Of a DNA stretch of 64,000 bases, positions 1-64,000 are shown piece after piece. The notes below the pieces were generated by a model. The model made no database searches, was not told where the DNA came from, and was given only the letters and a program-made list of their open reading frames with translations. Made by a program: the position numbers and the translations under genes. The number at the start of each line of letters is the position of its first letter. Within the stretch, counting starts at the first letter, position 1. Origin of the DNA: Xanthomonas euroxanthea (GTDB lineage Bacteria > Pseudomonadota > Gammaproteobacteria > Xanthomonadales > Xanthomonadaceae); contig NZ_UIHB01000002.1 of the NCBI RefSeq assembly GCF_900476395.1, positions 837,126-901,125 of the forward strand. Reading direction: 5' to 3'.

Positions 1-619
1 CGCTTTCGGCCACCAGGATCTGTACCGACTCGATGTAGGTGCGGTTCCACACCGCTTCCAGCAGCGTATTGCCGAAGCGCAGCGCGATCAGGTTCTGCAC
101 CGCCGCCTTGCCCAGGTAATGGTCCAGGCGGAACACGCGGTCTTCGTCGATCAGCGCGCCGATCGACTGCAGGATCTCGCGGGCGCTGTCCGAATCGTGG
201 CCGATCGGCTTTTCCAGCATCAGCCGGTGCGGCGCGGCCAGCGCGCCGCCCAGCGCCAGGCCCTGGCAGGTGCTGATGTACAGGCCCGGCGGAATCGCCA
301 GATAGCTCACGCACTGGCGGTTGGCCAGCTCGCGCACGGCATTGGCCACCGACTCGGCATCACGCAGATCCACCGAGCGGTAGTCGACCCGCTGCAGCAG
401 CGTCTGGATCTGCTCGGGCGTGGCGATCGGCAGCGCGGCGGCCAGACGCGGGCGCAGGACCTCGCGGAAGGCCTCGGTGTCGTGCGGCGACAACGCCAGC
501 GCACGGATACGGAAATCCTCCGGCAGCAGGCCGTCGACGAACAGTCGCAGCAGGGACGGGAAGAGATAGCGCTGGGCGAGATCGCCGGTGGCGCCGAACA
601 GGATCAGGGTGTTATGCAT
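1..619 (-). CDS. zwf: Glucose-6-phosphate 1-dehydrogenase, N-terminal part (runs off left edge)
   Basis: Converts glucose-6-phosphate to 6-phosphogluconolactone with reduction of NAD(P)+, the entry to the pentose phosphate and Entner-Doudoroff routes; cytoplasmic. About 206 codons are visible out of a usual 470-490. The protein starts MHNTLILFGATGDLAQR, the Rossmann nucleotide-binding motif, and the visible end carries RLDHYLGKAAVQNL, the glucose-6-phosphate-binding active-site segment; the usual Glu after Lys is Ala here. Start chosen at the ATG that places the GxxGDLA motif nine residues in. It is divergent from a sugar ABC ATPase across a 421-bp gap that contains two LacI-type operator-like sites, suggesting shared sugar control. 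Family assignment is firm; the C-terminus lies outside the window. Confidence 0.93.
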   Translation of the reverse strand, partial: MHNTLILFGATGDLAQRYLFPSLLRLFVDGLLPEDFRIRALALSPHDTEAFREVLRPRLAAALPIATPEQIQTLLQRVDYRSVDLRDAESVANAVRELANRQCVSYLAIPPGLYISTCQGLALGGALAAPHRLMLEKPIGHDSDSAREILQSIGALIDEDRVFRLDHYLGKAAVQNLIALRFGNTLLEAVWNRTYIESVQILVAES

Positions 620-913
620 GGACCGAATTTCAGATTCTGGAGACATCGTGATCAGCAGCTGGTCGGAAAGGCGCCGGACAGCCGGCGGTCGGTATGTCTG
701 TTCCTGAGCGTCACTGGCGTGCGCGCAGCGGGGGATGGACGCGCGCGCCCAGTCCCCGATTGTTGCAGCAAGTGGCCGTCAGCGGTTAGCGCCGCGGCGG
801 TAGACCTGACCATGCGTGGCCGGATGCCGGCCCTTGCACGGTAGGCTGCACCGCTTGAAACAGCGGCTTGGGTTGGTGGCGGCATGGTCCCTCCCGAGAT
901 CGATGTTGCCATG

Positions 914-927
914 TGAAAACGATTACA
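914..927. promoter_or_regulatory. LacI/GalR-type operator-like site 1
   Basis: TGAAAACGATTACA has the layout typical of LacI/GalR-family operators: TG and CA ends, a central CG, and A/T-rich flanks, with 10 of 14 positions symmetric. It lies 114 bp before the sugar ATPase start. A sugar-responsive repressor is inferred; no such regulator gene is in the window. Confidence 0.5.
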
Positions 928-943
928 TGTCAGAATAAACCAA

Positions 944-957
944 TGCATTCGTTTGCA
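944..957. promoter_or_regulatory. LacI/GalR-type operator-like site 2
   Basis: TGCATTCGTTTGCA again has TG and CA ends and a central CG, with symmetric TGCA ends. Its centre is 30 bp from that of site 1, about three helical turns, so two repressor dimers could sit on the same DNA face. Function is inferred from pattern only. Confidence 0.45.
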
Positions 958-1040
958 GGAGATTTCCTTGCAGGCGCATGTGGCGTCACCGCCGTCGGGA
1001 GGGCCGAGGGCAGGGCGCACAACTTACGTTGAGGCCGAAG

Positions 1041-2129
1041 ATGGCGAAAGTGCAGTTGGAAGGTGTCCGCAAGGTCTACGAGAACGGCCAGGTCGCGGTG
1101 CAGGGTGCGAGTTTCGAGGTCGCCGATGGCGAGTTGATGGTGCTGGTCGGTCCGTCCGGCTGCGGCAAGTCGACCCTGTTGCGCATGATCGCCGGGCTCG
1201 AGGACATCAGTGCCGGCACGTTGAAGATCGGCGAGCGTGTGGTCAACGACGTGGCTCCGAAGGACCGCGACATCGCCATGGTGTTCCAGAGCTATGCGCT
1301 CTACCCGCACATGACCGTGGCCGAGAACCTGGCCTTCGGGCTCAAGTTGCGCGGCCACCCCAAGCAGGTCATCGCCGAACGGGTCAACAACGCCGCCGAG
1401 CTGCTGGGGCTGACCCCGATGCTCGACAAGCTGCCCAAGGCGATGTCCGGCGGCCAGCGTCAGCGCGTGGCGCTGGGACGGGCGATGGTGCGCGAGTCGT
1501 CGGTGTTCCTGCTCGACGAGCCGCTGTCCAATCTGGATGCCAAGCTGCGCCACAGCGTGCGCACCGAGATCGCGCAGCTGCATCGCAAGCTGGGTACCAC
1601 GATGATCTACGTCACCCACGATCAGGTCGAGGCGATGACGCTGGGTCAGCGCATCGTGGTGCTCAAGGACGGGGTGATCCAGCAGATCGACAGCCCGATG
1701 GCGCTGTACGACCGCCCGGCCAATCTGTTCGTGGCCGGATTCCTGGGCAGCCCGGCGATGAACGTGCTGCAGGGGCGCCTGGATGAGCAGGACGGCCTGC
1801 ATCTGGTCATGGCCGATGGCTGGCGCGTGCCACTGGGTGCGGCCCGCATCGATCGCAGCTGGTTCGGTCGCGACGTGATCGTCGGCGTACGCCCGGAGCA
1901 CCTGCAACCGTCAAGCGATGCCGCACTTGGCTTCGATGCGCGTATCGATGTGATCGAGCCGGTCGGCAACGAGATCTTCCTCAACCTCGACCGTGGCGGC
2001 CAGCCGTTGGTGATCCGTGTCGCACCGCAGGCCTTGCCGGCGGTAGGCGAGCCGCTGCGCCTGGCGCTGCGCAGCGAGGCGCTGCACTTCTTCGACCCGG
2101 CCAGCGGCGAACGGCTGGCGCCGGCCTAA
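1041..2129 (+). CDS. ugpC: Sugar ABC transporter ATP-binding subunit (MalK/UgpC/MsiK type)
   Basis: Energises uptake of a sugar or glycerol-3-phosphate through a permease encoded elsewhere; cytoplasmic face of the inner membrane. 362 aa, the normal size for the MalK group. The N-terminal NBD has Walker A GPSGCGKST, Q-loop FQSYALYPHMT, signature SGGQRQR, Walker B VFLLDEP and the switch histidine in YVTHD. The C-terminal 130 residues form the OB-fold regulatory domain (VGVRPEHL). Start set at the ATG giving MAKVQLEGV; a longer frame begins upstream without support. No permease or binding protein is adjacent, so it may be a shared ATPase serving several importers. Substrate cannot be told; the symbol follows the family name. 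It overlaps the convergent ygfZ end by 4 bp. Confidence 0.9.
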   Translation: MAKVQLEGVRKVYENGQVAVQGASFEVADGELMVLVGPSGCGKSTLLRMIAGLEDISAGTLKIGERVVNDVAPKDRDIAMVFQSYALYPHMTVAENLAFGLKLRGHPKQVIAERVNNAAELLGLTPMLDKLPKAMSGGQRQRVALGRAMVRESSVFLLDEPLSNLDAKLRHSVRTEIAQLHRKLGTTMIYVTHDQVEAMTLGQRIVVLKDGVIQQIDSPMALYDRPANLFVAGFLGSPAMNVLQGRLDEQDGLHLVMADGWRVPLGAARIDRSWFGRDVIVGVRPEHLQPSSDAALGFDARIDVIEPVGNEIFLNLDRGGQPLVIRVAPQALPAVGEPLRLALRSEALHFFDPASGERLAPA

Positions 2130-3016
2130 CGCGCCAGACCCTGCACGAACGCAAGCGGGCGGGCCGCATGCGCGCCCGCCTGCAGCACGGCGTCGGCCTC
2201 CAAGGTCAGCTCCAGCGGCAACACCGCCAGCGCGAGATCGCCCGCCACGCTGACCAGCGTGCCGACGGTGGTCTCGCCCAGCAGCACGGCCTGGCCCGGT
2301 TCGGCGGCGGCATCACCGACGGCCGCCCCGACCTGCAGTAGTTGCAGCGCACGCTTGGCCTTGCCCAGGAAATGCGTCCGCGCAACGATTTCCTGGCCCG
2401 GATAGCACCCCTTTTTGACGCTGAAGGCGTGCAGGCGATCCAGCGCCAGCTGTTGCGGCGTCCATTGCTCGCGCTGCGCGTCGGGCAGGCGCGCCAGCCC
2501 CAGTTGCAGGTCCGCACGGCGCCAATCGGCGTCCATGCGGGCAGATTCGATAGGCGCGGCCAATGCCTGCTGGTCTGACAGCACGACCAGGGTGCGCGGC
2601 AGGGCAGGGCTGCCCATGTCCAATTCGATACGCTGCGTTCCGATATCGGCCTTCGCGCCTTGCGCGCGCGCCGGTGTGGCGAAGCCGCCATAGGCCGAAA
2701 GCGCCGCCACGCTGATCTTGAGCTTGCGTCGGAACACAAAACGGCCGAGTTGCGCCGCGATCCCGGCCGCATCGCCGTCGGGCAGCAGCAGCAACAGGTG
2801 CGTGTCGTCCTCACGCAGGAGTGCGAAGATGGCGATCACGCGCCCCTTCGCCGTCAACCACGCATTCCATTGCCACTGCCCGATCGCCAGCGCCTGTACG
2901 TCGTTGGCAAATTGCGCATGCGCGAACGCCACTGCATCCGTCCCGGTCAAGCGGACGTATTGCATGTCGTGCAGGGAGCCAAAACCCTGCGGAATGAGAT
3001 TCAGGTTGTCAGCCAC
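2126..3016 (-). CDS. ygfZ: Folate-dependent YgfZ-family protein
   Basis: YgfZ proteins bind tetrahydrofolate and help repair or assemble certain iron-sulfur enzymes, including tRNA-modifying MiaB. 296 aa with a GcvT-like folate-binding fold. The family signature KGCYPGQE occurs about two thirds along, containing the conserved cysteine. It lies upstream of, and divergent from, the succinate dehydrogenase locus, whose SdhB carries three Fe-S clusters; a functional link is plausible but inferred. The 3' end overlaps the convergent ATPase gene by 4 bp. Confidence 0.9.
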   Translation of the reverse strand: MADNLNLIPQGFGSLHDMQYVRLTGTDAVAFAHAQFANDVQALAIGQWQWNAWLTAKGRVIAIFALLREDDTHLLLLLPDGDAAGIAAQLGRFVFRRKLKISVAALSAYGGFATPARAQGAKADIGTQRIELDMGSPALPRTLVVLSDQQALAAPIESARMDADWRRADLQLGLARLPDAQREQWTPQQLALDRLHAFSVKKGCYPGQEIVARTHFLGKAKRALQLLQVGAAVGDAAAEPGQAVLLGETTVGTLVSVAGDLALAVLPLELTLEADAVLQAGAHAARPLAFVQGLAR

Positions 3017-3055
3017 GGAAGGGGAGGACTAAAATCGCAATGTTGTGAGACCACT

Positions 3056-3226
3056 ATGATAGGCCATCCAACCCCCACCCCAGCGCAGGATTCCGAGACG
3101 CAGCCTTCTCCTCAGGAGCATATTCCCGAGAAGCAGCCACTGCCCAAGGAAATTGGTGGACGCGACGGCCCTGAGCCAACGCGCTACGGCGACTGGGAAA
3201 AAAATGGACGCTGCATCGATTTTTGA
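3056..3226 (+). CDS. SdhAF4-type succinate dehydrogenase assembly factor (DUF1674)
   Basis: A 56-aa protein starting MIGHPTPTP with a disordered Pro/Gln-rich first half and the conserved family tail: GGRDGPEPTRYGDWEKNGR followed by CIDF. This tail defines DUF1674, the bacterial counterparts of mitochondrial SdhAF4/Sdh8, which bind the flavinylated SdhA subunit before it joins SdhB. It sits 55 bp before sdhC on the same strand, matching that role. It is 39 bp from the divergent ygfZ start, so the gap must hold both promoters. Easily missed because of its length; a longer frame upstream in the same phase is antisense to ygfZ and not used. Confidence 0.88.
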   Translation: MIGHPTPTPAQDSETQPSPQEHIPEKQPLPKEIGGRDGPEPTRYGDWEKNGRCIDF

Positions 3227-3281
3227 GCAGCTTTTAGCCACAGCGGCCTAGTGCCGCCCAGCCGAGATACGAGCCCAGCGA

Positions 3282-3677
3282 ATGGCGATCCGCGAACGTC
3301 CTCTTTCCCCGCATCTCCAGGTGTACCGCTGGCAGATACAGATGGTGACCTCGATTCTCAATCGAGCCACCGGCATCGTACTGTCCATCGGCGCTCTGGC
3401 GATTGCCGCCGCCCTGCTGACGTTGATGCTCGGCCCCGACCACTGGAATTGTTTCCGCGCGCATGCCGGCGCCTGGTACGGGCAAGTGTTCCTGTTCGGC
3501 TGGACCTGGTGCTTTGCGTTCCATCTGTTTGGCGGCCTGCGCCACATCCTGCAGGACTTCGGGCAGGGCTATGCAGTGCGCTCGTTCGTCAGCCTCGGCT
3601 GGCTGTCGCTGATCCTGAGTTTCGTGCTCACCGCTGCCATCTGGGCATATGTGCTGCTGGCCGGAGGTGCCGTATGA
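3282..3677 (+). CDS. sdhC: Succinate dehydrogenase cytochrome b556 subunit
   Basis: Membrane anchor of complex II that binds haem b and ubiquinone together with SdhD. 131 aa, three transmembrane helices. The N-terminus has the family motif RPLSPHLQVYRWQ, followed by SILNRATG at the quinone-site helix; many homologues have His in place of this Asn. The haem-ligand region reads HLFGGLRHILQD. The stop overlaps the sdhD start in ATGA, so the two anchors are translationally coupled. First of the structural genes sdhCDAB. Confidence 0.95.
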   Translation: MAIRERPLSPHLQVYRWQIQMVTSILNRATGIVLSIGALAIAAALLTLMLGPDHWNCFRAHAGAWYGQVFLFGWTWCFAFHLFGGLRHILQDFGQGYAVRSFVSLGWLSLILSFVLTAAIWAYVLLAGGAV

Positions 3678-4060
3678 ACCGCTACCGTACCCCGTTGAAG
3701 AACGTGCGTGGCCTGGGTGCCGCCAAGACCGGTACCGAACACTTCGTGGTGCAGCGCCTGACCGCCACCGCCCTGGTGCCGCTGTCGATCTGGTTCCTGA
3801 TCTTCGTGCTGAGCCTAATCGGTGCCGATCACGCCGCAGCCAGTGCCGCCGTGGCCAAGCCGTGGAACGCGATTCTGTTGGTTGGCTTCCTGATCGCCTC
3901 GTTCTGGCATGCGCAGCTGGGCATGCAGGTGGTGCTGGAAGATTACGTGCACAACTCGCTGCTGGCGCTTGCGGCGCAGACGATCGTGCGCTTCGTCGCC
4001 GTGCTGGGCGCCATTGTCAGCGTGTTTGCCGTGGCGCGTATTGCGCTTGGCATCAGCTGA
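3674..4060 (+). CDS. sdhD: Succinate dehydrogenase hydrophobic anchor subunit
   Basis: Second membrane anchor of complex II. 128 aa from the ATG overlapping the sdhC stop by 4 bp; three transmembrane helices. The helix ending FWHAQLGMQVVLEDYVHN contains the haem-side His and the DY pair of the quinone pocket. A longer upstream frame in the same phase overlaps sdhC and lacks an RBS. sdhA starts 33 bp downstream. Confidence 0.94.
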   Translation: MNRYRTPLKNVRGLGAAKTGTEHFVVQRLTATALVPLSIWFLIFVLSLIGADHAAASAAVAKPWNAILLVGFLIASFWHAQLGMQVVLEDYVHNSLLALAAQTIVRFVAVLGAIVSVFAVARIALGIS

Positions 4061-4093
4061 GTCGTCCGCGACCAAACAGGAATCCATAATTCG

Positions 4094-5884
4094 ATGTCCG
4101 CTTACAAGATCACAGAACACAAGTACGACATGGTCGTGGTGGGCGCCGGCGGCGCCGGCCTGCGCGCCACCTTCGGCCTGGCCCAGAAGGGCTTGCAGAC
4201 CGTCTGCCTGACCAAGGTCTTCCCGACCCGTTCGCACACCGTGGCGGCACAGGGCGGTATTTCGGCCGCGCTCGGCAACATGGGCGAAGACGACTGGCGC
4301 TATCACTTCTACGACACCATCAAGGGCTCCGATTGGCTGGGTGACCAGGACGCAATCGAGTACATGTGCCGCGAGGCGATCCCGGCCATCATCGAGCTCG
4401 AGCACTACGGCGTGCCGTTCTCGCGTACCGAAGATGGCAAGATCTACCAGCGCCCGTTCGGCGGCATGACCACCAAGTACGGCGAGGGCCCGTCCGCGCA
4501 GCGCACCTGCGCGGCGGCCGACCGGACCGGTCACGCGATGCTGCACACGCTGTATCAGCAGTCCTTGGCGCACAACGCGCGCTTCATGATCGAGTACTTC
4601 GCGCTCGACCTGATCTTCGACGAAGAGGGCGTCTGCCGCGGCGTACTGGCGCTGGACATGGCCGATGGCAGCCTGCATCTGTTCCGCGCCCATGGCGTGG
4701 TGCTGGCCACCGGCGGCTATGGTCGCGCCTACTTCAGTGCCACCTCCGCGCACACCTGTACCGGTGACGGCGGCGGCCTGGTGATGCGTGCCGGCCTGCC
4801 GGTGCAGGACATGGAGTTCGTGCAGTTCCATCCCACCGGCATCTACGGCGCGGGCTGCCTGATCACCGAGGGCGTGCGTGGCGAAGGCGGCATCCTGCGC
4901 AACAGCAACGGCGAGCGCTTCATGGAGCGCTATGCACCGCATTACAAGGACCTGGCATCGCGCGACGTTGTCTCGCGCTCGATGACCGTGGAGATCCGCG
5001 AAGGCCGCGGCGTGGGCGAGCACAAGGACCACATCCTGCTCGACCTGACCCACCTCGGCCCGGAAGTCATCAACGAAAAGCTGCCCGGCATCGCCGAGAG
5101 CGCGCACATCTTTGCCGGTGTGGACGTGACCAAGCAGCCGATTCCGGTGCTGCCGACCGTGCACTACAACATGGGCGGCATTCCGACCAACTTCTACGGC
5201 GAAGTCGTGCGCAAGCAGGGCGACAACCCGGATGCGGTCGTGCCGGGCCTGTATGCGATCGGCGAAGCCGCCTGCGTGTCGGTGCACGGCGCCAACCGCC
5301 TGGGTTCCAACTCGCTGCTGGATCTGGTGGTGTTCGGCCGTGCGGTGGCAAACCGTTGCGCCGAGACGGTCAAGCCCAACCAGCCGCACAAGACGCTGCC
5401 GTCCGATGTCTGTGACAAGGCGCTGGGCCTGCTGGACAAGTTGCGCTACGCCAACGGCTCCACGCCGACCTCGGTGATCCGCGACAACATGCAGCGCACC
5501 ATGCAGTCGGACGCGGCCGTGTTCCGTACCAGCAAGACGCTGAAGGAAGGCGTCGACAAGATGGCCGAGATCTTTGCCAGCTTCGAGGACGTCAAGGTCT
5601 CGGACCGCTCGCTGGTGTGGAACTCGGACCTGATCGAGACCTACGAGTTGAACAACCTGCTGCTCAACGCGGTGGCTACGATCAACTCGGCCGAGCAGCG
5701 CCACGAAAGCCGCGGCGCGCACTCGCACGAAGACTTCCCGGACCGCGACGACGTCAACTGGCAGAAGCACACCCTGGTCACCGTCGACGACAAGGGCAAG
5801 TGCGAGTTCGAATATCGTCCGGTGCACATGTACACGCTGAGCAAGGACGTGGACGTGGTCCCGCCGAAGCCGCGCGTTTACTGA
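4094..5884 (+). CDS. sdhA: Succinate dehydrogenase flavoprotein subunit
   Basis: Catalytic subunit oxidising succinate to fumarate through covalently bound FAD. 596 aa, standard size. [12 protein letters not shown] is the FAD-binding Rossmann loop; SHTVAAQGG contains the histidine that carries the covalent flavin; HPTG and REGRGVG segments form the substrate site; the C-terminal domain ends with [11 protein letters not shown]. It follows sdhD by 33 bp. A 229-bp gap then separates it from sdhB, unusually long inside this operon. Long antisense frames across the gene are codon-bias shadows. Confidence 0.97.
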
Positions 5885-6113
5885 TCGATGCGCATGGATC
5901 GATCTGCTTTCGCCCTGCATCTGCTGGCCGGCCTGTCCGGGTACCGCAGCCATGCACCGCGCCAGCCGGATCGCGTCATGACGCAGGGGCAACGCCGGCA
6001 CGCCGCCGGCGGTTGCGCCACCGCCTCGGCGGTGGCATCCGTCATCTTTACCTTCATGCGCACGGTGCGGTTGTCGTCCGCACCGCGCATCGCCTGAGCC
6101 AACGAGAGCAGCT
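5885..6113. other. sdhA-sdhB spacer
   Basis: A 229-bp gap inside the sdh operon. A 69-codon frame crosses it but has no family signature and no good RBS, so I do not call it. It could hold an internal promoter or processing site for sdhB; nothing specific is visible. Confidence 0.4.
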
Positions 6114-6896
6114 ATGGCAGAGTTCACCCTCCCCAAGAATTCAAAGATCGGCAAGGGCAAGCATTACCCTGCGCAGGGCGCCAAGAACACGCGCACCTTC
6201 AAGGTCTACCGCTGGGATCCGGATGGCGAGGCCAACCCGCGTACCGACAGCTACGAGATCGATCTCGACAAGTGCGGCCCGATGGTGTTGGACGCGCTGA
6301 TCAAGATCAAGAACGAGATCGACCCGACGCTGGCGTTCCGTCGCTCCTGCCGCGAAGGCATCTGCGGCTCGTGCGCGATGAACATCGACGGCACCAACAC
6401 GCTGGCCTGCACCAAGGCGATTGCCGCCTGCGGCAAGGCCGAGGTGCCGATCTATCCGCTGCCGCACATGAGCGTGATCAAGGACCTGGTGCCGGATCTG
6501 ACGCATTTCTACGCGCAGTACGCATCGATCAAGCCGTGGATCCGCACCCAGACCCCGCCGCCGCCGGACCGCGAGCGCCTGCAGTCGCCGGAGGACCGCC
6601 GCAAGCTCGATGGTCTGTACGAGTGCATCCTGTGCGCCTGCTGCTCGACCAGCTGCCCGAGCTACTGGTGGAATGGCGAGCGTTATCTGGGCCCGGCGAT
6701 CCTGCTGCAGGCGTATCGCTGGATCATCGACTCGCGCGACGAAGACACCGGTGCGCGCCTGGACGACCTGGAAGATCCGTTCAAGCTGTATCGCTGCCAC
6801 ACCATCATGAACTGCGCGCGGACCTGCCCGAAGGGCCTGAATCCGGCGCTGGCCATTGCCGAGATCAAGAAGCTGATGATGGCGCGTCGCGCCTGA
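6114..6896 (+). CDS. sdhB: Succinate dehydrogenase iron-sulfur subunit
   Basis: Electron-transfer subunit carrying [2Fe-2S], [4Fe-4S] and [3Fe-4S] clusters between SdhA and the membrane quinone. 260 aa. [12 protein letters not shown] and the later LAC cysteine bind the [2Fe-2S] centre; [12 protein letters not shown] and [14 protein letters not shown] supply the cubane clusters. Preceded by a GAGAG Shine-Dalgarno. Followed by a strong hairpin before sdhE. Confidence 0.97.
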
Positions 6897-7656
<760 letters not shown>

Positions 7657-7679
7657 CGTCCCTTTCCTGGTTGAACCGC

Positions 7680-8921
7680 ATGTTCAAACCTATCCCGGTT
7701 GCCATCGGCTTGCGCTACCTGCGTGCCAAGCGGCGCAATGGCTTCATCTCGTTTATCTCGATGGCATCGATCCTGGGCATCGCCCTGGGCGTGACCGTGC
7801 TGATCACCACGCTGGCGGTGATGAGCGGTTTCCAGAAGGAGATCCGCGACCGTCTGCTGCAGATGGCCGCGCATGCCACCGTCAGTGCGGACGGCGCGCC
7901 GATGCACGACTGGCAGCATGCGGTCGAGGTCGCCATGGCCGATCCGCGCATCGCCGGTGCCGCGCCGTATATCGAAACCGAATCGTTGCTGCAGGGCCCG
8001 CGCAAGCAGCCGGCAATCGTGCGCGGCATCGTTCCTGCCGAAGAAGGCAAGGTGTCGGTGCTGGCCAAGAAGATGCAGCAGGGGTCGGTCGACAGCCTGA
8101 CCCCGGGCTCCTACAACATCGTCATCGGCAAGGAGCTGGCGATCTGGCTGGGCGTGGACGTGGGCGACAGCATCGTCGTGCTGCTCAGCGATACCCAGGC
8201 CACGCCGCTGGGTGCGATGCCGCGGCTCAAACGCTTCACCGTCAGCGGAATCTTCGAGGCGGGCTACAACGAGATCGACCGCGGCCTGGCCGTGGTCAAC
8301 ATGCAGGACCTGGCGCGCGTGCTGCGCATGGACGGCGTCACCGGCGTGCGGCTGCGCCTGCACGACATGGACCAGGCCTGGCCGGTTGCGCGCGATCTGG
8401 CGGTGAAGTTGCATGGTCCGTACCGGGTCAGCGACTGGACCCAGGAGAACGCCAACCTCTACCACTCGCTGAAGATGGAAAAGACCGTGATGGGCATCCT
8501 GCTGTCGCTGATCGTGGCGATGGGTGCGTTCAACCTGGTGTCCTCGCAGGTGATGCTGGTCACCGACAAGCAGGCCGATATCGCCATCCTGCGCACACTG
8601 GGCCTGTCGCCTGCGGGCGTGATGCAGGTGTTCATGGTGCAGGGTTCGTTGATCGGCTTCATGGGCACGATCATGGGCGTGATCGGCGGCATCGTGCTGA
8701 CGCTCAACCTGGAACGCATCCTGGGGGTGATCGAGACGATCTTCAGCGTCAAGCTGCTGCCCGAGGACGTGTATTACATCACCGGGTTGCCGACCGACAT
8801 GCAGACCCAGGACGTGGTGGTGATCACCGTCGTCGCGCTGGTGATGAGCTTCCTGGCGACCTTGTATCCGGCATGGCGCGCGTCGCGGACCCAACCGGCG
8901 GAGGCGCTGCGTTATGAATGA
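7680..8921 (+). CDS. lolC: Lipoprotein-releasing ABC transporter permease (LolC/LolE)
   Basis: Inner-membrane permease that extracts mature outer-membrane lipoproteins and hands them to LolA. 413 aa from the ATG giving [18 protein letters not shown]; a TTG three codons earlier is less likely. One helix near residues 20-45, a large periplasmic domain, then three helices in the last 150 residues, as in MacB-like permeases. Ends [13 protein letters not shown], a typical tail. Overlaps lolD by 8 bp. Only one permease is present, so the transporter is probably a homodimer (LolF type) with LolD. Confidence 0.93.
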
Positions 8922-9669
8922 GAACAGCACATCGGGAATCGGGAATCGGGAATCGGCCGTGCAGACGTCAAGCCACGCAGAAGCAGTGATCCGCGCCGAG
9001 GGTCTGGGCAAGACCTATGCCGAAGGCAAGATGCGCACACCGGTGTTCGATCGATTGGATCTGACCGTGGCGACCGGCGAGACCGTGGCCATTGTCGGTG
9101 CCTCCGGTGCGGGCAAGAGCACGCTGCTGCATCTGCTCGGCGGGCTGGATGTTCCGACCTCGGGCGAGGTGTATGTGGCCGGCCGGCGCATGTCGGCGTT
9201 GTCCGATGGCGAGCGCGGCAAGTTGCGCAATCAGGCCCTGGGCTTCGTGTACCAGTTCCATCACCTGTTGCCGGAATTCACCGCGCTGGAAAACGTGATG
9301 ATGCCGGTGCTGTTGTCCGGAAAAGAGGTCGCGCTTGCCCGGGCGCAGGCCTTGCAGCTGCTGGAATCGGTCGGGCTCGGACATCGCATCGAACACAAGC
9401 CCAGCGAGTTGTCCGGTGGCGAGCGCCAGCGTGCGGCCGTGGCGCGTGCGCTGGTGAACAAGCCGGGCTGCGTGCTGGGCGATGAGCCAACCGGCAACCT
9501 GGACGACAAGACCGCCGAGACCGTGTTCGAGCTGATGCTGGAACTCAATCGTGCGCAGCGCACCAGCCTGGTCCTGGTGACCCACGACCGCAGTCTGGCG
9601 CGGCGTCTGGACCGCGTACTCGAATTGCACCAGGGCAAGCTGCGCGAGTTGGCGCCGTCTGCGGTGTAG
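8914..9669 (+). CDS. lolD: Lipoprotein-releasing ABC transporter ATPase
   Basis: ATPase that drives lipoprotein release with LolC. The 251-aa frame begins at an ATG inside the lolC end, but the first 24 codons are unlike other LolD proteins and include a 7-bp tandem repeat. An in-frame GTG at 8986, giving [11 protein letters not shown], would match the family start. Motifs: Walker [10 protein letters not shown], LolD-type LLHLLGGLD, signature SGGERQR, Walker [13 protein letters not shown], switch His in VTHD. Which start is used decides whether the repeat is translated. Confidence 0.93.
8932..8956. repeat. 7-bp tandem repeat (TCGGGAA) x 3.6
   Basis: Three full copies of TCGGGAA plus TCGG, lying in the first codons of the longest lolD frame. 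Copy-number change would shift that frame because 7 is not a multiple of 3. Similar GGGAATC strings are common between Xanthomonas genes (recalled), so this may be an intergenic repeat that the ATG start happens to include. Confidence 0.75.
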
Positions 9670-9893
9670 GACGCACTGTCTGGCCGTCGGGCCAATCCCT
9701 GGCGGCTAGAGGGTGGTGAATCGCGGGTTTCCGATCGAAGATCCCGTATCCGGTTACCGATGCACCTGTGTGATGGGCGACCGGATGGCGACATCCTGCT
9801 CGCGCCGTATGCAGCGCCCACGAGCATCGTCGCGTCGATGCGCGCTTTGACAGGAAACGGTCGCCGTCACATGGGTGACGACGACCGGGTGTA

Positions 9894-10958
9894 TCAGGGA
9901 ATGATGCGCTGCGCGCGCAGGCGCGTGAACAATTCCAGGAACGATGCACGGCTGTCGTAGAAATCCAGAAAGCCCAGCTCGCGGCTCTTGGTCATGTCGT
10001 TGACGCACTCGATCTCGCGGCCCAGGTCGGCATCGGTGTGCCACCAGGATGCCAGCCGGTTGACGTCGGCTTCCACTAGGCCATGCTGCTTGGCGATCTC
10101 GCTCCACACCGCCGGGGCGGTCTCGCTCAGGCGTGCTTCCAGCGGCATCGGGGTCTCGGGGCAGGGCGCAGCTTCGAGCCCGAAGAAGTCGGCAATCTGG
10201 CTCCACATCCAGCGCCAGCGGAACACATCGCCATTGACGGTGTTGAAGGCCTGATTGCGCGCGGCCGGGCTCAGGCCGGCCCAGGCCAGCTGCTTGCCGA
10301 GCAGGCCGGCGTCGGTCAGGTCGGTGAGGCTGTTCCACTGTGCCTGCGATCCGGGAAACACGAACGGCTGGCCGGTGTGCTTGCACAGCGACGCGTACAC
10401 CGCCAGCGTCACGCCCATGTTCATCGCATTGCTGCCGTTGGCCATGCCGATCATGGTGTGCGAGCGATGCACGCTCCAGCCGAAGCCATGCTGCTCGGCA
10501 TGCGCGAACAGCAGGTCTTCCAGCGTGTAATAGAAATTCTCGCCGGGCTGGCGTGGTTCGCTTTCGCGGAACGGGGTTTCGGCCTTGCCGCTACCGTAGT
10601 TCTCGAATGCGCCCAGGTAGTGCTTGGTGCCGGTGACCAGCGCCATGTGCTGCAGCGGCGCATCGCTCAGCGCTTCGCACAGATGCCGCATCATCGCGCC
10701 GTTGGCTTCGACGTTTTCGCGCTCGGTGTCGCGCCGGGTCCAGGTGCAGAAGAATACGTGGGTGATCGGCAGGCCACGCAGCGCCTTGCTGGTGCTGTCG
10801 GCATCCAGCAGATCGGCCGCAAGCGGGATCACGCCATCCTGAGGCAGCGGGCGCCGTGCCAGGCCGTAGACGGTCCAGCCGTCGGCCACCAGGACATTGG
10901 CGAGGTTGTAACCGGAAATGCCGGTGACGCCGACAATCAGTGCAGTGCCTTTACGCAT
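9894..10958 (-). CDS. NAD(P)-dependent SDR of the PRISE (progesterone 5-beta-reductase/iridoid synthase) type
   Basis: 354 aa, the size of plant PRISE enzymes, which reduce enone double bonds. N-terminal nucleotide motif GVTGISGYNLA. TGTKHYLGAF carries the catalytic Lys and NFYYTLEDLLF the catalytic Tyr; both segments are hallmarks of PRISE rather than of ordinary extended SDRs. Start at the ATG after a GAGGAG Shine-Dalgarno; a longer frame upstream is not supported. It stands alone, convergent to lolD and divergent from comEC. The physiological enone substrate in a bacterium is unknown. Confidence 0.85.
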   Translation of the reverse strand: MRKGTALIVGVTGISGYNLANVLVADGWTVYGLARRPLPQDGVIPLAADLLDADSTSKALRGLPITHVFFCTWTRRDTERENVEANGAMMRHLCEALSDAPLQHMALVTGTKHYLGAFENYGSGKAETPFRESEPRQPGENFYYTLEDLLFAHAEQHGFGWSVHRSHTMIGMANGSNAMNMGVTLAVYASLCKHTGQPFVFPGSQAQWNSLTDLTDAGLLGKQLAWAGLSPAARNQAFNTVNGDVFRWRWMWSQIADFFGLEAAPCPETPMPLEARLSETAPAVWSEIAKQHGLVEADVNRLASWWHTDADLGREIECVNDMTKSRELGFLDFYDSRASFLELFTRLRAQRIIP

Positions 10959-11214
10959 GGGGGAAACTCCTCGAAAACAGTGGCGAACATAGCGCGGCGG
11001 CCATGAAATCGAGGCGAATGCAGGCCGATACGGTCGATGTGTGGCCCGTACACACTGTCCTGCCCAGCGTGTTGCGCGTCTGTCGGGGGACGTTCCCCCG
11101 GCCGGATGCACCACGGCAGGCGCCGCCTTTTTCCTACCAGGCACAGCACCGATCGCTGCTGTGCCCGACACGGGCGCTGGCCTAACCTGAGTCGGTGGAT
11201 GGACCACGGCCAGG

Positions 11215-13626
11215 ATGGCGACCGACAGCATGCATGCGTCAGCACAGGCATCGCCTTCGCCGCAGCGCGTATCGACGATAACGATCGCAGCGGCATTGTT
11301 GCTGGGCATCGTGGTGTGTGCATGGTCGCCTGCGCTGCTGTCGCGTGCGGTCTATGCGGCCTGCCTTGGTGCAGCGCCGCTGGGCATCGGTGTCAGCACA
11401 TGGCTGCGTTTGCGGCCAAGGGTGCTGGTGTGGGCGCTGGCCACCGCCGTTTTCGGTTTCGGGCTGATGGGCTGGCAGGTCGCCGGCGTCCTGCAGGCAC
11501 AACTGCGCCCGCAGGATGAAGTGCGAGAACTGACGGTGCGCGGCCAGATCGTCGAATTGCCGGTCGCCGAGCCACGACGCACGCGCTTTCAACTGCGTGT
11601 GGATGACGATCCCGCGCAGCCTGCCGCACTGCGCGGCAAACTGCTGCAGCTGGCCTGGTATGACGATTTCGGTGCCGAGCGGATGGGGCCGCGTGGTGCG
11701 CTGCGCGCAGGCGCAAGCTGGCAGCTGCGGCTCAAGCTGCGTGCGCCGCGTGGCTTGCGCAATCCTGGCGGGTTCGATGCCGAGCGGCATGCGCTGGCAC
11801 AGCGCATTGCCGGGACCGGCTATGTACGGGTGCCGGCCGCTGCGCAGCAGGTCGCGGCACCGCGTGGGGTGGATGCCTGGCGCGAAGGAATGTCGCAGCG
11901 CATTGCCGAGCGCGTGCCCGGGCCGTCGACGCCTTACCTGCGCGCGCTCGCGTTGGGCGACACGCGCGGGCTGGACGACGCGGCCTGGGCCACGCTGCGG
12001 GCGACCGGGCTCAGCCATCTGATTGCGATCTCGGGGTTTCATGTGGGGCTGGTCGCTGCATTCGTCGCCGTGCTGGTCGCCGGGCTCTGGCGTTGCTGGC
12101 CAGCGCTTGGAACCCGGATCCCGCGTGTCCACGCGGCGGCAGTCGCCGCCTTGTTCGGTGCAGGGGGGTATGCGGTGCTGGCGGGTCTGGCGCTGCCCAC
12201 GGTGCGCACCGTGCTGATGATTGCCGTGGTCGCGTTGACGCGGGTGGTACGGCGCCGTGCCACCACCGCGCAGATCCTCGCGCTGGCGATGTTGGCAGTG
12301 CTGCTGTGGGATCCGCTGAGCGTGCTGGTGGCCGGCTTCTGGCTCAGCTTTGCCGGGGTGGCCTGGTTGGTGTGGTGTCTGCCAGCGGACGATCGCGCGA
12401 TCGTGCGGGGCTTCCTGTCCGCCCAGACGGTGGCCACCGTCGGCCTGCTACCGTTGACCGTCAGCCTGTTCGGGCAGGCATCGCTGGTGGGGCCATTGGC
12501 CAATCTGGTCGCCATTCCCTGGTGGACCTTCGTGGTGGTGCCACTTGCCTTGCTGGGGACTGCGCTGGAAGCACTTCATCCGGGCCTGGGCGTGTGGGCA
12601 TGGCGATTGGCGGGCTGGTGCTTCGAGCTGTCCTGGCCGGGCCTGGTCTGGCTCGGGCAGACGTCGGTGGCGTTGTGGTGGGTGCCCGAGTCCGATGCGA
12701 CCGCCTTGGTCGTGGCCCTGCTCGGCGCGTTCTGGTTGTTGCTGCCGCGCGGCACGCCCGGCAAATCGCTGGCGGTGCTGCTATGGCTGCCGCTGCTGTG
12801 GCCGGACCGCGAACTGCCCGCGGCTGGCGAGGCCGACGTGCAGGTGCTGGACGTGGGGCAGGGCCTGGCGGTGCTGGTGCGCACGCAACGGCATGCGCTG
12901 CTATTCGACACCGGGCCGGCGGTGCGCGATGGTTTCGATGCCGGTGAGCGGGTGGTGCTGCCGGCATTGCGCGCGCTCGGCTTGCGCCGCCTGGATGCCA
13001 TCGTGCTCAGTCATGCCGACGCCGACCACGCTGGCGGCTATGCGGCAGTACGTGCGGGATTGCCCGTTGCAATGACGGCGGCGCCGCCACAGGCGCCGCT
13101 GGACGTCAGCACGCGCTGCCGTGCCGGCCAGCAGTGGGTATGGGACGGTGTGCGCTTTCGCTTCCTGCATCCCAGCGCCGGTTTTCCGTATCTGCGCAAT
13201 CAATCCAGTTGCGTGCTGCGTGTCGAGACGCGCCATGCAAGCGCGCTGTTGCCGGGCGATATCGGCGAGATCGTCGAGCGGCGCCTGCTGCGGCAGCATG
13301 CCCCGGAGTTGCGTGCCGATCTGGTGGTGGTCCCGCACCATGGCAGCGCCGACGGCTCGCATGCCGGCTTCATCGCCGCCACCGGCGCGCGGCTGGCGCT
13401 GGTGTCCTCCGGGCACGGCAATCGCTTCGGTCACCCGCGTGCCGAGGTGGTGCAGCGCTGGCAGGGCAGTGGCGCCGAGCTGCTCGACACGGCCCAGGCC
13501 GGGGCGATCCGGGTCTGGCTGGGCGCCGACGGCCTGCAGGTGCGCGAGCGGCGGCGCTGGCAGCCACGGCTGTGGGATGCTGCGGAACGGCGGCGGTCGG
13601 CTGCTATCCTATCGACCAGCGAATAG
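11215..13626 (+). CDS. comEC: DNA internalisation competence protein ComEC/Rec2
   Basis: Inner-membrane channel that carries single-stranded DNA into the cytoplasm during transformation. 803 aa with N-terminal helices, an OB-like DUF4131 region around residues 90-200, the ComEC helical core (LSHLIAISGFHVGL is its signature), and a C-terminal metallo-beta-lactamase domain with SHADADHAGG. All three domains are present and uninterrupted. Followed 28 bp later by exbB; co-transcription is possible. Confidence 0.93.
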   Translation: MATDSMHASAQASPSPQRVSTITIAAALLLGIVVCAWSPALLSRAVYAACLGAAPLGIGVSTWLRLRPRVLVWALATAVFGFGLMGWQVAGVLQAQLRPQDEVRELTVRGQIVELPVAEPRRTRFQLRVDDDPAQPAALRGKLLQLAWYDDFGAERMGPRGALRAGASWQLRLKLRAPRGLRNPGGFDAERHALAQRIAGTGYVRVPAAAQQVAAPRGVDAWREGMSQRIAERVPGPSTPYLRALALGDTRGLDDAAWATLRATGLSHLIAISGFHVGLVAAFVAVLVAGLWRCWPALGTRIPRVHAAAVAALFGAGGYAVLAGLALPTVRTVLMIAVVALTRVVRRRATTAQILALAMLAVLLWDPLSVLVAGFWLSFAGVAWLVWCLPADDRAIVRGFLSAQTVATVGLLPLTVSLFGQASLVGPLANLVAIPWWTFVVVPLALLGTALEALHPGLGVWAWRLAGWCFELSWPGLVWLGQTSVALWWVPESDATALVVALLGAFWLLLPRGTPGKSLAVLLWLPLLWPDRELPAAGEADVQVLDVGQGLAVLVRTQRHALLFDTGPAVRDGFDAGERVVLPALRALGLRRLDAIVLSHADADHAGGYAAVRAGLPVAMTAAPPQAPLDVSTRCRAGQQWVWDGVRFRFLHPSAGFPYLRNQSSCVLRVETRHASALLPGDIGEIVERRLLRQHAPELRADLVVVPHHGSADGSHAGFIAATGARLALVSSGHGNRFGHPRAEVVQRWQGSGAELLDTAQAGAIRVWLGADGLQVRERRRWQPRLWDAAERRRSAAILSTSE

Positions 13627-13654
13627 GCGGCCGCGTCGCCGGAGGAATTGAATC

Positions 13655-14317
13655 GTGTTGGAGCTGGTCAAGGCAGGCGGTTGGCCGATGGTGCCGTTGC
13701 TGTTGCTGGGCGTGATCGCCCTGGCGATCATGCTGGAGCGCCTGTGGAGCCTGCGCCGCAACGAGGTGGCCCCGCCAGGCCTGGGCGAAGAGGTCCGCAA
13801 CTGGGCTGCGCGCGGCAAGCTGGATCCCAGCCACATCGAATCGCTGCGTCGCAATTCGCCACTGGGTGCCTTGCTGGCCGCAGCGCTGGACGTGCGTGGG
13901 CGTCCGCGTGAGTTGATTCGCGAGCGCATCGAGGACACCGGCCGGCACGTGGTGCACCGCATGGAGCGCTATCTGAATGCATTGGGCACGATCGCCTCGG
14001 CCGGGCCGTTGCTGGGACTGCTGGGCACGGTGGTCGGCATGATCCAGATGTTCCTGGGCATCCTCGATCACGGCGTGGGCGATGTGAACCAGCTGGCCGG
14101 CGGCATCGGCAAGGCGCTGGTGTGCACGGCCACCGGCATGATCATCGCGGTGCCGGCGTTGATGGCGCATCGCTTCTTCAAGGGCCGCATCGCCGGCTAC
14201 ATCATCGAGATGGAGCAGGAAGCCACCTTGCTGCTGGACACCATGGACGGCCGCTCGGTGCCGGCCGCCGCGGCGCCGCTTGCGGCAGCTGGCAAACCCG
14301 TCATGGCAAAGGGCTGA
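13655..14317 (+). CDS. exbB: MotA/TolQ/ExbB proton-channel protein
   Basis: Inner-membrane proton-channel subunit working with ExbD to energise an outer-membrane process. 220 aa with one helix near residues 8-25 and two in the second half (IASAGPLLGLLGTVVGM, ALVCTATGMIIAVPAL). GTG start nine bases after GGAGG. Followed 3 bp later by exbD, then msbA and lpxK; such ExbBD pairs ahead of msbA are common, so a lipid A-related role is possible, though the energised partner is not shown. Confidence 0.88.
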   Translation: MLELVKAGGWPMVPLLLLGVIALAIMLERLWSLRRNEVAPPGLGEEVRNWAARGKLDPSHIESLRRNSPLGALLAAALDVRGRPRELIRERIEDTGRHVVHRMERYLNALGTIASAGPLLGLLGTVVGMIQMFLGILDHGVGDVNQLAGGIGKALVCTATGMIIAVPALMAHRFFKGRIAGYIIEMEQEATLLLDTMDGRSVPAAAAPLAAAGKPVMAKG

Positions 14318-14320
14318 CGG

Positions 14321-14785
14321 ATGCGCATCGGCAGTGACCGACGCCAGGACGAGCCGCATATCGATCTGGTGCCATTGATTGACGTGATCCTTGTCCTCAT
14401 CATCTTTTTCGTGGTGACCACGACCTTCGACGCACGCTCCACGCTGCAATTGCAGCTGCCGACCGCCAGCGACCAACACACCAGCGCGCCGCCGCGTTCA
14501 TTGAGCGTACTGGTCAATGCCGACGGGCGTTATTTCATCAACGATCAGGAAGTGCTGCGTTCGGATGTGGATTCGCTCAAGCAGACCATTGCCCAGATCG
14601 CCGGTGACGACCGCGAGCAGACGGTGTTGATGCGCGCCGATGCGCGTACACCGTATCAGGCGGTGGTGACCGCGCAGGATGCGCTGGGGCAGCTCGGCTT
14701 CCGCCGCATCGCGATCGCCACAGCGCCGCAGGCCGGCACCACACCCACACCCGGCCACACACGCACTAACGGAACCCGCCAGTGA
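14321..14785 (+). CDS. exbD: ExbD/TolR family protein
   Basis: 154 aa with a single N-terminal helix. PHIDLVPLIDVILVLIIFF holds the Asp that relays protons in ExbD/TolR; the rest is a periplasmic domain. It overlaps the GTG start of msbA by 4 bp (GTGA). Confidence 0.9.
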   Translation: MRIGSDRRQDEPHIDLVPLIDVILVLIIFFVVTTTFDARSTLQLQLPTASDQHTSAPPRSLSVLVNADGRYFINDQEVLRSDVDSLKQTIAQIAGDDREQTVLMRADARTPYQAVVTAQDALGQLGFRRIAIATAPQAGTTPTPGHTRTNGTRQ

Positions 14786-16551
14786 CCACCTCCAACGACC
14801 GCCCGGCGCCAGTCTCGTCCTGGCGCACGTACCGTCGCCTGCTGGCCTTCGCCAAGCCGTATCGCCTGTTGCTGGTCGCCGCGCTGATTGCCGCGCTGAT
14901 CGAAGCGGCCGGCACGACCGGCTTCCTGGCGTTGATGAAGCCGATCACCGACGAGACCTTCATCTACAAGAATGCCGAAGTCAGCCGCTGGCTGCCGGTG
15001 CAGATCATCCTGTTGTTCGTGGTGCGCGGGGTCGCCGGCTATATCACCGATATGGCGATGGGCAAATCCGCACGCAGCATCGCGCGCGATCTGCGCGTCA
15101 AGGTGATGTCCAAATACCTGCGTCTGCCGGGGTCGCGCTTCGATTCCGAGCCGGTCCCGTCGATGCTGATCCGCCTGGGCTCGGACTCGGACCAGGTGGC
15201 GCAGGCGGCGGTGGATGCGGTCAAGGTGATGATCCAGCAGTCGCTGCAGGTGATCGGCGCGTTGGCGCTGATGCTGTGGCATAGCTTGCAGGTCACGCTG
15301 ACCATCCTGGTGCTGGCGCCGGTACTGGCCTGGGTGATGGACAAGGTGGCGCGGCGCTACCGGCGCATCAGCCACAGCATCCAGGAAAGCGGCGCGCATC
15401 TGTTGCAGGCGGCCGACCAGACCTTGTCCAGCCACCAGGAGGTCAAGATCTACGGCGCCCAGCAGACCGAAATGGAGCGCTATGGCGCGCTGGCCGACCG
15501 CAATCTGCGGCTGGCGATGAAGGTCGAATCCACGCGCGGCATTTCCACCGCCACGGTGCAGATGATCGGCGCGATCGGTCTGTCGGCGCTGCTGTTCGTG
15601 GCTGGTGCGCAGGCATTGGCCGGGCGGCTGACCGCAGGTGATTTCGTGGTGCTGATGACCTCGATGCTGACGATCATTCCCGGGCTCAAGCAGCTCACCA
15701 ATGTGCAGAACATGGTGCAGCGCGGCCTGGCCTCGGCCGAGCGCCTTTTCTCGGTGCTCGACAGTGCCGACGAGCCGGATCAGGGCACGGTGCCGCTGAC
15801 GCGCGCCAAGGGCTTGATCGAGTTCCGCAACGTCACTGCGCGTTATCCGGGGCAGGTGAATCCGGCCCTGGCCGAGGTCAGTTTCGTGGCGCAGCCGGGC
15901 ACGGTGACGGCGATCGTCGGGCGTTCCGGCAGCGGCAAGTCCAGCCTGATCAAGTTGATTCCGCGCTTCTACGAGGCAGAGTCCGGGCAGATCCTGCTCG
16001 ACGGGCACCCGGTGCAGGCGTACGCATTGGCCGATCTGCGTCGGCAGATCGCCCTGGTCGGCCAGCAGGTGATGCTGTTCGATGGCAGCATCGCCGACAA
16101 CGTCGCCTATGGCGAAATGCGCAGTGCCGACGCCGGCCAGCTGGAACGCGCGATCCTGGGCGCCAATGCGATGGAGTTCGTCGCACAACTGCCCGAAGGC
16201 TTGCAATCACACGTGGGCACCAAGGGCGGGCGCCTGTCCGGTGGCCAGCGCCAGCGTCTGGCGATCGCGCGCGCGATGCTCAAGGACGCGCCGATCCTGA
16301 TCCTGGACGAAGCCACTGCGGCGCTGGACAACGAATCCGAACGCCTGGTGCAGGACGCCCTGCATAAATTGATGCCGGACCGTACCACGCTGGTGATCGC
16401 GCACCGTCTGTCCACCATCGAGCATGCCGACCAGGTGCTGGTGATGGACCAGGGCCGTATCGTCGAGCGCGGCACGCATCACCAATTGCTCGAGCAGGGC
16501 GGCTTGTACTCGCATCTGCACGGCATGCAGTTTCGCGAACGTCAGGCATGA
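14782..16551 (+). CDS. msbA: Lipid A export ABC transporter MsbA
   Basis: Flips core-lipid A across the inner membrane. 589 aa, a fused half-transporter: six helices in the first 320 residues, then an NBD with GRSGSGKSS, signature LSGGQRQR, Walker [13 protein letters not shown] and switch His in IAHRLST. GTG start overlaps exbD; stop overlaps the lpxK ATG. Position directly before lpxK supports msbA over other ABC exporters. Confidence 0.95.
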
Positions 16552-17591
16552 GCAAGCGCGGCGCCCGCACGCCGGGCTACTGGTACGACAATGCGCCGAT
16601 TCCGCTGTCGGCGCGCCTGCTGGCGCCGGTCTACGGTGCAGCCATCGCGCTGCGACGCGCGCTGTATCGCCGCGGCTGGCGCAAGCGCCACGGCGTGCCG
16701 GTGCCGGTGATCGTGGTGGGCAACGTCACCGCCGGCGGCACCGGCAAGACGCCGTTGACGATTACCCTGGTCGCCAAGTTGCAGGAAGCCGGCTGGACGC
16801 CCGGCGTCGCCAGTCGCGGTTATGGCCGCGAGGCGTCGGATACTGCACGCTGGGTCGAGGCGGACACGCCGGTGGCGCTCGGCGGCGACGAGCCGGTACT
16901 GATCGCCTGGAAAACCGGCGCACGCGTGCGCGTGGACCGCGATCGCCTGGCCGCGGCGCGCGCCCTGGTCGAAGCAGGCTGCGACATCGTCGTCTGCGAC
17001 GACGGGCTGCAGCACTACCGGCTCGCCCGCGATGTGGAGATCGAAGTGGTCGATGGCCAGCGCCGTTACGGCAACGGGCGCCTGTTGCCGGCCGGGCCGT
17101 TGCGCGAGCCGGCGGCGCGTGCGCGCGACTGCGATTTCCGCGTGGTCAATCTGGGCCAGGCCAGCGCAGCGACGACGACACCCGTGCCCGCGCCCGATGA
17201 CGCCGGATTCGGCGAATGGCAGATGCGCCTGAGCATCGACAGCGTGCAACCGATGGATGGCAAGCGCGCTCAGCCATTGAGCAGGCTGGCCGGCCAGCGC
17301 GTGCATGCAGTGGCCGGGATTGCGCATCCGGAACGCTTCTTCGCGATGCTGCGCGCGCGCGGCATCGGCGTGGTGCCGCATGCCTTTCCCGATCACCACG
17401 TCTATCGCGCCGCCGACTTCAGTTTCGGCAGCCGCCTGCCGGTGCTGATGACCGAAAAAGACGCGGTCAAATGCCGGCCGTTCGCCGACGAGTGGCTGTA
17501 CAGCGTACCGCTCAAGGCAGAGTTGCCGGCGGCGTTCTGGGTGAGTCTGCTGGATCGCCTGGACAAGTTGGCGAGTCGACAAGGTGTGTAA
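16548..17591 (+). CDS. lpxK: Tetraacyldisaccharide 4'-kinase
   Basis: Phosphorylates the 4' position of the lipid A disaccharide at the inner membrane. 347 aa. [14 protein letters not shown] is the P-loop; RGYGRE and [14 protein letters not shown] are LpxK-specific; TEKDAVKC lies near the C-terminus. Starts within the msbA stop (ATGA). Usual next gene kdsB is here separated by 554 bp. Confidence 0.95.
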
Positions 17592-17712
17592 GCGCGGCGC
17601 CAGCAATGGCGCCGTGGATGGACCCTTCAGCGATCTGAAACGCTGGGCAATTTCCGAGTTGTCCTGAAGTGCTGGGTGCGACAATCGGCTTTGATGCCTG
17701 GCTTGGCTGCAG

Positions 17713-17820
17713 GGTCCTTGCCCACCCACCATCGCAGGACACGCCGCAAGTACGTCCGTGTAGGCTCTGGCGCGGCATCCATGCCGCTCAAGGTCCCGCG
17801 ACGGTGGGCGGGCAAGGACC
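17713..17820. repeat. Large intergenic inverted repeat (108 bp)
   Basis: 28-bp arms at 17713-17740 and 17793-17820 match at 25 of 28 positions when one is reversed and complemented; both begin or end with GGTCCTTGCCC/GGGCAAGGACC. The 52-bp centre holds a smaller hairpin, GCGGCATCCATGCCGC. The shape suggests a mobile palindromic unit (REP/MITE-like) or an RNA-level structure. I recall similar units between other Xanthomonas genes, but that needs a genome search. Confidence 0.8.
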
Positions 17821-17987
17821 AGTCGGGATGGTCGGTGCGCACAGTTTAAAAAAAAGCAGTGCGAGAGGTGCGTTGTCCGACACTGATACGCTTTCTCGAC
17901 GTCCGGTGCAGATCAAGCGGCAACCGGCTTTTCACGTGGCCAGCGACCAACTCTCTGGTGCGGTGAGGACACCACGCCCTCGATTCA

Positions 17988-18005
17988 CTTAAGCTTTTGC
18001 TTAAG
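17988..18005. promoter_or_regulatory. Hairpin CTTAAGC/GCTTAAG upstream of kdsB
   Basis: Perfect 7-bp arms around TTTT, 140 bp before the kdsB start. Could be an operator or part of a leader; no known regulator match. Confidence 0.35.
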
Positions 18006-18145
18006 CATCGAACCGTGTTTCCGCGATGCAATGGTTTGAAATCGTGGATGCTTTATGCGTAAAAACTTCAAGCATCACGCGGGTGCATGATGCGATTTGG
18101 TCATCTCGTTTCCTCACACATTCCAGTTTTCCAGAGCGCGCACGT

Positions 18146-18925
18146 ATGACTAACTCAACGCCTGCAGATTTCGTCGTCGCCATTCCCGCGCGCTACGCTT
18201 CCACGCGCTTGCCGGGCAAGCCGCTGCAATTGATCGGCGATCGCCCGATGATCCAGCATGTGGCCGAGCGGGCATTGCTGGCCGGGGCGCGCGAGGTCTG
18301 GGTGGCCACCGACGATGCGCGCATTGCCGAGGTGATCGACGGCCTGCCAGGCGTGCATGTGGCAATGACCGGCAATGCGCACGTATCGGGAACCGACCGG
18401 CTTGCCGAATGCGCGCGGATCGCCGGCTGGGTAGCCGACACCTGCGTGGTGAACCTGCAGGGCGACGAGCCGTTCGCGCCGGCGGCCGGCATCCGTGCGG
18501 TGGCCCAGCTGCTGCTGCATTCCGGTGCCGAGATGGCCACGCTGGCCGCACAGGTCGACGACGCGCACGAGCTGTTCGATCCGAATGTGGTCAAGCTGGT
18601 GCGTAGTGCTGGCGGCGACGCCTTGTATTTCAGCCGCGCGCCGATTCCCTGGCATCGCGACAGCTTTGCCAGTCAGCCCGACACCTTGCCCGGTGACGGG
18701 CAGTGGCTGCGCCACATCGGGATCTATGCCTACCGTGCGGGGTTTCTGCAGCGCTTTGCCGCAATGCCGCCCGGCATGCTGGAGCGCATCGAATCACTGG
18801 AACAACTGCGCGTGATGGAGGCCGGCCACCGCATCGCGGTGGCAGTGACGCCCGAGCAGTTTCCGCCGGGCATCGATACCCCGGACGATCTGGCGCGCGC
18901 GCAAGCGCGCCTGGCATCGGCATGA
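18146..18925 (+). CDS. kdsB: 3-deoxy-manno-octulosonate cytidylyltransferase
   Basis: Activates KDO as CMP-KDO for addition to lipid A. 259 aa, usual size. [15 protein letters not shown] is the CTP-binding motif; NLQGDEPF and FSRAPIPW complete the active site. Start chosen at the ATG giving [15 protein letters not shown]; an upstream in-frame extension is not supported. Stop overlaps the next gene (ATGA). Confidence 0.95.
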
Positions 18926-19386
18926 GGGTGCTGATCGTGTGCCTGGGCAACATCTGCCGCTCGCCAATGGGCGAGGGCGCGCTGCGTACGCGGCTGGACG
19001 AGGCGCGCTTGTCGCCGCGGATCGAGGTCGATTCGGCCGGTACCGGCGACTGGCATGCCGGCGACCCACCCGATCCGCGCGCGATTCGCTGTGCACGCGG
19101 CCATGGCGTGGATATCTCCGGATTGCGCGCGCGCCAGGTGCGTACGGCAGACTTCGAGCACTTCGACTGGCTGCTGTGCGCCGATGGCAGCAATCTGCGT
19201 GATCTGCAACGCCTTGCCCCGGCGCCGCTGCGCGACAAGCTGGCCTTGTGGCTGCCCTGGGCGGGTGTGGAAGAGCGCGACGAGATCCCCGACCCCTACA
19301 CCGGTGGCATGGACGATTTCGAGCGTGCCTGGCAGCTGGTCGATATCGCTGCGCGCCAGACCGTGGCCAGGCTCACCCGCCGCTAA
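18922..19386 (+). CDS. Low-molecular-weight protein-tyrosine phosphatase
   Basis: 154 aa. CLGNICRSP is the phosphate-binding loop (Cys nucleophile plus Arg) and DPYTGG carries the general-acid Asp. Dephosphorylates tyrosine-phosphorylated proteins; relatives act on exopolysaccharide tyrosine kinases, but no such kinase is near. Coupled to kdsB by a 4-bp overlap. Confidence 0.93.
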
Positions 19387-19409
19387 TCGGGCTTGGGCAT
19401 AATTACGAT

Positions 19410-20828
19410 ATGACTGCCCAGCTCACCCAGGAACTGCCGGAATTTCCTACCTGGCTCAACGCCAGGCCATCCACCCTGCAGGAGCATCGCGGGCGTGCAC
19501 TGGTGTTGGCATTCGTCAATGCCAGCTCGGTGTGGTGCGCCGAGCGCTTGGCCGAGCTGGCGCACTGGCAGGCCCGCAGCCCCGGCCGGCTGCAGGTGAT
19601 CGTGGTACAGGTGCCGCGCTTTGACAGTGAACGCGAGCCGCAACGCGCACTCAAACAACTGCGCGGTCATGGTGTCAGCGCCCCCATTTTGCTCGACAGG
19701 GACTGGGAGACCTGGCGCCGTTTCGGCATCGAATCCTGGCCCACGCTGGTGCTGCTCGATGCCTACGGCCGCGAGCGACAGCGCCTGGTCGGCGTGACTG
19801 GCGATCTCGACAAGGCACTGGCCGCATTATGTGAAGGCCAGCAGCTGCCATCCGATGCCGACCTGCATGGGGTGGCCGAGCGCGATCCCGAGCCGCGCCT
19901 GGAGCTGCGGTTTCCAACCGGTCTTGCCGCCACCGAGGACCGCTTGTACATCGCCGACACCGGTCATCACCGCGTGCTCGAATGCACGCATGGTGGCCGC
20001 GTGCTGCGCCAGTTCGGTCATGGCAATGCGGACTTCATCGATGGTGGCGTCGGTGAAGCGGCGTTCCGGCGTCCGCAGGGCCTGGCGCTGGAACGCGACC
20101 AGCTGTATGTCGCCGACACCGGCAATCACGCCTTGCGTCGCATCAACCTGCGCAGCGGGCAGGTCGACACCTTGTGCGGCACCGGGCGCTCCGGCGAGCC
20201 GGTCGAGGGGCCGCTGGCGTTCGCCGGTGCCTCGGCGCTGCATTACCCGCAAGGGCTGGCGGTTGCCGACAATCAGGTGTTGATCGCCATGGCGGGCGAT
20301 AACCGCATCTGGAGCTATGACCTGGGGCGCGCCGCACTGAGCGCACGCGCCGGTACCGGCGCGCTCGAGATTCGCGATGGCAGCGGGCATCTGGCCGCGT
20401 TCGCACAGCCGGCCGGGTTGGCCGCGGTGCAGCAGGTGGCCTACGTCTGCGATGGCCTGGGTTCGTCGATCCGCACCATGCAATTGCGCGGCGATCTGGT
20501 GCAGACCCTGGTCGGCGGGCAGGGCACCTGGCAGTTCGGCGACGAGGACGGCCCGCGCGGCACGGCGCGCCTGCAGTTTCCGCAAGCCATCGCCCTGGCT
20601 ACCGATTCGCCGATGCTCTGGATTGCCGACACCGGCAACGGCCGCCTGCGCTGCCTGCGTCTGGGCGGCGGCGAACTGACTACCGTCTTGCTGCCACGCC
20701 GCCTGCATGGCCCGGCCGGGCTGGCAGTTGCCGCCGGCGCGGTATGGATTGCCGAGACCGATGCCCATGCCGTGTTGCGCTACGACCTGGCGAGCGGCGA
20801 ACTGCGCGATGTTTCGATAGAAGAATGA
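19410..20828 (+). CDS. Thioredoxin-like / NHL beta-propeller protein (NHLRC2-like)
   Basis: 472 aa. Residues 1-150 are a thioredoxin-like fold (LVLAFVNASSVWCAERL) in which the CxxC pair is reduced to one Cys (about residue 43). Residues 170-470 are NHL repeats, each with the recurring LYIADTGHHRV / LYVADTGNHAL / LWIADTGNGRL pattern, forming a six-bladed propeller. No signal peptide, so probably cytoplasmic. The architecture matches NHLRC2, of unclear function. ATG start 23 bp after the phosphatase gene; stop overlaps the uvrC start. Start is firm; role is not. Confidence 0.8.
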   Translation: MTAQLTQELPEFPTWLNARPSTLQEHRGRALVLAFVNASSVWCAERLAELAHWQARSPGRLQVIVVQVPRFDSEREPQRALKQLRGHGVSAPILLDRDWETWRRFGIESWPTLVLLDAYGRERQRLVGVTGDLDKALAALCEGQQLPSDADLHGVAERDPEPRLELRFPTGLAATEDRLYIADTGHHRVLECTHGGRVLRQFGHGNADFIDGGVGEAAFRRPQGLALERDQLYVADTGNHALRRINLRSGQVDTLCGTGRSGEPVEGPLAFAGASALHYPQGLAVADNQVLIAMAGDNRIWSYDLGRAALSARAGTGALEIRDGSGHLAAFAQPAGLAAVQQVAYVCDGLGSSIRTMQLRGDLVQTLVGGQGTWQFGDEDGPRGTARLQFPQAIALATDSPMLWIADTGNGRLRCLRLGGGELTTVLLPRRLHGPAGLAVAAGAVWIAETDAHAVLRYDLASGELRDVSIEE

Positions 20829-22681
20829 ACGCAAGGCCCCAAGCCGATTTCGATGGAAAGGCGTTTGCTGCCCAACTGAGCACTGCGCCCGGCGTCTACC
20901 GCATGTACGCGGGCGACGACACCTTGCTGTACGTCGGCAAGGCCGGTGCGTTGCGCAAGCGGGTGGGCAGCTATTTCAACGGCACGCCGAAGAATGCGCG
21001 GCTGACCTCGATGTTGTCGCAGGTCGCGCGGATGGACGTCACCGTGACCCGTAGCGAGGCCGAAGCGTTGCTGCTGGAAAACCAGCTGATCAAGTCGCTG
21101 TCGCCGCGCTACAACGTGTCGCTGCGTGACGACAAGAGTTATCCCTACGTGCTGCTGACACGCGAGCAGTGGCCGCGCATCGCCCTGCACCGTGGCCCGC
21201 GCGCCGTGCAGGGGCGCTATTTCGGCCCCTATACCGGCGTCACCGGCGTGCGCGAAACGCTGAGCCTGATGCACAAGCTGTTCAAGCTGCGCAGTTGCGA
21301 GGACAGCGTGTTCCGCAATCGCTCGCGGCCCTGCCTGCAGTATCAGATCGGTCGCTGCAGCGCGCCCTGCGTGGAGCTGGTCGCCGCTTCCGACTACGCC
21401 GAATCGGTGCGCCGCGCCACCATGTTTCTGGAAGGCAAGAGCGACCAGCTCGGCGAAGAGATCATGCACTCGATGCAGCAGGCCAGCGAAGCGCTCGAGT
21501 TCGAGCGCGCCGCGCGTCTGCGCGACCTGCTGTCCTCGCTGCGCAGCATGCAGAACCGCCAGTACGTGGACGGCCGCGCGGCGGATCTGGACGTGCTGGC
21601 CTGCGCCACGCAAGCCAGCCAGGCCTGCGTGCTGCTGCTGAGTTTTCGCGATGGCCGCAACCTGGGCACGCGCTCGTTCTTTCCCAAGACCAATGGCGAA
21701 GACAGCGCGGACGAAATCCTGGCTGCATTCGTATCGCAGTACTACGCAGAGCATTCGCCGCCGCGCGAGATCCTGCTCGATCGCGAAATTCCCGATGCCG
21801 AACTGATCGAGGCCGCACTCAGCAGCGCCGCCGAGCACAAGGTCACGTTGAAGTGGAACGTGCGCGGCGAACGTGCCGGCTACCTGCTGCTGGCCACCCG
21901 CAATGCGCAGCTGACCCTGGTCACCGAACTCACCAGCCAGAGTGCGCAGCACGCACGCAGCGAGGCACTGCGCGAGATGCTGGGGCTGGCCGAGCAGGTC
22001 AAGCGGGTGGAGTGCTTCGATATCAGTCACACCATGGGCGAGGCGACGGTGGCCTCGTGCGTGGTGTTCGATGCCAACGGGCCGGTGCGCGGCCAATACC
22101 GGCGCTTCAATATCTCCGGGATCACGCCGGGCGATGACTACGCCGCGATGCGTCAGGCCATCGAACGGCGCTTTCGCCGCGCTGTGGAAGAAAACGGTGT
22201 GCTGCCGGATGTGCTGCTGATCGACGGCGGTGCCGGTCAGCTGGCGCAGGCCAAGGGCGCGCTGGCCGATCTGGGCATCGAGAACGTGCTGCTGGTCGGC
22301 GTGGCCAAGGGCGAGGAGCGCAGGGCAGGGCATGAAGCGCTGATCATGGCCGACGGCTGCGAGCTGCGGCCGGGCGCGGCATCGCCGGCACTGCAGTTCA
22401 TCCAGCAGGTGCGCGACGAAGCGCACCGTTTTGCGATCACCGGTCACCGTGGCCGTCGCCAGAAGGCGCGCATGACCAGCAAGCTCGAGGATATCCCCGG
22501 CATCGGTCCGCGCCGGCGCGCGAGCCTGCTCAAGCATTTCGGCGGCCTGGTCGGGCTCAAGGCCGCCGGCGAGGCCGAGATTGCGCGGGTGGAGGGCGTC
22601 AATGCCGCACTTGCCGCGCGAATCTACGCTAACCTGCACGGGCTGGCGCTTCCCGATGCGGCAGGCGAGTCGAGTCCGTAA
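20825..22681 (+). CDS. uvrC: Excinuclease ABC subunit C
   Basis: Makes the dual incisions of nucleotide excision repair. 618 aa. N-terminal GIY-YIG nuclease (APGVYRMYAGDDTLLYVGKA), UVR motif near residue 210 (EALEFERAARLRDLL), RNase H-like nuclease domain (CFDISHTMGEATVAS, LIDGGAGQL), and C-terminal helix-hairpin-helix (IPGIGPRRRASLLKHFGG). ATG overlaps the previous stop; the stop overlaps pgsA by one base (TAATG). Confidence 0.96.
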   Translation: MNARPQADFDGKAFAAQLSTAPGVYRMYAGDDTLLYVGKAGALRKRVGSYFNGTPKNARLTSMLSQVARMDVTVTRSEAEALLLENQLIKSLSPRYNVSLRDDKSYPYVLLTREQWPRIALHRGPRAVQGRYFGPYTGVTGVRETLSLMHKLFKLRSCEDSVFRNRSRPCLQYQIGRCSAPCVELVAASDYAESVRRATMFLEGKSDQLGEEIMHSMQQASEALEFERAARLRDLLSSLRSMQNRQYVDGRAADLDVLACATQASQACVLLLSFRDGRNLGTRSFFPKTNGEDSADEILAAFVSQYYAEHSPPREILLDREIPDAELIEAALSSAAEHKVTLKWNVRGERAGYLLLATRNAQLTLVTELTSQSAQHARSEALREMLGLAEQVKRVECFDISHTMGEATVASCVVFDANGPVRGQYRRFNISGITPGDDYAAMRQAIERRFRRAVEENGVLPDVLLIDGGAGQLAQAKGALADLGIENVLLVGVAKGEERRAGHEALIMADGCELRPGAASPALQFIQQVRDEAHRFAITGHRGRRQKARMTSKLEDIPGIGPRRRASLLKHFGGLVGLKAAGEAEIARVEGVNAALAARIYANLHGLALPDAAGESSP

Positions 22682-23313
22682 TGAAGTTGACCATCCCCAC
22701 GTGGCTGACACTGCTGAGGATCGTGATGATCCCGGTGTTGGTCGTGGTGTTCTACCTGCCGTACACCTGGACCAATTTCGCGTCCGCCGGCGTGTTCGCG
22801 CTGGCCGCCATCACCGACTGGCTGGATGGCTGGGTCGCGCGGCGTTATCACCAGTATTCGGCCTTCGGTGCATTCCTGGACCCGGTGGCCGACAAGTTGA
22901 TGGTCGCGGTGGCATTGTTCCTGATCGTGCAGGGCCACCCCACGCCGTGGATGGCGTTCTGGGCGGCGGTCATCGTCGGACGTGAAATCGCGGTGTCGGC
23001 GTTGCGGGAATGGATGGCCGAGATCGGCCAGCGCGCCAAGGTGCGGGTGGCGGTGATCGGCAAGGTCAAAACCACCGCGCAGATGGTCGCGCTGCTCTGC
23101 CTGCTGTATTCGGTCACGCCGGGGCAGATGCCCACGCACGAAATCTGGTTCGGCAACCTGATCTTCCGCGCCGGTTACTGGACGCTGGCGATCGCCGCGC
23201 TGCTGACGTTGTGGTCGGGTTTCCAGTACCTGCAGGCCGCCTGGCCGAGCCTGCGTGCCGACGAAAAAGCCGCGATCACCAGCAAACCGAAAAAAGTCGA
23301 AAGCAATAGTTGA
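22681..23313 (+). CDS. pgsA: CDP-diacylglycerol-glycerol-3-phosphate 3-phosphatidyltransferase
   Basis: Makes phosphatidylglycerophosphate, the committed step to phosphatidylglycerol and cardiolipin; integral inner-membrane enzyme. 210 aa. The CDP-alcohol phosphotransferase motif is complete: DWLDGWVARR then GAFLDPVADK. uvrC-pgsA followed by tRNA-Gly is a conserved gammaproteobacterial order. Its stop codon overlaps the -35 box of the tRNA promoter. Confidence 0.95.
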   Translation: MKLTIPTWLTLLRIVMIPVLVVVFYLPYTWTNFASAGVFALAAITDWLDGWVARRYHQYSAFGAFLDPVADKLMVAVALFLIVQGHPTPWMAFWAAVIVGREIAVSALREWMAEIGQRAKVRVAVIGKVKTTAQMVALLCLLYSVTPGQMPTHEIWFGNLIFRAGYWTLAIAALLTLWSGFQYLQAAWPSLRADEKAAITSKPKKVESNS

Positions 23314-23337
23314 CAGCGATGCTGTTCGCTGTAGAAT
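23310..23337 (+). promoter_or_regulatory. Sigma-70 promoter of the tRNA cluster
   Basis: TTGACA (23310-23315) and TAGAAT (23332-23337) with a 16-bp spacer, 12 bp before tRNA-Gly. The -35 box overlaps the pgsA stop codon. Confidence 0.75.
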
Positions 23338-23349
23338 TTCGCCTCCCAA

Positions 23350-23425
<76 letters not shown>

Positions 23426-23493
23426 GATGTAGACAAGGCCCCTTGCCCGAGGTCTCGTTGTTTCAAGGCAGGATGCCTTGGGTTTGATGTTTC

Positions 23494-23567
23494 GGCCTGG
23501 TGGTAGAGTGGTTATGCAGCGGACTGCAAATCCGCGTACGCCGGTTCAATTCCGGCCCAGGCCTCCA
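23494..23567 (+). tRNA. tRNA-Cys (GCA)
   Basis: 74 nt. Acceptor GGCCTGG pairs with the 3' CCAGGCC; anticodon stem GCGGA/TCCGC with loop CTGCAAA gives GCA; encoded CCA. Lies between two identical tRNA-Gly copies. Confidence 0.96.
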
Positions 23568-23647
23568 CATTGCATGCGTTTTTCATGCGTCGGCAACGAC
23601 GACAGGACTGGCGCAACGAAGTAACAAGCTGTACAATTTTGCTCCAC

Positions 23648-23723
<76 letters not shown>

Positions 23724-23730
23724 AATTCAG

Positions 23731-23764
23731 GCCCCGGATATCAAGCGATATCCGGGGCTTTTTA
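23731..23764 (+). terminator. Rho-independent terminator of the tRNA cluster
   Basis: Perfect 12-bp stem GCCCCGGATATC / GATATCCGGGGC with a 4-nt loop, followed by TTTTTATT. Textbook intrinsic terminator 7 bp after tRNA-Gly copy 2. Confidence 0.92.
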
Positions 23765-24074
23765 TTGGTTGATCGTCTGGTACGCAGAAGCGCGCAGCTC
23801 CATCTCGTTCAACGCAGTTTCGCATCACTGTCGACGTGGGCCGTGGCGTCGATCCATGGTCTGCTCACGATCTTCCACGTCGGGCCGGGATGCATATGCA
23901 TTGACGCCTGCGATCATTTTCGGGGGCAGGGAGCTGCCTGAGGGCGCGCAATACATTGCCCAAGCACGACGCACAGGTGTGACTGATCGCCATGCGACAT
24001 GGCTGCAACAACGCAACTGGGGAGACTTGTCGGTGCGTGCATGGCGTTGCGCGATTCGCAACGCGATAAGCGTG
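23765..24074. other. Non-coding stretch between tRNA terminator and tRNA-Leu
   Basis: 310 bp with no supported gene. Open frames here have no start context or family motif. I see no repeat or regulatory element beyond the 3' flank of tRNA-Leu. Confidence 0.5.
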
Positions 24075-24158
24075 TGCCCGGGGCGGGAATCGAACCCGCA
24101 TAGCCTTGCAGCTGAGGGATTTTAAGTCCCTTGCGTCTACCAGTTTCGCCACCCGGGC
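24075..24158 (-). tRNA. tRNA-Leu (TAA)
   Basis: 84 nt, type II tRNA with a long variable arm. Acceptor GCCCGGG/CCCGGGC, anticodon stem AGGGA/TCCCT with loop CTTAAAA giving TAA, T-loop TTCGATT. The bases after the discriminator A read CAC, so CCA must be added after transcription, unlike the three tRNAs upstream. Confidence 0.93.
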
Positions 24159-24300
24159 ATTGCGATAGCGTGCCTGATTGCGCGCCGATTGTGAATCGCC
24201 GCGTCGCAGGCGCGCCGCACTGATGGCCCGATGGTCGGCTGCGCTATGCTGCCACCGCGCAGGCGCGCAGCAACCGGCTGCGCACGATTGAAGGAACCGC

Positions 24301-25593
24301 ATGTCCAGCACCACGTTACTCGCTCCGCAGCAGGCCCGCATCGCCGTGATCGGGCTGGGCTATGTCGGCCTGCCGCTGGCCGTCGCCTTCGGCGAACAGC
24401 GCGACACCTTGGGCTTCGACATCGATGCGCAACGGGTCGGGCAATTGCGCGATGGCCATGACGCCACGCTGGAGCTGGACGACACCGAGCTGGCCGCCGC
24501 CACCCGCCTGCGCTACACCGCCAACGCTGCGGACCTGGCCGCGTGCAGCATCTTCATCGTCACCGTGCCGACGCCGATCGACAGCTTCGAGCAGCCCGAC
24601 CTGGAACCGCTGCGCAGTGCCACCACGCTGATCGCCGCCGCGCTCAAACCCGGCGACCTGGTGATTTACGAATCCACCGTCTACCCGGGCACCACCGAAG
24701 AAGTCTGCGTGCCCTTGCTCGAAGCTGCCTCGGGTTTGCGCTTCAACGACGACTTCTTCTGTGGCTACAGCCCTGAGCGCGTCAATCCGGGAGACCGCCA
24801 GCGGCGCCTGCGCGATATCCGCAAGATCACTTCCGGCTCCACCGCCGAAGCCGCCGATGCGGTCGACGCCTTGTATGCCGGCATCATCACCGCCGGCACC
24901 TGGCGGGCGCCATCGATGCGCGTGGCCGAGGCCGCCAAGGTGGTCGAAAACATCCAGCGCGACGTCAACATTGCGCTGGTCAACGAGTTGGCGTTGATCT
25001 TCGACAAGCTGGGCATCGACACATTGGATGTGCTGGAGGCGGCCGGAACCAAATGGAATTTCCTGCCGTTCCGGCCCGGCCTGGTCGGTGGCCACTGCAT
25101 CGGGGTGGATCCGTATTACCTGATGCACAAGTCCGAAAGCGTGGGCTATCACCCGGACCTGATCCACACCGCGCGCCAGGTCAACAACCGCGTCGGCCGG
25201 CACGTGGCCGAGCGTGTCTGCGGCATGCTGGCCACGCGTGGCGTGGTGCTTGCGCAGGCGAGGGTGCTGGTGCTGGGCGCCACCTTCAAGGAGAACTGCC
25301 CGGACCTGCGCAACAGCCGGGCGCTGGAACTGGTGCAGCTGCTGCAAGCTGCGGGCGTGCAGGTCGATACCTGCGACCCGTGGGCCGACCCCGCAGAAGC
25401 GCTGCATCATGCCGGCGTGCGGTTGTGCGCGCTTGCGGACGAGGGTGCCTACGACGCCGTGGTGCTGGCAGTGGCGCATGCGCAATACCGCGACTACGAC
25501 GCGCAGCGCATCGCAGCGCTGGGCAAACCCGGTGCGGTGATCTATGACGTCAAATCGGTATGGCCGCGCGATGCGGTCAGCGATCGCCTGTAG
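24301..25593 (+). CDS. tviB: UDP-N-acetylhexosamine C6 dehydrogenase, TviB/VipA type
   Basis: Oxidises C6 of a UDP-N-acetylhexosamine to the uronic acid for surface polysaccharide. 430 aa. IAVIGLGYVGLPLA binds NAD; YSPERVNPGD and KWNFLPFRPGLVGGHCIG carry the substrate site and catalytic Cys; FKENCPDLRNSR is in the C-terminal domain. These segments match TviB of the Vi antigen pathway better than Ugd or AlgD. No other polysaccharide gene is adjacent. The 3' end overlaps the convergent flavoprotein gene by 17 bp. Confidence 0.88.
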   Translation: MSSTTLLAPQQARIAVIGLGYVGLPLAVAFGEQRDTLGFDIDAQRVGQLRDGHDATLELDDTELAAATRLRYTANAADLAACSIFIVTVPTPIDSFEQPDLEPLRSATTLIAAALKPGDLVIYESTVYPGTTEEVCVPLLEAASGLRFNDDFFCGYSPERVNPGDRQRRLRDIRKITSGSTAEAADAVDALYAGIITAGTWRAPSMRVAEAAKVVENIQRDVNIALVNELALIFDKLGIDTLDVLEAAGTKWNFLPFRPGLVGGHCIGVDPYYLMHKSESVGYHPDLIHTARQVNNRVGRHVAERVCGMLATRGVVLAQARVLVLGATFKENCPDLRNSRALELVQLLQAAGVQVDTCDPWADPAEALHHAGVRLCALADEGAYDAVVLAVAHAQYRDYDAQRIAALGKPGAVIYDVKSVWPRDAVSDRL

Positions 25594-26839
25594 CGCGGTC
25601 GCCCGGTCGCTGCAGCCACTGCACCGCGCCATGCGCGGCACGTAATCCGCTGGCAAAGCAGGCAGTCAGTAGATAGCCACCGGTCGGTGCTTCCCAGTCG
25701 AGCATTTCGCCGGCACAGAACACGCCGGGGTGCGCGCGCGCCATCAGTTGCGCATCCAGCGCCTCCAGCTGCACACCACCGGCCGAGCTGATTGCCTCGG
25801 CAAGCGGGCGCGGTCGCAGCAGACGTAGCGGCAATCGCTTGAGCGTGCGCGCTGCCAGCGCAGGATCGTCGCCCGCCTGCTTGCCCAGATGTTCGTAGAG
25901 CAAGGCGGCCTTGACGCCATCGATGCCGAGCTGACGGCGCAGATGCTCGCTGAAGCTGCGTCCCTTGCGCGGTTTTTCCAGCTCGGCGTTGACGCGTTCC
26001 AGCGTGCGCCCGGGCAGCAGGTCCAGCACCAGCTCCGCCACGCCATCCGCATCGATCTGCGCGCGAAGATCCGCAGCCAACGCATAGATCAGGCTGCCCT
26101 CGATGCCGGTGGACGTCGCCACGCACTCGCCCTGCAACTGATGCGGTGTGCTGTGGCGGTCCTGCCAGTGCGCAACCACGGGTTTGAGTGGCGCACCGGC
26201 ATGTCGCTGCACGAAATGCGCACTCCAGGCGATGTCGAAGCCGCAGTTGGCCGGTACCAGCGGTGCCACCGCAATGCCGCGTTCCTGCAGCACCGGTTGC
26301 CAAAGACCATCGGAACCGAGCTGCGGCCAGCTGCCGCCACCGAGCGCCAGCACCACGGCATCTGCAGTGCGTTCGACGTCGCCGGTGGGCGAGTGGAAGC
26401 GCAACGCGCCGTCATCGCTCCAGCCAAGCCAGCGATGCTGCATATGAAATGCCACACCCTGTTCCTTGAGTCGGCGCACCCAGCCGCGCAACAACGGTGC
26501 GGCCTTGCGATCCATCGGGAACACGCGTCCGGAACTGCCGACGTAGGTTTCCACGCCCAGGTCGCGCGCCCAAGCACGCAGCGCGTCTGCATCGAACGCC
26601 TGCAGCCACGAGGCGACCGCCTCGGTGCGCTCGCGATAGCGCTGCGCAAACACCGGCATCGGATCGGAGTGGGTGAGGTTCAGCCCGCCCTTGCCGGCAA
26701 TCAGGAACTTGCGTCCCACCGACCCCTTGGCTTCGTACAGGTCGACCGCCAGGCCCGCCGCACACGCCGCTTCTGCAGCCATCAGACCGGCCGGCCCACC
26801 ACCGATCACCGCCAGCCGCCGCTTGCTCGCATCCGTCAT
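25577..26839 (-). CDS. FAD-dependent HI0933/BaiN-like flavoprotein (TIGR03862 type)
   Basis: 420 aa. N-terminal dinucleotide motif AVIGGGPAGLMAAE, then VGRKFLIAGKGGLNLTH, the family signature of HI0933-like flavoproteins, and a C-terminal FAD contact GVFCAGEMLDWEAPTGGYLL. The physiological substrate is not known; relatives include the bile-acid reductase BaiN. Followed 11 bp downstream of its start by the FKBP gene end on the same strand, so FKBP is downstream to none of its products; the two may be co-transcribed from the FKBP promoter. Confidence 0.85.
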   Translation of the reverse strand: MTDASKRRLAVIGGGPAGLMAAEAACAAGLAVDLYEAKGSVGRKFLIAGKGGLNLTHSDPMPVFAQRYRERTEAVASWLQAFDADALRAWARDLGVETYVGSSGRVFPMDRKAAPLLRGWVRRLKEQGVAFHMQHRWLGWSDDGALRFHSPTGDVERTADAVVLALGGGSWPQLGSDGLWQPVLQERGIAVAPLVPANCGFDIAWSAHFVQRHAGAPLKPVVAHWQDRHSTPHQLQGECVATSTGIEGSLIYALAADLRAQIDADGVAELVLDLLPGRTLERVNAELEKPRKGRSFSEHLRRQLGIDGVKAALLYEHLGKQAGDDPALAARTLKRLPLRLLRPRPLAEAISSAGGVQLEALDAQLMARAHPGVFCAGEMLDWEAPTGGYLLTACFASGLRAAHGAVQWLQRPGDRATGDR

Positions 26840-26850
26840 TGTTCGGACCT

Positions 26851-27282
26851 TCAGCGCGGCTGCACGCCAAGCAATTCCACGTCGAACACCAGCGACGCGC
26901 CGGGCGGAATCACCCCGCCTGCACCGTTGTCGCCATAGCCGTACTCGGGCGGAATCATCAGGGTACGCTTGCCGCCCACGCGCATGCCGGCCACGCCCTC
27001 GTCCCAGCCGCGGATCACCTGACGGCCGCCCAGCGCGAACTGGAATGGCTCGGCGCGATCAAGCGAGCTGTCGAACTTCTTGCCGTGCTTGTCGGCGGCT
27101 TTTTCGTCGTACAGCCAGCCGGTGTAGTGCACGGTGACCATCGCGCCCGGCGTGGCTTCGGCACCGGTACCGACGTTGCGGTCGATCCGCTCGAACGCGG
27201 CGATGGTGCCGCCGGACGGCGGCAGGGCGGGCGTACAGGCTGCGAGCAGCAGGGCAGCACAAAGCGTCAACAGAAGGCGCAT
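26851..27282 (-). CDS. FKBP-type peptidyl-prolyl isomerase lipoprotein
   Basis: 143 aa from the ATG giving [22 protein letters not shown] is a lipobox, so the mature protein should be anchored in the outer or inner membrane facing the periplasm. The rest is one FKBP domain ([38 protein letters not shown]). A frame extending 30 codons upstream is not used because it would bury the signal peptide. Its end is 11 bp before the flavoprotein start on the same strand. Confidence 0.92.
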
Positions 27283-27343
27283 GGGAGGGTCCGGCAAGGG
27301 AAGTGCGCCATTATCGCACCCGGCTCCCGGTATCATCGCGCCC

Positions 27344-27709
27344 ATGGCCAAGCTGCTGCTCAATCTGCGCAATGTTCCCGATGACGAGGCCGACGAGGTA
27401 CGGGCGCTGATGCGCGAGCATCTCGTGCCGATCTACGAAACCCGGCCCAGTAACTGGGGCATTTCCGCCGGTGGCATCTGGCTCAGCGACGATGCCGATT
27501 ACCCGCGCGCCAAGGCGGCGATGGATGCGTACCAGGCGCAGCGGGGTGCCCTCGCGCGCGCACAACGCCAGGATGCGCTCGCTGCCGGCACCGCTGAAAC
27601 CTTCGGCGCGCTGCTGCGCAAGCGCCCGCTGTTCGTGATTACCACGTTGATCGGCATGCTGGTTGTCGCCTCGCTGGTGCTGCTGCCGTTCCTGCTGCTG
27701 CGCGGCTGA
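27344..27709 (+). CDS. DUF6164-like small membrane protein
   Basis: 121 aa: [20 protein letters not shown] opens a short soluble domain, followed by a coiled stretch and a single C-terminal helix (residues 96-118, [20 protein letters not shown]). It appears to be the conserved Xanthomonadaceae DUF6164 family; function unknown. Divergent from the FKBP gene with only 61 bp between starts, and 35 bp before trhO. Confidence 0.78.
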
Positions 27710-27744
27710 TCGCACCTTTGGCCGCATCGGCTTAAAATGGCCGC

Positions 27745-28506
27745 ATGATCACCAATACAGCTGCCTACCAGTTCGTCACCATCCAGGATCCGCAGTCGCT
27801 CGCCGACAGCGTCCTCGCGCAGGCCGGGCAGCAGGCCTTGAAAGGATCGGTGCTGGTGGCCGGAGAGGGGATCAACCTGTTTCTGGCCGGCGAAGCGGAA
27901 CAGGTCGGCACGTTCTACGCGTGGCTGCAGGCCGATCCGCGCTTTGCACAGATGCGCATCAAGTACAGCCTGAGCGCGTCGCAGCCGTTTGCGCGGCTCA
28001 AGGTGAAGGTCAAGCCGGAGATCATCAGCTTCCGCCGCGACGATGCCTCGCCGCTGCAGGGCCGTGCGCCGGCAGTGACGCCCGCCACGCTGCGCGCGTG
28101 GATGCAGGAAGGACGCGACGATCGCGGCCGCCCGTTGGTGCTGCTGGACACGCGCAATGCCCAGGAAGTGGCGTATGGCACGTTCCAGGGAGCGTTGACG
28201 CTGCCGATCGACAAGTTCACCGACTTGCCGGCTGCGCTGGAACCGCATCGCGCTGCATTGGCCGATGCCACCGTGGTCAGCTTCTGCACCGGCGGCATCC
28301 GGTGCGAGAAAGCTGCGCTGTGGATGCAGGCCGACGGCATGGACAACGTGCTGCAGCTCGAAGGCGGCATCCTCGGCTACTTCGAGGAGGTCGGCGGCGA
28401 AGGCTACGACGGCCGCTGCTTCGTGTTCGACGAGCGCGTTGCACTCGATGCGCAACTGCGCCCCCTGGTGGACGCCGAGCGCAGCACCGAAGCAGGAAAA
28501 ATCTGA
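27745..28506 (+). CDS. trhO: tRNA uridine(34) hydroxylase / rhodanese-domain protein
   Basis: Prephenate-independent enzyme forming 5-hydroxyuridine at tRNA position 34. 253 aa. The N-terminal UPF0176 domain contains GEGINLFLAG, and the rhodanese domain the Cys loop CTGGIRCEKA. Slightly shorter than E. coli TrhO (350), lacking the extra C-terminal zinc-type region; related short forms are common. ATG start 35 bp after the DUF6164 gene. Confidence 0.88.
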   Translation: MITNTAAYQFVTIQDPQSLADSVLAQAGQQALKGSVLVAGEGINLFLAGEAEQVGTFYAWLQADPRFAQMRIKYSLSASQPFARLKVKVKPEIISFRRDDASPLQGRAPAVTPATLRAWMQEGRDDRGRPLVLLDTRNAQEVAYGTFQGALTLPIDKFTDLPAALEPHRAALADATVVSFCTGGIRCEKAALWMQADGMDNVLQLEGGILGYFEEVGGEGYDGRCFVFDERVALDAQLRPLVDAERSTEAGKI

Positions 28507-28715
28507 CCGGGGGCGAGTGAATTGCCCGATGTTCGCGCATTGGGGGCGCTCGCATCATCCGATCACGCCGCGATCGTGCATTCAATGCCTGCCATGACAC
28601 GCGGCGGCAGAGTGCGTCGCATTCTTACTCAAATGTAATACGTCGCATCGAGCTTGCCCTGAATTATTCACGGAGATAGGCTGCATCAGCCAGCCGCACA
28701 GCGAGGACAACAAGG

Positions 28716-29363
28716 ATGACCATCAGAGTTTTTCTGATCGACGATCATGCACTCGTGCGTACCGGCATGAAGATGATCCTGTCCAAGGAAGTGGACATCG
28801 ATGTGGTGGGAGAAGCGGAGAGCGGGGAGGCGGCCTTGCCGCAAATTCGCCAGCTCAAACCCGAGATCGTACTCTGCGACCTGCATCTGCCCGGTGTCAG
28901 CGGCCTGGAAATCACCGAGCGCATCGTCAAGGGCGATTACGGCACCCGCGTCATCATCGTGTCGGTGCTGGAAGACGGCCCATTGCCCAAGCGTCTGCTT
29001 GAAGCTGGCGCATCTGGCTATGTCGGCAAGGGCGGCGATGCGCAGGAACTGCTGCGTGCGGTGCGCGAAGTCGCACTGGGCCGGCGCTATCTCGGCAATA
29101 CCATTGCGCAGAATCTGGCCCTGTCCAATCTGGAAGGGGGCAGCTCGCCGTTCGATGCGCTATCGCCGCGCGAACTGGAGGTCGCCCTGTTGCTGACCCA
29201 GGGCCTGCGCCAGGAAGACATCGCCAAGCGCCTGAACCTCAGCGCCAAGACCATCAACACGCACAAGGCGCGCCTGTTCGAAAAGGTCGGCATCCAGGAC
29301 AACATCGCCCTGGCGCGTCTGGCCAATCAGTACGGCCTGACCGACCCGGCGCGCACCCTGTAA
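28716..29363 (+). CDS. LuxR-family response regulator, GacA/UvrY-like
   Basis: 215 aa. Receiver domain with Asp9/Asp10, phosphoacceptor Asp55 (CDLHLPG) and Lys in VGKGG; LuxR-type HTH at 150-210 (LSPRELEVALLLTQGLRQEDIAKRL). GacA-type regulators switch on small RNAs that sequester RsmA/CsrA. No sensor kinase adjoins, as is usual for gacA, but the usual uvrC neighbour is 6 kb away. Start after an AAGGA Shine-Dalgarno. Confidence 0.85.
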   Translation: MTIRVFLIDDHALVRTGMKMILSKEVDIDVVGEAESGEAALPQIRQLKPEIVLCDLHLPGVSGLEITERIVKGDYGTRVIIVSVLEDGPLPKRLLEAGASGYVGKGGDAQELLRAVREVALGRRYLGNTIAQNLALSNLEGGSSPFDALSPRELEVALLLTQGLRQEDIAKRLNLSAKTINTHKARLFEKVGIQDNIALARLANQYGLTDPARTL

Positions 29364-29463
29364 GCCAAGTTCTCGGGTCCGATCTTGCAGATGCGGCGGT
29401 CGGATGCTGCCGCATAAGGTGCTGTTGCGGGGAGCCGGAATGCCGGCATGACACTGCTGCACG

Positions 29464-29494
29464 CAAAAACAAGGCGGCCCGAAGGCCGCCTTGT
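29464..29494 (-). terminator. Rho-independent terminator of rne
   Basis: 11-bp perfect stem (29469-29479 with 29484-29494) with loop CGAA, followed on the minus strand by TTTTTGC. Orientation fits the end of rne, 54 bp before it. No T run on the other side, so it does not serve the regulator gene equally well. Confidence 0.85.
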
Positions 29495-29547
29495 CTGACG
29501 CCACCTGCCTGGATTTACCCAGGCAGGTTCAACCGGCCGGGAGACGA

Positions 29548-32500
29548 TCAGTGATCGCCGCGCGGCTTGTCGGTGTCGTCTTGCTGCGCCTGGGCGTCAT
29601 CGCCGTTAGGCGATGCATCTGCCGGCTTTGCCGCCTCGGACACGACGACGGTCGGCTTCGGCTTGTCGGCAGTCGGCTCGGTGGCGTCTGCAGGCACCAC
29701 GGGTGCGACCGATGCCGGCCGCTCGGGCGCCTTGTAGGGCACCGGCGTTTCGGCCTGTGGCGCTGTCGCCGCGGTTGCATCGGCCGGAGCCAAGGCGTCC
29801 AGCAGCGTGGTCTGCACCGGAGCGTACGGCTTGCGTGCCGGCGCAGCGTCGGCAGACGGGGAGGTCTGCGGCACCGTGTTGGTGGACGTCGCGGCAACAT
29901 CGGTTGCCGGGCTTTCCGCCGTTGACGGCTCGGCATGCGGCGGCTTGGATGTCACCACGTTCGCCTGGGCGCTCGACGGCGTAGCAGCGACCGGCTTGGG
30001 AACGCTGCCCGCTGCCGGCGTTGCGTCGGTCTTCGCCGGCTCCGCTTGCGTTGCTGCCGCGGCGGCCACCGGTGCTGCCTGTTCCTGCCGGGCAACTTCC
30101 TGCCGAGCAACGGCCGGCGCTGCAGCGTCGGCCGATACCGACGCCGCCGGTGTTGACCGCATCGTCGGCTTGGACGAAGGCTCTGCCAAGGAAGCAGCAC
30201 TCTCGACAGGCGAAGCTGCAGCAGGAGCCGCCGCCGACGTCGCAACCGGAGCCGAGGCGGCAACCGGGGTCGACGCAGCGGACGGAGTCGCAGCGGCAAC
30301 CGGAGCCTGAGCCTGCAGATTCGCCGATTCCTGCGCAACGACCGGAGCCTGAGGCGCTTGCTGACGCGGTGCATTGGCCGACGCCTGCACAGCCGGTTGC
30401 GCTGCAGCTGGCGCTGCATTGCCAGCCGGGGCTGTTGCAGCCGGTGCCGGAGAGGCCGCCGGTGCATCGCCACGTGCCTGTTCGGCTGCGGTCACCGCAG
30501 GGCTTGCAGCTTGCTGCTCGAACGACGGCGTGGCGTTGGAAACCGGCGCCGTGGTCGACGTCGTGTCGGCCGCCAGCGGCGCTTCCGCACGTTCCTTCGG
30601 TACCGGGCGCGGCTTCACTGCGGCCGGAGTGCTGGACTCCGGCTTGGTGCGTGCCGCTACCGCGGGCGTGGTCGCGTCATCGTCGAAGTCGAACTCCGGC
30701 TGTCCGGCGCGCGGGGCAGCCGAGGTGTGGACCTGCGCACCGGCATCGTCGCTCTCGGTGTCGCCATCGAGATCGCCTTCGGCATCGCCGTCCAGATCGT
30801 CCGTTTCCAGACCATCGACGCCGCTGCCGCCTTCGCCGTTTGCACCAGCGCCGCGACGGCGACGACGGCCACCGCGACGACCGCGACGACGACGGCTGCC
30901 GCCTTCGCCATTGGCCGCATCATCGCCTGCCGCCTCCGGTGCCTGGCCGTCCGCATTCGCGTCGGTGCCGCGATCGGCATGCGCCTCGGTCACGATGACC
31001 TCGACCGGGTGTGCCGGCGCAGCCTCATGTGCCGAGGCCTGCGTTGCCGGTGCCGCGGTTTCGGCAATCGCCGCGACCACGGTCGCAGTCGTGGCGGTTG
31101 CGGCCGTGGAGGTCAGCGTCTGCGCCGAGGCAGTGCCTTCGTCCTGACGCGCAGGGCGCTGCTGCCGCTCGGACGGCGCGCCGTCCTGCTGCTGTGCAGC
31201 TGCACGCGGTGGGCGCGGTGCCTGGTTCTGCGGCTTCTGCTTCTGCTGCTGGGCCTGCTGCGGCTGCTTGGGTTGGTGTGCCTCGCCGCGTGGCGGCTTG
31301 GGCACCTGCACCTGCTGCGTCTGCCCGCCGTTCTGCGCAGCCTGGCCATTGGCCGGCTGACGACGCTCGTCACGACGCTCCTTGTTGACGCCATTGCCGT
31401 TGCCATTGCCGCGGTGCTGACTGCCACCGTTGCCACCATTGCGGGCATCACGGCCGTCGCGCCGCTGACCGCCACGGTCGCTACGCTCGTTACGGCTGCT
31501 GCGGCCGGCATCGTTCTGACGCGGACGCTGGGTCGACTCGGGCGCAGGCGCGACCGGCTCGACGCCACCGAAGATGCGCTTCAGCCAGCCGACCACACCG
31601 GTCACCGGCGCGGGCAGCGGCAGTGCCGCGACCGGAACCGGAGCCGGTGCAGGTGCGGCGGCAACCGGGGCAGGGGCCTCTTCACGCAGCGGCGCCGGCT
31701 GGCTCGGCTTGATCGAGGTCACTGCCGGCGCAGCCGGGATATTCAACTGTGCCTTGGTCAGCGCATGTACCGGCAACTTGCGCGGGGTGCCGCGCTGGTA
31801 GCTCGGTTTGCCGCTGTCTTCGCCCAGCTCGTTCTCGCGCAGGCGGGTGACTTCGTAGTGCGGGGTGTGCAGCTGTTCGTCGGCGACGATGATGATCGGC
31901 GATTCGTGACGCTGCTCGATCTCACGCAGCGCGCTGCGCTTTTCGTTGAGCAGGTAGTTGGCGATCTCCACCGGGGCCTGCACCAGCACCTGTCCGGTGT
32001 TTTCCTTCATGGCGTGCTCTTCGGCCACGCGGATGATCGACAGCGACAGCGACTCGACGCTGCGCATGCGGCCATGGCCGTCGCAACGCGGGCACACGAT
32101 CTGGCTGGATTCGCCCAGGCTCGGACGCAGGCGCTGGCGGCTCATTTCCATCAGGCCAAAGCGGGAGATGCGGCCCAGCTGCACGCGCGCGCGGTCGTAC
32201 TTGAGCGCGTTCTGCAGCTTGTTTTCGACTTCGCGCTGGTGCTTGGTCGAGGCCATGTCGATGAAGTCGATCACCACCAAGCCGCCCAGATCGCGCAGAC
32301 GCAGCTGGCGGGCGACTTCCTCGGCCGCTTCCAGATTGGTCTGGAAGGCGGTCTCCTCGATGTCGCTGCCCTTGGTGGCGCGCGAGGAGTTCACGTCGAC
32401 GGCGGTCAGCGCTTCGGTCTGATCGACCACGATCGAGCCACCCGAGGGCAGCCGCACGTTGCGCTCGTAGGCGCCTTCGATCTGCGATTCGATCTGGAAG

Positions 32501-33297
32501 CGGTTGAACAGCGGAATGTCGTCGGTGTAGTGCTTGAGCTTGCGCAGGCTCTGCGGCATCACCTGCTGCATGAACTCCTGGGCGTCGGCGTACAGCTCCG
32601 GCGTATCGACCAGGATCTCGCCGATGTCGGCGCGCAGGTAGTCGCGCAGGGCGCGGATGATCAGGCGCGATTCCTGGTAGATCAGGAACGCGGCCGGCTT
32701 GCTCAGGGCCGCCTCGGCGATCGCCTTCCAGGTCTGCAGCAGGTAGTCCAGGTCCCACTGCAGCTCTTCGGCGTCACGGCCGACACCGGCGGTGCGGATG
32801 ATCACGCCCATGTCGTCGGGGATGTCGAGCTTGTCCAGCGCTTCCTTCAGCGCGGCACGGTCTTCGCCTTCGATCCGGCGCGAGACGCCACCGGCGCTCG
32901 GCGAATTGGGCATCAGCACCATGTAGCGGCCGGCCAGCGAGATGAACGTGGTCAGGGCGGCGCCCTTGTTGCCACGCTCTTCCTTGTCGACCTGCACCAC
33001 GATTTCCTGGCCTTCGCGCAGCAACTCGCGGATGGTCGACTTGTTGTGGTCGACGCCAGCCTGGAAATAATCGCGGGAGATTTCCTTCAGCGGCAGGAAG
33101 CCATGGCGCTCGGCGCCATAGTCCACGAACGCCGCCTCCAGCGAGGGCTCGAGCCGGGTGATACGGCCCTTGTAGATGTTGGACTTCTTCTGTTCCTTGG
33201 ACGGCTGTTCGATGTCGATGTCGTACAGGGTCTGGCCGTCCACAATCGCCACGCGCAGCTCTTCGGCCTGCGTTGCGTTGATCAGCATTCGCTTCAT
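29548..33297 (-). CDS. rne: Ribonuclease E
   Basis: Essential endoribonuclease of the degradosome, for mRNA decay and rRNA/tRNA processing. 1249 aa, long even for RNase [19 protein letters not shown] starts the catalytic half: S1 domain about 35-125, RNase H-like and DNase I-like regions to about 400, and the Zn-link CPRCDGHG joining dimers. From about residue 500 it is low-complexity: an Arg/Asn/Gly-rich block, Gln-rich runs, an [18 protein letters not shown] basic cluster, then 350 residues of Ala/Pro. This is the disordered scaffold that binds RNA and partner enzymes. Divergent from rluC as in E. coli. Confidence 0.97.
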
Positions 33298-33712
33298 TAT
33301 TGCGTTCCTCTCGCGCTCTACCGCGCGGAACGCCGTGACGTTTCGCCTCTGGAACAGCTTGTCGGCCCTTCGCGCAACGCGCGGACAGGCCTGACCAGGG
33401 TTTCCAGCGCTGCAACACCACGGCAGGCCGCGGGAGCGCTTGTCTTAAGTTTTATAGGTGTTTCAGGGCCGGCAGCCGCGTCCGGAAGAACCGGGGCAGC
33501 GCACGGGACATGTTCAGCGCAACGGTTTCAGCGCAACGGTCAAAAACCGCTGGCGATGGCCGGGCAGGCCGGTGAGCCGCTAACATGGCCGCCCCGGGGG
33601 CGGTGGTCGCGCACTGTACCGGAATCATCGGAAGGCAGGCTTCTGGCCAATCAACTTCCAACGAAATCAAACCCTTATCTCGCTCGCCGAGTGTAACAGA
33701 ATAAAGAGCCGG
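33298..33712. promoter_or_regulatory. rne leader and rne/rluC divergent promoter region
   Basis: 415 bp without a gene. In E. coli the rne 5' leader is structured and mediates autoregulation by RNase E; a long leader here would fit the same logic. It contains a perfect 14-bp tandem repeat (33513-33540) and several GC-rich stems. No clear -35/-10 pair could be fixed by eye. Confidence 0.55.
33513..33540. repeat. 14-bp tandem duplication in the rne leader
   Basis: TTCAGCGCAACGGT occurs twice back to back with no mismatch, about 220 bp upstream of the rne start. May be a recent slippage duplication or a repeated binding site. Confidence 0.85.
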
Positions 33713-34699
33713 ATGACCGACCCCCAGCCCCCCAAGCCGCCTGCCGATCGTGTGGGCGTGCGTATTCTCAAAGTTCCGCAAGACCGTGCTGGGCAGCGGC
33801 TGGACAATTTCCTGCTCGGCCAGCTCAAGGGCGCGCCACGCAGCCTGATCTACAAGCTGGTGCGCAGCGGCCAGGTACGCGTGAACGGCGGGCGGGCCAA
33901 GGCCGAGCGCAAGCTCGAAGGCGGCGAAGAAGTGCGGATTCCGCCGGTGCGCGTTGCCGAAGAGGGCGACAAGGCCGCGCCACCGTCGTCGTTCCTGGCG
34001 CGGCTGGAAGCGGCGATCGTGTTCGAGGACGCACGCCTGCTGGCGCTCAACAAGCCATCCGGGGTCGCCAGCCATGGCGGCAGCGGGATCAGCTTCGGCG
34101 CCATCGAGACCCTGCGGGCGCTGCGGCCGAACCAGACCCTGGAACTGGTGCACCGGCTCGACCGCGATACCTCCGGGCTGTTGATCGTGGCGAAAAAGCG
34201 CTCCGCGCTGACCGAGATGCAGGCCTTGATGCGGGAGGACGACCGCGTCGAGGGCCGCGGCATCACCAAGCGCTATCTGACCTTGCTGGTCGGTCGCATG
34301 CCGGACGGGGTGATGACGGTCGATGCGCCACTGCACATCGGGCTGCGCCAGGGCGGCGAGCGGCATGTGCAGGTCAATGCGATCGGCAAGCCGTCGTTGA
34401 GCCACTTCACGCTGCTGGAGCGGCGCGGCGGGCACTCGTATTGCGAAGTCCGCATCGAAACCGGCCGCACCCACCAGATCCGCGTGCACGCCCAGCACCT
34501 GGGGCACCCGGTGGCCGGTGACGACAAGTACGGCGAGGCGGAGGTCAACAAGCGGCTGCGCGACCAGCTCGGCCTGAAGCGTTTGTTCCTGCATGCCGCG
34601 TCGCTGGAATTCACGCTGGACGGCGGCAAGACGCCCTACGTCTTGAGCGCGCCGCTAGCGCCGGAGCTGGCCGAGGCACTGGACCGACTGGGGCGCTGA
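33713..34699 (+). CDS. rluC: 23S rRNA pseudouridine synthase RluC
   Basis: Isomerises uridines 955, 2504 and 2580 of 23S rRNA. 328 aa: an S4 RNA-binding domain (residues 20-85, LDNFLLGQLKGAPRS) and the RluA-type catalytic domain with HRLDRDTSGLL (catalytic Asp) and RTHQIRVHAQHLGHP. Divergent rne-rluC order supports RluC rather than RluD. Confidence 0.93.
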   Translation: MTDPQPPKPPADRVGVRILKVPQDRAGQRLDNFLLGQLKGAPRSLIYKLVRSGQVRVNGGRAKAERKLEGGEEVRIPPVRVAEEGDKAAPPSSFLARLEAAIVFEDARLLALNKPSGVASHGGSGISFGAIETLRALRPNQTLELVHRLDRDTSGLLIVAKKRSALTEMQALMREDDRVEGRGITKRYLTLLVGRMPDGVMTVDAPLHIGLRQGGERHVQVNAIGKPSLSHFTLLERRGGHSYCEVRIETGRTHQIRVHAQHLGHPVAGDDKYGEAEVNKRLRDQLGLKRLFLHAASLEFTLDGGKTPYVLSAPLAPELAEALDRLGR

Positions 34700-34749
34700 C
34701 GCAGCCAGGGCGGGCAGGGAGGCTACATCGGCGCGGATGCTGGGGCCGC

Positions 34750-34776
34750 ACCCGCGCCATGTGCGGCTGCGCGGGT
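34750..34776. terminator. GC hairpin in the rluC-zupT gap
   Basis: Perfect 8-bp arms ACCCGCGC and GCGCGGGT with an 11-nt loop, 50 bp after rluC, between two convergent genes. Lacks a T run, so an intrinsic terminator is only possible. Confidence 0.35.
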
Positions 34777-34907
34777 CACGATCCTGCCGGTAGAGCGGAA
34801 CCCGCGCTCGTCAGGGGAATGGCGATCCAAACCTGGCATCCGAACGCCACCGATCGCACAAGGCAATCGCGTCTCGTTCCCAGGTCGCGTGGTCGTTGCA
34901 GGCCGCG

Positions 34908-35726
34908 CTAGGGCGTGGCGAAGCGGAACAACACCAGGCTGATCGCCAGCGTGCCCATGCCGGCGACCAGGCCGTAGACCGTCTCGTGGCCCTGCGCGTA
35001 GCGCTTGGCGGCCGGCAGCAATTCGTCCAGTGCCAGGAACACCATGACCCCGGAAATCAGGCCGAAGACGGTGCCGAACACCGCTTCGGACAGCACGCTG
35101 GACAAGGCCAGATAGCCGATGCCGGCGCCGATCGGTTCTGCCAGTCCGCTGAGCAGGCTGGCGCCAAAGGCGTAGAACTTGTTGCGGGTGGCGAAGTACA
35201 CCGGCACCGCAATGGCGATGCCTTCGGGAATGTTGTGGATGGCGATGGCGAACGCGAGCGGCATGCCGACCGCGGGGCTTTCCAGCGTGGCGAAGAAGGT
35301 TGCCAGGCCTTCGGGGAAATTGTGCGCGGTGATGGCGATGGCCGTCATCAGGCCGACCCGGCGGATATAGGCCCGGTTGTCGTCGCGGAACAGCGGATCG
35401 TCGCTGGACAGGCTCTGGTGCGGGTTGGGCACCAGGCGGTCGATCACCATGATCAACAGCATGCCCCCCAGAAACGCCAGCGTGCCGAAGGTGAAGCCGA
35501 GCTTGTCGTTGTAGGCGTTGGAGAACGAAGCGATCGATTTGTTGAGAATCTCCGACAGCGATACGTACACCATCGCGCCGCCGGCAAATGCCAGCCCGAA
35601 CGCCAGCAGGCGGGGATTGGGCTTCTTGGAGAACACGACCATCAGGCTGCCGAGTCCGGTCGCCAGGCCAGCTGCCAGCGTGACCGCAAATGCGGTCCAG
35701 ACATTGTGGGATGACACTTCGAGCAT
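34908..35726 (-). CDS. zupT: ZIP-family zinc transporter ZupT
   Basis: Inner-membrane importer of Zn2+ and other divalent metals. 272 aa from the ATG giving MLEVSSHNVWTAF; eight helices. The two metal-binding helices carry HNFPEG and HNIPEG. A 39-codon upstream extension is rejected because it is basic and lacks homology-like content. Confidence 0.93.
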   Translation of the reverse strand: MLEVSSHNVWTAFAVTLAAGLATGLGSLMVVFSKKPNPRLLAFGLAFAGGAMVYVSLSEILNKSIASFSNAYNDKLGFTFGTLAFLGGMLLIMVIDRLVPNPHQSLSSDDPLFRDDNRAYIRRVGLMTAIAITAHNFPEGLATFFATLESPAVGMPLAFAIAIHNIPEGIAIAVPVYFATRNKFYAFGASLLSGLAEPIGAGIGYLALSSVLSEAVFGTVFGLISGVMVFLALDELLPAAKRYAQGHETVYGLVAGMGTLAISLVLFRFATP

Positions 35727-36020
35727 GTGACGCACGACCTCGTGGAATGGAACCGACCTGCGGGGAGCGTGGCGACTGCTGCTGCGCACTTTGCGCATGG
35801 CCACGCTGCGCCTGCAGGATGGCCATGCCTGGATGACGAACACGTGGTGTCTGACGCGGCAGGCCTGGCGCGTGCACGCTGATAGCTGGCGAACACTGCG
35901 GTGCCTGGCGCTGCTGCAGGCCTGCGCGGTGCTGCAGGCCTGCGCGGTGCTCAGCGTTGGGGGCGGCGCGCCGGCGGGTTACCGCCGCCGCGTCTGTTCG
36001 CGCAACGTATCGACAGCGGC
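35727..36020. other. Spacer before zupT with an 18-bp tandem repeat
   Basis: 294 bp with no supported gene. It should hold the zupT promoter. The sequence GCTGCAGGCCTGCGCGGT is tandemly repeated at 35913-35930 and 35931-35948; each unit contains the palindrome CTGCAGGCCTGCGC in part. No Zur-like operator could be identified by eye. Confidence 0.5.
35913..35948. repeat. 18-bp tandem repeat (two perfect copies)
   Basis: Two exact copies of GCTGCAGGCCTGCGCGGT, head to tail. Likely slippage; copy number may vary between strains. Confidence 0.85.
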
Positions 36021-36443
36021 TCAGCCGCCTCGACGCGCCCGCTCTTCGATGGCAAAGCATTCGTCCGGGCGCGGCACCGGCGGCTTGAAGGCGACCGGCA
36101 CCTGGATCGTCTGCGGCACCGCCTGGCCATTGCGCGTGGCGGCCCGGAATTTCCACTCGCGCACGCGTTTTTGCGCAGCTTCGTCCAGCACCGGCTGACC
36201 GCTGCTTTGCGCGACCGAGACGTCGGTCGGGGTGCCTTCGACACCGACCACCACCCGGAGCACGGCAGTGCCGCCGATGCCGGCACAGGCCAGTTGCGGG
36301 GAGTATTCCGGCGGCGGCGTCTTCAAGGCGGCCAGTTCGGTCGGAGCCACCGCCGGCGCGGCCGGCGGCTGCGACGACTTGCCACAGCCGCTGATGCCGA
36401 CGGCAATGAACAGGCCGGCGAGGGCGGTGCGAGACGGGGTCAT
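36021..36443 (-). CDS. Lipoprotein with TonB C-terminal domain
   Basis: 140 aa. [21 protein letters not shown] is a lipoprotein signal (Cys about 20). The rest is a TonB C-terminal fold ([34 protein letters not shown]). It has no transmembrane anchor, so it is not a classical TonB but a free periplasmic or outer-membrane form. Its start overlaps the phhB stop (ATGA), an odd partnership that may only reflect transcription. Confidence 0.8.
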
Positions 36444-36796
36444 GGGGTGGCTCCTTGATCGTAGAGCTGGGCGGCCTTGGCCGCACAGATGAAGTCGTTT
36501 TCGCTCAATCCGCCGACGTCGTGGGTGGAATAGCGCACCACCACGCGGTCGTAATGCACGCCCAGGTCGGGGTGGTGGTCTTCGCGGTGGGCGATCCACG
36601 CCAGCGCGTTGACGAAGGCCAGCGTGCGGTAATAGTCGGCAAAGCGGAACGTGCGGGTGATCGCCGTGCCCAGTTCGGCCAGCTCCCAGCCTGGCACCTG
36701 CGGCAGCAATTCGGCCAGGCGCGCTTCGCCGAGCTTGTGGTCGCTGCCCTTGCGCGGCAGGCAGTGGGCCTGTTCCAGGGGAATCAGATCGGTCAT
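36440..36796 (-). CDS. phhB: Pterin-4-alpha-carbinolamine dehydratase
   Basis: Regenerates the pterin cofactor of phenylalanine hydroxylase. 118 aa; the active-site motif [17 protein letters not shown] and the [13 protein letters not shown] segment are diagnostic. Start at the ATG giving [11 protein letters not shown]. No phhA is adjacent. Divergent from nfuA with an 88-bp gap between starts. Confidence 0.94.
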
Positions 36797-36884
36797 GACA
36801 GTCTCGCAGGGGTGGCGGACAGCGCGTTCACTCAGGATCACGGTGTTCCATGAGCGCAGGCGCATTGAGCGGTAGAATAACCCC

Positions 36885-37484
36885 ATGATCCAGATATCCG
36901 ACAAAGCCCAAACCTATTTCCGCAAGCTCATCGAACGCGAGGGCGTGCCCGGCATGGGCGTGCGCCTGAGCGCAGTGGACGCCGGCACCCCGCGCGCCGA
37001 CGCCCGGCTCGAGTTCGCCGAACCGGCGGACCTGAGCGGTGACGAATGGGCGATCGACTGCGACGGCTTCACCTTGTATATCGTCGCCGCCAGCGTGCCC
37101 TGGGTGGATGGCGCCGAAATCGACTACGTCACCCAGTCCACCGGCAACCAGCAGCTCACCATCAAGGCGCCCAAGATCAAGGGCGAAGCGCCGGCCGACT
37201 CCGCATCGATGGTGGAGCGCGTGCGCTGGGTGGTGGAGAACGAGATCAACCCGCAGCTGGCATCGCATGGTGGCCGTGTGGCGGTGCAGGAGGTCTCGGC
37301 AGAGGGTGTCGTGCTGCTGCGCTTCGGCGGCGGTTGCCACGGCTGCGGCATGGCCGATGTGACCTTGAAGCAGGGCATCGAGAAGACCTTGATGGGGCGC
37401 GTGCCCGGCGTGATTGCGGTGCGCGACGCGACCGACCACGCCACCGGCGACGCGCCGTATATTCCGCGCGACAGCGCGGCCTGA
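36885..37484 (+). CDS. nfuA: Fe-S cluster carrier NfuA
   Basis: 199 aa: N-terminal A-type-like domain ([15 protein letters not shown]) lacking the usual three cysteines, and a C-terminal Nfu domain with [12 protein letters not shown], whose CxxC holds a [4Fe-4S] cluster shared across a dimer. Delivers clusters to apo-enzymes under stress. Confidence 0.95.
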
Positions 37485-37497
37485 TTCCGCGCCACCG

Positions 37498-39306
37498 GTG
37501 ACCACGGCCGCCGATCTGCTGCAGGCATTGCGCGCGCGCATGCCGGGCAAGCTCATCCTGGATCGGCGCACCGGCCTGCCTTACGGTTGGGCAACCTGGA
37601 TGAGCAGTCGCATCGGACCGGCGACTGCGTTCGACGATGACCAGGTGATGGGCGTGCTGCTGGCACGGCCAGCGTCGCCTGCAGGTGCTGGCATGGCGTT
37701 GCTGTTGTCGCCGTTCCAGGCATTTCGCAGCCTGTGGTGGCAGCACTGGGAGCCGCGGCCGAAGGACCAACGGCCGCAACACTGGCTGGCGCTGCTCGCT
37801 AGCCTGTTGATCCATCTCGGTTTCATCGCACTGCTGATCTGGGTCGTCACGGTGCGCTGGGCGCCGGATGACACCAAGACCGGCGACGAATCGCGGGTGC
37901 GCATGACCTTCATTGGCGACGGAGCGGCGGAGCAGGGCGGTGGACAAGGGCAGCCCGCTGACGCGGCGCAGGCCGCCTCGGGCGATGCGGCTTCAGCGCC
38001 GCAATCCGCTGCGTCCGTTGCAACCGGCAGGCCGAGCAAAGCGAGTGCAGCACCGTCGGAGCCTGCGCCCGCCGAGCCACCAGTCGATCCTTCAAGTACT
38101 GCCCAGGCGCAGGACATCGCGCCGGAACCGGTGGCTGCCGCTGCCAGCGAACCGGTGGCGCCTGAGGTGCCACGTGTGAGCGTGCAGGTGCCGCCGGTGA
38201 CGATTGAATCGCCACTGCAGGTCACCGAAACACCGGTGGCCACGAACGACTTCGTCGTGCCGCCGCCGCCCACGATCACGGTGACTCCGCGTCCGGTTGC
38301 GCCGGCCGCGCCGCAGATCGAGGTGCGCCAGCGCGATATCCAGACCGTCACCGAACAGCCGCAACTGCGCGAATTGCAGGGTCCTGCAGCCACGGTTGCG
38401 GTGCGCGCTGCCAACGCGCCAACGGTGCGCGAGCGGGAAGTCGTCGTGCCGGACCGGCCACAGGTCGTTGCGCCGTCCGTGCGCAGTCGCGAGATCACGC
38501 CGACGGTTCGCATGCCCGATGTCGCCATTCGAACGGCCGAACTGCCAAGCGTGCCGGACCCGGCGCCCCAGCCGGCACCGGCGGCACCAGCCCGACAGAT
38601 GCCGGTGACCCCGTCGCCGGCAGCATCTGCGTCGGCGACTGCAGCGACGCAGCCATCGGCAGCTTCCACGCAGCCCAGCCAGGCGCAGGCGAATCCGGCG
38701 CGAGGCGCGCAATCCAGCAACACCGCAGCGGCGGCCGCATCCGCAACCAGGCCGGCGTCCAGCAATGCCGGTCCAGCCCCGGCAGACCGTAGCGGCGGCT
38801 GGGATACCGCGGCCAATGCGGACGACTGGAGCAAATCCGACCGTCGTCGCAGCGGCGAAGCAACAGGTGCCAACGGAACGCGCAATGGCATGTTCAACGC
38901 AGACGGCAGCGTCCACGTCGCCGCCGGAACCGGCGATGCCGGCACCGGTGCTGGCGACCGCGGGCCGCCAGGCAGCGAAACCGATACCTGGACTCGCGAC
39001 CAGATCGCCCAGGGCGGCACCTGGCTCAAACGTCCGCCATACGGCTACACGCCGACCTCGCTGGACAAGTACTGGATGCCAAACCAGTCGCTGCTGCAGG
39101 AATGGGTGCGCCGCGGCCTGAAGAAGATCGAGATCCCGATCCCGGGAACGACCACCAAGATCAGCTGCGTGGTGTCGTTGCTGCAATTCGGCGGCGGCTG
39201 CGGCCTGAGCGACCCGAATCTCAACGATCAACCGGCAACGGCCAGACCGCCGCCGGATGTGCCGTTCAAGCGGGAGCTGCAGGAAGACAATGGGGCTGTT
39301 AGGTAG
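37498..39306 (+). CDS. TonB-like repetitive transmembrane protein
   Basis: 602 aa from a GTG giving VTTAADLLQALRARMPG, 13 bp after nfuA; an ATG frame inside nfuA is less likely. About 95 cytoplasmic residues, one helix (HWLALLASLLIHLGFIALLI), then over 350 residues rich in Pro, Ala, Val and Gln (repeats like VPDRPQVVAPSVRSREITP), and a compact conserved end (LDKYWMPNQSLLQEW, FGGGCGLSDPNLNDQP). Topology resembles TonB or a long periplasmic tether. Known in Xanthomonas only as a transmembrane repetitive protein. It ends 16 bp before the dif site. Confidence 0.72.
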   Translation: MTTAADLLQALRARMPGKLILDRRTGLPYGWATWMSSRIGPATAFDDDQVMGVLLARPASPAGAGMALLLSPFQAFRSLWWQHWEPRPKDQRPQHWLALLASLLIHLGFIALLIWVVTVRWAPDDTKTGDESRVRMTFIGDGAAEQGGGQGQPADAAQAASGDAASAPQSAASVATGRPSKASAAPSEPAPAEPPVDPSSTAQAQDIAPEPVAAAASEPVAPEVPRVSVQVPPVTIESPLQVTETPVATNDFVVPPPPTITVTPRPVAPAAPQIEVRQRDIQTVTEQPQLRELQGPAATVAVRAANAPTVREREVVVPDRPQVVAPSVRSREITPTVRMPDVAIRTAELPSVPDPAPQPAPAAPARQMPVTPSPAASASATAATQPSAASTQPSQAQANPARGAQSSNTAAAAASATRPASSNAGPAPADRSGGWDTAANADDWSKSDRRRSGEATGANGTRNGMFNADGSVHVAAGTGDAGTGAGDRGPPGSETDTWTRDQIAQGGTWLKRPPYGYTPTSLDKYWMPNQSLLQEWVRRGLKKIEIPIPGTTTKISCVVSLLQFGGGCGLSDPNLNDQPATARPPPDVPFKRELQEDNGAVR

Positions 39307-39322
39307 TCAGCTACCGGGCTGG

Positions 39323-39350
39323 TTCTGACATAATATACATTATGCGAAAT
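39323..39350. other. dif: dif site (XerCD recombination site)
   Basis: 28 bp: arms TTCTGACATAA and TTATGCGAAAT around the hexamer TATACA. Read on the minus strand, the centre TGTATA and the inner arm bases CGCATAA and TTATGT equal those of E. coli dif; differences lie in the outer arms. XerC and XerD resolve chromosome dimers here, and Xanthomonas filamentous phages integrate at dif (established). The intact core at the edge of a decayed mobile region fits both roles. No second copy was found in the window. Confidence 0.85.
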
Positions 39351-39397
39351 CGGTTCTTGGGGCGGCGCGGGCTCGGCGGCGCTGGATCTGGTGTCAG

Positions 39398-39530
39398 TTG
39401 ATTGCCGCGGAGGAAATGCCCCCGTTCCCGCAGACATACACCCCATTCGCCGCGGAAACGCGCCCCACATTTCGCGGAACCCCGGACAAGTCGCCCCAGC
39501 TTTGATGGAACGACGGAAAAACCGCCCCGG
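39398..39530. repeat. Multi-copy GC-rich repeats, array A
   Basis: Repeated units of about 20-30 nt of the form GCCCC(A/C)N-TTTCGCGGAA: for example CCCCATTCGCCGCGGAAACGC, GCCCCACATTTCGCGGAACC, then a unit ending GACGGAAAAACC. Related array B is at 40384. Multiple internal copies of a terminal repeat are typical of IS21-family ends, but no IstA/IstB gene is present, so this is inferred to be a relic. Not CRISPR: units differ and spacing is tight. Confidence 0.5.
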
Positions 39531-39541
39531 TGTTGAGTTGT

Positions 39542-39618
39542 ATGTGGACAGCGCACTCTTGGATGCTCCTACGCAGCACTCCCAATGCGTTTCCCACGCA
39601 CTCAATGGTGATCTTCAT
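39542..39618 (-). repeat. 77-bp duplicated segment, copy 1
   Basis: Matches 39925-40001 at 63 of 77 positions in the same orientation. On the minus strand each copy starts with ATG and encodes a similar peptide (here MKITIECVGNALGVL), with many conservative changes such as I/L, N/K and Q/R. The frame from this copy runs 74 codons into array A. Whether it is translated is unknown; it starts 10 bp after the 76-aa gene. Confidence 0.7.
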
Positions 39619-39628
39619 TAGCGAGCTT

Positions 39629-39859
39629 CTATCGCTTCGCGGCGGCGTTGATCGCAGCGTGTGTGCGCTCTATAGAAAGCACAGGTTCGTCCTCTAGCCC
39701 TTTCACCAAGCCGGCGGCAGCATCCGCTGCCGCGATTGCTGTGCCCTCGCCTCCATCAACAAGATGGAGGGAAAACGTAGCCGTCCATACTTGAGGCACA
39801 GCCTGAGACAACAGCCATGATCGGTATTTCGGATCTCGGTAGACTGCGAGGCCATTCAT
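39629..39859 (-). CDS. Small hypothetical protein (76 aa)
   Basis: Starts MNGLAVYRDPKYRSWLLSQ after a clear GAGAGAG Shine-Dalgarno, the best start signal in this decayed region. Soluble, with a mixed helix-forming end (THAAINAAAKR). No family recognised. It lies between the two copies of the 77-bp duplication, so it may be cargo of the same element. Confidence 0.5.
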   Translation of the reverse strand: MNGLAVYRDPKYRSWLLSQAVPQVWTATFSLHLVDGGEGTAIAAADAAAGLVKGLEDEPVLSIERTHAAINAAAKR

Positions 39860-39924
39860 GCAGCTTCTCTCTCCACACGGTACTGCTTGCGATGGTTAGC
39901 TGAGGTGCGAATTCACTCGTGCCA

Positions 39925-40001
39925 TAGTGGCCAGCGCATTCTCGGATGCTCTTATGCAGCACTCTCAGTGCTTTTCCCACGCACTCAAGAGTGATCGCCA
40001 T
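39925..40001 (-). repeat. 77-bp duplicated segment, copy 2
   Basis: Second copy of the segment at 39542-39618 (82 percent identity), encoding MAITLECVGKALRVL from an ATG at 40001. A shorter degenerate third copy is visible at about 40042-40062 (GCATTCACGGGTGCTCTT against GCATTCTCGGATGCTCTT). Confidence 0.7.
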
Positions 40002-40080
40002 CTGCAGCCGCACTAGTGAGTGACAAGTTTTCCTAGCCCTGCATTCACGGGTGCTCTTTTTTAGAAGGTACCAGGCTTGT

Positions 40081-40385
40081 CTAACGCGCTGCGCTGCGTG
40101 GCTTGCGCGTAACTGGTAGGGCCGACTTCTGGCGTGAAGTGGGTCGCTTTGAAGCAGTCGCACGTTGTAACTCTGTTGCCAGCGTGTCGGCTCGAGCTCG
40201 CTCGATGGCAGCTTCTCGGAGCGCCTCGGCCAGCGCCTGACGGTTACTGTCTTCTTGCTGGCGAGCGTGTTGTTCAAACTTCTGATGCTCCCGTTGTGCG
40301 CTTGAGAGCTGCTTTTGAAGTCCCTGAGCTTCCTGTCGTGCGCGATCGATCTCTGCGTGCGCCCTATCCTCAATGGCGCTTGTCT
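40081..40385 (-). pseudogene. 3' remnant of a coiled-coil DNA-binding protein (KfrA/TnpT-like)
   Basis: About 100 codons: AEIDRARQEAQGLQKQLSS onward is a continuous charged coiled coil, ending with a basic tail (RKPRSAAR). KfrA-type plasmid proteins and TnpT cointegrate-resolution proteins have such tails after an N-terminal HTH. Here the N-terminal part is missing: upstream the frame enters repeat array B, so the gene was probably truncated by insertion. Family call is tentative. Confidence 0.45.
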
Positions 40386-40508
40386 GCCGGGGATAAGTTG
40401 CCCCTTTGACAGCTGAAACTGCCCCATTTTGCTGCGGAAACCCGCCCATCTTTTCGCGAGTCTTCGGACAACCCGCCCCTAATTTGGCGGAACTACGCAT
40501 TACTTGCC
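40384..40508. repeat. Multi-copy GC-rich repeats, array B
   Basis: Units such as GCCCCATTTTGCTGCGGAAA, a second ending TCTTCGGACAACC, and GCCCCTAATTTGGCGGAACT recur at 20-30 nt spacing, as in array A and in the same orientation. It abuts the truncated coiled-coil gene, marking the insertion edge. Probable relic end of an IS21-like element; no transposase nearby. Confidence 0.5.
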
Positions 40509-40730
40509 CCGAATTCTCTTGGAGCTCGTTTGGTCACAGGACCTCCAAGTAGCTGCCTTCTTGCTGTGCACCGTCATTCAAATGCAGCCACATCGCCCTC
40601 AGAGTTCAGCCATACAGCCCTCAGCCTACGTTAGATCTGGGGCCTTTCCGGATGAATTTCCTGCAAGTTCTTTCGATTTGGGGGCAAATTGTAGTGCGAC
40701 ATCGTCTTGGTCTTCCTAGTGGGCAATGCA

Positions 40731-40904
40731 ATGAATTCCCTGTCTACCTTGCAACAGATGAGCATCGTCGCAGGCGTCTTAGTAGCGCTTGTCGTTTCCA
40801 TTACCTTGGCGGCAGTCTGGCTGGCCAGTCGCCAAAACGCAGCATACGATCGAGAGCTGGCAGGAGGGAAATGCCCTTGTTGCGGCAAATCGCTGGATGC
40901 CTAA
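40731..40904 (+). CDS. Small membrane protein with a CPCC zinc-ribbon-like tail
   Basis: 57 aa from the ATG giving MNSLSTLQQMSIVAG; a TTG eight codons earlier is also open. One helix (VAGVLVALVVSITLAAVWLA), then a short cytoplasmic or periplasmic tail ending GGKCPCCGKSLDA. The CPCCGKSL motif resembles half of a zinc ribbon. No family recognised. Composition is protein-like, so I regard it as probably real. Confidence 0.5.
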   Translation: MNSLSTLQQMSIVAGVLVALVVSITLAAVWLASRQNAAYDRELAGGKCPCCGKSLDA

Positions 40905-40991
40905 CGTTCAAGCGACGTTTCCCCCACAGGTTGCCTTAGTAACGCGTATGGCATCCTTGCGGAAGCAGCTCTTCTACCAGGCAGGCAGTCT

Positions 40992-41306
40992 ATGCGCGGG
41001 CATATACCTTCGGAAACATCCGCCTCCGCTCAAGCCAGAGCAGGCGCCGCGCGGGATTGGCTCGATGCGGCGGCGTTCCAAGCGATACTGAGCCCAAATG
41101 CCGTCCAGGGCCGCACCCTGACGCAGTGCCTGCAGTCTGGGAGCGTTCGGGGCGTGTGGATCCCAGAACGGAAGGTTCATCTCTTTCCGCCGTGGCAGCT
41201 CGATCCTACTGGGACACCTTGGACCAGCCTCTCCGCAGTGTTGGCGCTACTGCGTGGGCCATATGGCATTTCAAGGGGCAAATCTACCCGTGATGCGTCG
41301 CGTTAA
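40992..41306 (+). pseudogene. Winged-helix/antitoxin-like fragment
   Basis: 104 codons. RDWLDAAAFQAILSPNAVQGR followed by GVWIPERKVHLFPPWQLD resembles the N-terminal segment of small proteins with a DUF2384/MbcA-like antitoxin architecture, where a short HTH is followed by a PPWQ(F/L)D motif. The expected C-terminal half is missing and the frame ends shortly after LLRGPYGISRG. Either a short gene or a remnant; no toxin partner is visible. Confidence 0.4.
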
Positions 41307-41655
41307 TGCCCGAAAATCTCTTGAAATCTGACCGCGCAACCAGGGCCCTGACCCTCAGAAATCAACGCCTGTGCCGCAACACCAACGCAAGCTCGCTTGG
41401 CGATGGTCTCAAGGTCCGTACACTTTCCGGCATTGCTGGACCGGCGGCACCACAGCAAGCAGCTCGCTGACGATCGATGGTGATGGCAAGAAATCGGCCC
41501 GCCGTGGCCCGCCCCGCCCTGCGCTCAACCAGCGCCTGGCAACATCGCGATCCTGCGCAAAGTGTCGAACCCCTGCGAGGCCGCGCGGTTAACGTGGGTG
41601 GCGCAACGTCGGCACCGGGAGAATGGCAAGCTCCTGCAAGAGCACCCACCGCCCC
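41307..41655. other. Non-coding stretch in the mobile region
   Basis: 349 bp between the antitoxin-like fragment and the HEPN-like gene. Frames on both strands overlap one another and show no start signal or family motif. No repeat found. Confidence 0.4.
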
Positions 41656-42303
41656 TCAGTTGATGAGGTCAGCGTTCTCGTACAAGGGTTCAAGGTCGGC
41701 CAGGGTGATCTTGGCCTGACAAAGAAGAATAAGCGCGAAGTACAGATAGCAGAATAGGAACGTCCAAGACGCAGCGGTGACCGAGTCGCCGGAGGCGGAG
41801 AGGCTGTTCAATCGCGAAGCGGCATTTCCGTGTGCCGCATTGTTGCGACTCGCATAGAGAAGCGGGCGCACCAGGAAGGACAGCCAGTGCTGCTGACTGT
41901 TGAAGCTCCCTGTCACGGTGCCGCTCGTCACGCTGGCCCCTAAAGCCTCCTGCCGGAGCAGAAGGCTGGCTTGGTGAACAAGCCCCCTTGCCTTATTGCC
42001 ATCTTGCGGCTTGATTCCAAAGTCCAGTTCCGTCCTGCAGGACGACTCTGTAATGGCGCACAACTTGGCATATTTCACGCCCATTGAGCTCTTGAGCTTG
42101 GCGTGGACGCGCTCGAAGTCTTTTTTGAAGGACCAATATGCTGCAGGAACGAGGATCAGCCTGACAGCCGTGCTGGGTGGCGCACTGGCGTTGTGCTCCT
42201 CAACCGCGATGCCGCGGAGGATGTACTGCGCCACAAAGTTGAAGTTCCTCGCCGGCGCATTTTTCAGGTAGCGACGTCCCCCCGCCCTGAGTAGCGGCCT
42301 GGT

Positions 42304-43155
42304 TTAGAGTCCGGGGTTGATGATATCGGTGTTTGCAAGATGTTGGGCATACGCAGCCGGCGTCATGCCGCCGATTGCTTTCTTGGGTCGGTCCTCGTTG
42401 TATTCGCGTCGCCAGCGTTCGATTTCAGTGCGCGCGTGCAGTAACGTCGGGAACCAGTGCTCGTTGAGGCATTCGTCGCGCAGTCGGCCGTTGAAGGATT
42501 CGACGTAGGCGTTCTGGTTCGGTTTGCCTGGCTGGATGAGCCGTAGTTGCACATCACGGGCATGCGCCCAGGCGATCATCGCCTTACCGCAAAACTCCTT
42601 GCCGTTGTCAGTGCGGATCACCTTCGGCAAACCGCGACTGTGCGCCAGTCGGTCCAGCACGCGCGCAACGCCGTGGCCCGAGATCGCGCGCTCCACCTCG
42701 ATGGCGACCGCTTCGTGGGTTGCATCGTCCACGATCACCAGACACTTGATCACCCGGCCTTCGGCGGTGCGGTCGAACACGAAGTCCATCGACCACACCT
42801 GGTTGGCCTGCGATGGCCGCAGCAGCGGTTGACGCTCGCCTATTGGGACCTTCTTGCGCTTGCGGCGGCGCACCTGCAGCTGCTGCTCGCGGTACAACCG
42901 CTCCACACGCTGGTAGTTCACGATGCGTCCTTCCTGTCGCAGTTTGAGATAGATCATCCCCACGCCATAGCGGCGATGGCGATGTGCCAACGCACAGATG
43001 CGTTCGCGCAGTTCGCCATTGCGATCTTCGCGCGGGCAATACCGCAGTGCACTGGCGCTCATACCGATCACTGCCAACGCACGACGCTCGCTGGCACCAC
43101 GCCCGATCCATTCGCGCACCAGCGTCCGACGCGCCGGTGCGCTTACCACTTTTTT
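42304..43155 (-). CDS. IS3-family transposase OrfB
   Basis: Integrase-core (rve) domain with the DDE triad: WSMDFVFDRT, RTDNGKEFCG and ESFNGRLRDECLN. HRHRRYGVGMIYLKLRQEG is the HTH-like linker. Made as an OrfAB fusion by a -1 shift at the A6G run (complement of 43149-43155). Complete to the TAA-side terminus. Confidence 0.9.
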   Translation of the reverse strand, partial: KKVVSAPARRTLVREWIGRGASERRALAVIGMSASALRYCPREDRNGELRERICALAHRHRRYGVGMIYLKLRQEGRIVNYQRVERLYREQQLQVRRRKRKKVPIGERQPLLRPSQANQVWSMDFVFDRTAEGRVIKCLVIVDDATHEAVAIEVERAISGHGVARVLDRLAHSRGLPKVIRTDNGKEFCGKAMIAWAHARDVQLRLIQPGKPNQNAYVESFNGRLRDECLNEHWFPTLLHARTEIERWRREYNEDRPKKAIGGMTPAAYAQHLANTDIINPGL

Positions 43156-43412
43156 CGCAGCGCATCCTTGATCAGGTCGTTCTCGAACAGCTGCTCGGCC
43201 AGCAACTTCTTCAGTCGCGCGTTCTCGGACTCGAGGTCCTTGAGCCGCTTGGCATCGGGCACGCTCATCCCACCGAACTTGCTGCGCCACAGGTAGTACG
43301 AGGCCTCGCTGAAGCCATGCCGCCGGCACAGGTCCTTGATGGCGACGCCGCTTTCGGCTTCGCGCAGGAAGCCGATGATCTGTTCTTCGGAAAAACGCTT
43401 CTTCACGTCCAA
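43143..43412 (-). CDS. IS3-family transposase OrfA
   Basis: 89 aa: HTH (FSEEQIIGFLREAESGVAI, LCRRHGFSEASYYLW) and a leucine-zipper-like end (LKDLESENARLKKLLAEQ). The end of the frame, CGA AAA AAG TGG, carries the slippery A6G for -1 frameshifting into orfB. Confidence 0.92.
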   Translation of the reverse strand: MDVKKRFSEEQIIGFLREAESGVAIKDLCRRHGFSEASYYLWRSKFGGMSVPDAKRLKDLESENARLKKLLAEQLFENDLIKDALRKKW

Positions 43413-43573
43413 TCTCCTCGGGGTAGGGAATTGGACTCCAAACTGAGGCGCTACTCAAAATTGGGGGGACGTCGGTGCATTCCACATCAGCCCAATAGCG
43501 TCGCGCTTATGAATGCACCGAAGTCCCGGACCTTCATTTCCCAATGACAAGGGAGCGCGCTTACCGGGTTTAA

Positions 43574-44752
43574 GGATGCTCTGAAGAAATACCTCGGTAG
43601 TGCCGGCCGCTGGCCGGCAACCTGAGAGACAATGTCAGCACCTGTTGAGGAGCCATCCATGCAGCTGACATTCGGGGACGCCGAGGGGCTGGGCAAGCGC
43701 AAACAGACCCGCCGGGAGATCTTCCTTGGCGAGATGGAGCAGGTCGTTCCGTGGAAGTCTCTACTGGCGCTGATCGAGCCGCATTACCCGACCTCCGGCC
43801 GACGCGGCCGTCCGCCGTACGCACTGGCAACCATGCTGCGCATCCATCTGCTGCAGCAGTGGTATGCGTTGAGTGATCCGGGCATGGAAGAGGCGCTGCA
43901 CGAGATTGCCTCAATGCGTCTGTTCGCACGGCTCAGCGGGTTGGACACCATCCCCGACGAGACGACCATCCTCAACTTCCGTCGGTTGATGGAGACGCAC
44001 GGTTTGGCCCCCAAAATGCTTGAAGCGGTCAACGCGCACCTGGCACGCAAGGGCCAGAGCCTGCGCGCCGGCACGATTGTCGACGCGACGATCATCTCGG
44101 CGCCAAGTTCGACCAAGAACGCTGCCAAAGCACGTGACTCTGAGATGCATCAGACCAGGAAGGGCAACCAGTGGTATTTCGGTATGAAGGCGCACATCGG
44201 CGTTGATGAGTTTTCCGGACTGGTGCACCACGTGAAGTGCACCGCTGCCAACGTGGGCGACGTTACGGTCACGCATGCGCTTTTGCACGGCAAGGAAGAC
44301 TGCGTGCTGGGTGACAGCGGCTACACCGGAGCCGACGCGCGCGCAGAACTGCGGGGCTGCAACGCCACCTTCTTTATCGCCAAGAAGCGCGGCAAGGTGA
44401 AGGCCATCAAGAACGCCCGCGACCGCCGACAACACGAGCGCTGGGAGAGCTGCAAAGCGAGCATGCGCGCGAAGGTGGAGCATCCGTTCCGGGTGATCAA
44501 GCGCCAGTTCGGTTACACCAAGGTGCGCTATCGCGGGCTGGCGAAGAACACTGCGCAGGTGCTGACGCTGTTCGCGCTGTCCAATTTGTGGATGACGCGT
44601 CGGCAGCTGACGCCGGTCCAGGGGTAAATCCGCCTGGAGGTGCCCGCTGGCGCTTCCAAGCAGCAGAACATTATCAATCTAGGGTGTCAGTCGGTCGCAG
44701 ATCGAGCCTGACCCGAAAAATCAGGGCTCAAAGCTGGTTGTTCAGAGCATCC
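43574..44752 (+). mobile_element. IS5-family element, 1179 bp
   Basis: Terminal inverted repeats GGATGCTCTGAA (43574-43585) and TTCAGAGCATCC (44741-44752), flanked by TTAA on both sides (43570-43573, 44753-44756), a duplicated target. Contains one transposase gene. Intact. It lies 3 bp from the stop codon of the first aldo/keto reductase, marking the edge between decayed mobile DNA and the redox island. Confidence 0.9.
43659..44627 (+). CDS. IS5-family transposase
   Basis: 322 aa from the ATG after GAGGAG, giving MQLTFGDAEGLGKRK. DDE domain: GTIVDATIISAPSS (D), LGDSGYTGADAR (D), and AKVEHPFRVIKRQFG (E, the YREK-like box). N-terminal DUF772 domain RGRPPYALATMLRIHLLQQW. Full length. Confidence 0.93.
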   Translation: MQLTFGDAEGLGKRKQTRREIFLGEMEQVVPWKSLLALIEPHYPTSGRRGRPPYALATMLRIHLLQQWYALSDPGMEEALHEIASMRLFARLSGLDTIPDETTILNFRRLMETHGLAPKMLEAVNAHLARKGQSLRAGTIVDATIISAPSSTKNAAKARDSEMHQTRKGNQWYFGMKAHIGVDEFSGLVHHVKCTAANVGDVTVTHALLHGKEDCVLGDSGYTGADARAELRGCNATFFIAKKRGKVKAIKNARDRRQHERWESCKASMRAKVEHPFRVIKRQFGYTKVRYRGLAKNTAQVLTLFALSNLWMTRRQLTPVQG

Positions 44753-44759
44753 TTAAGGC

Positions 44760-45817
<1,058 letters not shown>

Positions 45818-45865
45818 AGACTTGCAGTGATATCGTTACTTCATCAATAGAGGCGACGGCACCGC

Positions 45866-46792
45866 ATGAAAAGAGATGAATTCTCCGACCTCGCCGCCTT
45901 CGTGGCCGTTGCGGAGGATGCGAGTTTCACCAGGGCCGCCGCCCGCCTGGATACCTCCCAGTCGGCGCTCAGCTACACAGTCCAGCGGTTGGAGACCCGG
46001 CTGGGTGTGCGCCTGCTCAATCGCACCACGCGCCGGGTGGCCCCGACGGCGGCAGGAGAGACCTTGTTGTCGGCGCTGCGCCCTGCGCTGTCCAGCATCA
46101 GCGGCACCTTGGCCCAGATCAGCCAGCTCCAGGAAACACCCTCCGGCACGGTGCGCCTGAGTTGCAGCTCGCACGCGGCACGGACCGTGCTGTGGCCTGC
46201 AGTGGCCGCAATCGTCCCGCACCATCCGGGGCTGACCATCGAGATCGCCGTCGATGCTGCCTTGACCGATATCGTCGCCGAGCGCTTCGATGCAGGAGTT
46301 CGGCTGGGCGAGCAGGTGGACGCGGATATGGTGGCTGTACGCATCGGCCCGGAACTCAGGATGGCGGTCGTGGCCTCCCCCGCGTATCTCAGCGCCAATG
46401 GCAGCCCCGCGACCCCGCATGACCTCACCGGTCATGCGTGCATCAACATCCGCATGCCGTCCTCAGGCGGCCTGTATGCATGGGAGTTCGAGAAGGAGGG
46501 GCGCGCGCTCAATGTGCGGGTGAGCGGCCCGTTGGTGTTCAACGACATGGACATGGTCATCGCCGCGGCGGTGCAGTCCTTCGGCATCGCCTTCGTGCTC
46601 GAAGACCAGGTGCACCACCTCATCCAGCAGGGCGTCCTGGCCCGCGTGCTGTACGAGTGGTGCCCTGCCTTCCCCGGTTACCACCTGTATTACCCCAGCC
46701 GACGGCAGCCATCGGCGGCGTTCACCCTGCTGGTCGCCGCGTTACGCGCGCGCGCCGACGCCCCGGCGCTTCATGCCGGCTCCACCTTGTAG
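45866..46792 (+). CDS. LysR-family regulator 1
   Basis: 308 aa. N-terminal wHTH (ASFTRAAARLDTSQSALSYT, LGVRLLNRTTR) and a periplasmic-binding-like effector domain with ERFDAGVRLGEQVDADM and the clade end signature FPGYHLYYPSRRQ. Belongs with regulators 2-4 to one paralogous group (CrgA/DsdC-like LTTRs). Convergent with the RibD-like gene, overlapping it by 22 bp. Expected to control the divergent aldo/keto reductase 1. Confidence 0.93.
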   Translation: MKRDEFSDLAAFVAVAEDASFTRAAARLDTSQSALSYTVQRLETRLGVRLLNRTTRRVAPTAAGETLLSALRPALSSISGTLAQISQLQETPSGTVRLSCSSHAARTVLWPAVAAIVPHHPGLTIEIAVDAALTDIVAERFDAGVRLGEQVDADMVAVRIGPELRMAVVASPAYLSANGSPATPHDLTGHACINIRMPSSGGLYAWEFEKEGRALNVRVSGPLVFNDMDMVIAAAVQSFGIAFVLEDQVHHLIQQGVLARVLYEWCPAFPGYHLYYPSRRQPSAAFTLLVAALRARADAPALHAGSTL

Positions 46793-47463
46793 CGCAGGTG
46801 CACCACGCCGGCGTCGCAAGGGGTAGCAGACAGGAAGCGCAGCCGGAGCGTGTCGGCCAACCCGGTGGAGGTTTCAAAGAGCGTGTTGCGGCCGGTCTTG
46901 CCGTCAATGGCCGGGGCCAGCACGATGCTGACCTCGTCCACGACGCCGGCGGCCATGAAGGCGCCGTTGACCACGCCTCCGCCTTCGAGCAATACCTTGC
47001 GTGCCCCGAACGCGCTGCCGAGTATCTCGAGCACCGCTGCAGGATCCACCGGATCGTGGGGCATGACGATGTAGGACAGCCCGCGTGCGACCAGTTCACC
47101 CAGGTGGGCGTCCGTCACCGTCGGGCCGAGCACCATCACGAGATGGTCGCCATCCAGGTCGCCCGATTCCCAGTGCAGCCTGCCTTTCGGATCGATCACC
47201 ACGGCCAGCCGATCACTGGCGCCCGCGGCGCGGTAGGTGGGTCGAACCGCTGTGTGCCCGGCATCCGGTGCGGCGCTGCCGGTCGCGAACGGCGCCATGG
47301 TCACCCGACCGACGATATACGCCTGCGCGTCGAACGCTTTCTCGATCCCATAGTAGAGCTGGATCCAGACATCCTCGGCCCCCTCCGCCGGTCGCGTCCA
47401 ATGTCTGGGATCGACGCGCCCGTCCAACGGCGCAAGCATGTTACAGATGACATACGGCTTCAT
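46771..47463 (-). CDS. RibD C-terminal / dihydrofolate reductase-like reductase
   Basis: 230 aa. MKPYVICNMLAPLDGRVD opens a RibD C-terminal-type fold; LLEGGGVVNGAFMAAG is the NADPH-binding segment. Such stand-alone proteins are small-molecule reductases of unknown substrate. It follows the alcohol dehydrogenase by 36 bp on the same strand, so the two probably form one transcript controlled by LysR 2. Confidence 0.85.
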   Translation of the reverse strand: MKPYVICNMLAPLDGRVDPRHWTRPAEGAEDVWIQLYYGIEKAFDAQAYIVGRVTMAPFATGSAAPDAGHTAVRPTYRAAGASDRLAVVIDPKGRLHWESGDLDGDHLVMVLGPTVTDAHLGELVARGLSYIVMPHDPVDPAAVLEILGSAFGARKVLLEGGGVVNGAFMAAGVVDEVSIVLAPAIDGKTGRNTLFETSTGLADTLRLRFLSATPCDAGVVHLRYKVEPA

Positions 47464-47499
47464 GGCGGTTCCTTTCAGTTAGCGGGGCGTGGCGGGCGG

Positions 47500-48516
47500 T
47501 CAAGGCCTAAGCAGCACCTTGATGGCCCGGCGCTCATCCATCGCTCGGTAGCCCTCGGCAACGTCGCTCATGGGAAGCTCGAGATCGAACACCTTGCCGG
47601 GATTGATCGTGCGGCTGAGCACCAGGTCCAGCAGATGAGGCAGGAAGCGCCTGACCGGCGCCGGTCCACCCAGCATGCCCGTCTGTGAGAAGAACAAGGC
47701 CTGTCCGTCCAGCTCGACGCCGTGCGGCACGCCGACATAGCCGATCATGCCGCCTGGCCGGGTGATCCGGATGGCCTGCTGCATGGACTCGTCGGTGCCC
47801 ACGCACTCCAGCACCGAATCCGCGCCGATGCCATTGGTCAGTTCTTTGATGCGGGCGACACCGGCATCACCGCGCTCGGTGACGATGTCCGTTGCGCCGT
47901 ACTCGATGGCCAAGGCCTGCCGGGGAGCATGGCGGCTCATCGCGATGATGCGCCCTGCCCCCATCTGGCTCGCCGCCAGCACGCCCATCAAGCCGACCGC
48001 GCCATCGCCAACCACCACCACGGTTCCACCGGGCTTCACCCGCGCGGCATCTGCCGCATACCAGCCGGTGCCCAGCACATCGGAGGCAGCAAGCAGACTG
48101 GGAATGAGGTCGTCATCGGGCTGCGTGTCCAAACCCACCAACGTCCCGTCGGCCAGCGGCACCCTCGCGAACGGGGCCTGCGCGCCTGTCATGAACTCAC
48201 GCTGCTCGCAGGAGGACTGGAAGCCATAGTTGCAGTGCGGACAGGTGTTGTCCGAAAGGCAGAACGAGCCCACCACGAACTGCCCGGGCGTGACGGTGGT
48301 CACGGCGGTGCCCACTGCCACGACGGTGCCGCAGTACTCATGGCCCATGGCCATCGGCGCATCCACCGGGCTCAAGCCGCGATACGGCCACAGGTCCGAG
48401 CCGCAGATGCATGACGCCGCCAGCCGAATGATCACGTCGGTGGGGTGAATGATTGTCGGTTCCGGAACCGCTTCGAAACGAACGTCGCCGGGGCCGTGAA
48501 GGATCGCGCCGAGCAT
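47500..48516 (-). CDS. Zinc-dependent alcohol dehydrogenase
   Basis: 338 aa medium-chain dehydrogenase. GHEYCG supplies the catalytic-zinc ligand region, CPHCNYGFQSSCE the structural-zinc cysteines (one ligand altered in spacing), and VVGDGAVGLMGVLAA the NAD(P) fold. Divergent from LysR 2 with a 217-bp gap; followed by the RibD-like reductase. Substrate unknown. Confidence 0.9.
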   Translation of the reverse strand: MLGAILHGPGDVRFEAVPEPTIIHPTDVIIRLAASCICGSDLWPYRGLSPVDAPMAMGHEYCGTVVAVGTAVTTVTPGQFVVGSFCLSDNTCPHCNYGFQSSCEQREFMTGAQAPFARVPLADGTLVGLDTQPDDDLIPSLLAASDVLGTGWYAADAARVKPGGTVVVVGDGAVGLMGVLAASQMGAGRIIAMSRHAPRQALAIEYGATDIVTERGDAGVARIKELTNGIGADSVLECVGTDESMQQAIRITRPGGMIGYVGVPHGVELDGQALFFSQTGMLGGPAPVRRFLPHLLDLVLSRTINPGKVFDLELPMSDVAEGYRAMDERRAIKVLLRP

Positions 48517-48529
48517 GGGTCAGGCCTTC

Positions 48530-48541
48530 TATCGAGGGATA
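48530..48541. promoter_or_regulatory. Short palindrome in the ADH/LysR 2 gap
   Basis: TATC-GAGG-GATA, 4-bp arms, 14 bp before the ADH start. Weak on its own, but reminiscent of the GATA/TATC palindromes in the gaps of LysR 1 and LysR 4. Confidence 0.3.
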
Positions 48542-48733
48542 CTGAAATCCTAGCGCGGCTGGCGCACTTGACCATGCCCCAACAGCGCATGCTTCAATGA
48601 GCCTGAGTCAACAATGCATGCTGCGGACTGCTTCGCGACGATGTATTGCAGTACGCTGTGCCTGCGCATAGAGGCGTAGGCAAAGACCGCCCATTTGCCC
48701 GGCATCCGATTCTGAAGGCGTTGGAAATCCGCA

Positions 48734-49627
48734 ATGGCCCGTGAGAACTACAACGAACTGATCGCCTTCCTGGCGGTTGCCCACGAGAAGAGCTTCACGC
48801 GGGCCGCTGCGCAGCTGGGAGTATCGCCATCGGCACTTAGCCATATGGTTCGAGCCTTCGAAACGCGGCTTGGCGTACGCCTGCTCACCCGGACCACTCG
48901 CAGCGTTTCGGCAACGGAGGCTGGCGAGCGGCTCCTGCGGACTGCGGGGTCCCAGATCAAGGAAATCGAGAACGATGTGGTGATGCTTCGCGAGTCCCGC
49001 GATACGCCTGCCGGTTCGCTGCGCATCACCACCGGCGAGCATGCCGCCGATACCGTGCTGTGGCCAAAACTGGCCGCACTGCTGCCGATCTATCCGGATA
49101 TCCGGCTGGAGGTCTGTATCGACTATGGATTGACCGATATCGCAGCCGAGCGGTTCGATGCCGGGATCCGGTTGGGGGAACAGGTCGCCAAGGGCATGGA
49201 ATCGGTACGCATTTCGGCGGATATCAGCATGGCAGCGGTTGCCACGCCAGCGTATTTCAGTCGATATGGCGTGCCCGTAACCCCGCAGGACTTGGTGGGG
49301 CACAACTGCATCAACCTGCGGCTGCCCACCTCCACCGGGCTGTACGCCTGGGAATTCGAAAAGGACGGCGAAGCGTTGAACGTCCAGGTGGACGGACAAC
49401 TTGTGCTCAATACCATTACCCAGGTGCTGCATGCTGCGCTGGCAGGGTTCGGATTGGGGTTCGTCCCCGACGAAATCGCACGGCCGCATATCGAGGCAGG
49501 CCGACTGGGACGTGTGCTCACCTCGTGGACGCCGCAGTTTCCGGGTTATCACCTGTACTACCCGACCCGGCGGCATTCCTCGCGCGCATTGGCACTGCTG
49601 GCAGACACGCTCCGGTACACCGACTGA
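48734..49627 (+). CDS. LysR-family regulator 2
   Basis: 297 aa with the clade features: HTH KSFTRAAAQLGVSPSALSHM, effector-domain ERFDAGIRLGEQVAKGM, end signature FPGYHLYYPTRRHSS. Divergent from the alcohol dehydrogenase/RibD-like pair and followed by an SDR gene on its own strand, either of which may be its target. Confidence 0.93.
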   Translation: MARENYNELIAFLAVAHEKSFTRAAAQLGVSPSALSHMVRAFETRLGVRLLTRTTRSVSATEAGERLLRTAGSQIKEIENDVVMLRESRDTPAGSLRITTGEHAADTVLWPKLAALLPIYPDIRLEVCIDYGLTDIAAERFDAGIRLGEQVAKGMESVRISADISMAAVATPAYFSRYGVPVTPQDLVGHNCINLRLPTSTGLYAWEFEKDGEALNVQVDGQLVLNTITQVLHAALAGFGLGFVPDEIARPHIEAGRLGRVLTSWTPQFPGYHLYYPTRRHSSRALALLADTLRYTD

Positions 49628-49733
49628 CGGCGCACTGATGCGCTGGATTCATGACGGAATCCACGGTGGACGGGTTACTGCCCTGCGCTTGGCTGCCTAC
49701 AGTGGTCCAATCATTCCATAGGTGGAGAGTGTC

Positions 49734-50573
49734 ATGGGCAAAGCCCCAGAAGATGTAGTGGTTGTCATCGGTCCGGGTTCTATCGGGCAGGCCATTGCGC
49801 GGCGCGTCGGCGTCGGCAAGCACGTGCTGTTGGCCGACCTGCATGAGGTGAACGCCACGACCGCAGCCAAGCTTCTGCACGATGCTGGCTATGTCACCAG
49901 CACCGTAGTGGTCGACGTCGCCTCGCGCGCATCTGTGGAAGCCCTGGTGGCCCGCGCGGTGTCGTTGGGCAGGGTCACCGGTGTGGTGCACGCCGCGGGG
50001 GTTTCGCCCTCGCAGGCACCCCCGCACACCATCCTGGCCGTGGACCTGTACGGAACGGCGCTGGTGCTGGAGACGTTTGGCAACGTCATCGCGCAAGGCG
50101 GATCGGCCGTGGTGATTGCCTCCCAGTCCGGACACCGCTTGGGCGCATTATCCGTCGAACAGAATCGGGCGCTTGCGATGACGCCCGCAGATGAGCTGCT
50201 GGCCCTGCCCTTCCTGCAGCCCGACCAGATTACCGACCCGCTGAACGCGTATCAGCTTGCCAAGCGTGGCAATGCACTGCGTGTCATGGCCGAGGCAGTA
50301 CGCTGGGGCAAGCGCGGGGCGCGGGTGAACACCTTGAGTCCCGGAATCATCATCACGCCGCTGGCCAATGACGAGCTAACCGGTCCGCGCGGTGACGGCT
50401 ATCGACGAATGATCGACCTGAGCCCAGCCGGTCGCGCCGGCACGCCGGATGAAGTGGCCGGCGTCGCGGCACTGCTGATGGGCGCCGAAGGGGCGTTCTT
50501 GACGGGCAGCGATATCCTGATGGACGGCGGAGTCACCGCCTCGTGGTTCTACGGCGAGCTGGCCCCCCGGTAA
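49734..50573 (+). CDS. Short-chain dehydrogenase/reductase
   Basis: 279 aa from the ATG giving MGKAPEDVVVVIG; a GTG four codons earlier is open. The cofactor loop is GPGSIGQAIA, a variant of TGxxxGxG; catalytic Ser in ASQSGH and Tyr/Lys in NAYQLAKRG; C-terminal FLTGSDILMDGG is typical of classical SDRs. Found 106 bp after LysR 2 and convergent with the RND adaptor. Confidence 0.88.
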   Translation: MGKAPEDVVVVIGPGSIGQAIARRVGVGKHVLLADLHEVNATTAAKLLHDAGYVTSTVVVDVASRASVEALVARAVSLGRVTGVVHAAGVSPSQAPPHTILAVDLYGTALVLETFGNVIAQGGSAVVIASQSGHRLGALSVEQNRALAMTPADELLALPFLQPDQITDPLNAYQLAKRGNALRVMAEAVRWGKRGARVNTLSPGIIITPLANDELTGPRGDGYRRMIDLSPAGRAGTPDEVAGVAALLMGAEGAFLTGSDILMDGGVTASWFYGELAPR

Positions 50574-50579
50574 TCCGGG

Positions 50580-51740
50580 TCAGCTCTTCTTCTCCGGTGC
50601 CGCGAGCCGCACCCTGTCACCGTCGCGGATGCCATCGGGTGGGCTGTTGATGACCCGTGCGTTGGCCCCCAGGCTTCCACCCAGCTCGACCAGCGCACCA
50701 TGGTCGCGAACGATGGTGACGTTGCTGAGCGTTACCCGGCCGGCGTCATCCACCAGCGCCACGCGCACGCCATTGCGGCCCATGATCAACGCACTGGGAG
50801 GCAGTGCATTGGCCGCCGCAGCCTGCGCGCCGGCAGATAATTGGACAGTGCCGAAGCTGCCGGGCAGCAGTCGCCCATCGTGATTGTCCACCTCCAGCTG
50901 GACGCGCATCGCCCCGGTCTGCGCATCGATGGCGCCTGCCAGTGACTGGACCGTTGCGGGGAAGGTCTCGCCCGGCCACTCCGGCACCTGCACCGCGGCG
51001 GTATCGCCGATCCTGAGGGATGCAACGCGTCGCTGCGGGATGTTCACGTAGACGCGCAGCCTGCGCACGTCAGCCACGACAAACAAGGGCGCTTCGCTGT
51101 TCGATCCGATGCCGATCAACGCACCTACATCGGTATTGCGTGCCGTCACCACGCCATCGAACGGGGCGGTGATCCGGGTGTATCGCTGCAGGGCCTCCAG
51201 CCGCTGCACATTGGCCTGCAGCGCGGATGCCTCGGCCTGGCGCGCGGCGGCGTCCGCATTGCGCTGGTCGGCATCCTGCCGGGACACCGTCTGGCTGGCG
51301 GCCAGGGTTCGCCAGCGCTCGGCCGTCGCGCCGGCAAAGGCGGCATCGCTGCGGGCACGCACCAGTTCGGCACGTGCTTGCTGCAGTGCCTGGTCCACAT
51401 CGGGTGCGTCCACCACGGCCAGCAGTTCGCCGGCCTTCACGGGTTGGCCAATGTCGCGGTACCAACGCTTCAGGTACCCGTCGACCCGGGCATGGATGGG
51501 GGCTTGCGACCACGCCTCGATGCGGGCCGGCGCGGACAGCGCCGTGGTGTCCGTCGTGGCCGGAGAGATCACCGCCACCGTGCGCAGCTGCTGCGCCGCG
51601 GCATCGTCCTGCAGGCGCTCGGCGCGCGACCAGCGGCTGGCGGCGCCCACCGCCAGCACCACGATGGCCATGGCGATCAGCACAACCGCGATTTTGGGCC
51701 GTCGGGTGGCGGGCGCTTCGTTTGAGTGGGGGAAGTTCAT
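50580..51740 (-). CDS. RND efflux periplasmic adaptor (HlyD/MFP family)
   Basis: 386 aa. One N-terminal helix (IAVVLIAMAIVVLAVG), biotinyl-lipoyl half (ARVDGYLKRWYRDIGQPVKAGE), alpha-helical hairpin rich in Ala/Arg (residues 110-170), and beta-barrel (APFDGVVTARNTDVGALI). Couples the RND pump to an outer-membrane channel. Starts 1 bp after the pump stop codon, so adaptor follows pump, the reverse of most MexAB-type operons. Confidence 0.92.
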   Translation of the reverse strand: MNFPHSNEAPATRRPKIAVVLIAMAIVVLAVGAASRWSRAERLQDDAAAQQLRTVAVISPATTDTTALSAPARIEAWSQAPIHARVDGYLKRWYRDIGQPVKAGELLAVVDAPDVDQALQQARAELVRARSDAAFAGATAERWRTLAASQTVSRQDADQRNADAAARQAEASALQANVQRLEALQRYTRITAPFDGVVTARNTDVGALIGIGSNSEAPLFVVADVRRLRVYVNIPQRRVASLRIGDTAAVQVPEWPGETFPATVQSLAGAIDAQTGAMRVQLEVDNHDGRLLPGSFGTVQLSAGAQAAAANALPPSALIMGRNGVRVALVDDAGRVTLSNVTIVRDHGALVELGGSLGANARVINSPPDGIRDGDRVRLAAPEKKS

Positions 51741-51741
51741 G

Positions 51742-54700
51742 TCAGGACGCTCCGGAAGCGGGGAAATCAGAGGGCGGAACGGACCGGAATGCACGGCCAT
51801 GGACCATGCTGAAGAGCACCGGCACAAAGACCAGCGTAGCGACCGTGGCGAACAGCAGTCCGCCGATCACCGCCCGTCCCAAGGGGGCGTTCTGCTCGCC
51901 GCCCTCACCTACGCCCAAGGCCATCGGCAGCATGCCGATCATCATGGCCAGCGCCGTCATCAACACCGGGCGGAAGCGCACGCGCCCCGCCTCCAGCGCC
52001 GCAGCGGTTGCATCCCCCAGCTCTGCCAGCTTCTCCCGCGCGAAGCTCACGACCAACACGCTGTTGGCGGTCGCCACGCCCATGCACATGATCGCGCCGG
52101 TCAGCGCCGGTACGGAGAGCGTGGTAGCGGTAGCAAACAACATCCACGCGATACCGGCCAGGGCGGCGGCAAGGCCAGCGACGATCACGGCGGGGTCGAG
52201 CCAGGACTGGAAGTTGACGACGATCAACAGATAAATCAACACGATCGCGCCGATCAGGCCGATGAACAGCCCGGTGAACGCACGGTTCATCGTCTCGACC
52301 TGGCCCATCAGGCTCACGCTCGCGCCCTGCGGCACATCGCCTTGGGTCGCAGCGATCGCCTTGCGGATATCGCCAGCTACCGCGGCCAGATCCCGGTCCT
52401 GTATCGCCGCATGGATCTGCACCATCGGCTGGATGTTGTACTGGCTCACCAGGGCACTGCCACTGGCGCGGGTCAGGGTGGCGACGCCGCCCAGCGTGGT
52501 ATCGCGGATGCCCTGCCCCGTCCCGACGGGCAGATTGTTGAGGGCCTCCACCGAATCGATGTTGCGCTGGGGCGTCTGCACCACGATCGGGTAGCTCACG
52601 CCGTTGGCCGGGTTCAACCAGAACGTCGGTGCGACCTGGCTGCTGCCCGCCAGGTTGGTGACCAGGCTGTTGGTCACATCACGGGTGCTCAAGCCCAGCA
52701 ACTGCGCCTGTGTGCGATCCAGCGTGATGTCGAACTTGGGTGCCTGGTTGGACTGCTGGATGCGAGCGTCCACGATGCCTGGGATGCCGCGCACACGCTG
52801 CAGCAGATCCTGCGCATAGGCGAAGTTCGCATCGAGGTTGCGCCCGCGAATCTGGATGTCGATGGGCGCTGGCGCACCGAAGTTCAGGATCTGGCTGACG
52901 ATGTCGGCCGGCGGGAAGGAAAATGTTGCATCCGGGAAGGCTTCGGGCAATACCCTGCGCAGCTCGCGGACATACTCGGCGGTGGGACGATGCCCATCGG
53001 CGAGCGCAATCTGGAAGTCGCCATCCTGCGGGCCCATCACACCGGTGTTGTTGTACGTCAGGTTGATGTTGCTCGGCGGCAGGCCGATGTTGTCCACCAG
53101 TGTGTCGATCTCTTCGGCCGGAATCACCCGGCGGATCGCTGCCTCGATGGCGGCGAAGCGAACGGCACTCTCTTCCACGCGGGTGCCCACCGGCAGCCGC
53201 ACATGCATCAGTACCTGTCCGGAATCCACGGAAGGGAAGAAGTTCGCGCCCAGAAACGGGAACAGTGCCAGCGACAGCGCAATCACCGTGCCAAAGCCGA
53301 TGAGGAAACGGCGGCGGCCCTGCAACGCCCGCTGCAATGCCGCGAGGTACCCGGCGCGTGCGCGTTCGAACTGGACCTCGAAGCCTCGCTGGAAACGAAC
53401 CAGCGCATTGCGTGACTGCGGGACGGCCGCATCGCCGGTGGCAGCGTTCCCATGAGGCTTCAGCAGAGACTTCGCCATGGTCGGGACGAGCGTGCGGGAG
53501 AGAATGAACGAGCACACCATCGCGAAGATCACCGAGAGCGCCATCGGCACGAACAGGAAGCGTGAGACGCCGTCCAGGAAGAACATCGGGACGAATGCAA
53601 TGCAGATGCACAACAGCGAGACGAAGGCCGGCCCGACGATCTGGCGCGCGCCGTCGAGAATCGCGGTCTCCACGTCCTTGCCCTGCTCCAGGTGCCAGTT
53701 CACGTTCTCGATGGTGACCGTCGCATCGTCCACCAGGATGCCGATGGCGAGCGCCAGTCCCCCCAGAGTCATGAGGTTCATCGTCTGACCCAGCGCGGCC
53801 AGCCCCATGATCGAGCCCATGATGGAAAGCGGGATCGAGATGGCGATGATGACCGTTGAGCGCCAGCTGCCCAGGAACAGCAGAATCATCAAGCTGGTCA
53901 TGGCGGCGGCGATCACCCCTTCCAGCGCAACCCCCTTGACCGCTGCGCGCACGAAGACGGACTGGTCATTGATCGGCAGCACGGTGAGCGCAGCGGGCAG
54001 TGAGCCTCGCATGTCGTCCAGCTTGGCGCGGATGCCATCGACGATGGCCAAGGTGGAGGCCGAGCCGCTTTTCAGTACCGTCATCAATACCGACCGGCTG
54101 CCATCAACGTGCACGATATTGGTCTGCGGCGCGTTGCCGTCACGGACGTCCGCCACATCCCGCAGGTAGATGGTCGCGCCATCCACCACTTTGACCGGCA
54201 GGTCGGCAAGGTCGGCAATCTCCCCCGGCGCGCTGTTGAGCTGGAGGGTGTATTCGCGGTCGTCGATCTTCTGCGTGCCTATCGGGGTCAGCACATTCTG
54301 TGCCGCCAGCGCCGCCGACACGTCCTGTGCAGACAGCCCCCGTGCCTGCAGGGCATCGGGCTTCAGATCGATCTGCACCTGGCGTTGCACGCCGCCATAT
54401 GGCAGTGGCACCACCGCCCCTGGCACCGTGATCAGTGGAGTACGGATGCTATTCATACCGATATCGAACAGGCTTTGCTCGGTCATGCCCTGGCCGGACA
54501 GAGCCAACTGGACGATCGGGACCGTGGCGGCGTTGTAGTTGAGAATGACCGGCGGCTGCGTGCCGGCGGGCATCTGGCGCAGTGCCACCTGCGAGGCGGC
54601 GGTGATCTGTGCATTGGCCGTGGCAATGTCCACGTCTGGCTGGAAGAAGATCTTGACGATGCCGACGCCCGGATAGGTATTGGCTTCGATGTGCTCGATA

Positions 54701-54936
54701 TCGTTGACCGATGCGCTCAGCAGCCGCTGAAACGGCGAGGTGATGCGGCCCGACATCTCATCCGGTGGCAGGCCGGTGTACTGCCACGCGGTCGCGATGA
54801 CCGGAATGCGGATCTCCGGGAAGATGTCCGTGGGTGTCCTCAGTGCCGTCAATACACCGCCGATCAGGATCAGCACCGCCATGACGACAAAGGTATAAGG
54901 CCGTCGCAGCGCAATCTGGACGAGGTTCATCAGCAT
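51742..54936 (-). CDS. RND efflux transporter permease
   Basis: 1064 aa from the ATG after a GGAG Shine-Dalgarno, giving MLMNLVQIALRRP; typical size. Twelve helices and two large periplasmic loops. GILVDDATVTIENVNWH in helix 4 contains the Asp pair of the proton relay. Exports small hydrophobic compounds by proton antiport; substrates not deducible. Divergent from LysR 3, likely its regulator. No outer-membrane factor gene in the operon. Confidence 0.94.
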   Translation of the reverse strand: MLMNLVQIALRRPYTFVVMAVLILIGGVLTALRTPTDIFPEIRIPVIATAWQYTGLPPDEMSGRITSPFQRLLSASVNDIEHIEANTYPGVGIVKIFFQPDVDIATANAQITAASQVALRQMPAGTQPPVILNYNAATVPIVQLALSGQGMTEQSLFDIGMNSIRTPLITVPGAVVPLPYGGVQRQVQIDLKPDALQARGLSAQDVSAALAAQNVLTPIGTQKIDDREYTLQLNSAPGEIADLADLPVKVVDGATIYLRDVADVRDGNAPQTNIVHVDGSRSVLMTVLKSGSASTLAIVDGIRAKLDDMRGSLPAALTVLPINDQSVFVRAAVKGVALEGVIAAAMTSLMILLFLGSWRSTVIIAISIPLSIMGSIMGLAALGQTMNLMTLGGLALAIGILVDDATVTIENVNWHLEQGKDVETAILDGARQIVGPAFVSLLCICIAFVPMFFLDGVSRFLFVPMALSVIFAMVCSFILSRTLVPTMAKSLLKPHGNAATGDAAVPQSRNALVRFQRGFEVQFERARAGYLAALQRALQGRRRFLIGFGTVIALSLALFPFLGANFFPSVDSGQVLMHVRLPVGTRVEESAVRFAAIEAAIRRVIPAEEIDTLVDNIGLPPSNINLTYNNTGVMGPQDGDFQIALADGHRPTAEYVRELRRVLPEAFPDATFSFPPADIVSQILNFGAPAPIDIQIRGRNLDANFAYAQDLLQRVRGIPGIVDARIQQSNQAPKFDITLDRTQAQLLGLSTRDVTNSLVTNLAGSSQVAPTFWLNPANGVSYPIVVQTPQRNIDSVEALNNLPVGTGQGIRDTTLGGVATLTRASGSALVSQYNIQPMVQIHAAIQDRDLAAVAGDIRKAIAATQGDVPQGASVSLMGQVETMNRAFTGLFIGLIGAIVLIYLLIVVNFQSWLDPAVIVAGLAAALAGIAWMLFATATTLSVPALTGAIMCMGVATANSVLVVSFAREKLAELGDATAAALEAGRVRFRPVLMTALAMMIGMLPMALGVGEGGEQNAPLGRAVIGGLLFATVATLVFVPVLFSMVHGRAFRSVPPSDFPASGAS

Positions 54937-55004
54937 CAAGAGGCTCCACGGGATGCATCGGTTGCCGGAACGGCTCAGGGACTCTATCGGGCACCGCGAC
55001 GCAT

Positions 55005-55021
55005 GATTAGCTGGCACAATC
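55005..55021. promoter_or_regulatory. Dyad in the RND/LysR 3 gap
   Basis: GATT and AATC arms separated by 9 bp, 29 bp before LysR 3, in a 113-bp divergent gap. Fits a LysR-type half-symmetric box; weak evidence alone. Confidence 0.3.
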
Positions 55022-55049
55022 CGGATACCAGCATGAAATCAGCTCAACA

Positions 55050-55946
55050 ATGGCCAAGCACAACATCAACGACCTGTTGGCCTTTGTCACGGTGGCCCGC
55101 GAAGGAAGTTTTACGCGCGCAGCCGCGACTCTGGAGGTCTCACAATCGGCGTTGAGCCACACTATTAGCGGTTTGGAGGCGCGTTTGGGCGTCCGCCTGC
55201 TCACACGCACCACCCGTAGTGTCATCCCTACGGAAGCTGGAGACCGCTTCTATCGATCCCTTGCCCCGCGCTTCGAAGTGATTGAGGAGGAACTGGCGGC
55301 AGTAAGGGATCTTCATGATCGACCATCCGGCACGATCCGGATAAGCGCGGCTGAACACGCAGCCATGTCAGTCCTTTATCCGAAGCTAAAGCACGTTCTC
55401 GCGCAGCATCCAGGCATCCAGGTTGAAGTGACCATTGACTACGCATTGGGTGACATAGTTGCTCAAGGATATGACGCCGGGGTCCGCCTTGGCGACCATG
55501 TGGCAAAAGACATGGTCGCCGTCAGGATAAGTCCGGATCTGCGCATCGCAGTCGTAGGATCGCCCGACTACTTTGCATCGCACGTTGCGCCGGTGACGCC
55601 GCAGAACCTGGCCGAACACAACTGCATCAATCGCCGCCTACAAACGAACGGCGGCATTTACACGTGGGAGTTCTCCAAAGGCCAGAAGGAGATGAACGTG
55701 CGAGTACAGGGGCAATGGGTATTCAACAGCAGCTCGCCAGCGCTGCGAGCGGCATTGGATGGGTATGGTCTGGCCTACTTGCCTGAGGACATGGTTGAAA
55801 AACATCTGGAGAGCGGTCGGTTGATCCGCGTGCTTGACGACTGGTGCGAACCATTCCAAGGCTACTTTCTTTATTACCCAAACCGCAGACATTCCTCCCG
55901 GACGCTCCAAGTGGTGACGGATGCACTGCGATACCGGGTGGATTAA
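55050..55946 (+). CDS. LysR-family regulator 3
   Basis: 298 aa. HTH GSFTRAAATLEVSQSALSHT, effector-domain YDAGVRLGDHVAKDMVAVRI, end signature FQGYFLYYPNRRHSS. More diverged and visibly lower in GC than regulators 1, 2 and 4. Divergent from the RND pump, which it probably controls. Confidence 0.92.
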   Translation: MAKHNINDLLAFVTVAREGSFTRAAATLEVSQSALSHTISGLEARLGVRLLTRTTRSVIPTEAGDRFYRSLAPRFEVIEEELAAVRDLHDRPSGTIRISAAEHAAMSVLYPKLKHVLAQHPGIQVEVTIDYALGDIVAQGYDAGVRLGDHVAKDMVAVRISPDLRIAVVGSPDYFASHVAPVTPQNLAEHNCINRRLQTNGGIYTWEFSKGQKEMNVRVQGQWVFNSSSPALRAALDGYGLAYLPEDMVEKHLESGRLIRVLDDWCEPFQGYFLYYPNRRHSSRTLQVVTDALRYRVD

Positions 55947-56010
55947 TCCTGTTCAAGCGAGCAACATCGATGTGCCAAAGGGCTGTCTGGCACATAGATA
56001 CATCAAGGAT

Positions 56011-57063
56011 TCACTTTAGGAACCGGTCGAAGAACGCATCGAACTTCTGCACGGCAACGTCGACGTACTTGGGGTTATCGTAGAGGTCGAAATGCGATGC
56101 GCCTTCAAGAACAGTCAGCTCTTTGTCTCTGGACGCCGCGCGCTCATAGATCAAGTGCCCGCTTTTGTTCGATCCAAAGCCACCAGGCTTGCTCCCCACG
56201 ATTACTTCTAGTGGCTGAGTCAGCAACGTCTCGGCAAGGTTGTATGCATCAAGGCTTAGAGCCGCATCCATGCTGGTGAAGCGCATCTTGTTCGGCCAGT
56301 TGGGCGTTACCCCGCCGCCGGACATGTAGTAACGATAGCCTTCACGCAGGTCGATGTCTTCAGCGTCCTTGTAGTCCTCCGGCATCCACGGCACGATCAT
56401 CGGCTCCCCACCCCGTGCTTCAACGGTTCGCTGGCGAGCGATTGCGTCGAGCATTTCGATAGTGGCCGCTTGGCCTCCAGCTCGATTCTCCGTGCCTCCA
56501 TCTACAGGAACCGCCAAGGCAACCGCTTTGATTCGCCGTTCCGTCATTGCCGCGCTGGCGGCATAGCTTCCACCGGCACAGATACCAAGAACCCCGATCC
56601 GATTCTCTTCGATGTAGGGCAGCGACACGAGATAGTCGACTGCGCCGCGGATGTCCTCTACGCGGGCGTAGGGGTCCTCCTTGAAGCGCGGCAGGCCGCC
56701 TGACTCGCCGTTGAAAGATGGATCGAAGGCGATCGCGACGTAGCCCGCTTGCGCCATCTTGGCAGCATAGAGCCCTGCAGTTTGTTCCTTTACCCCACTC
56801 GCAGGCCCGACCGTAACGATGGCAGGGTAGCGCTTGGCCTTGTCGAAGCCAACTGGAAGGTGGAGGTTGCCGACGAGCGACGTGCCATTGTTGTTCTTGA
56901 ATGTGACTCGCAGCGTCGCCGAGGCTGGGGACGAGACCTCTGTCGGAGGTGCGGCGGCAACCGACATTGTTCCTGCCGAGAAGAGCGCGACAGCCAGCAC
57001 AGTGAGACGGAGGGCAGTGAACGTCCTGGGGGTAGGAGTCGATTTGCGGGACCTGATGGTCAT
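56011..57063 (-). CDS. Exported alpha/beta hydrolase (YcjY / dienelactone-hydrolase-like)
   Basis: 350 aa from the ATG giving MTIRSRKSTPTP; a classical signal peptide follows (LRLTVLAVALFSAGTMSVAAA), so periplasmic. Alpha/beta hydrolase fold with nucleophile elbow GICAGGSYA, where Cys stands in the usual Ser place as in dienelactone hydrolases, and a catalytic His near the end (EGASHFDLYD). Divergent from aldo/keto reductase 2, sharing a gap with two inverted operator copies. Confidence 0.85.
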   Translation of the reverse strand: MTIRSRKSTPTPRTFTALRLTVLAVALFSAGTMSVAAAPPTEVSSPASATLRVTFKNNNGTSLVGNLHLPVGFDKAKRYPAIVTVGPASGVKEQTAGLYAAKMAQAGYVAIAFDPSFNGESGGLPRFKEDPYARVEDIRGAVDYLVSLPYIEENRIGVLGICAGGSYAASAAMTERRIKAVALAVPVDGGTENRAGGQAATIEMLDAIARQRTVEARGGEPMIVPWMPEDYKDAEDIDLREGYRYYMSGGGVTPNWPNKMRFTSMDAALSLDAYNLAETLLTQPLEVIVGSKPGGFGSNKSGHLIYERAASRDKELTVLEGASHFDLYDNPKYVDVAVQKFDAFFDRFLK

Positions 57064-57121
57064 GGCTGTGTTCTCGGGTAGGAGGGGTGCAGGAGCAACG
57101 AGGAGTACGCCCATGCCAGAG

Positions 57122-57139
57122 TGAGCGCTCACGCATCAT
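57122..57139. promoter_or_regulatory. Operator candidate, left copy of an 18-bp inverted pair
   Basis: TGAGCGCTCACGCATCAT. Includes the perfect 12-bp palindrome GTGAGCGCTCAC (57121-57132). The same 18 bp recur inverted at 57253-57270. It lies 58 bp upstream of the hydrolase start. Confidence 0.75.
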
Positions 57140-57252
57140 ATGTTTGACCTAGCCGGAGCGCAACCTTTCGGTTCTGTGCTCCCGTTCAGGAACAGCCTAA
57201 AAGATCAACCCTGTTCAGCAGCCATCTGTTGCAACTGACCCGCCTCCTAGTC

Positions 57253-57270
57253 ATGATGCGTGAGCGCTCA
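57253..57270. promoter_or_regulatory. Operator candidate, right copy of the inverted pair
   Basis: ATGATGCGTGAGCGCTCA, exact reverse complement of 57122-57139, 36 bp before the aldo/keto reductase 2 start; the 12-bp palindrome here is 57260-57271. Two copies facing two promoters suggest one repressor, perhaps the TetR gene at 58437, controlling both genes. Confidence 0.75.
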
Positions 57271-57306
57271 CACCCTCTAAACATCCCGCCCAACGGAGCT
57301 CGCCGC

Positions 57307-58287
57307 ATGAAGTACGTACGCCTTGGAACCACTGGCCTTCAGGTGAGCCAGCTTTGTCTCGGAGGTATGAGCTTTGGGCAACCTGCGCTTCAAGGCACCT
57401 GGACCTTGGACTACGCCGGCGCGGAGCCAATTCTTAAACGGGCATTGGACCTTGGCATAAATTTTTGGGACACCGCTAACGTTTACGGCATGGGCTCTTC
57501 CGAAGAAATCATGGGTCGAGCGATCACCAAATTCGCGAAACGCGATCATCTCGTGCTTGCAACGAAGCTCAATTTTCCAATGCACAGCGGCCCAGGTGGC
57601 TCAGGGCTTTCACGCAAGGCCATTCTGGAGCAAGTTGATGCCTCGCTGCGCCGCTTGGGTACCGACTACATCGATCTTTACCAGATTCATCGATTCGACC
57701 CCAATACGCCTGTCGAGGAGACCATGGAGGCGTTGCACGATGTCGTCAAAATGGGCAAAGCACGCTACATCGGCGCATCATCCATGTGGGCGTGGCAGTT
57801 CTCCAAGATGCAACACGTCGCCCGATCCCATGGATGGACACACTTCGTTTCCATGCAGCACCAGTACAACTTAGTTCAACGGGAAGAAGAGAGAGAGATG
57901 TTCGGGCTCCTCCAAGACCAAGGGGTAGCTTCAATGCCTTGGAGTCCGCTGGCGGCAGGCTTGCTTGCACGCCCTTGGGGCGAGCAGGGCACTACGCGTT
58001 CGAAAGAGAATCCAGACAGGGATCAGCACAATCGTCCACTATTCGCGCCCTCGGACAGGGCGATCGTAGCTGAGGTGGAACTGATCGCTCGGGAGCGTGG
58101 CGTTGAGATGGCTGCCATCGCCGTCGCATGGCTACTGTGCAACCCCGTCGTCACCTCACCCATCATCGGTGCGACAAAGATCCACCATTTGACGGCGGCG
58201 GTGGCCGCACTGGAGATCGGTCTGACGGATGACGAAGTGGCCAGGCTGCAAGCACCCTACACGCCTCGGCTGCCGACCTATTTTTGA
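57307..58287 (+). CDS. Aldo/keto reductase 2 (Tas / Kv-beta-like group)
   Basis: 326 aa from the ATG giving MKYVRLGTTGLQVSQL. Catalytic residues in FWDTANVYG, ATKLNF and YQIHRFDP; MGKARYIGASSMWAWQF marks the Tas/Kv-beta-type group, distinct from reductases 1, 3 and 4. Likely reduces small aldehydes or ketones with NADPH. Lower-GC codon use than the flanking modules. Divergent from the hydrolase. Confidence 0.92.
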   Translation: MKYVRLGTTGLQVSQLCLGGMSFGQPALQGTWTLDYAGAEPILKRALDLGINFWDTANVYGMGSSEEIMGRAITKFAKRDHLVLATKLNFPMHSGPGGSGLSRKAILEQVDASLRRLGTDYIDLYQIHRFDPNTPVEETMEALHDVVKMGKARYIGASSMWAWQFSKMQHVARSHGWTHFVSMQHQYNLVQREEEREMFGLLQDQGVASMPWSPLAAGLLARPWGEQGTTRSKENPDRDQHNRPLFAPSDRAIVAEVELIARERGVEMAAIAVAWLLCNPVVTSPIIGATKIHHLTAAVAALEIGLTDDEVARLQAPYTPRLPTYF

Positions 58288-58436
58288 GCGGGTGTTGCGG
58301 TTCCCGCGATGTCTGGGAGCCGGGTCTCGTTGTCCATTGTCCATGCCGCCCCGGCCTCCTATGATATCGGGTCACCACAGTGGCTGCGAGTGATTCCGAC
58401 GGCCGGAATCGTCTCAGCTAAGAACCCTGGAAACCC

Positions 58437-59006
58437 ATGGCACGCCCCAGAAGTGAAGAGAAGCGCCTTGCACTGTTGCATGCTGCTGCAGAGACGATCG
58501 CGGCGCACGGTTTGGCGTCTTCACCCACGTCCCTGATTGCCAAGCAGGCCGGTGTCGCGGAAGGAACGCTGTTCCGCTACTTTGCCACCAAGGATGAACT
58601 CTGGAATGAGCTTTACGTTCATATCAAGCAGCAGATGTGCGACGCGGTCAGCGCCAGTCACCGTCCGAGTGACCCGTTGAAGCACCGCGTAGAAGCACTT
58701 TGGGGCACGTACATCGAATGGGGCTTGGCGAATCCTATCGCCAGCAAAGCTGTCAATCAGCTCGGCGTGTCATCGGTCATTACAGCTGAGACGACCGCTA
58801 CGACGGATGCCATGTTCCCTGAACTAGGGATTGCTAAAGCGTTCTCCGATAATCCTGCATTTGCAGGCGTTGGTGACTTTGCTGAGGCAATCTTTGTTGC
58901 TTTGGCAGATACCACGATGGCGTATGCCGGAAATGATCCGAGCAAGGCTTCGTTGTACAAGGCAAGTGGATTTGCCGCACTTTGGCGCATGGTCGCTACA
59001 GACTGA
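58437..59006 (+). CDS. TetR-family regulator
   Basis: 189 aa. N-terminal HTH LHAAAETIAAHGLAS then AGVAEGTLFRYFATKDEL, the TetR signature; C-terminal ligand domain undefined. Follows aldo/keto reductase 2 on the same strand by 149 bp. Candidate repressor for the inverted operators at 57122 and 57253; no such palindrome lies before its own start. Confidence 0.92.
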   Translation: MARPRSEEKRLALLHAAAETIAAHGLASSPTSLIAKQAGVAEGTLFRYFATKDELWNELYVHIKQQMCDAVSASHRPSDPLKHRVEALWGTYIEWGLANPIASKAVNQLGVSSVITAETTATTDAMFPELGIAKAFSDNPAFAGVGDFAEAIFVALADTTMAYAGNDPSKASLYKASGFAALWRMVATD

Positions 59007-59057
59007 GTTGTGCTCGCTCGCATAGATTAGCCAGTGTTTTTGCCACCCAATAGATGA

Positions 59058-60236
59058 GTGAGTAGTTGCGTGAATAAATGGCGTATCAGGAAATCGAAAG
59101 GCAGCAAAGGCCGCACCAGATTGGCGCTTCTCTTTGCAGCGCTTCTGTTGAGCGCGGTTTCTTGCTCATCAACAATCCAGAGTTTCGGGCAGCTGCCTAG
59201 CGGGATTCGCTTGAAGGCCATCAAGACGTCGCGCAACTATGCGAAGGATGAGTTCAAAAACTTAGAATCGACGTCGCTTTGGACAGGCGATGCAAGCGCG
59301 ACGGATTGGCTGAAAGACATGCTTACCGGGGGCCCAGAAGGGTCGAGGCCATCGCATCCAGTACCAATGCTTGACGTCGACTTCAGGTCTCTGGACAGCA
59401 ATGAGGATCTCATCGTGTGGCTGGGGCACTCTTCCTACTACCTGCAGGTGTCAGGAAAGAGAATGCTCATCGACCCCGTGCTGAGTCCGCACGTCTCCCC
59501 ATTCCCATTCCTGTACAGAGCATTTGACGGCTCCTATCCGTTCACCGCTCAGGCCCTACCGCCAATCGACTACGTCCTGATTTCCCACGACCACTGGGAT
59601 CATCTTGACTATAAAACGATGTCGAATCTTCGGTCCAAGGTGGGAACAGTTGTAGTTCCTCTAGGTGTCGGCTCGCATCTGGAGCGCTGGGGCTACCTTC
59701 CTTCGCAGATCCGTGAAGGTGACTGGTTCGATGCAATCCAGATGGACCCCAGGATCACCATCCATGTGCTGCCCGCCCGTCACTTCTCTGGCCGTGGACT
59801 GAAGTCAAACCAGACACTCTGGGCTGGCTTCCTGATTGACGGTACGACCCGTAAGGTCTTTTATAGCGGTGACGGAGGATATGGCCCACACTTCGCCGAA
59901 ATAGGCCGGCGGTATGGTCCAGTGGACGTTGCGATCATAGAGAACGGTCAATACGACAGCCTATGGGCGCAGATTCACATGATGCCTGAAGAGTCCGTCA
60001 GGGCCGCTCAGGATGTGAGAGCAAAGGTTGTTTTTCCGGCGCACGCGGGACGCTTTGCGCTGGCCTCACACCGGTGGTTCGAGCCCTACGAGCGCATACA
60101 GGAAGCAGCGTCTTCAGCAGACATCACTCTGCTCACACCGATGATTGGAGAAACTGTCCGACTTGATGGCACACAGACATCGTTCAAACGCTGGTGGCGA
60201 CAAGAAATGAGCATAGAAGACGAAATCGTTGAGTGA
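59058..60236 (+). CDS. Lipoprotein metallo-beta-lactamase-fold hydrolase (NAPE-PLD/UlaG-like)
   Basis: 392 aa from a GTG giving VSSCVNKWRIRKSKG; a second GTG at 59070 is possible. Basic start, hydrophobic run and lipobox LLLSAVSC predict a lipoprotein. MBL fold with LGHSSYYLQV, SHDHWDHLD and FPAHAGRFALA; the WLGHSS...IDP pattern is as in NAPE-PLD-type enzymes that act on phosphodiester lipids. Substrate unknown. Low-GC segment. Confidence 0.82.
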   Translation: MSSCVNKWRIRKSKGSKGRTRLALLFAALLLSAVSCSSTIQSFGQLPSGIRLKAIKTSRNYAKDEFKNLESTSLWTGDASATDWLKDMLTGGPEGSRPSHPVPMLDVDFRSLDSNEDLIVWLGHSSYYLQVSGKRMLIDPVLSPHVSPFPFLYRAFDGSYPFTAQALPPIDYVLISHDHWDHLDYKTMSNLRSKVGTVVVPLGVGSHLERWGYLPSQIREGDWFDAIQMDPRITIHVLPARHFSGRGLKSNQTLWAGFLIDGTTRKVFYSGDGGYGPHFAEIGRRYGPVDVAIIENGQYDSLWAQIHMMPEESVRAAQDVRAKVVFPAHAGRFALASHRWFEPYERIQEAASSADITLLTPMIGETVRLDGTQTSFKRWWRQEMSIEDEIVE

Positions 60237-60334
60237 ACCGAATGCATGTGGAACAGTCGTTGAACATGGCTTCTTTCGGGCTTCAATGGCGCTTTTTACC
60301 TCAGAGGGTCGATTCCCATAGCCTCGTGCCACTT

Positions 60335-60354
60335 CCGCTTTCGGCCAGAAGCGG
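60335..60354. terminator. Hairpin between the MBL gene and aldo/keto reductase 3
   Basis: CCGCTT and AAGCGG arms around TCGGCCAG, between convergent genes. Same type of stem is often seen in intergenic DNA of related bacteria (recalled). No T run, so termination is not certain. Confidence 0.35.
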
Positions 60355-60372
60355 GCATCCGTCGATGCCTGC

Positions 60373-61972
<1,600 letters not shown>

Positions 61973-62015
61973 GGCGCCAATCTACGCCCCCCAAACACAT
62001 TCTTGCAGAGGCATA

Positions 62016-62038
62016 ATCGGATATCGCTTATATCCGAT
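62016..62038. promoter_or_regulatory. Palindromic operator candidate between flavodoxin and LysR 4
   Basis: ATCGGATAT-CGCTT-ATATCCGAT: perfect 9-bp arms with 5-bp centre, ending 8 bp before the LysR start. The strongest palindrome among the four LysR gaps. Probable LysR 4 site for autoregulation and control of the flavodoxin-reductase operon. Confidence 0.65.
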
Positions 62039-62046
62039 GCGCATCA

Positions 62047-62940
62047 ATGAGCGTAGACAATTACGACCAGTTGGCCATGTTCGTCCTGGTGGCGCGGGAG
62101 CGCAGCTTTACCCGTGCTGCCGCCCAGCTGGGCATGTCCCAGCCGGCCCTGAGCCGATCGATGCGTCAGTTGGAAGAGCGCCTGGGTGTGCGCCTGCTTG
62201 CCCGGACCACGCGCAGTGTTTCGCCCACCGAAGCCGGAGAGCAGCTGCTGCGGGTGATTTCACCGCGCTTCGAGGAAATCGACACGGAGCTCGCCCAGCT
62301 CAACGCTTACCGCGACAAGCCCGCCGGTCGCCTCCGCATCACGGCGGGTGAGCATGCCGCGCTCACCGTGATGCAGCCGGTACTGGGCAAACTGCTGCCG
62401 GCCAATCCCGACCTGAACATCGAGGTGATCGTCGACTACGGACTGACCGACATCGTGGCCGAGGGCTTCGATGCCGGTATCCGCATGGGTGAGCAGGTGG
62501 CCAAGGATATGATCGCCGTGCGCGTGGGGCCGGACCTGCGCATGGCAGTGGTCGGATCGCCTGCCTATTTCCAGCACCATCCGAAGCCGAAATCACCGCA
62601 CGACCTCACCCAGCACAATTGCATCACCATCCGCCTGCCGACCCACGGTGGCATTTTCGCGTGGGAGTTCGAAAAGAAGGGCCAGGAGCTGAAAGTACGG
62701 GTGGAAGGCCAACTGGTGTTCAACAACATCGCCCTGCGCCTGGGCGCCGCACTGGAGGGACTGGGGCTTGCCTACATGCCCGAGGATCTGGTGCGCGCCC
62801 ATGTGCACGCAGGCACCCTGGTTCACGTGCTGCAGGACTGGTGCCCCTCCTTCCCCGGCTACCACCTGTACTACCCCAGTCGCAGGCAGTCATCGCCGGC
62901 GTTCACCGTGCTGCGTGATGCGTTGCGCTATCGGGAATGA
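62047..62940 (+). CDS. LysR-family regulator 4
   Basis: 297 aa. HTH RSFTRAAAQLGMSQPALSRS, effector-domain EGFDAGIRMGEQVAKDMIAV, end FPGYHLYYPSRRQSS. Same paralogous group as regulators 1-3. Divergent from the flavodoxin/reductase 3 operon and convergent with reductase 4. Confidence 0.94.
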   Translation: MSVDNYDQLAMFVLVARERSFTRAAAQLGMSQPALSRSMRQLEERLGVRLLARTTRSVSPTEAGEQLLRVISPRFEEIDTELAQLNAYRDKPAGRLRITAGEHAALTVMQPVLGKLLPANPDLNIEVIVDYGLTDIVAEGFDAGIRMGEQVAKDMIAVRVGPDLRMAVVGSPAYFQHHPKPKSPHDLTQHNCITIRLPTHGGIFAWEFEKKGQELKVRVEGQLVFNNIALRLGAALEGLGLAYMPEDLVRAHVHAGTLVHVLQDWCPSFPGYHLYYPSRRQSSPAFTVLRDALRYRE

Positions 62941-62943
62941 GCG

Positions 62944-64000
<1,057 letters not shown>

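Follow-up and report, generated by a model that had tools for sequence, protein, structure and literature searches.

By sequence, positions 39323 to 39350 of the window (the whole stretch of DNA analysed, 64,000 nucleotides) are established as the chromosomal dif site, and we consider it probable that the DNA to the right combines the scar of a filamentous phage with a decayed defence-type KfrA/recombinase element of a kind that docks next to dif. The site, the scar, the relic, the anchoring, the orientation and the cargo can be read from the DNA itself, and we infer the following order of events. Chromosome dimers would be resolved at 39323-39350 by XerC/XerD, activated by FtsK. A filamentous phage similar to PSH1 and XacF1 may once have integrated at dif via XerCD, leaving 41 bp of its left end behind. 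An element with a KfrA-like gene and a Cre-like tyrosine recombinase gene, accompanied in relatives by anti-phage cargo, would have landed 48 bp past the XerC arm, and would then have decayed and been broken further by another element end, an IS3, and an IS5. Because such elements appear anchored next to dif in Xanthomonadaceae, the dimer-resolution site may act as a docking place for defence islands.

The dif site and the replication terminus

The features at and left of dif are as follows.
37414-39306, plus strand: core gene of 630 aa, called "transmembrane repetitive protein" in databases
39323-39350, minus strand: dif, ATTTCGCATAATGTATATTATGTCAGAA
39323-39333: XerD arm of dif
39334-39339: spacer of dif
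39340-39350: XerC arm of dif

dif is the site where FtsK-activated XerC/XerD resolve chromosome dimers, and the arm names used here are assigned on the assumption that they correspond to those of E. coli dif. Positions 39323-39350 have the 28-bp arm-6-arm layout of known dif sites, and the site is thus of an already known kind. Compared with what we take to be the E. coli dif sequence, changes are confined to the outer arm bases, and it is for this comparison that the statement of the first-pass annotation, that only outer arm bases are changed, holds. A search of the whole 4.9-Mb assembly (10 contigs) returned the 28-mer once with up to three mismatches allowed; the inner 19-mer was likewise unique at up to three mismatches, and 100 dinucleotide shuffles of the window gave no 28-mer match at this tolerance. 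The site was present in all 35 genomes of the genus, the own genome included, at up to two mismatches of the pattern, with one copy in 34 genomes and two in G017, where two dif-like sites lie on two contigs (L065 and L066). As listed in PMC2731167, the dif of X. campestris ATCC 33913 equals the window 28-mer in 27 of 28 bases. The exact position, the uniqueness, and this single mismatch bear out the earlier assignment of dif to the minus strand.

The core gene reported to precede dif was also confirmed, its stop lying 16 bp from the site. This 630-aa gene occurs in 35 of the 35 genus genomes and lies on the XerD side wherever it is on the dif contig (in G021, across the record start). By subtraction of positions, its end is 16 to 26 bp from dif in 10 of the 35 genomes; in the remaining ones the distance is greater or the gene is on a different contig. 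Up to dif, the 10-kb stretch to its left is colinear with G001, G003, and G005 at about 92%, with short gaps between blocks. A match to phrog_15788 was rejected as a mark of phage origin for this gene, since all 35 genomes carry it.

The first-pass annotation had also placed the replication terminus region in the window, and this is supported by the polarity of KOPS-type motifs (GGGNAGGG), which reverses at dif. Over 352 kb of the same contig, 36 forward motifs and 1 reverse motif lie left of dif, and 4 forward and 38 reverse motifs lie right of it, indicating that these FtsK-orienting motifs converge at dif (convergence was the part examined). The switch at dif was matched by none of 10,000 label permutations, and the cumulative maximum falls 4.1 to 10.6 kb right of dif. 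Cumulative GC skew within the window peaks near 38-39 kb. Over the 352 kb, the expected flip in skew was found as a change of sign around dif (of the 25-kb blocks, 7 of 8 on the left have positive skew and 6 of 7 on the right have negative skew), but the peak is blunt, with a value of 2815 at dif and a maximum of 2875 at +42.8 kb. KOPS polarity is therefore the clearer terminus signal.

Phage scar and element relic beside dif

The features right of dif are as follows.
39351-64000, no strand: part of the accessory region inside the window, filling the rest of it
39351-39391, no strand: 41-bp putative phage scar, left end of an integrated filamentous phage, orphan regulator-gene tail
39399-39536, plus strand: element end of 138 bp (E1), with GCGGAA..CGCCCC repeats and a sharp boundary
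39544-39618 and 39927-40001, no strand: pair of 75-bp direct repeats, 84% alike
40064-40379, minus strand: relic of a KfrA-like gene, C-terminal part, pointing toward dif
40384-40511, plus strand: second, diverged E1-like end (E 1.3e-9)
42304-43485, minus strand: IS3-family transposase ORF, inverted arms 42288-42312/43433-43457
43632-44627, plus strand: IS5-family transposase, inverted arms 43570-43588/44738-44756

Positions 39351-39391 differ by three mismatches from the tail at the dif of G020, which is occupied by a 7.9-kb phage; this similarity stands 12 SD above shuffles, and in most comparisons the homology ends at 39391. The tail had no protein-level match, and 39200-42300 had no DNA similarity in the phage collection. 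We read the 41 bp as the probable scar of a lost phage. Elsewhere in the genus, loci extending up to 10 kb either way from dif contained 13 extra half-sites in 12 of 35 genomes, 6.5 to 8.6 kb away on the XerC side (right), each made up of a degenerate XerD arm, an intact spacer, and a near-intact XerC arm; a shuffled control gave none in 1.3 Mb. At least one protein between dif and the half-site matches a known filamentous-phage protein in all 12 genomes, and in G020, G024, and G028 the phage identity is backed by DNA or family matches. The free phages phiXv2, XacF1, phiLf, and PSH1 carry the spacer, the XerC arm, and the regulator tail together with a degenerate XerD arm. By protein match, with two tail queries taken from G031 and G033, the regulator tail or the next phage gene lies right of dif in 25 of the 35 genomes. 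PMC5666396 places the attP of XacF1 inside ORF12, a possible regulator gene that is split on integration, and PMC3025954 had noted a dif within a phage ORF for Xanthomonas. After such an integration, the tail of the split regulator gene stays behind right of dif. The earlier proposal that dif is a target for filamentous phage is thus supported by the 12 genomes and by the scar in the window.

In G016 (L046, -6823) and G018 (L047, -6948), a half-site lies on the XerD side and the phage genes have the reverse orientation. In these genomes the opposite arm is used by a second class of phage, so phages can use either arm.

The same annotation had counted the decayed DNA itself among XerCD-using elements, and on this point it was not upheld. 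No second XerC half-site at up to 2 mismatches of 17 was found from -199 to +153 kb, and the window has neither the body of a phage enclosed by dif and another half-site nor the two bounding dif-like sites of an IMEX. Weak XerC half-sites with 3 to 4 mismatches of 17 number four, at -170, -124, +30, and +87 kb. Nor does foreign element DNA start directly beyond dif, as had been stated; the position was off by 48 bp, the 41-bp scar coming first and E1 starting at 39399.

The E1 boundary is common to 10 genomes of the family, the own genome included, as full or nearly full copies, with shorter pieces elsewhere, and E1 also occurs on the conjugative plasmid of X. campestris CN13 (two records). 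Compared with the CN13 plasmid element, DNA identity is 87% for E1 and 99% for 39928-40062. The KfrA-like relic is 96.8% identical in DNA to plasmid NZ_CP081999 over 40064-40379, and its protein match covers 40084-40470 at 75%. Its DNA match stops just where the second E1-like end begins (40384), suggesting that this end cut the KfrA-like gene. The window lacks the recombinase gene, so membership in the dif-anchored KfrA/recombinase family, which is defined in the present analysis, rests on E1 past the XerC arm and on the KfrA-like relic pointing toward dif. We identify the decayed DNA as what is left of a recombinase/KfrA-like element, together with IS3 and IS5. The 192-aa ORF at 41656-42234 had no Pfam, NCBIfam, or PHROG match. 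An IS21 end was rejected as the identity of the 138-bp E1; a search of 55 sequences with the G024 IstB returned that protein itself and one 27% match in G016, with no match near the ends.

In G024 (L053/L082) and G034 (L063), a phage lies between dif and the element, the unit starting just past the far half-site of the phage, so that phage and element are stacked at dif in these genomes.

The variable stretch, given earlier as 5.4 kb, is in fact about 100.7 kb long, extending from dif to a core-like SDR gene (G000:C9:977342), and DNA homology to G005 likewise resumes at +100.7 kb. The SDR gene is a conserved right neighbour, and by subtraction its distance to the right of dif is 0.28 kb in G002, 1.6 in G004, 6.9 in G005, 8.6 in G007, 30 in G006, 31 in G028, 37.5 in G034, 43 in G003, and 100.9 in the own genome; 13 of 35 genomes passed the strict threshold, and in 4 of these 13 the gene was off the dif contig. 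The aldo/keto reductase gene at 44760 was rejected as the ancestral right neighbour, as its copies lie at various places and, among the copies listed, are at most 63% identical outside the own genome. In G031 its relatives are 2-6 kb away from dif; the distance is about 18-22 kb in G006 and 43-45 kb in G023. Positions 44760-64000 contain accessory metabolic genes (aldo/keto reductase, LysR regulator, and AcrB-type transporter).

Anchoring and anti-phage cargo in relatives

The intact relatives indicate an element family anchored beside dif in Xanthomonadaceae, the family being judged from named matches. The recombinase was found in at least 104 of 395 family genomes and in at least 21 of 54 genera, both counts being lower bounds as up to five candidates per genome were scored, and the exact 17-bp dif core was found in 146 of the 395. 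The two lie on one contig for 44 copies in 38 genomes, a count that leaves out 4 copies off the dif contig and 63 of the 104 recombinase-bearing genomes, which have no exact dif core, and that takes separately the double copies of G023, G001, and G000 and the split copies of G174, G291, and G300. The recombinase is within 5 kb of dif in 30 of the 44 copies, within 10 kb in 34, and within 108 kb in all; in terms of genomes, a copy falls within 10 kb in 30 of 38. The nearest copies include several gene fragments. Transcription runs away from dif in all 44, of which 31 are on the XerC side and 13 on the XerD side. Of the 8 copies placed in the genus, 4 fall within 10 kb of dif and 7 within 50 kb, and the own genome has intact copies 30 and 80 kb from dif. 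Among the 117 dif loci listed (up to 8 kb long, 80 of them by name), which overlap partly with the genomes of the 44-copy count, at least 11 carry one or both genes at E <1e-20. Two genomes that have no exact dif core, G182 and G040, were inspected, and a variant dif lies near the recombinase in both. This variant, in another genus of the family, has the spacer GATACA (L283 of G182 and L284 of G040). Relatives occur on plasmids as well, in 72 records at E 1e-30, of which 62 show less than 60% identity.

These distances bear on whether the locus is simply dif with ordinary debris of the terminus, where insertions would cost little and no targeting would be needed. The IS3, the IS5, the phage scraps, and the 100-kb accessory stretch of lower GC would all suit such debris, as would the wide variation of insert sizes among relatives. 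However, island integrases (PF13356) on dif contigs of the genus were within 50 kb of dif in 0 of 28 cases and within 100 kb in 1 of 28, against 7 of 8 recombinases within 50 kb in the genus and, across the family, 34 of 44 at no more than 10 kb, every copy in a single orientation; the control covers the genus only (35 genomes, distances by subtraction) and the recombinase count the family sample of 395. We consider unstructured debris unlikely, and insertion near dif may have been targeted.

Anchoring is also seen in the position of E1, which in 8 of the 10 copies that are full or almost full follows the XerC arm at 48, 49, 67, 68, 74, 76, 85, and 212 bp; of random points in the same dif-containing loci, 106 of 2400 fell within 300 bp of the arm. 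No XerC arm lies within 700 bp of E1 in the full copies of G026 and G282 or in the two partial copies, that of G364 and the second of G030. The spacing between E1 and the arm is not constant and points to no exact target base; the distal end of the element was not found, and no target duplication was readable.

The XerC arm in front of 8 of 10 E1 ends might also mean that the whole unit (XerC arm, leader, E1, gene pair, and cargo) was integrated by host XerC/XerD, its own recombinase serving otherwise, and in G024 and G019 the unit indeed follows a second half-site and not dif itself. Such integration is argued against by the 20 loci followed to about 14 kb past dif, where clear half-sites lie on the side away from the unit; the unit side has only a 3-mismatch site (G182, +12.4 kb) and an intergenic repeat (G062), and the shuffled control gave 9 such sites. 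The leader between arm and E1 varies in sequence and length and often reads as phage tail, and the CN13 plasmid has no dif core in the stretch examined around E1. Host-mediated integration of the whole unit thus seems improbable to us, to about the same degree as terminus debris.

Other transposons are described that prefer the terminus and one orientation relative to replication. If a Tn3-like element with such a resolvase were directed by the replication fork in this way, the 44 of 44 recombinases pointing away from dif on both replichores would be explained, and the resolvase pair does resemble that of Tn4651. However, no Tn3-type transposase was found among the neighbouring ORFs of four loci, and 30 of 44 copies within 5 kb are a tighter cluster than a general terminus preference would give. 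We hold this fork-directed account to be the least likely of the three. Docking of a KfrA/recombinase element next to dif remains our preferred reading.

ORFs near the recombinase were compared with PADLOC models, and at up to 1e-10 matches were obtained in 15 of 17 loci and for 18 of 20 ORFs; four further loci also match defence models, for a total of 19 of 21. The 17 loci are the 20 fetched minus G268 and G349 (contig ends) and G174 (ORF lengths as in G221), and the downstream ORF tested was not always the first (G213, second; G182, second and third; G195, third; G207, fourth). The types include Gabija, E1-E2/JAB of CBASS type, Ppl, OloA, NsnB, and candidate systems, with Gabija A and B paired at full length in G228, G382, and G182. 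Of the four further loci, that of G001 carries candidate systems, in which Pfam identifies a C-terminal domain of NACHT type and an ApeA-like protein; the plasmid carries PD-Lambda-4, and G024 a Ppl-like gene. In the own genome, the fourth, a Pycsar cyclase and an E1-E2 gene lie beside the recombinase 80 kb from dif. Some of these matches have weak scores (G385, 4.5e-13) or reflect shared ATPase domains, and the ORFs beside the recombinase of G267 and G207 had no PADLOC match. As a control, 10 large ORFs on the core side of the window were compared, and 1 of them matched (mad3, E 8e-35).

dif is already known as an entry point for filamentous phages. If elements dock here as proposed, phage entry and phage defence (Gabija, CBASS-type, Pycsar, and others) would meet at one 28-bp target, and dif would be a simple address at which to look for new defence systems in Xanthomonadaceae. 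We see an even chance for the wider proposal that elements with TnpT/TnpS-like pairs actively insert at dif with anti-phage systems and compete there with filamentous phages, in Xanthomonadaceae and relatives. The question also arises of what role a Cre-like resolvase plays beside the chromosome's own resolution site.

The recombinase pair and comparison with known systems

G182 and G024 share 2.9 kb at 93%, from exactly E1 through the KfrA-like gene into the gene of a 361-aa tyrosine recombinase, and plasmid copies of the pair have KfrA_N and Phage_integrase domains. The closest solved proteins to the recombinase are Cre recombinases (E 3.7e-10). In single comparisons with pWW0, the recombinase is 26% identical to the integrase (E 1e-18), and the N terminus of the KfrA-like partner is 39% identical to its counterpart over 88 aa (E 4e-9). 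The divergent pWW0 pair, labelled "DNA-binding protein" and "site-specific integrase" in the record, is taken here, by its layout, to be TnpT/TnpS of Tn4651. Between the divergent genes, GATAAGTGATGATTATC is common to 19 of 20 aligned intergenic regions and forms the heart of a 13-7-13 inverted repeat, the outer arms of which pair imperfectly; a second inverted repeat follows. PMC7157771 describes the same divergent layout for TnpS and TnpT, with the resolution site between the genes. From the homology to TnpS/TnpT, the layout, and the shared repeat, the pair most likely resolves at its own inverted repeat, where the recombinase would act. The unit may have reached its place beside dif by targeted insertion, by XerCD capture, or by transposition directed to the terminus.

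In L265, L266, L268, L269, and L032, compared with L080, the recombinase is 86 to 98% identical to the plasmid copy and the partner only 40 to 46%, most of the KfrA-like partner gene having been exchanged. A mosaic breakpoint exactly at the inverted repeat was rejected; the unit homology runs about 150 bp into the KfrA-like gene.

No report of a dif-docked defence element was found in the open-access papers searched, and none of the titles and abstracts listed connects the recombinase pair or its defence cargo with dif. The closest known systems each share part of the picture. The dif site agrees with X. campestris dif in 27 of 28 bases, in motif polarity, and in single copy, with no difference of note; outer XerD-arm bases differ among genomes. 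With the integration of XacF1, Cf1c, phiLf, phiXv2, and PSH1, the window shares the XerC arm and the first 41 bp of such a phage end, but it has the scar alone and no phage body. For Vibrio, PMC11630473 describes dif sites with filamentous and tailless prophages, the tailless ones often with integrases. In S. maltophilia, of a related genus, Gabija, Pycsar, and CBASS occur in variable loci with integration genes nearby (PMC11680222), but a word search of that paper turned up neither "Xer" nor a dif site. The TnpS/TnpT/rst module of Tn4651-type Tn3 elements differs from the dif element, which is anchored at dif, has defence genes beside it, encodes a recombinase only 26% identical, and has no transposase among the neighbours scanned. 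In common, the 20 aligned intact relatives have a divergent recombinase and helper, both homologous to their Tn4651 counterparts, with an inverted-repeat site between them, and the window retains of this module the C-terminal relic of the helper.
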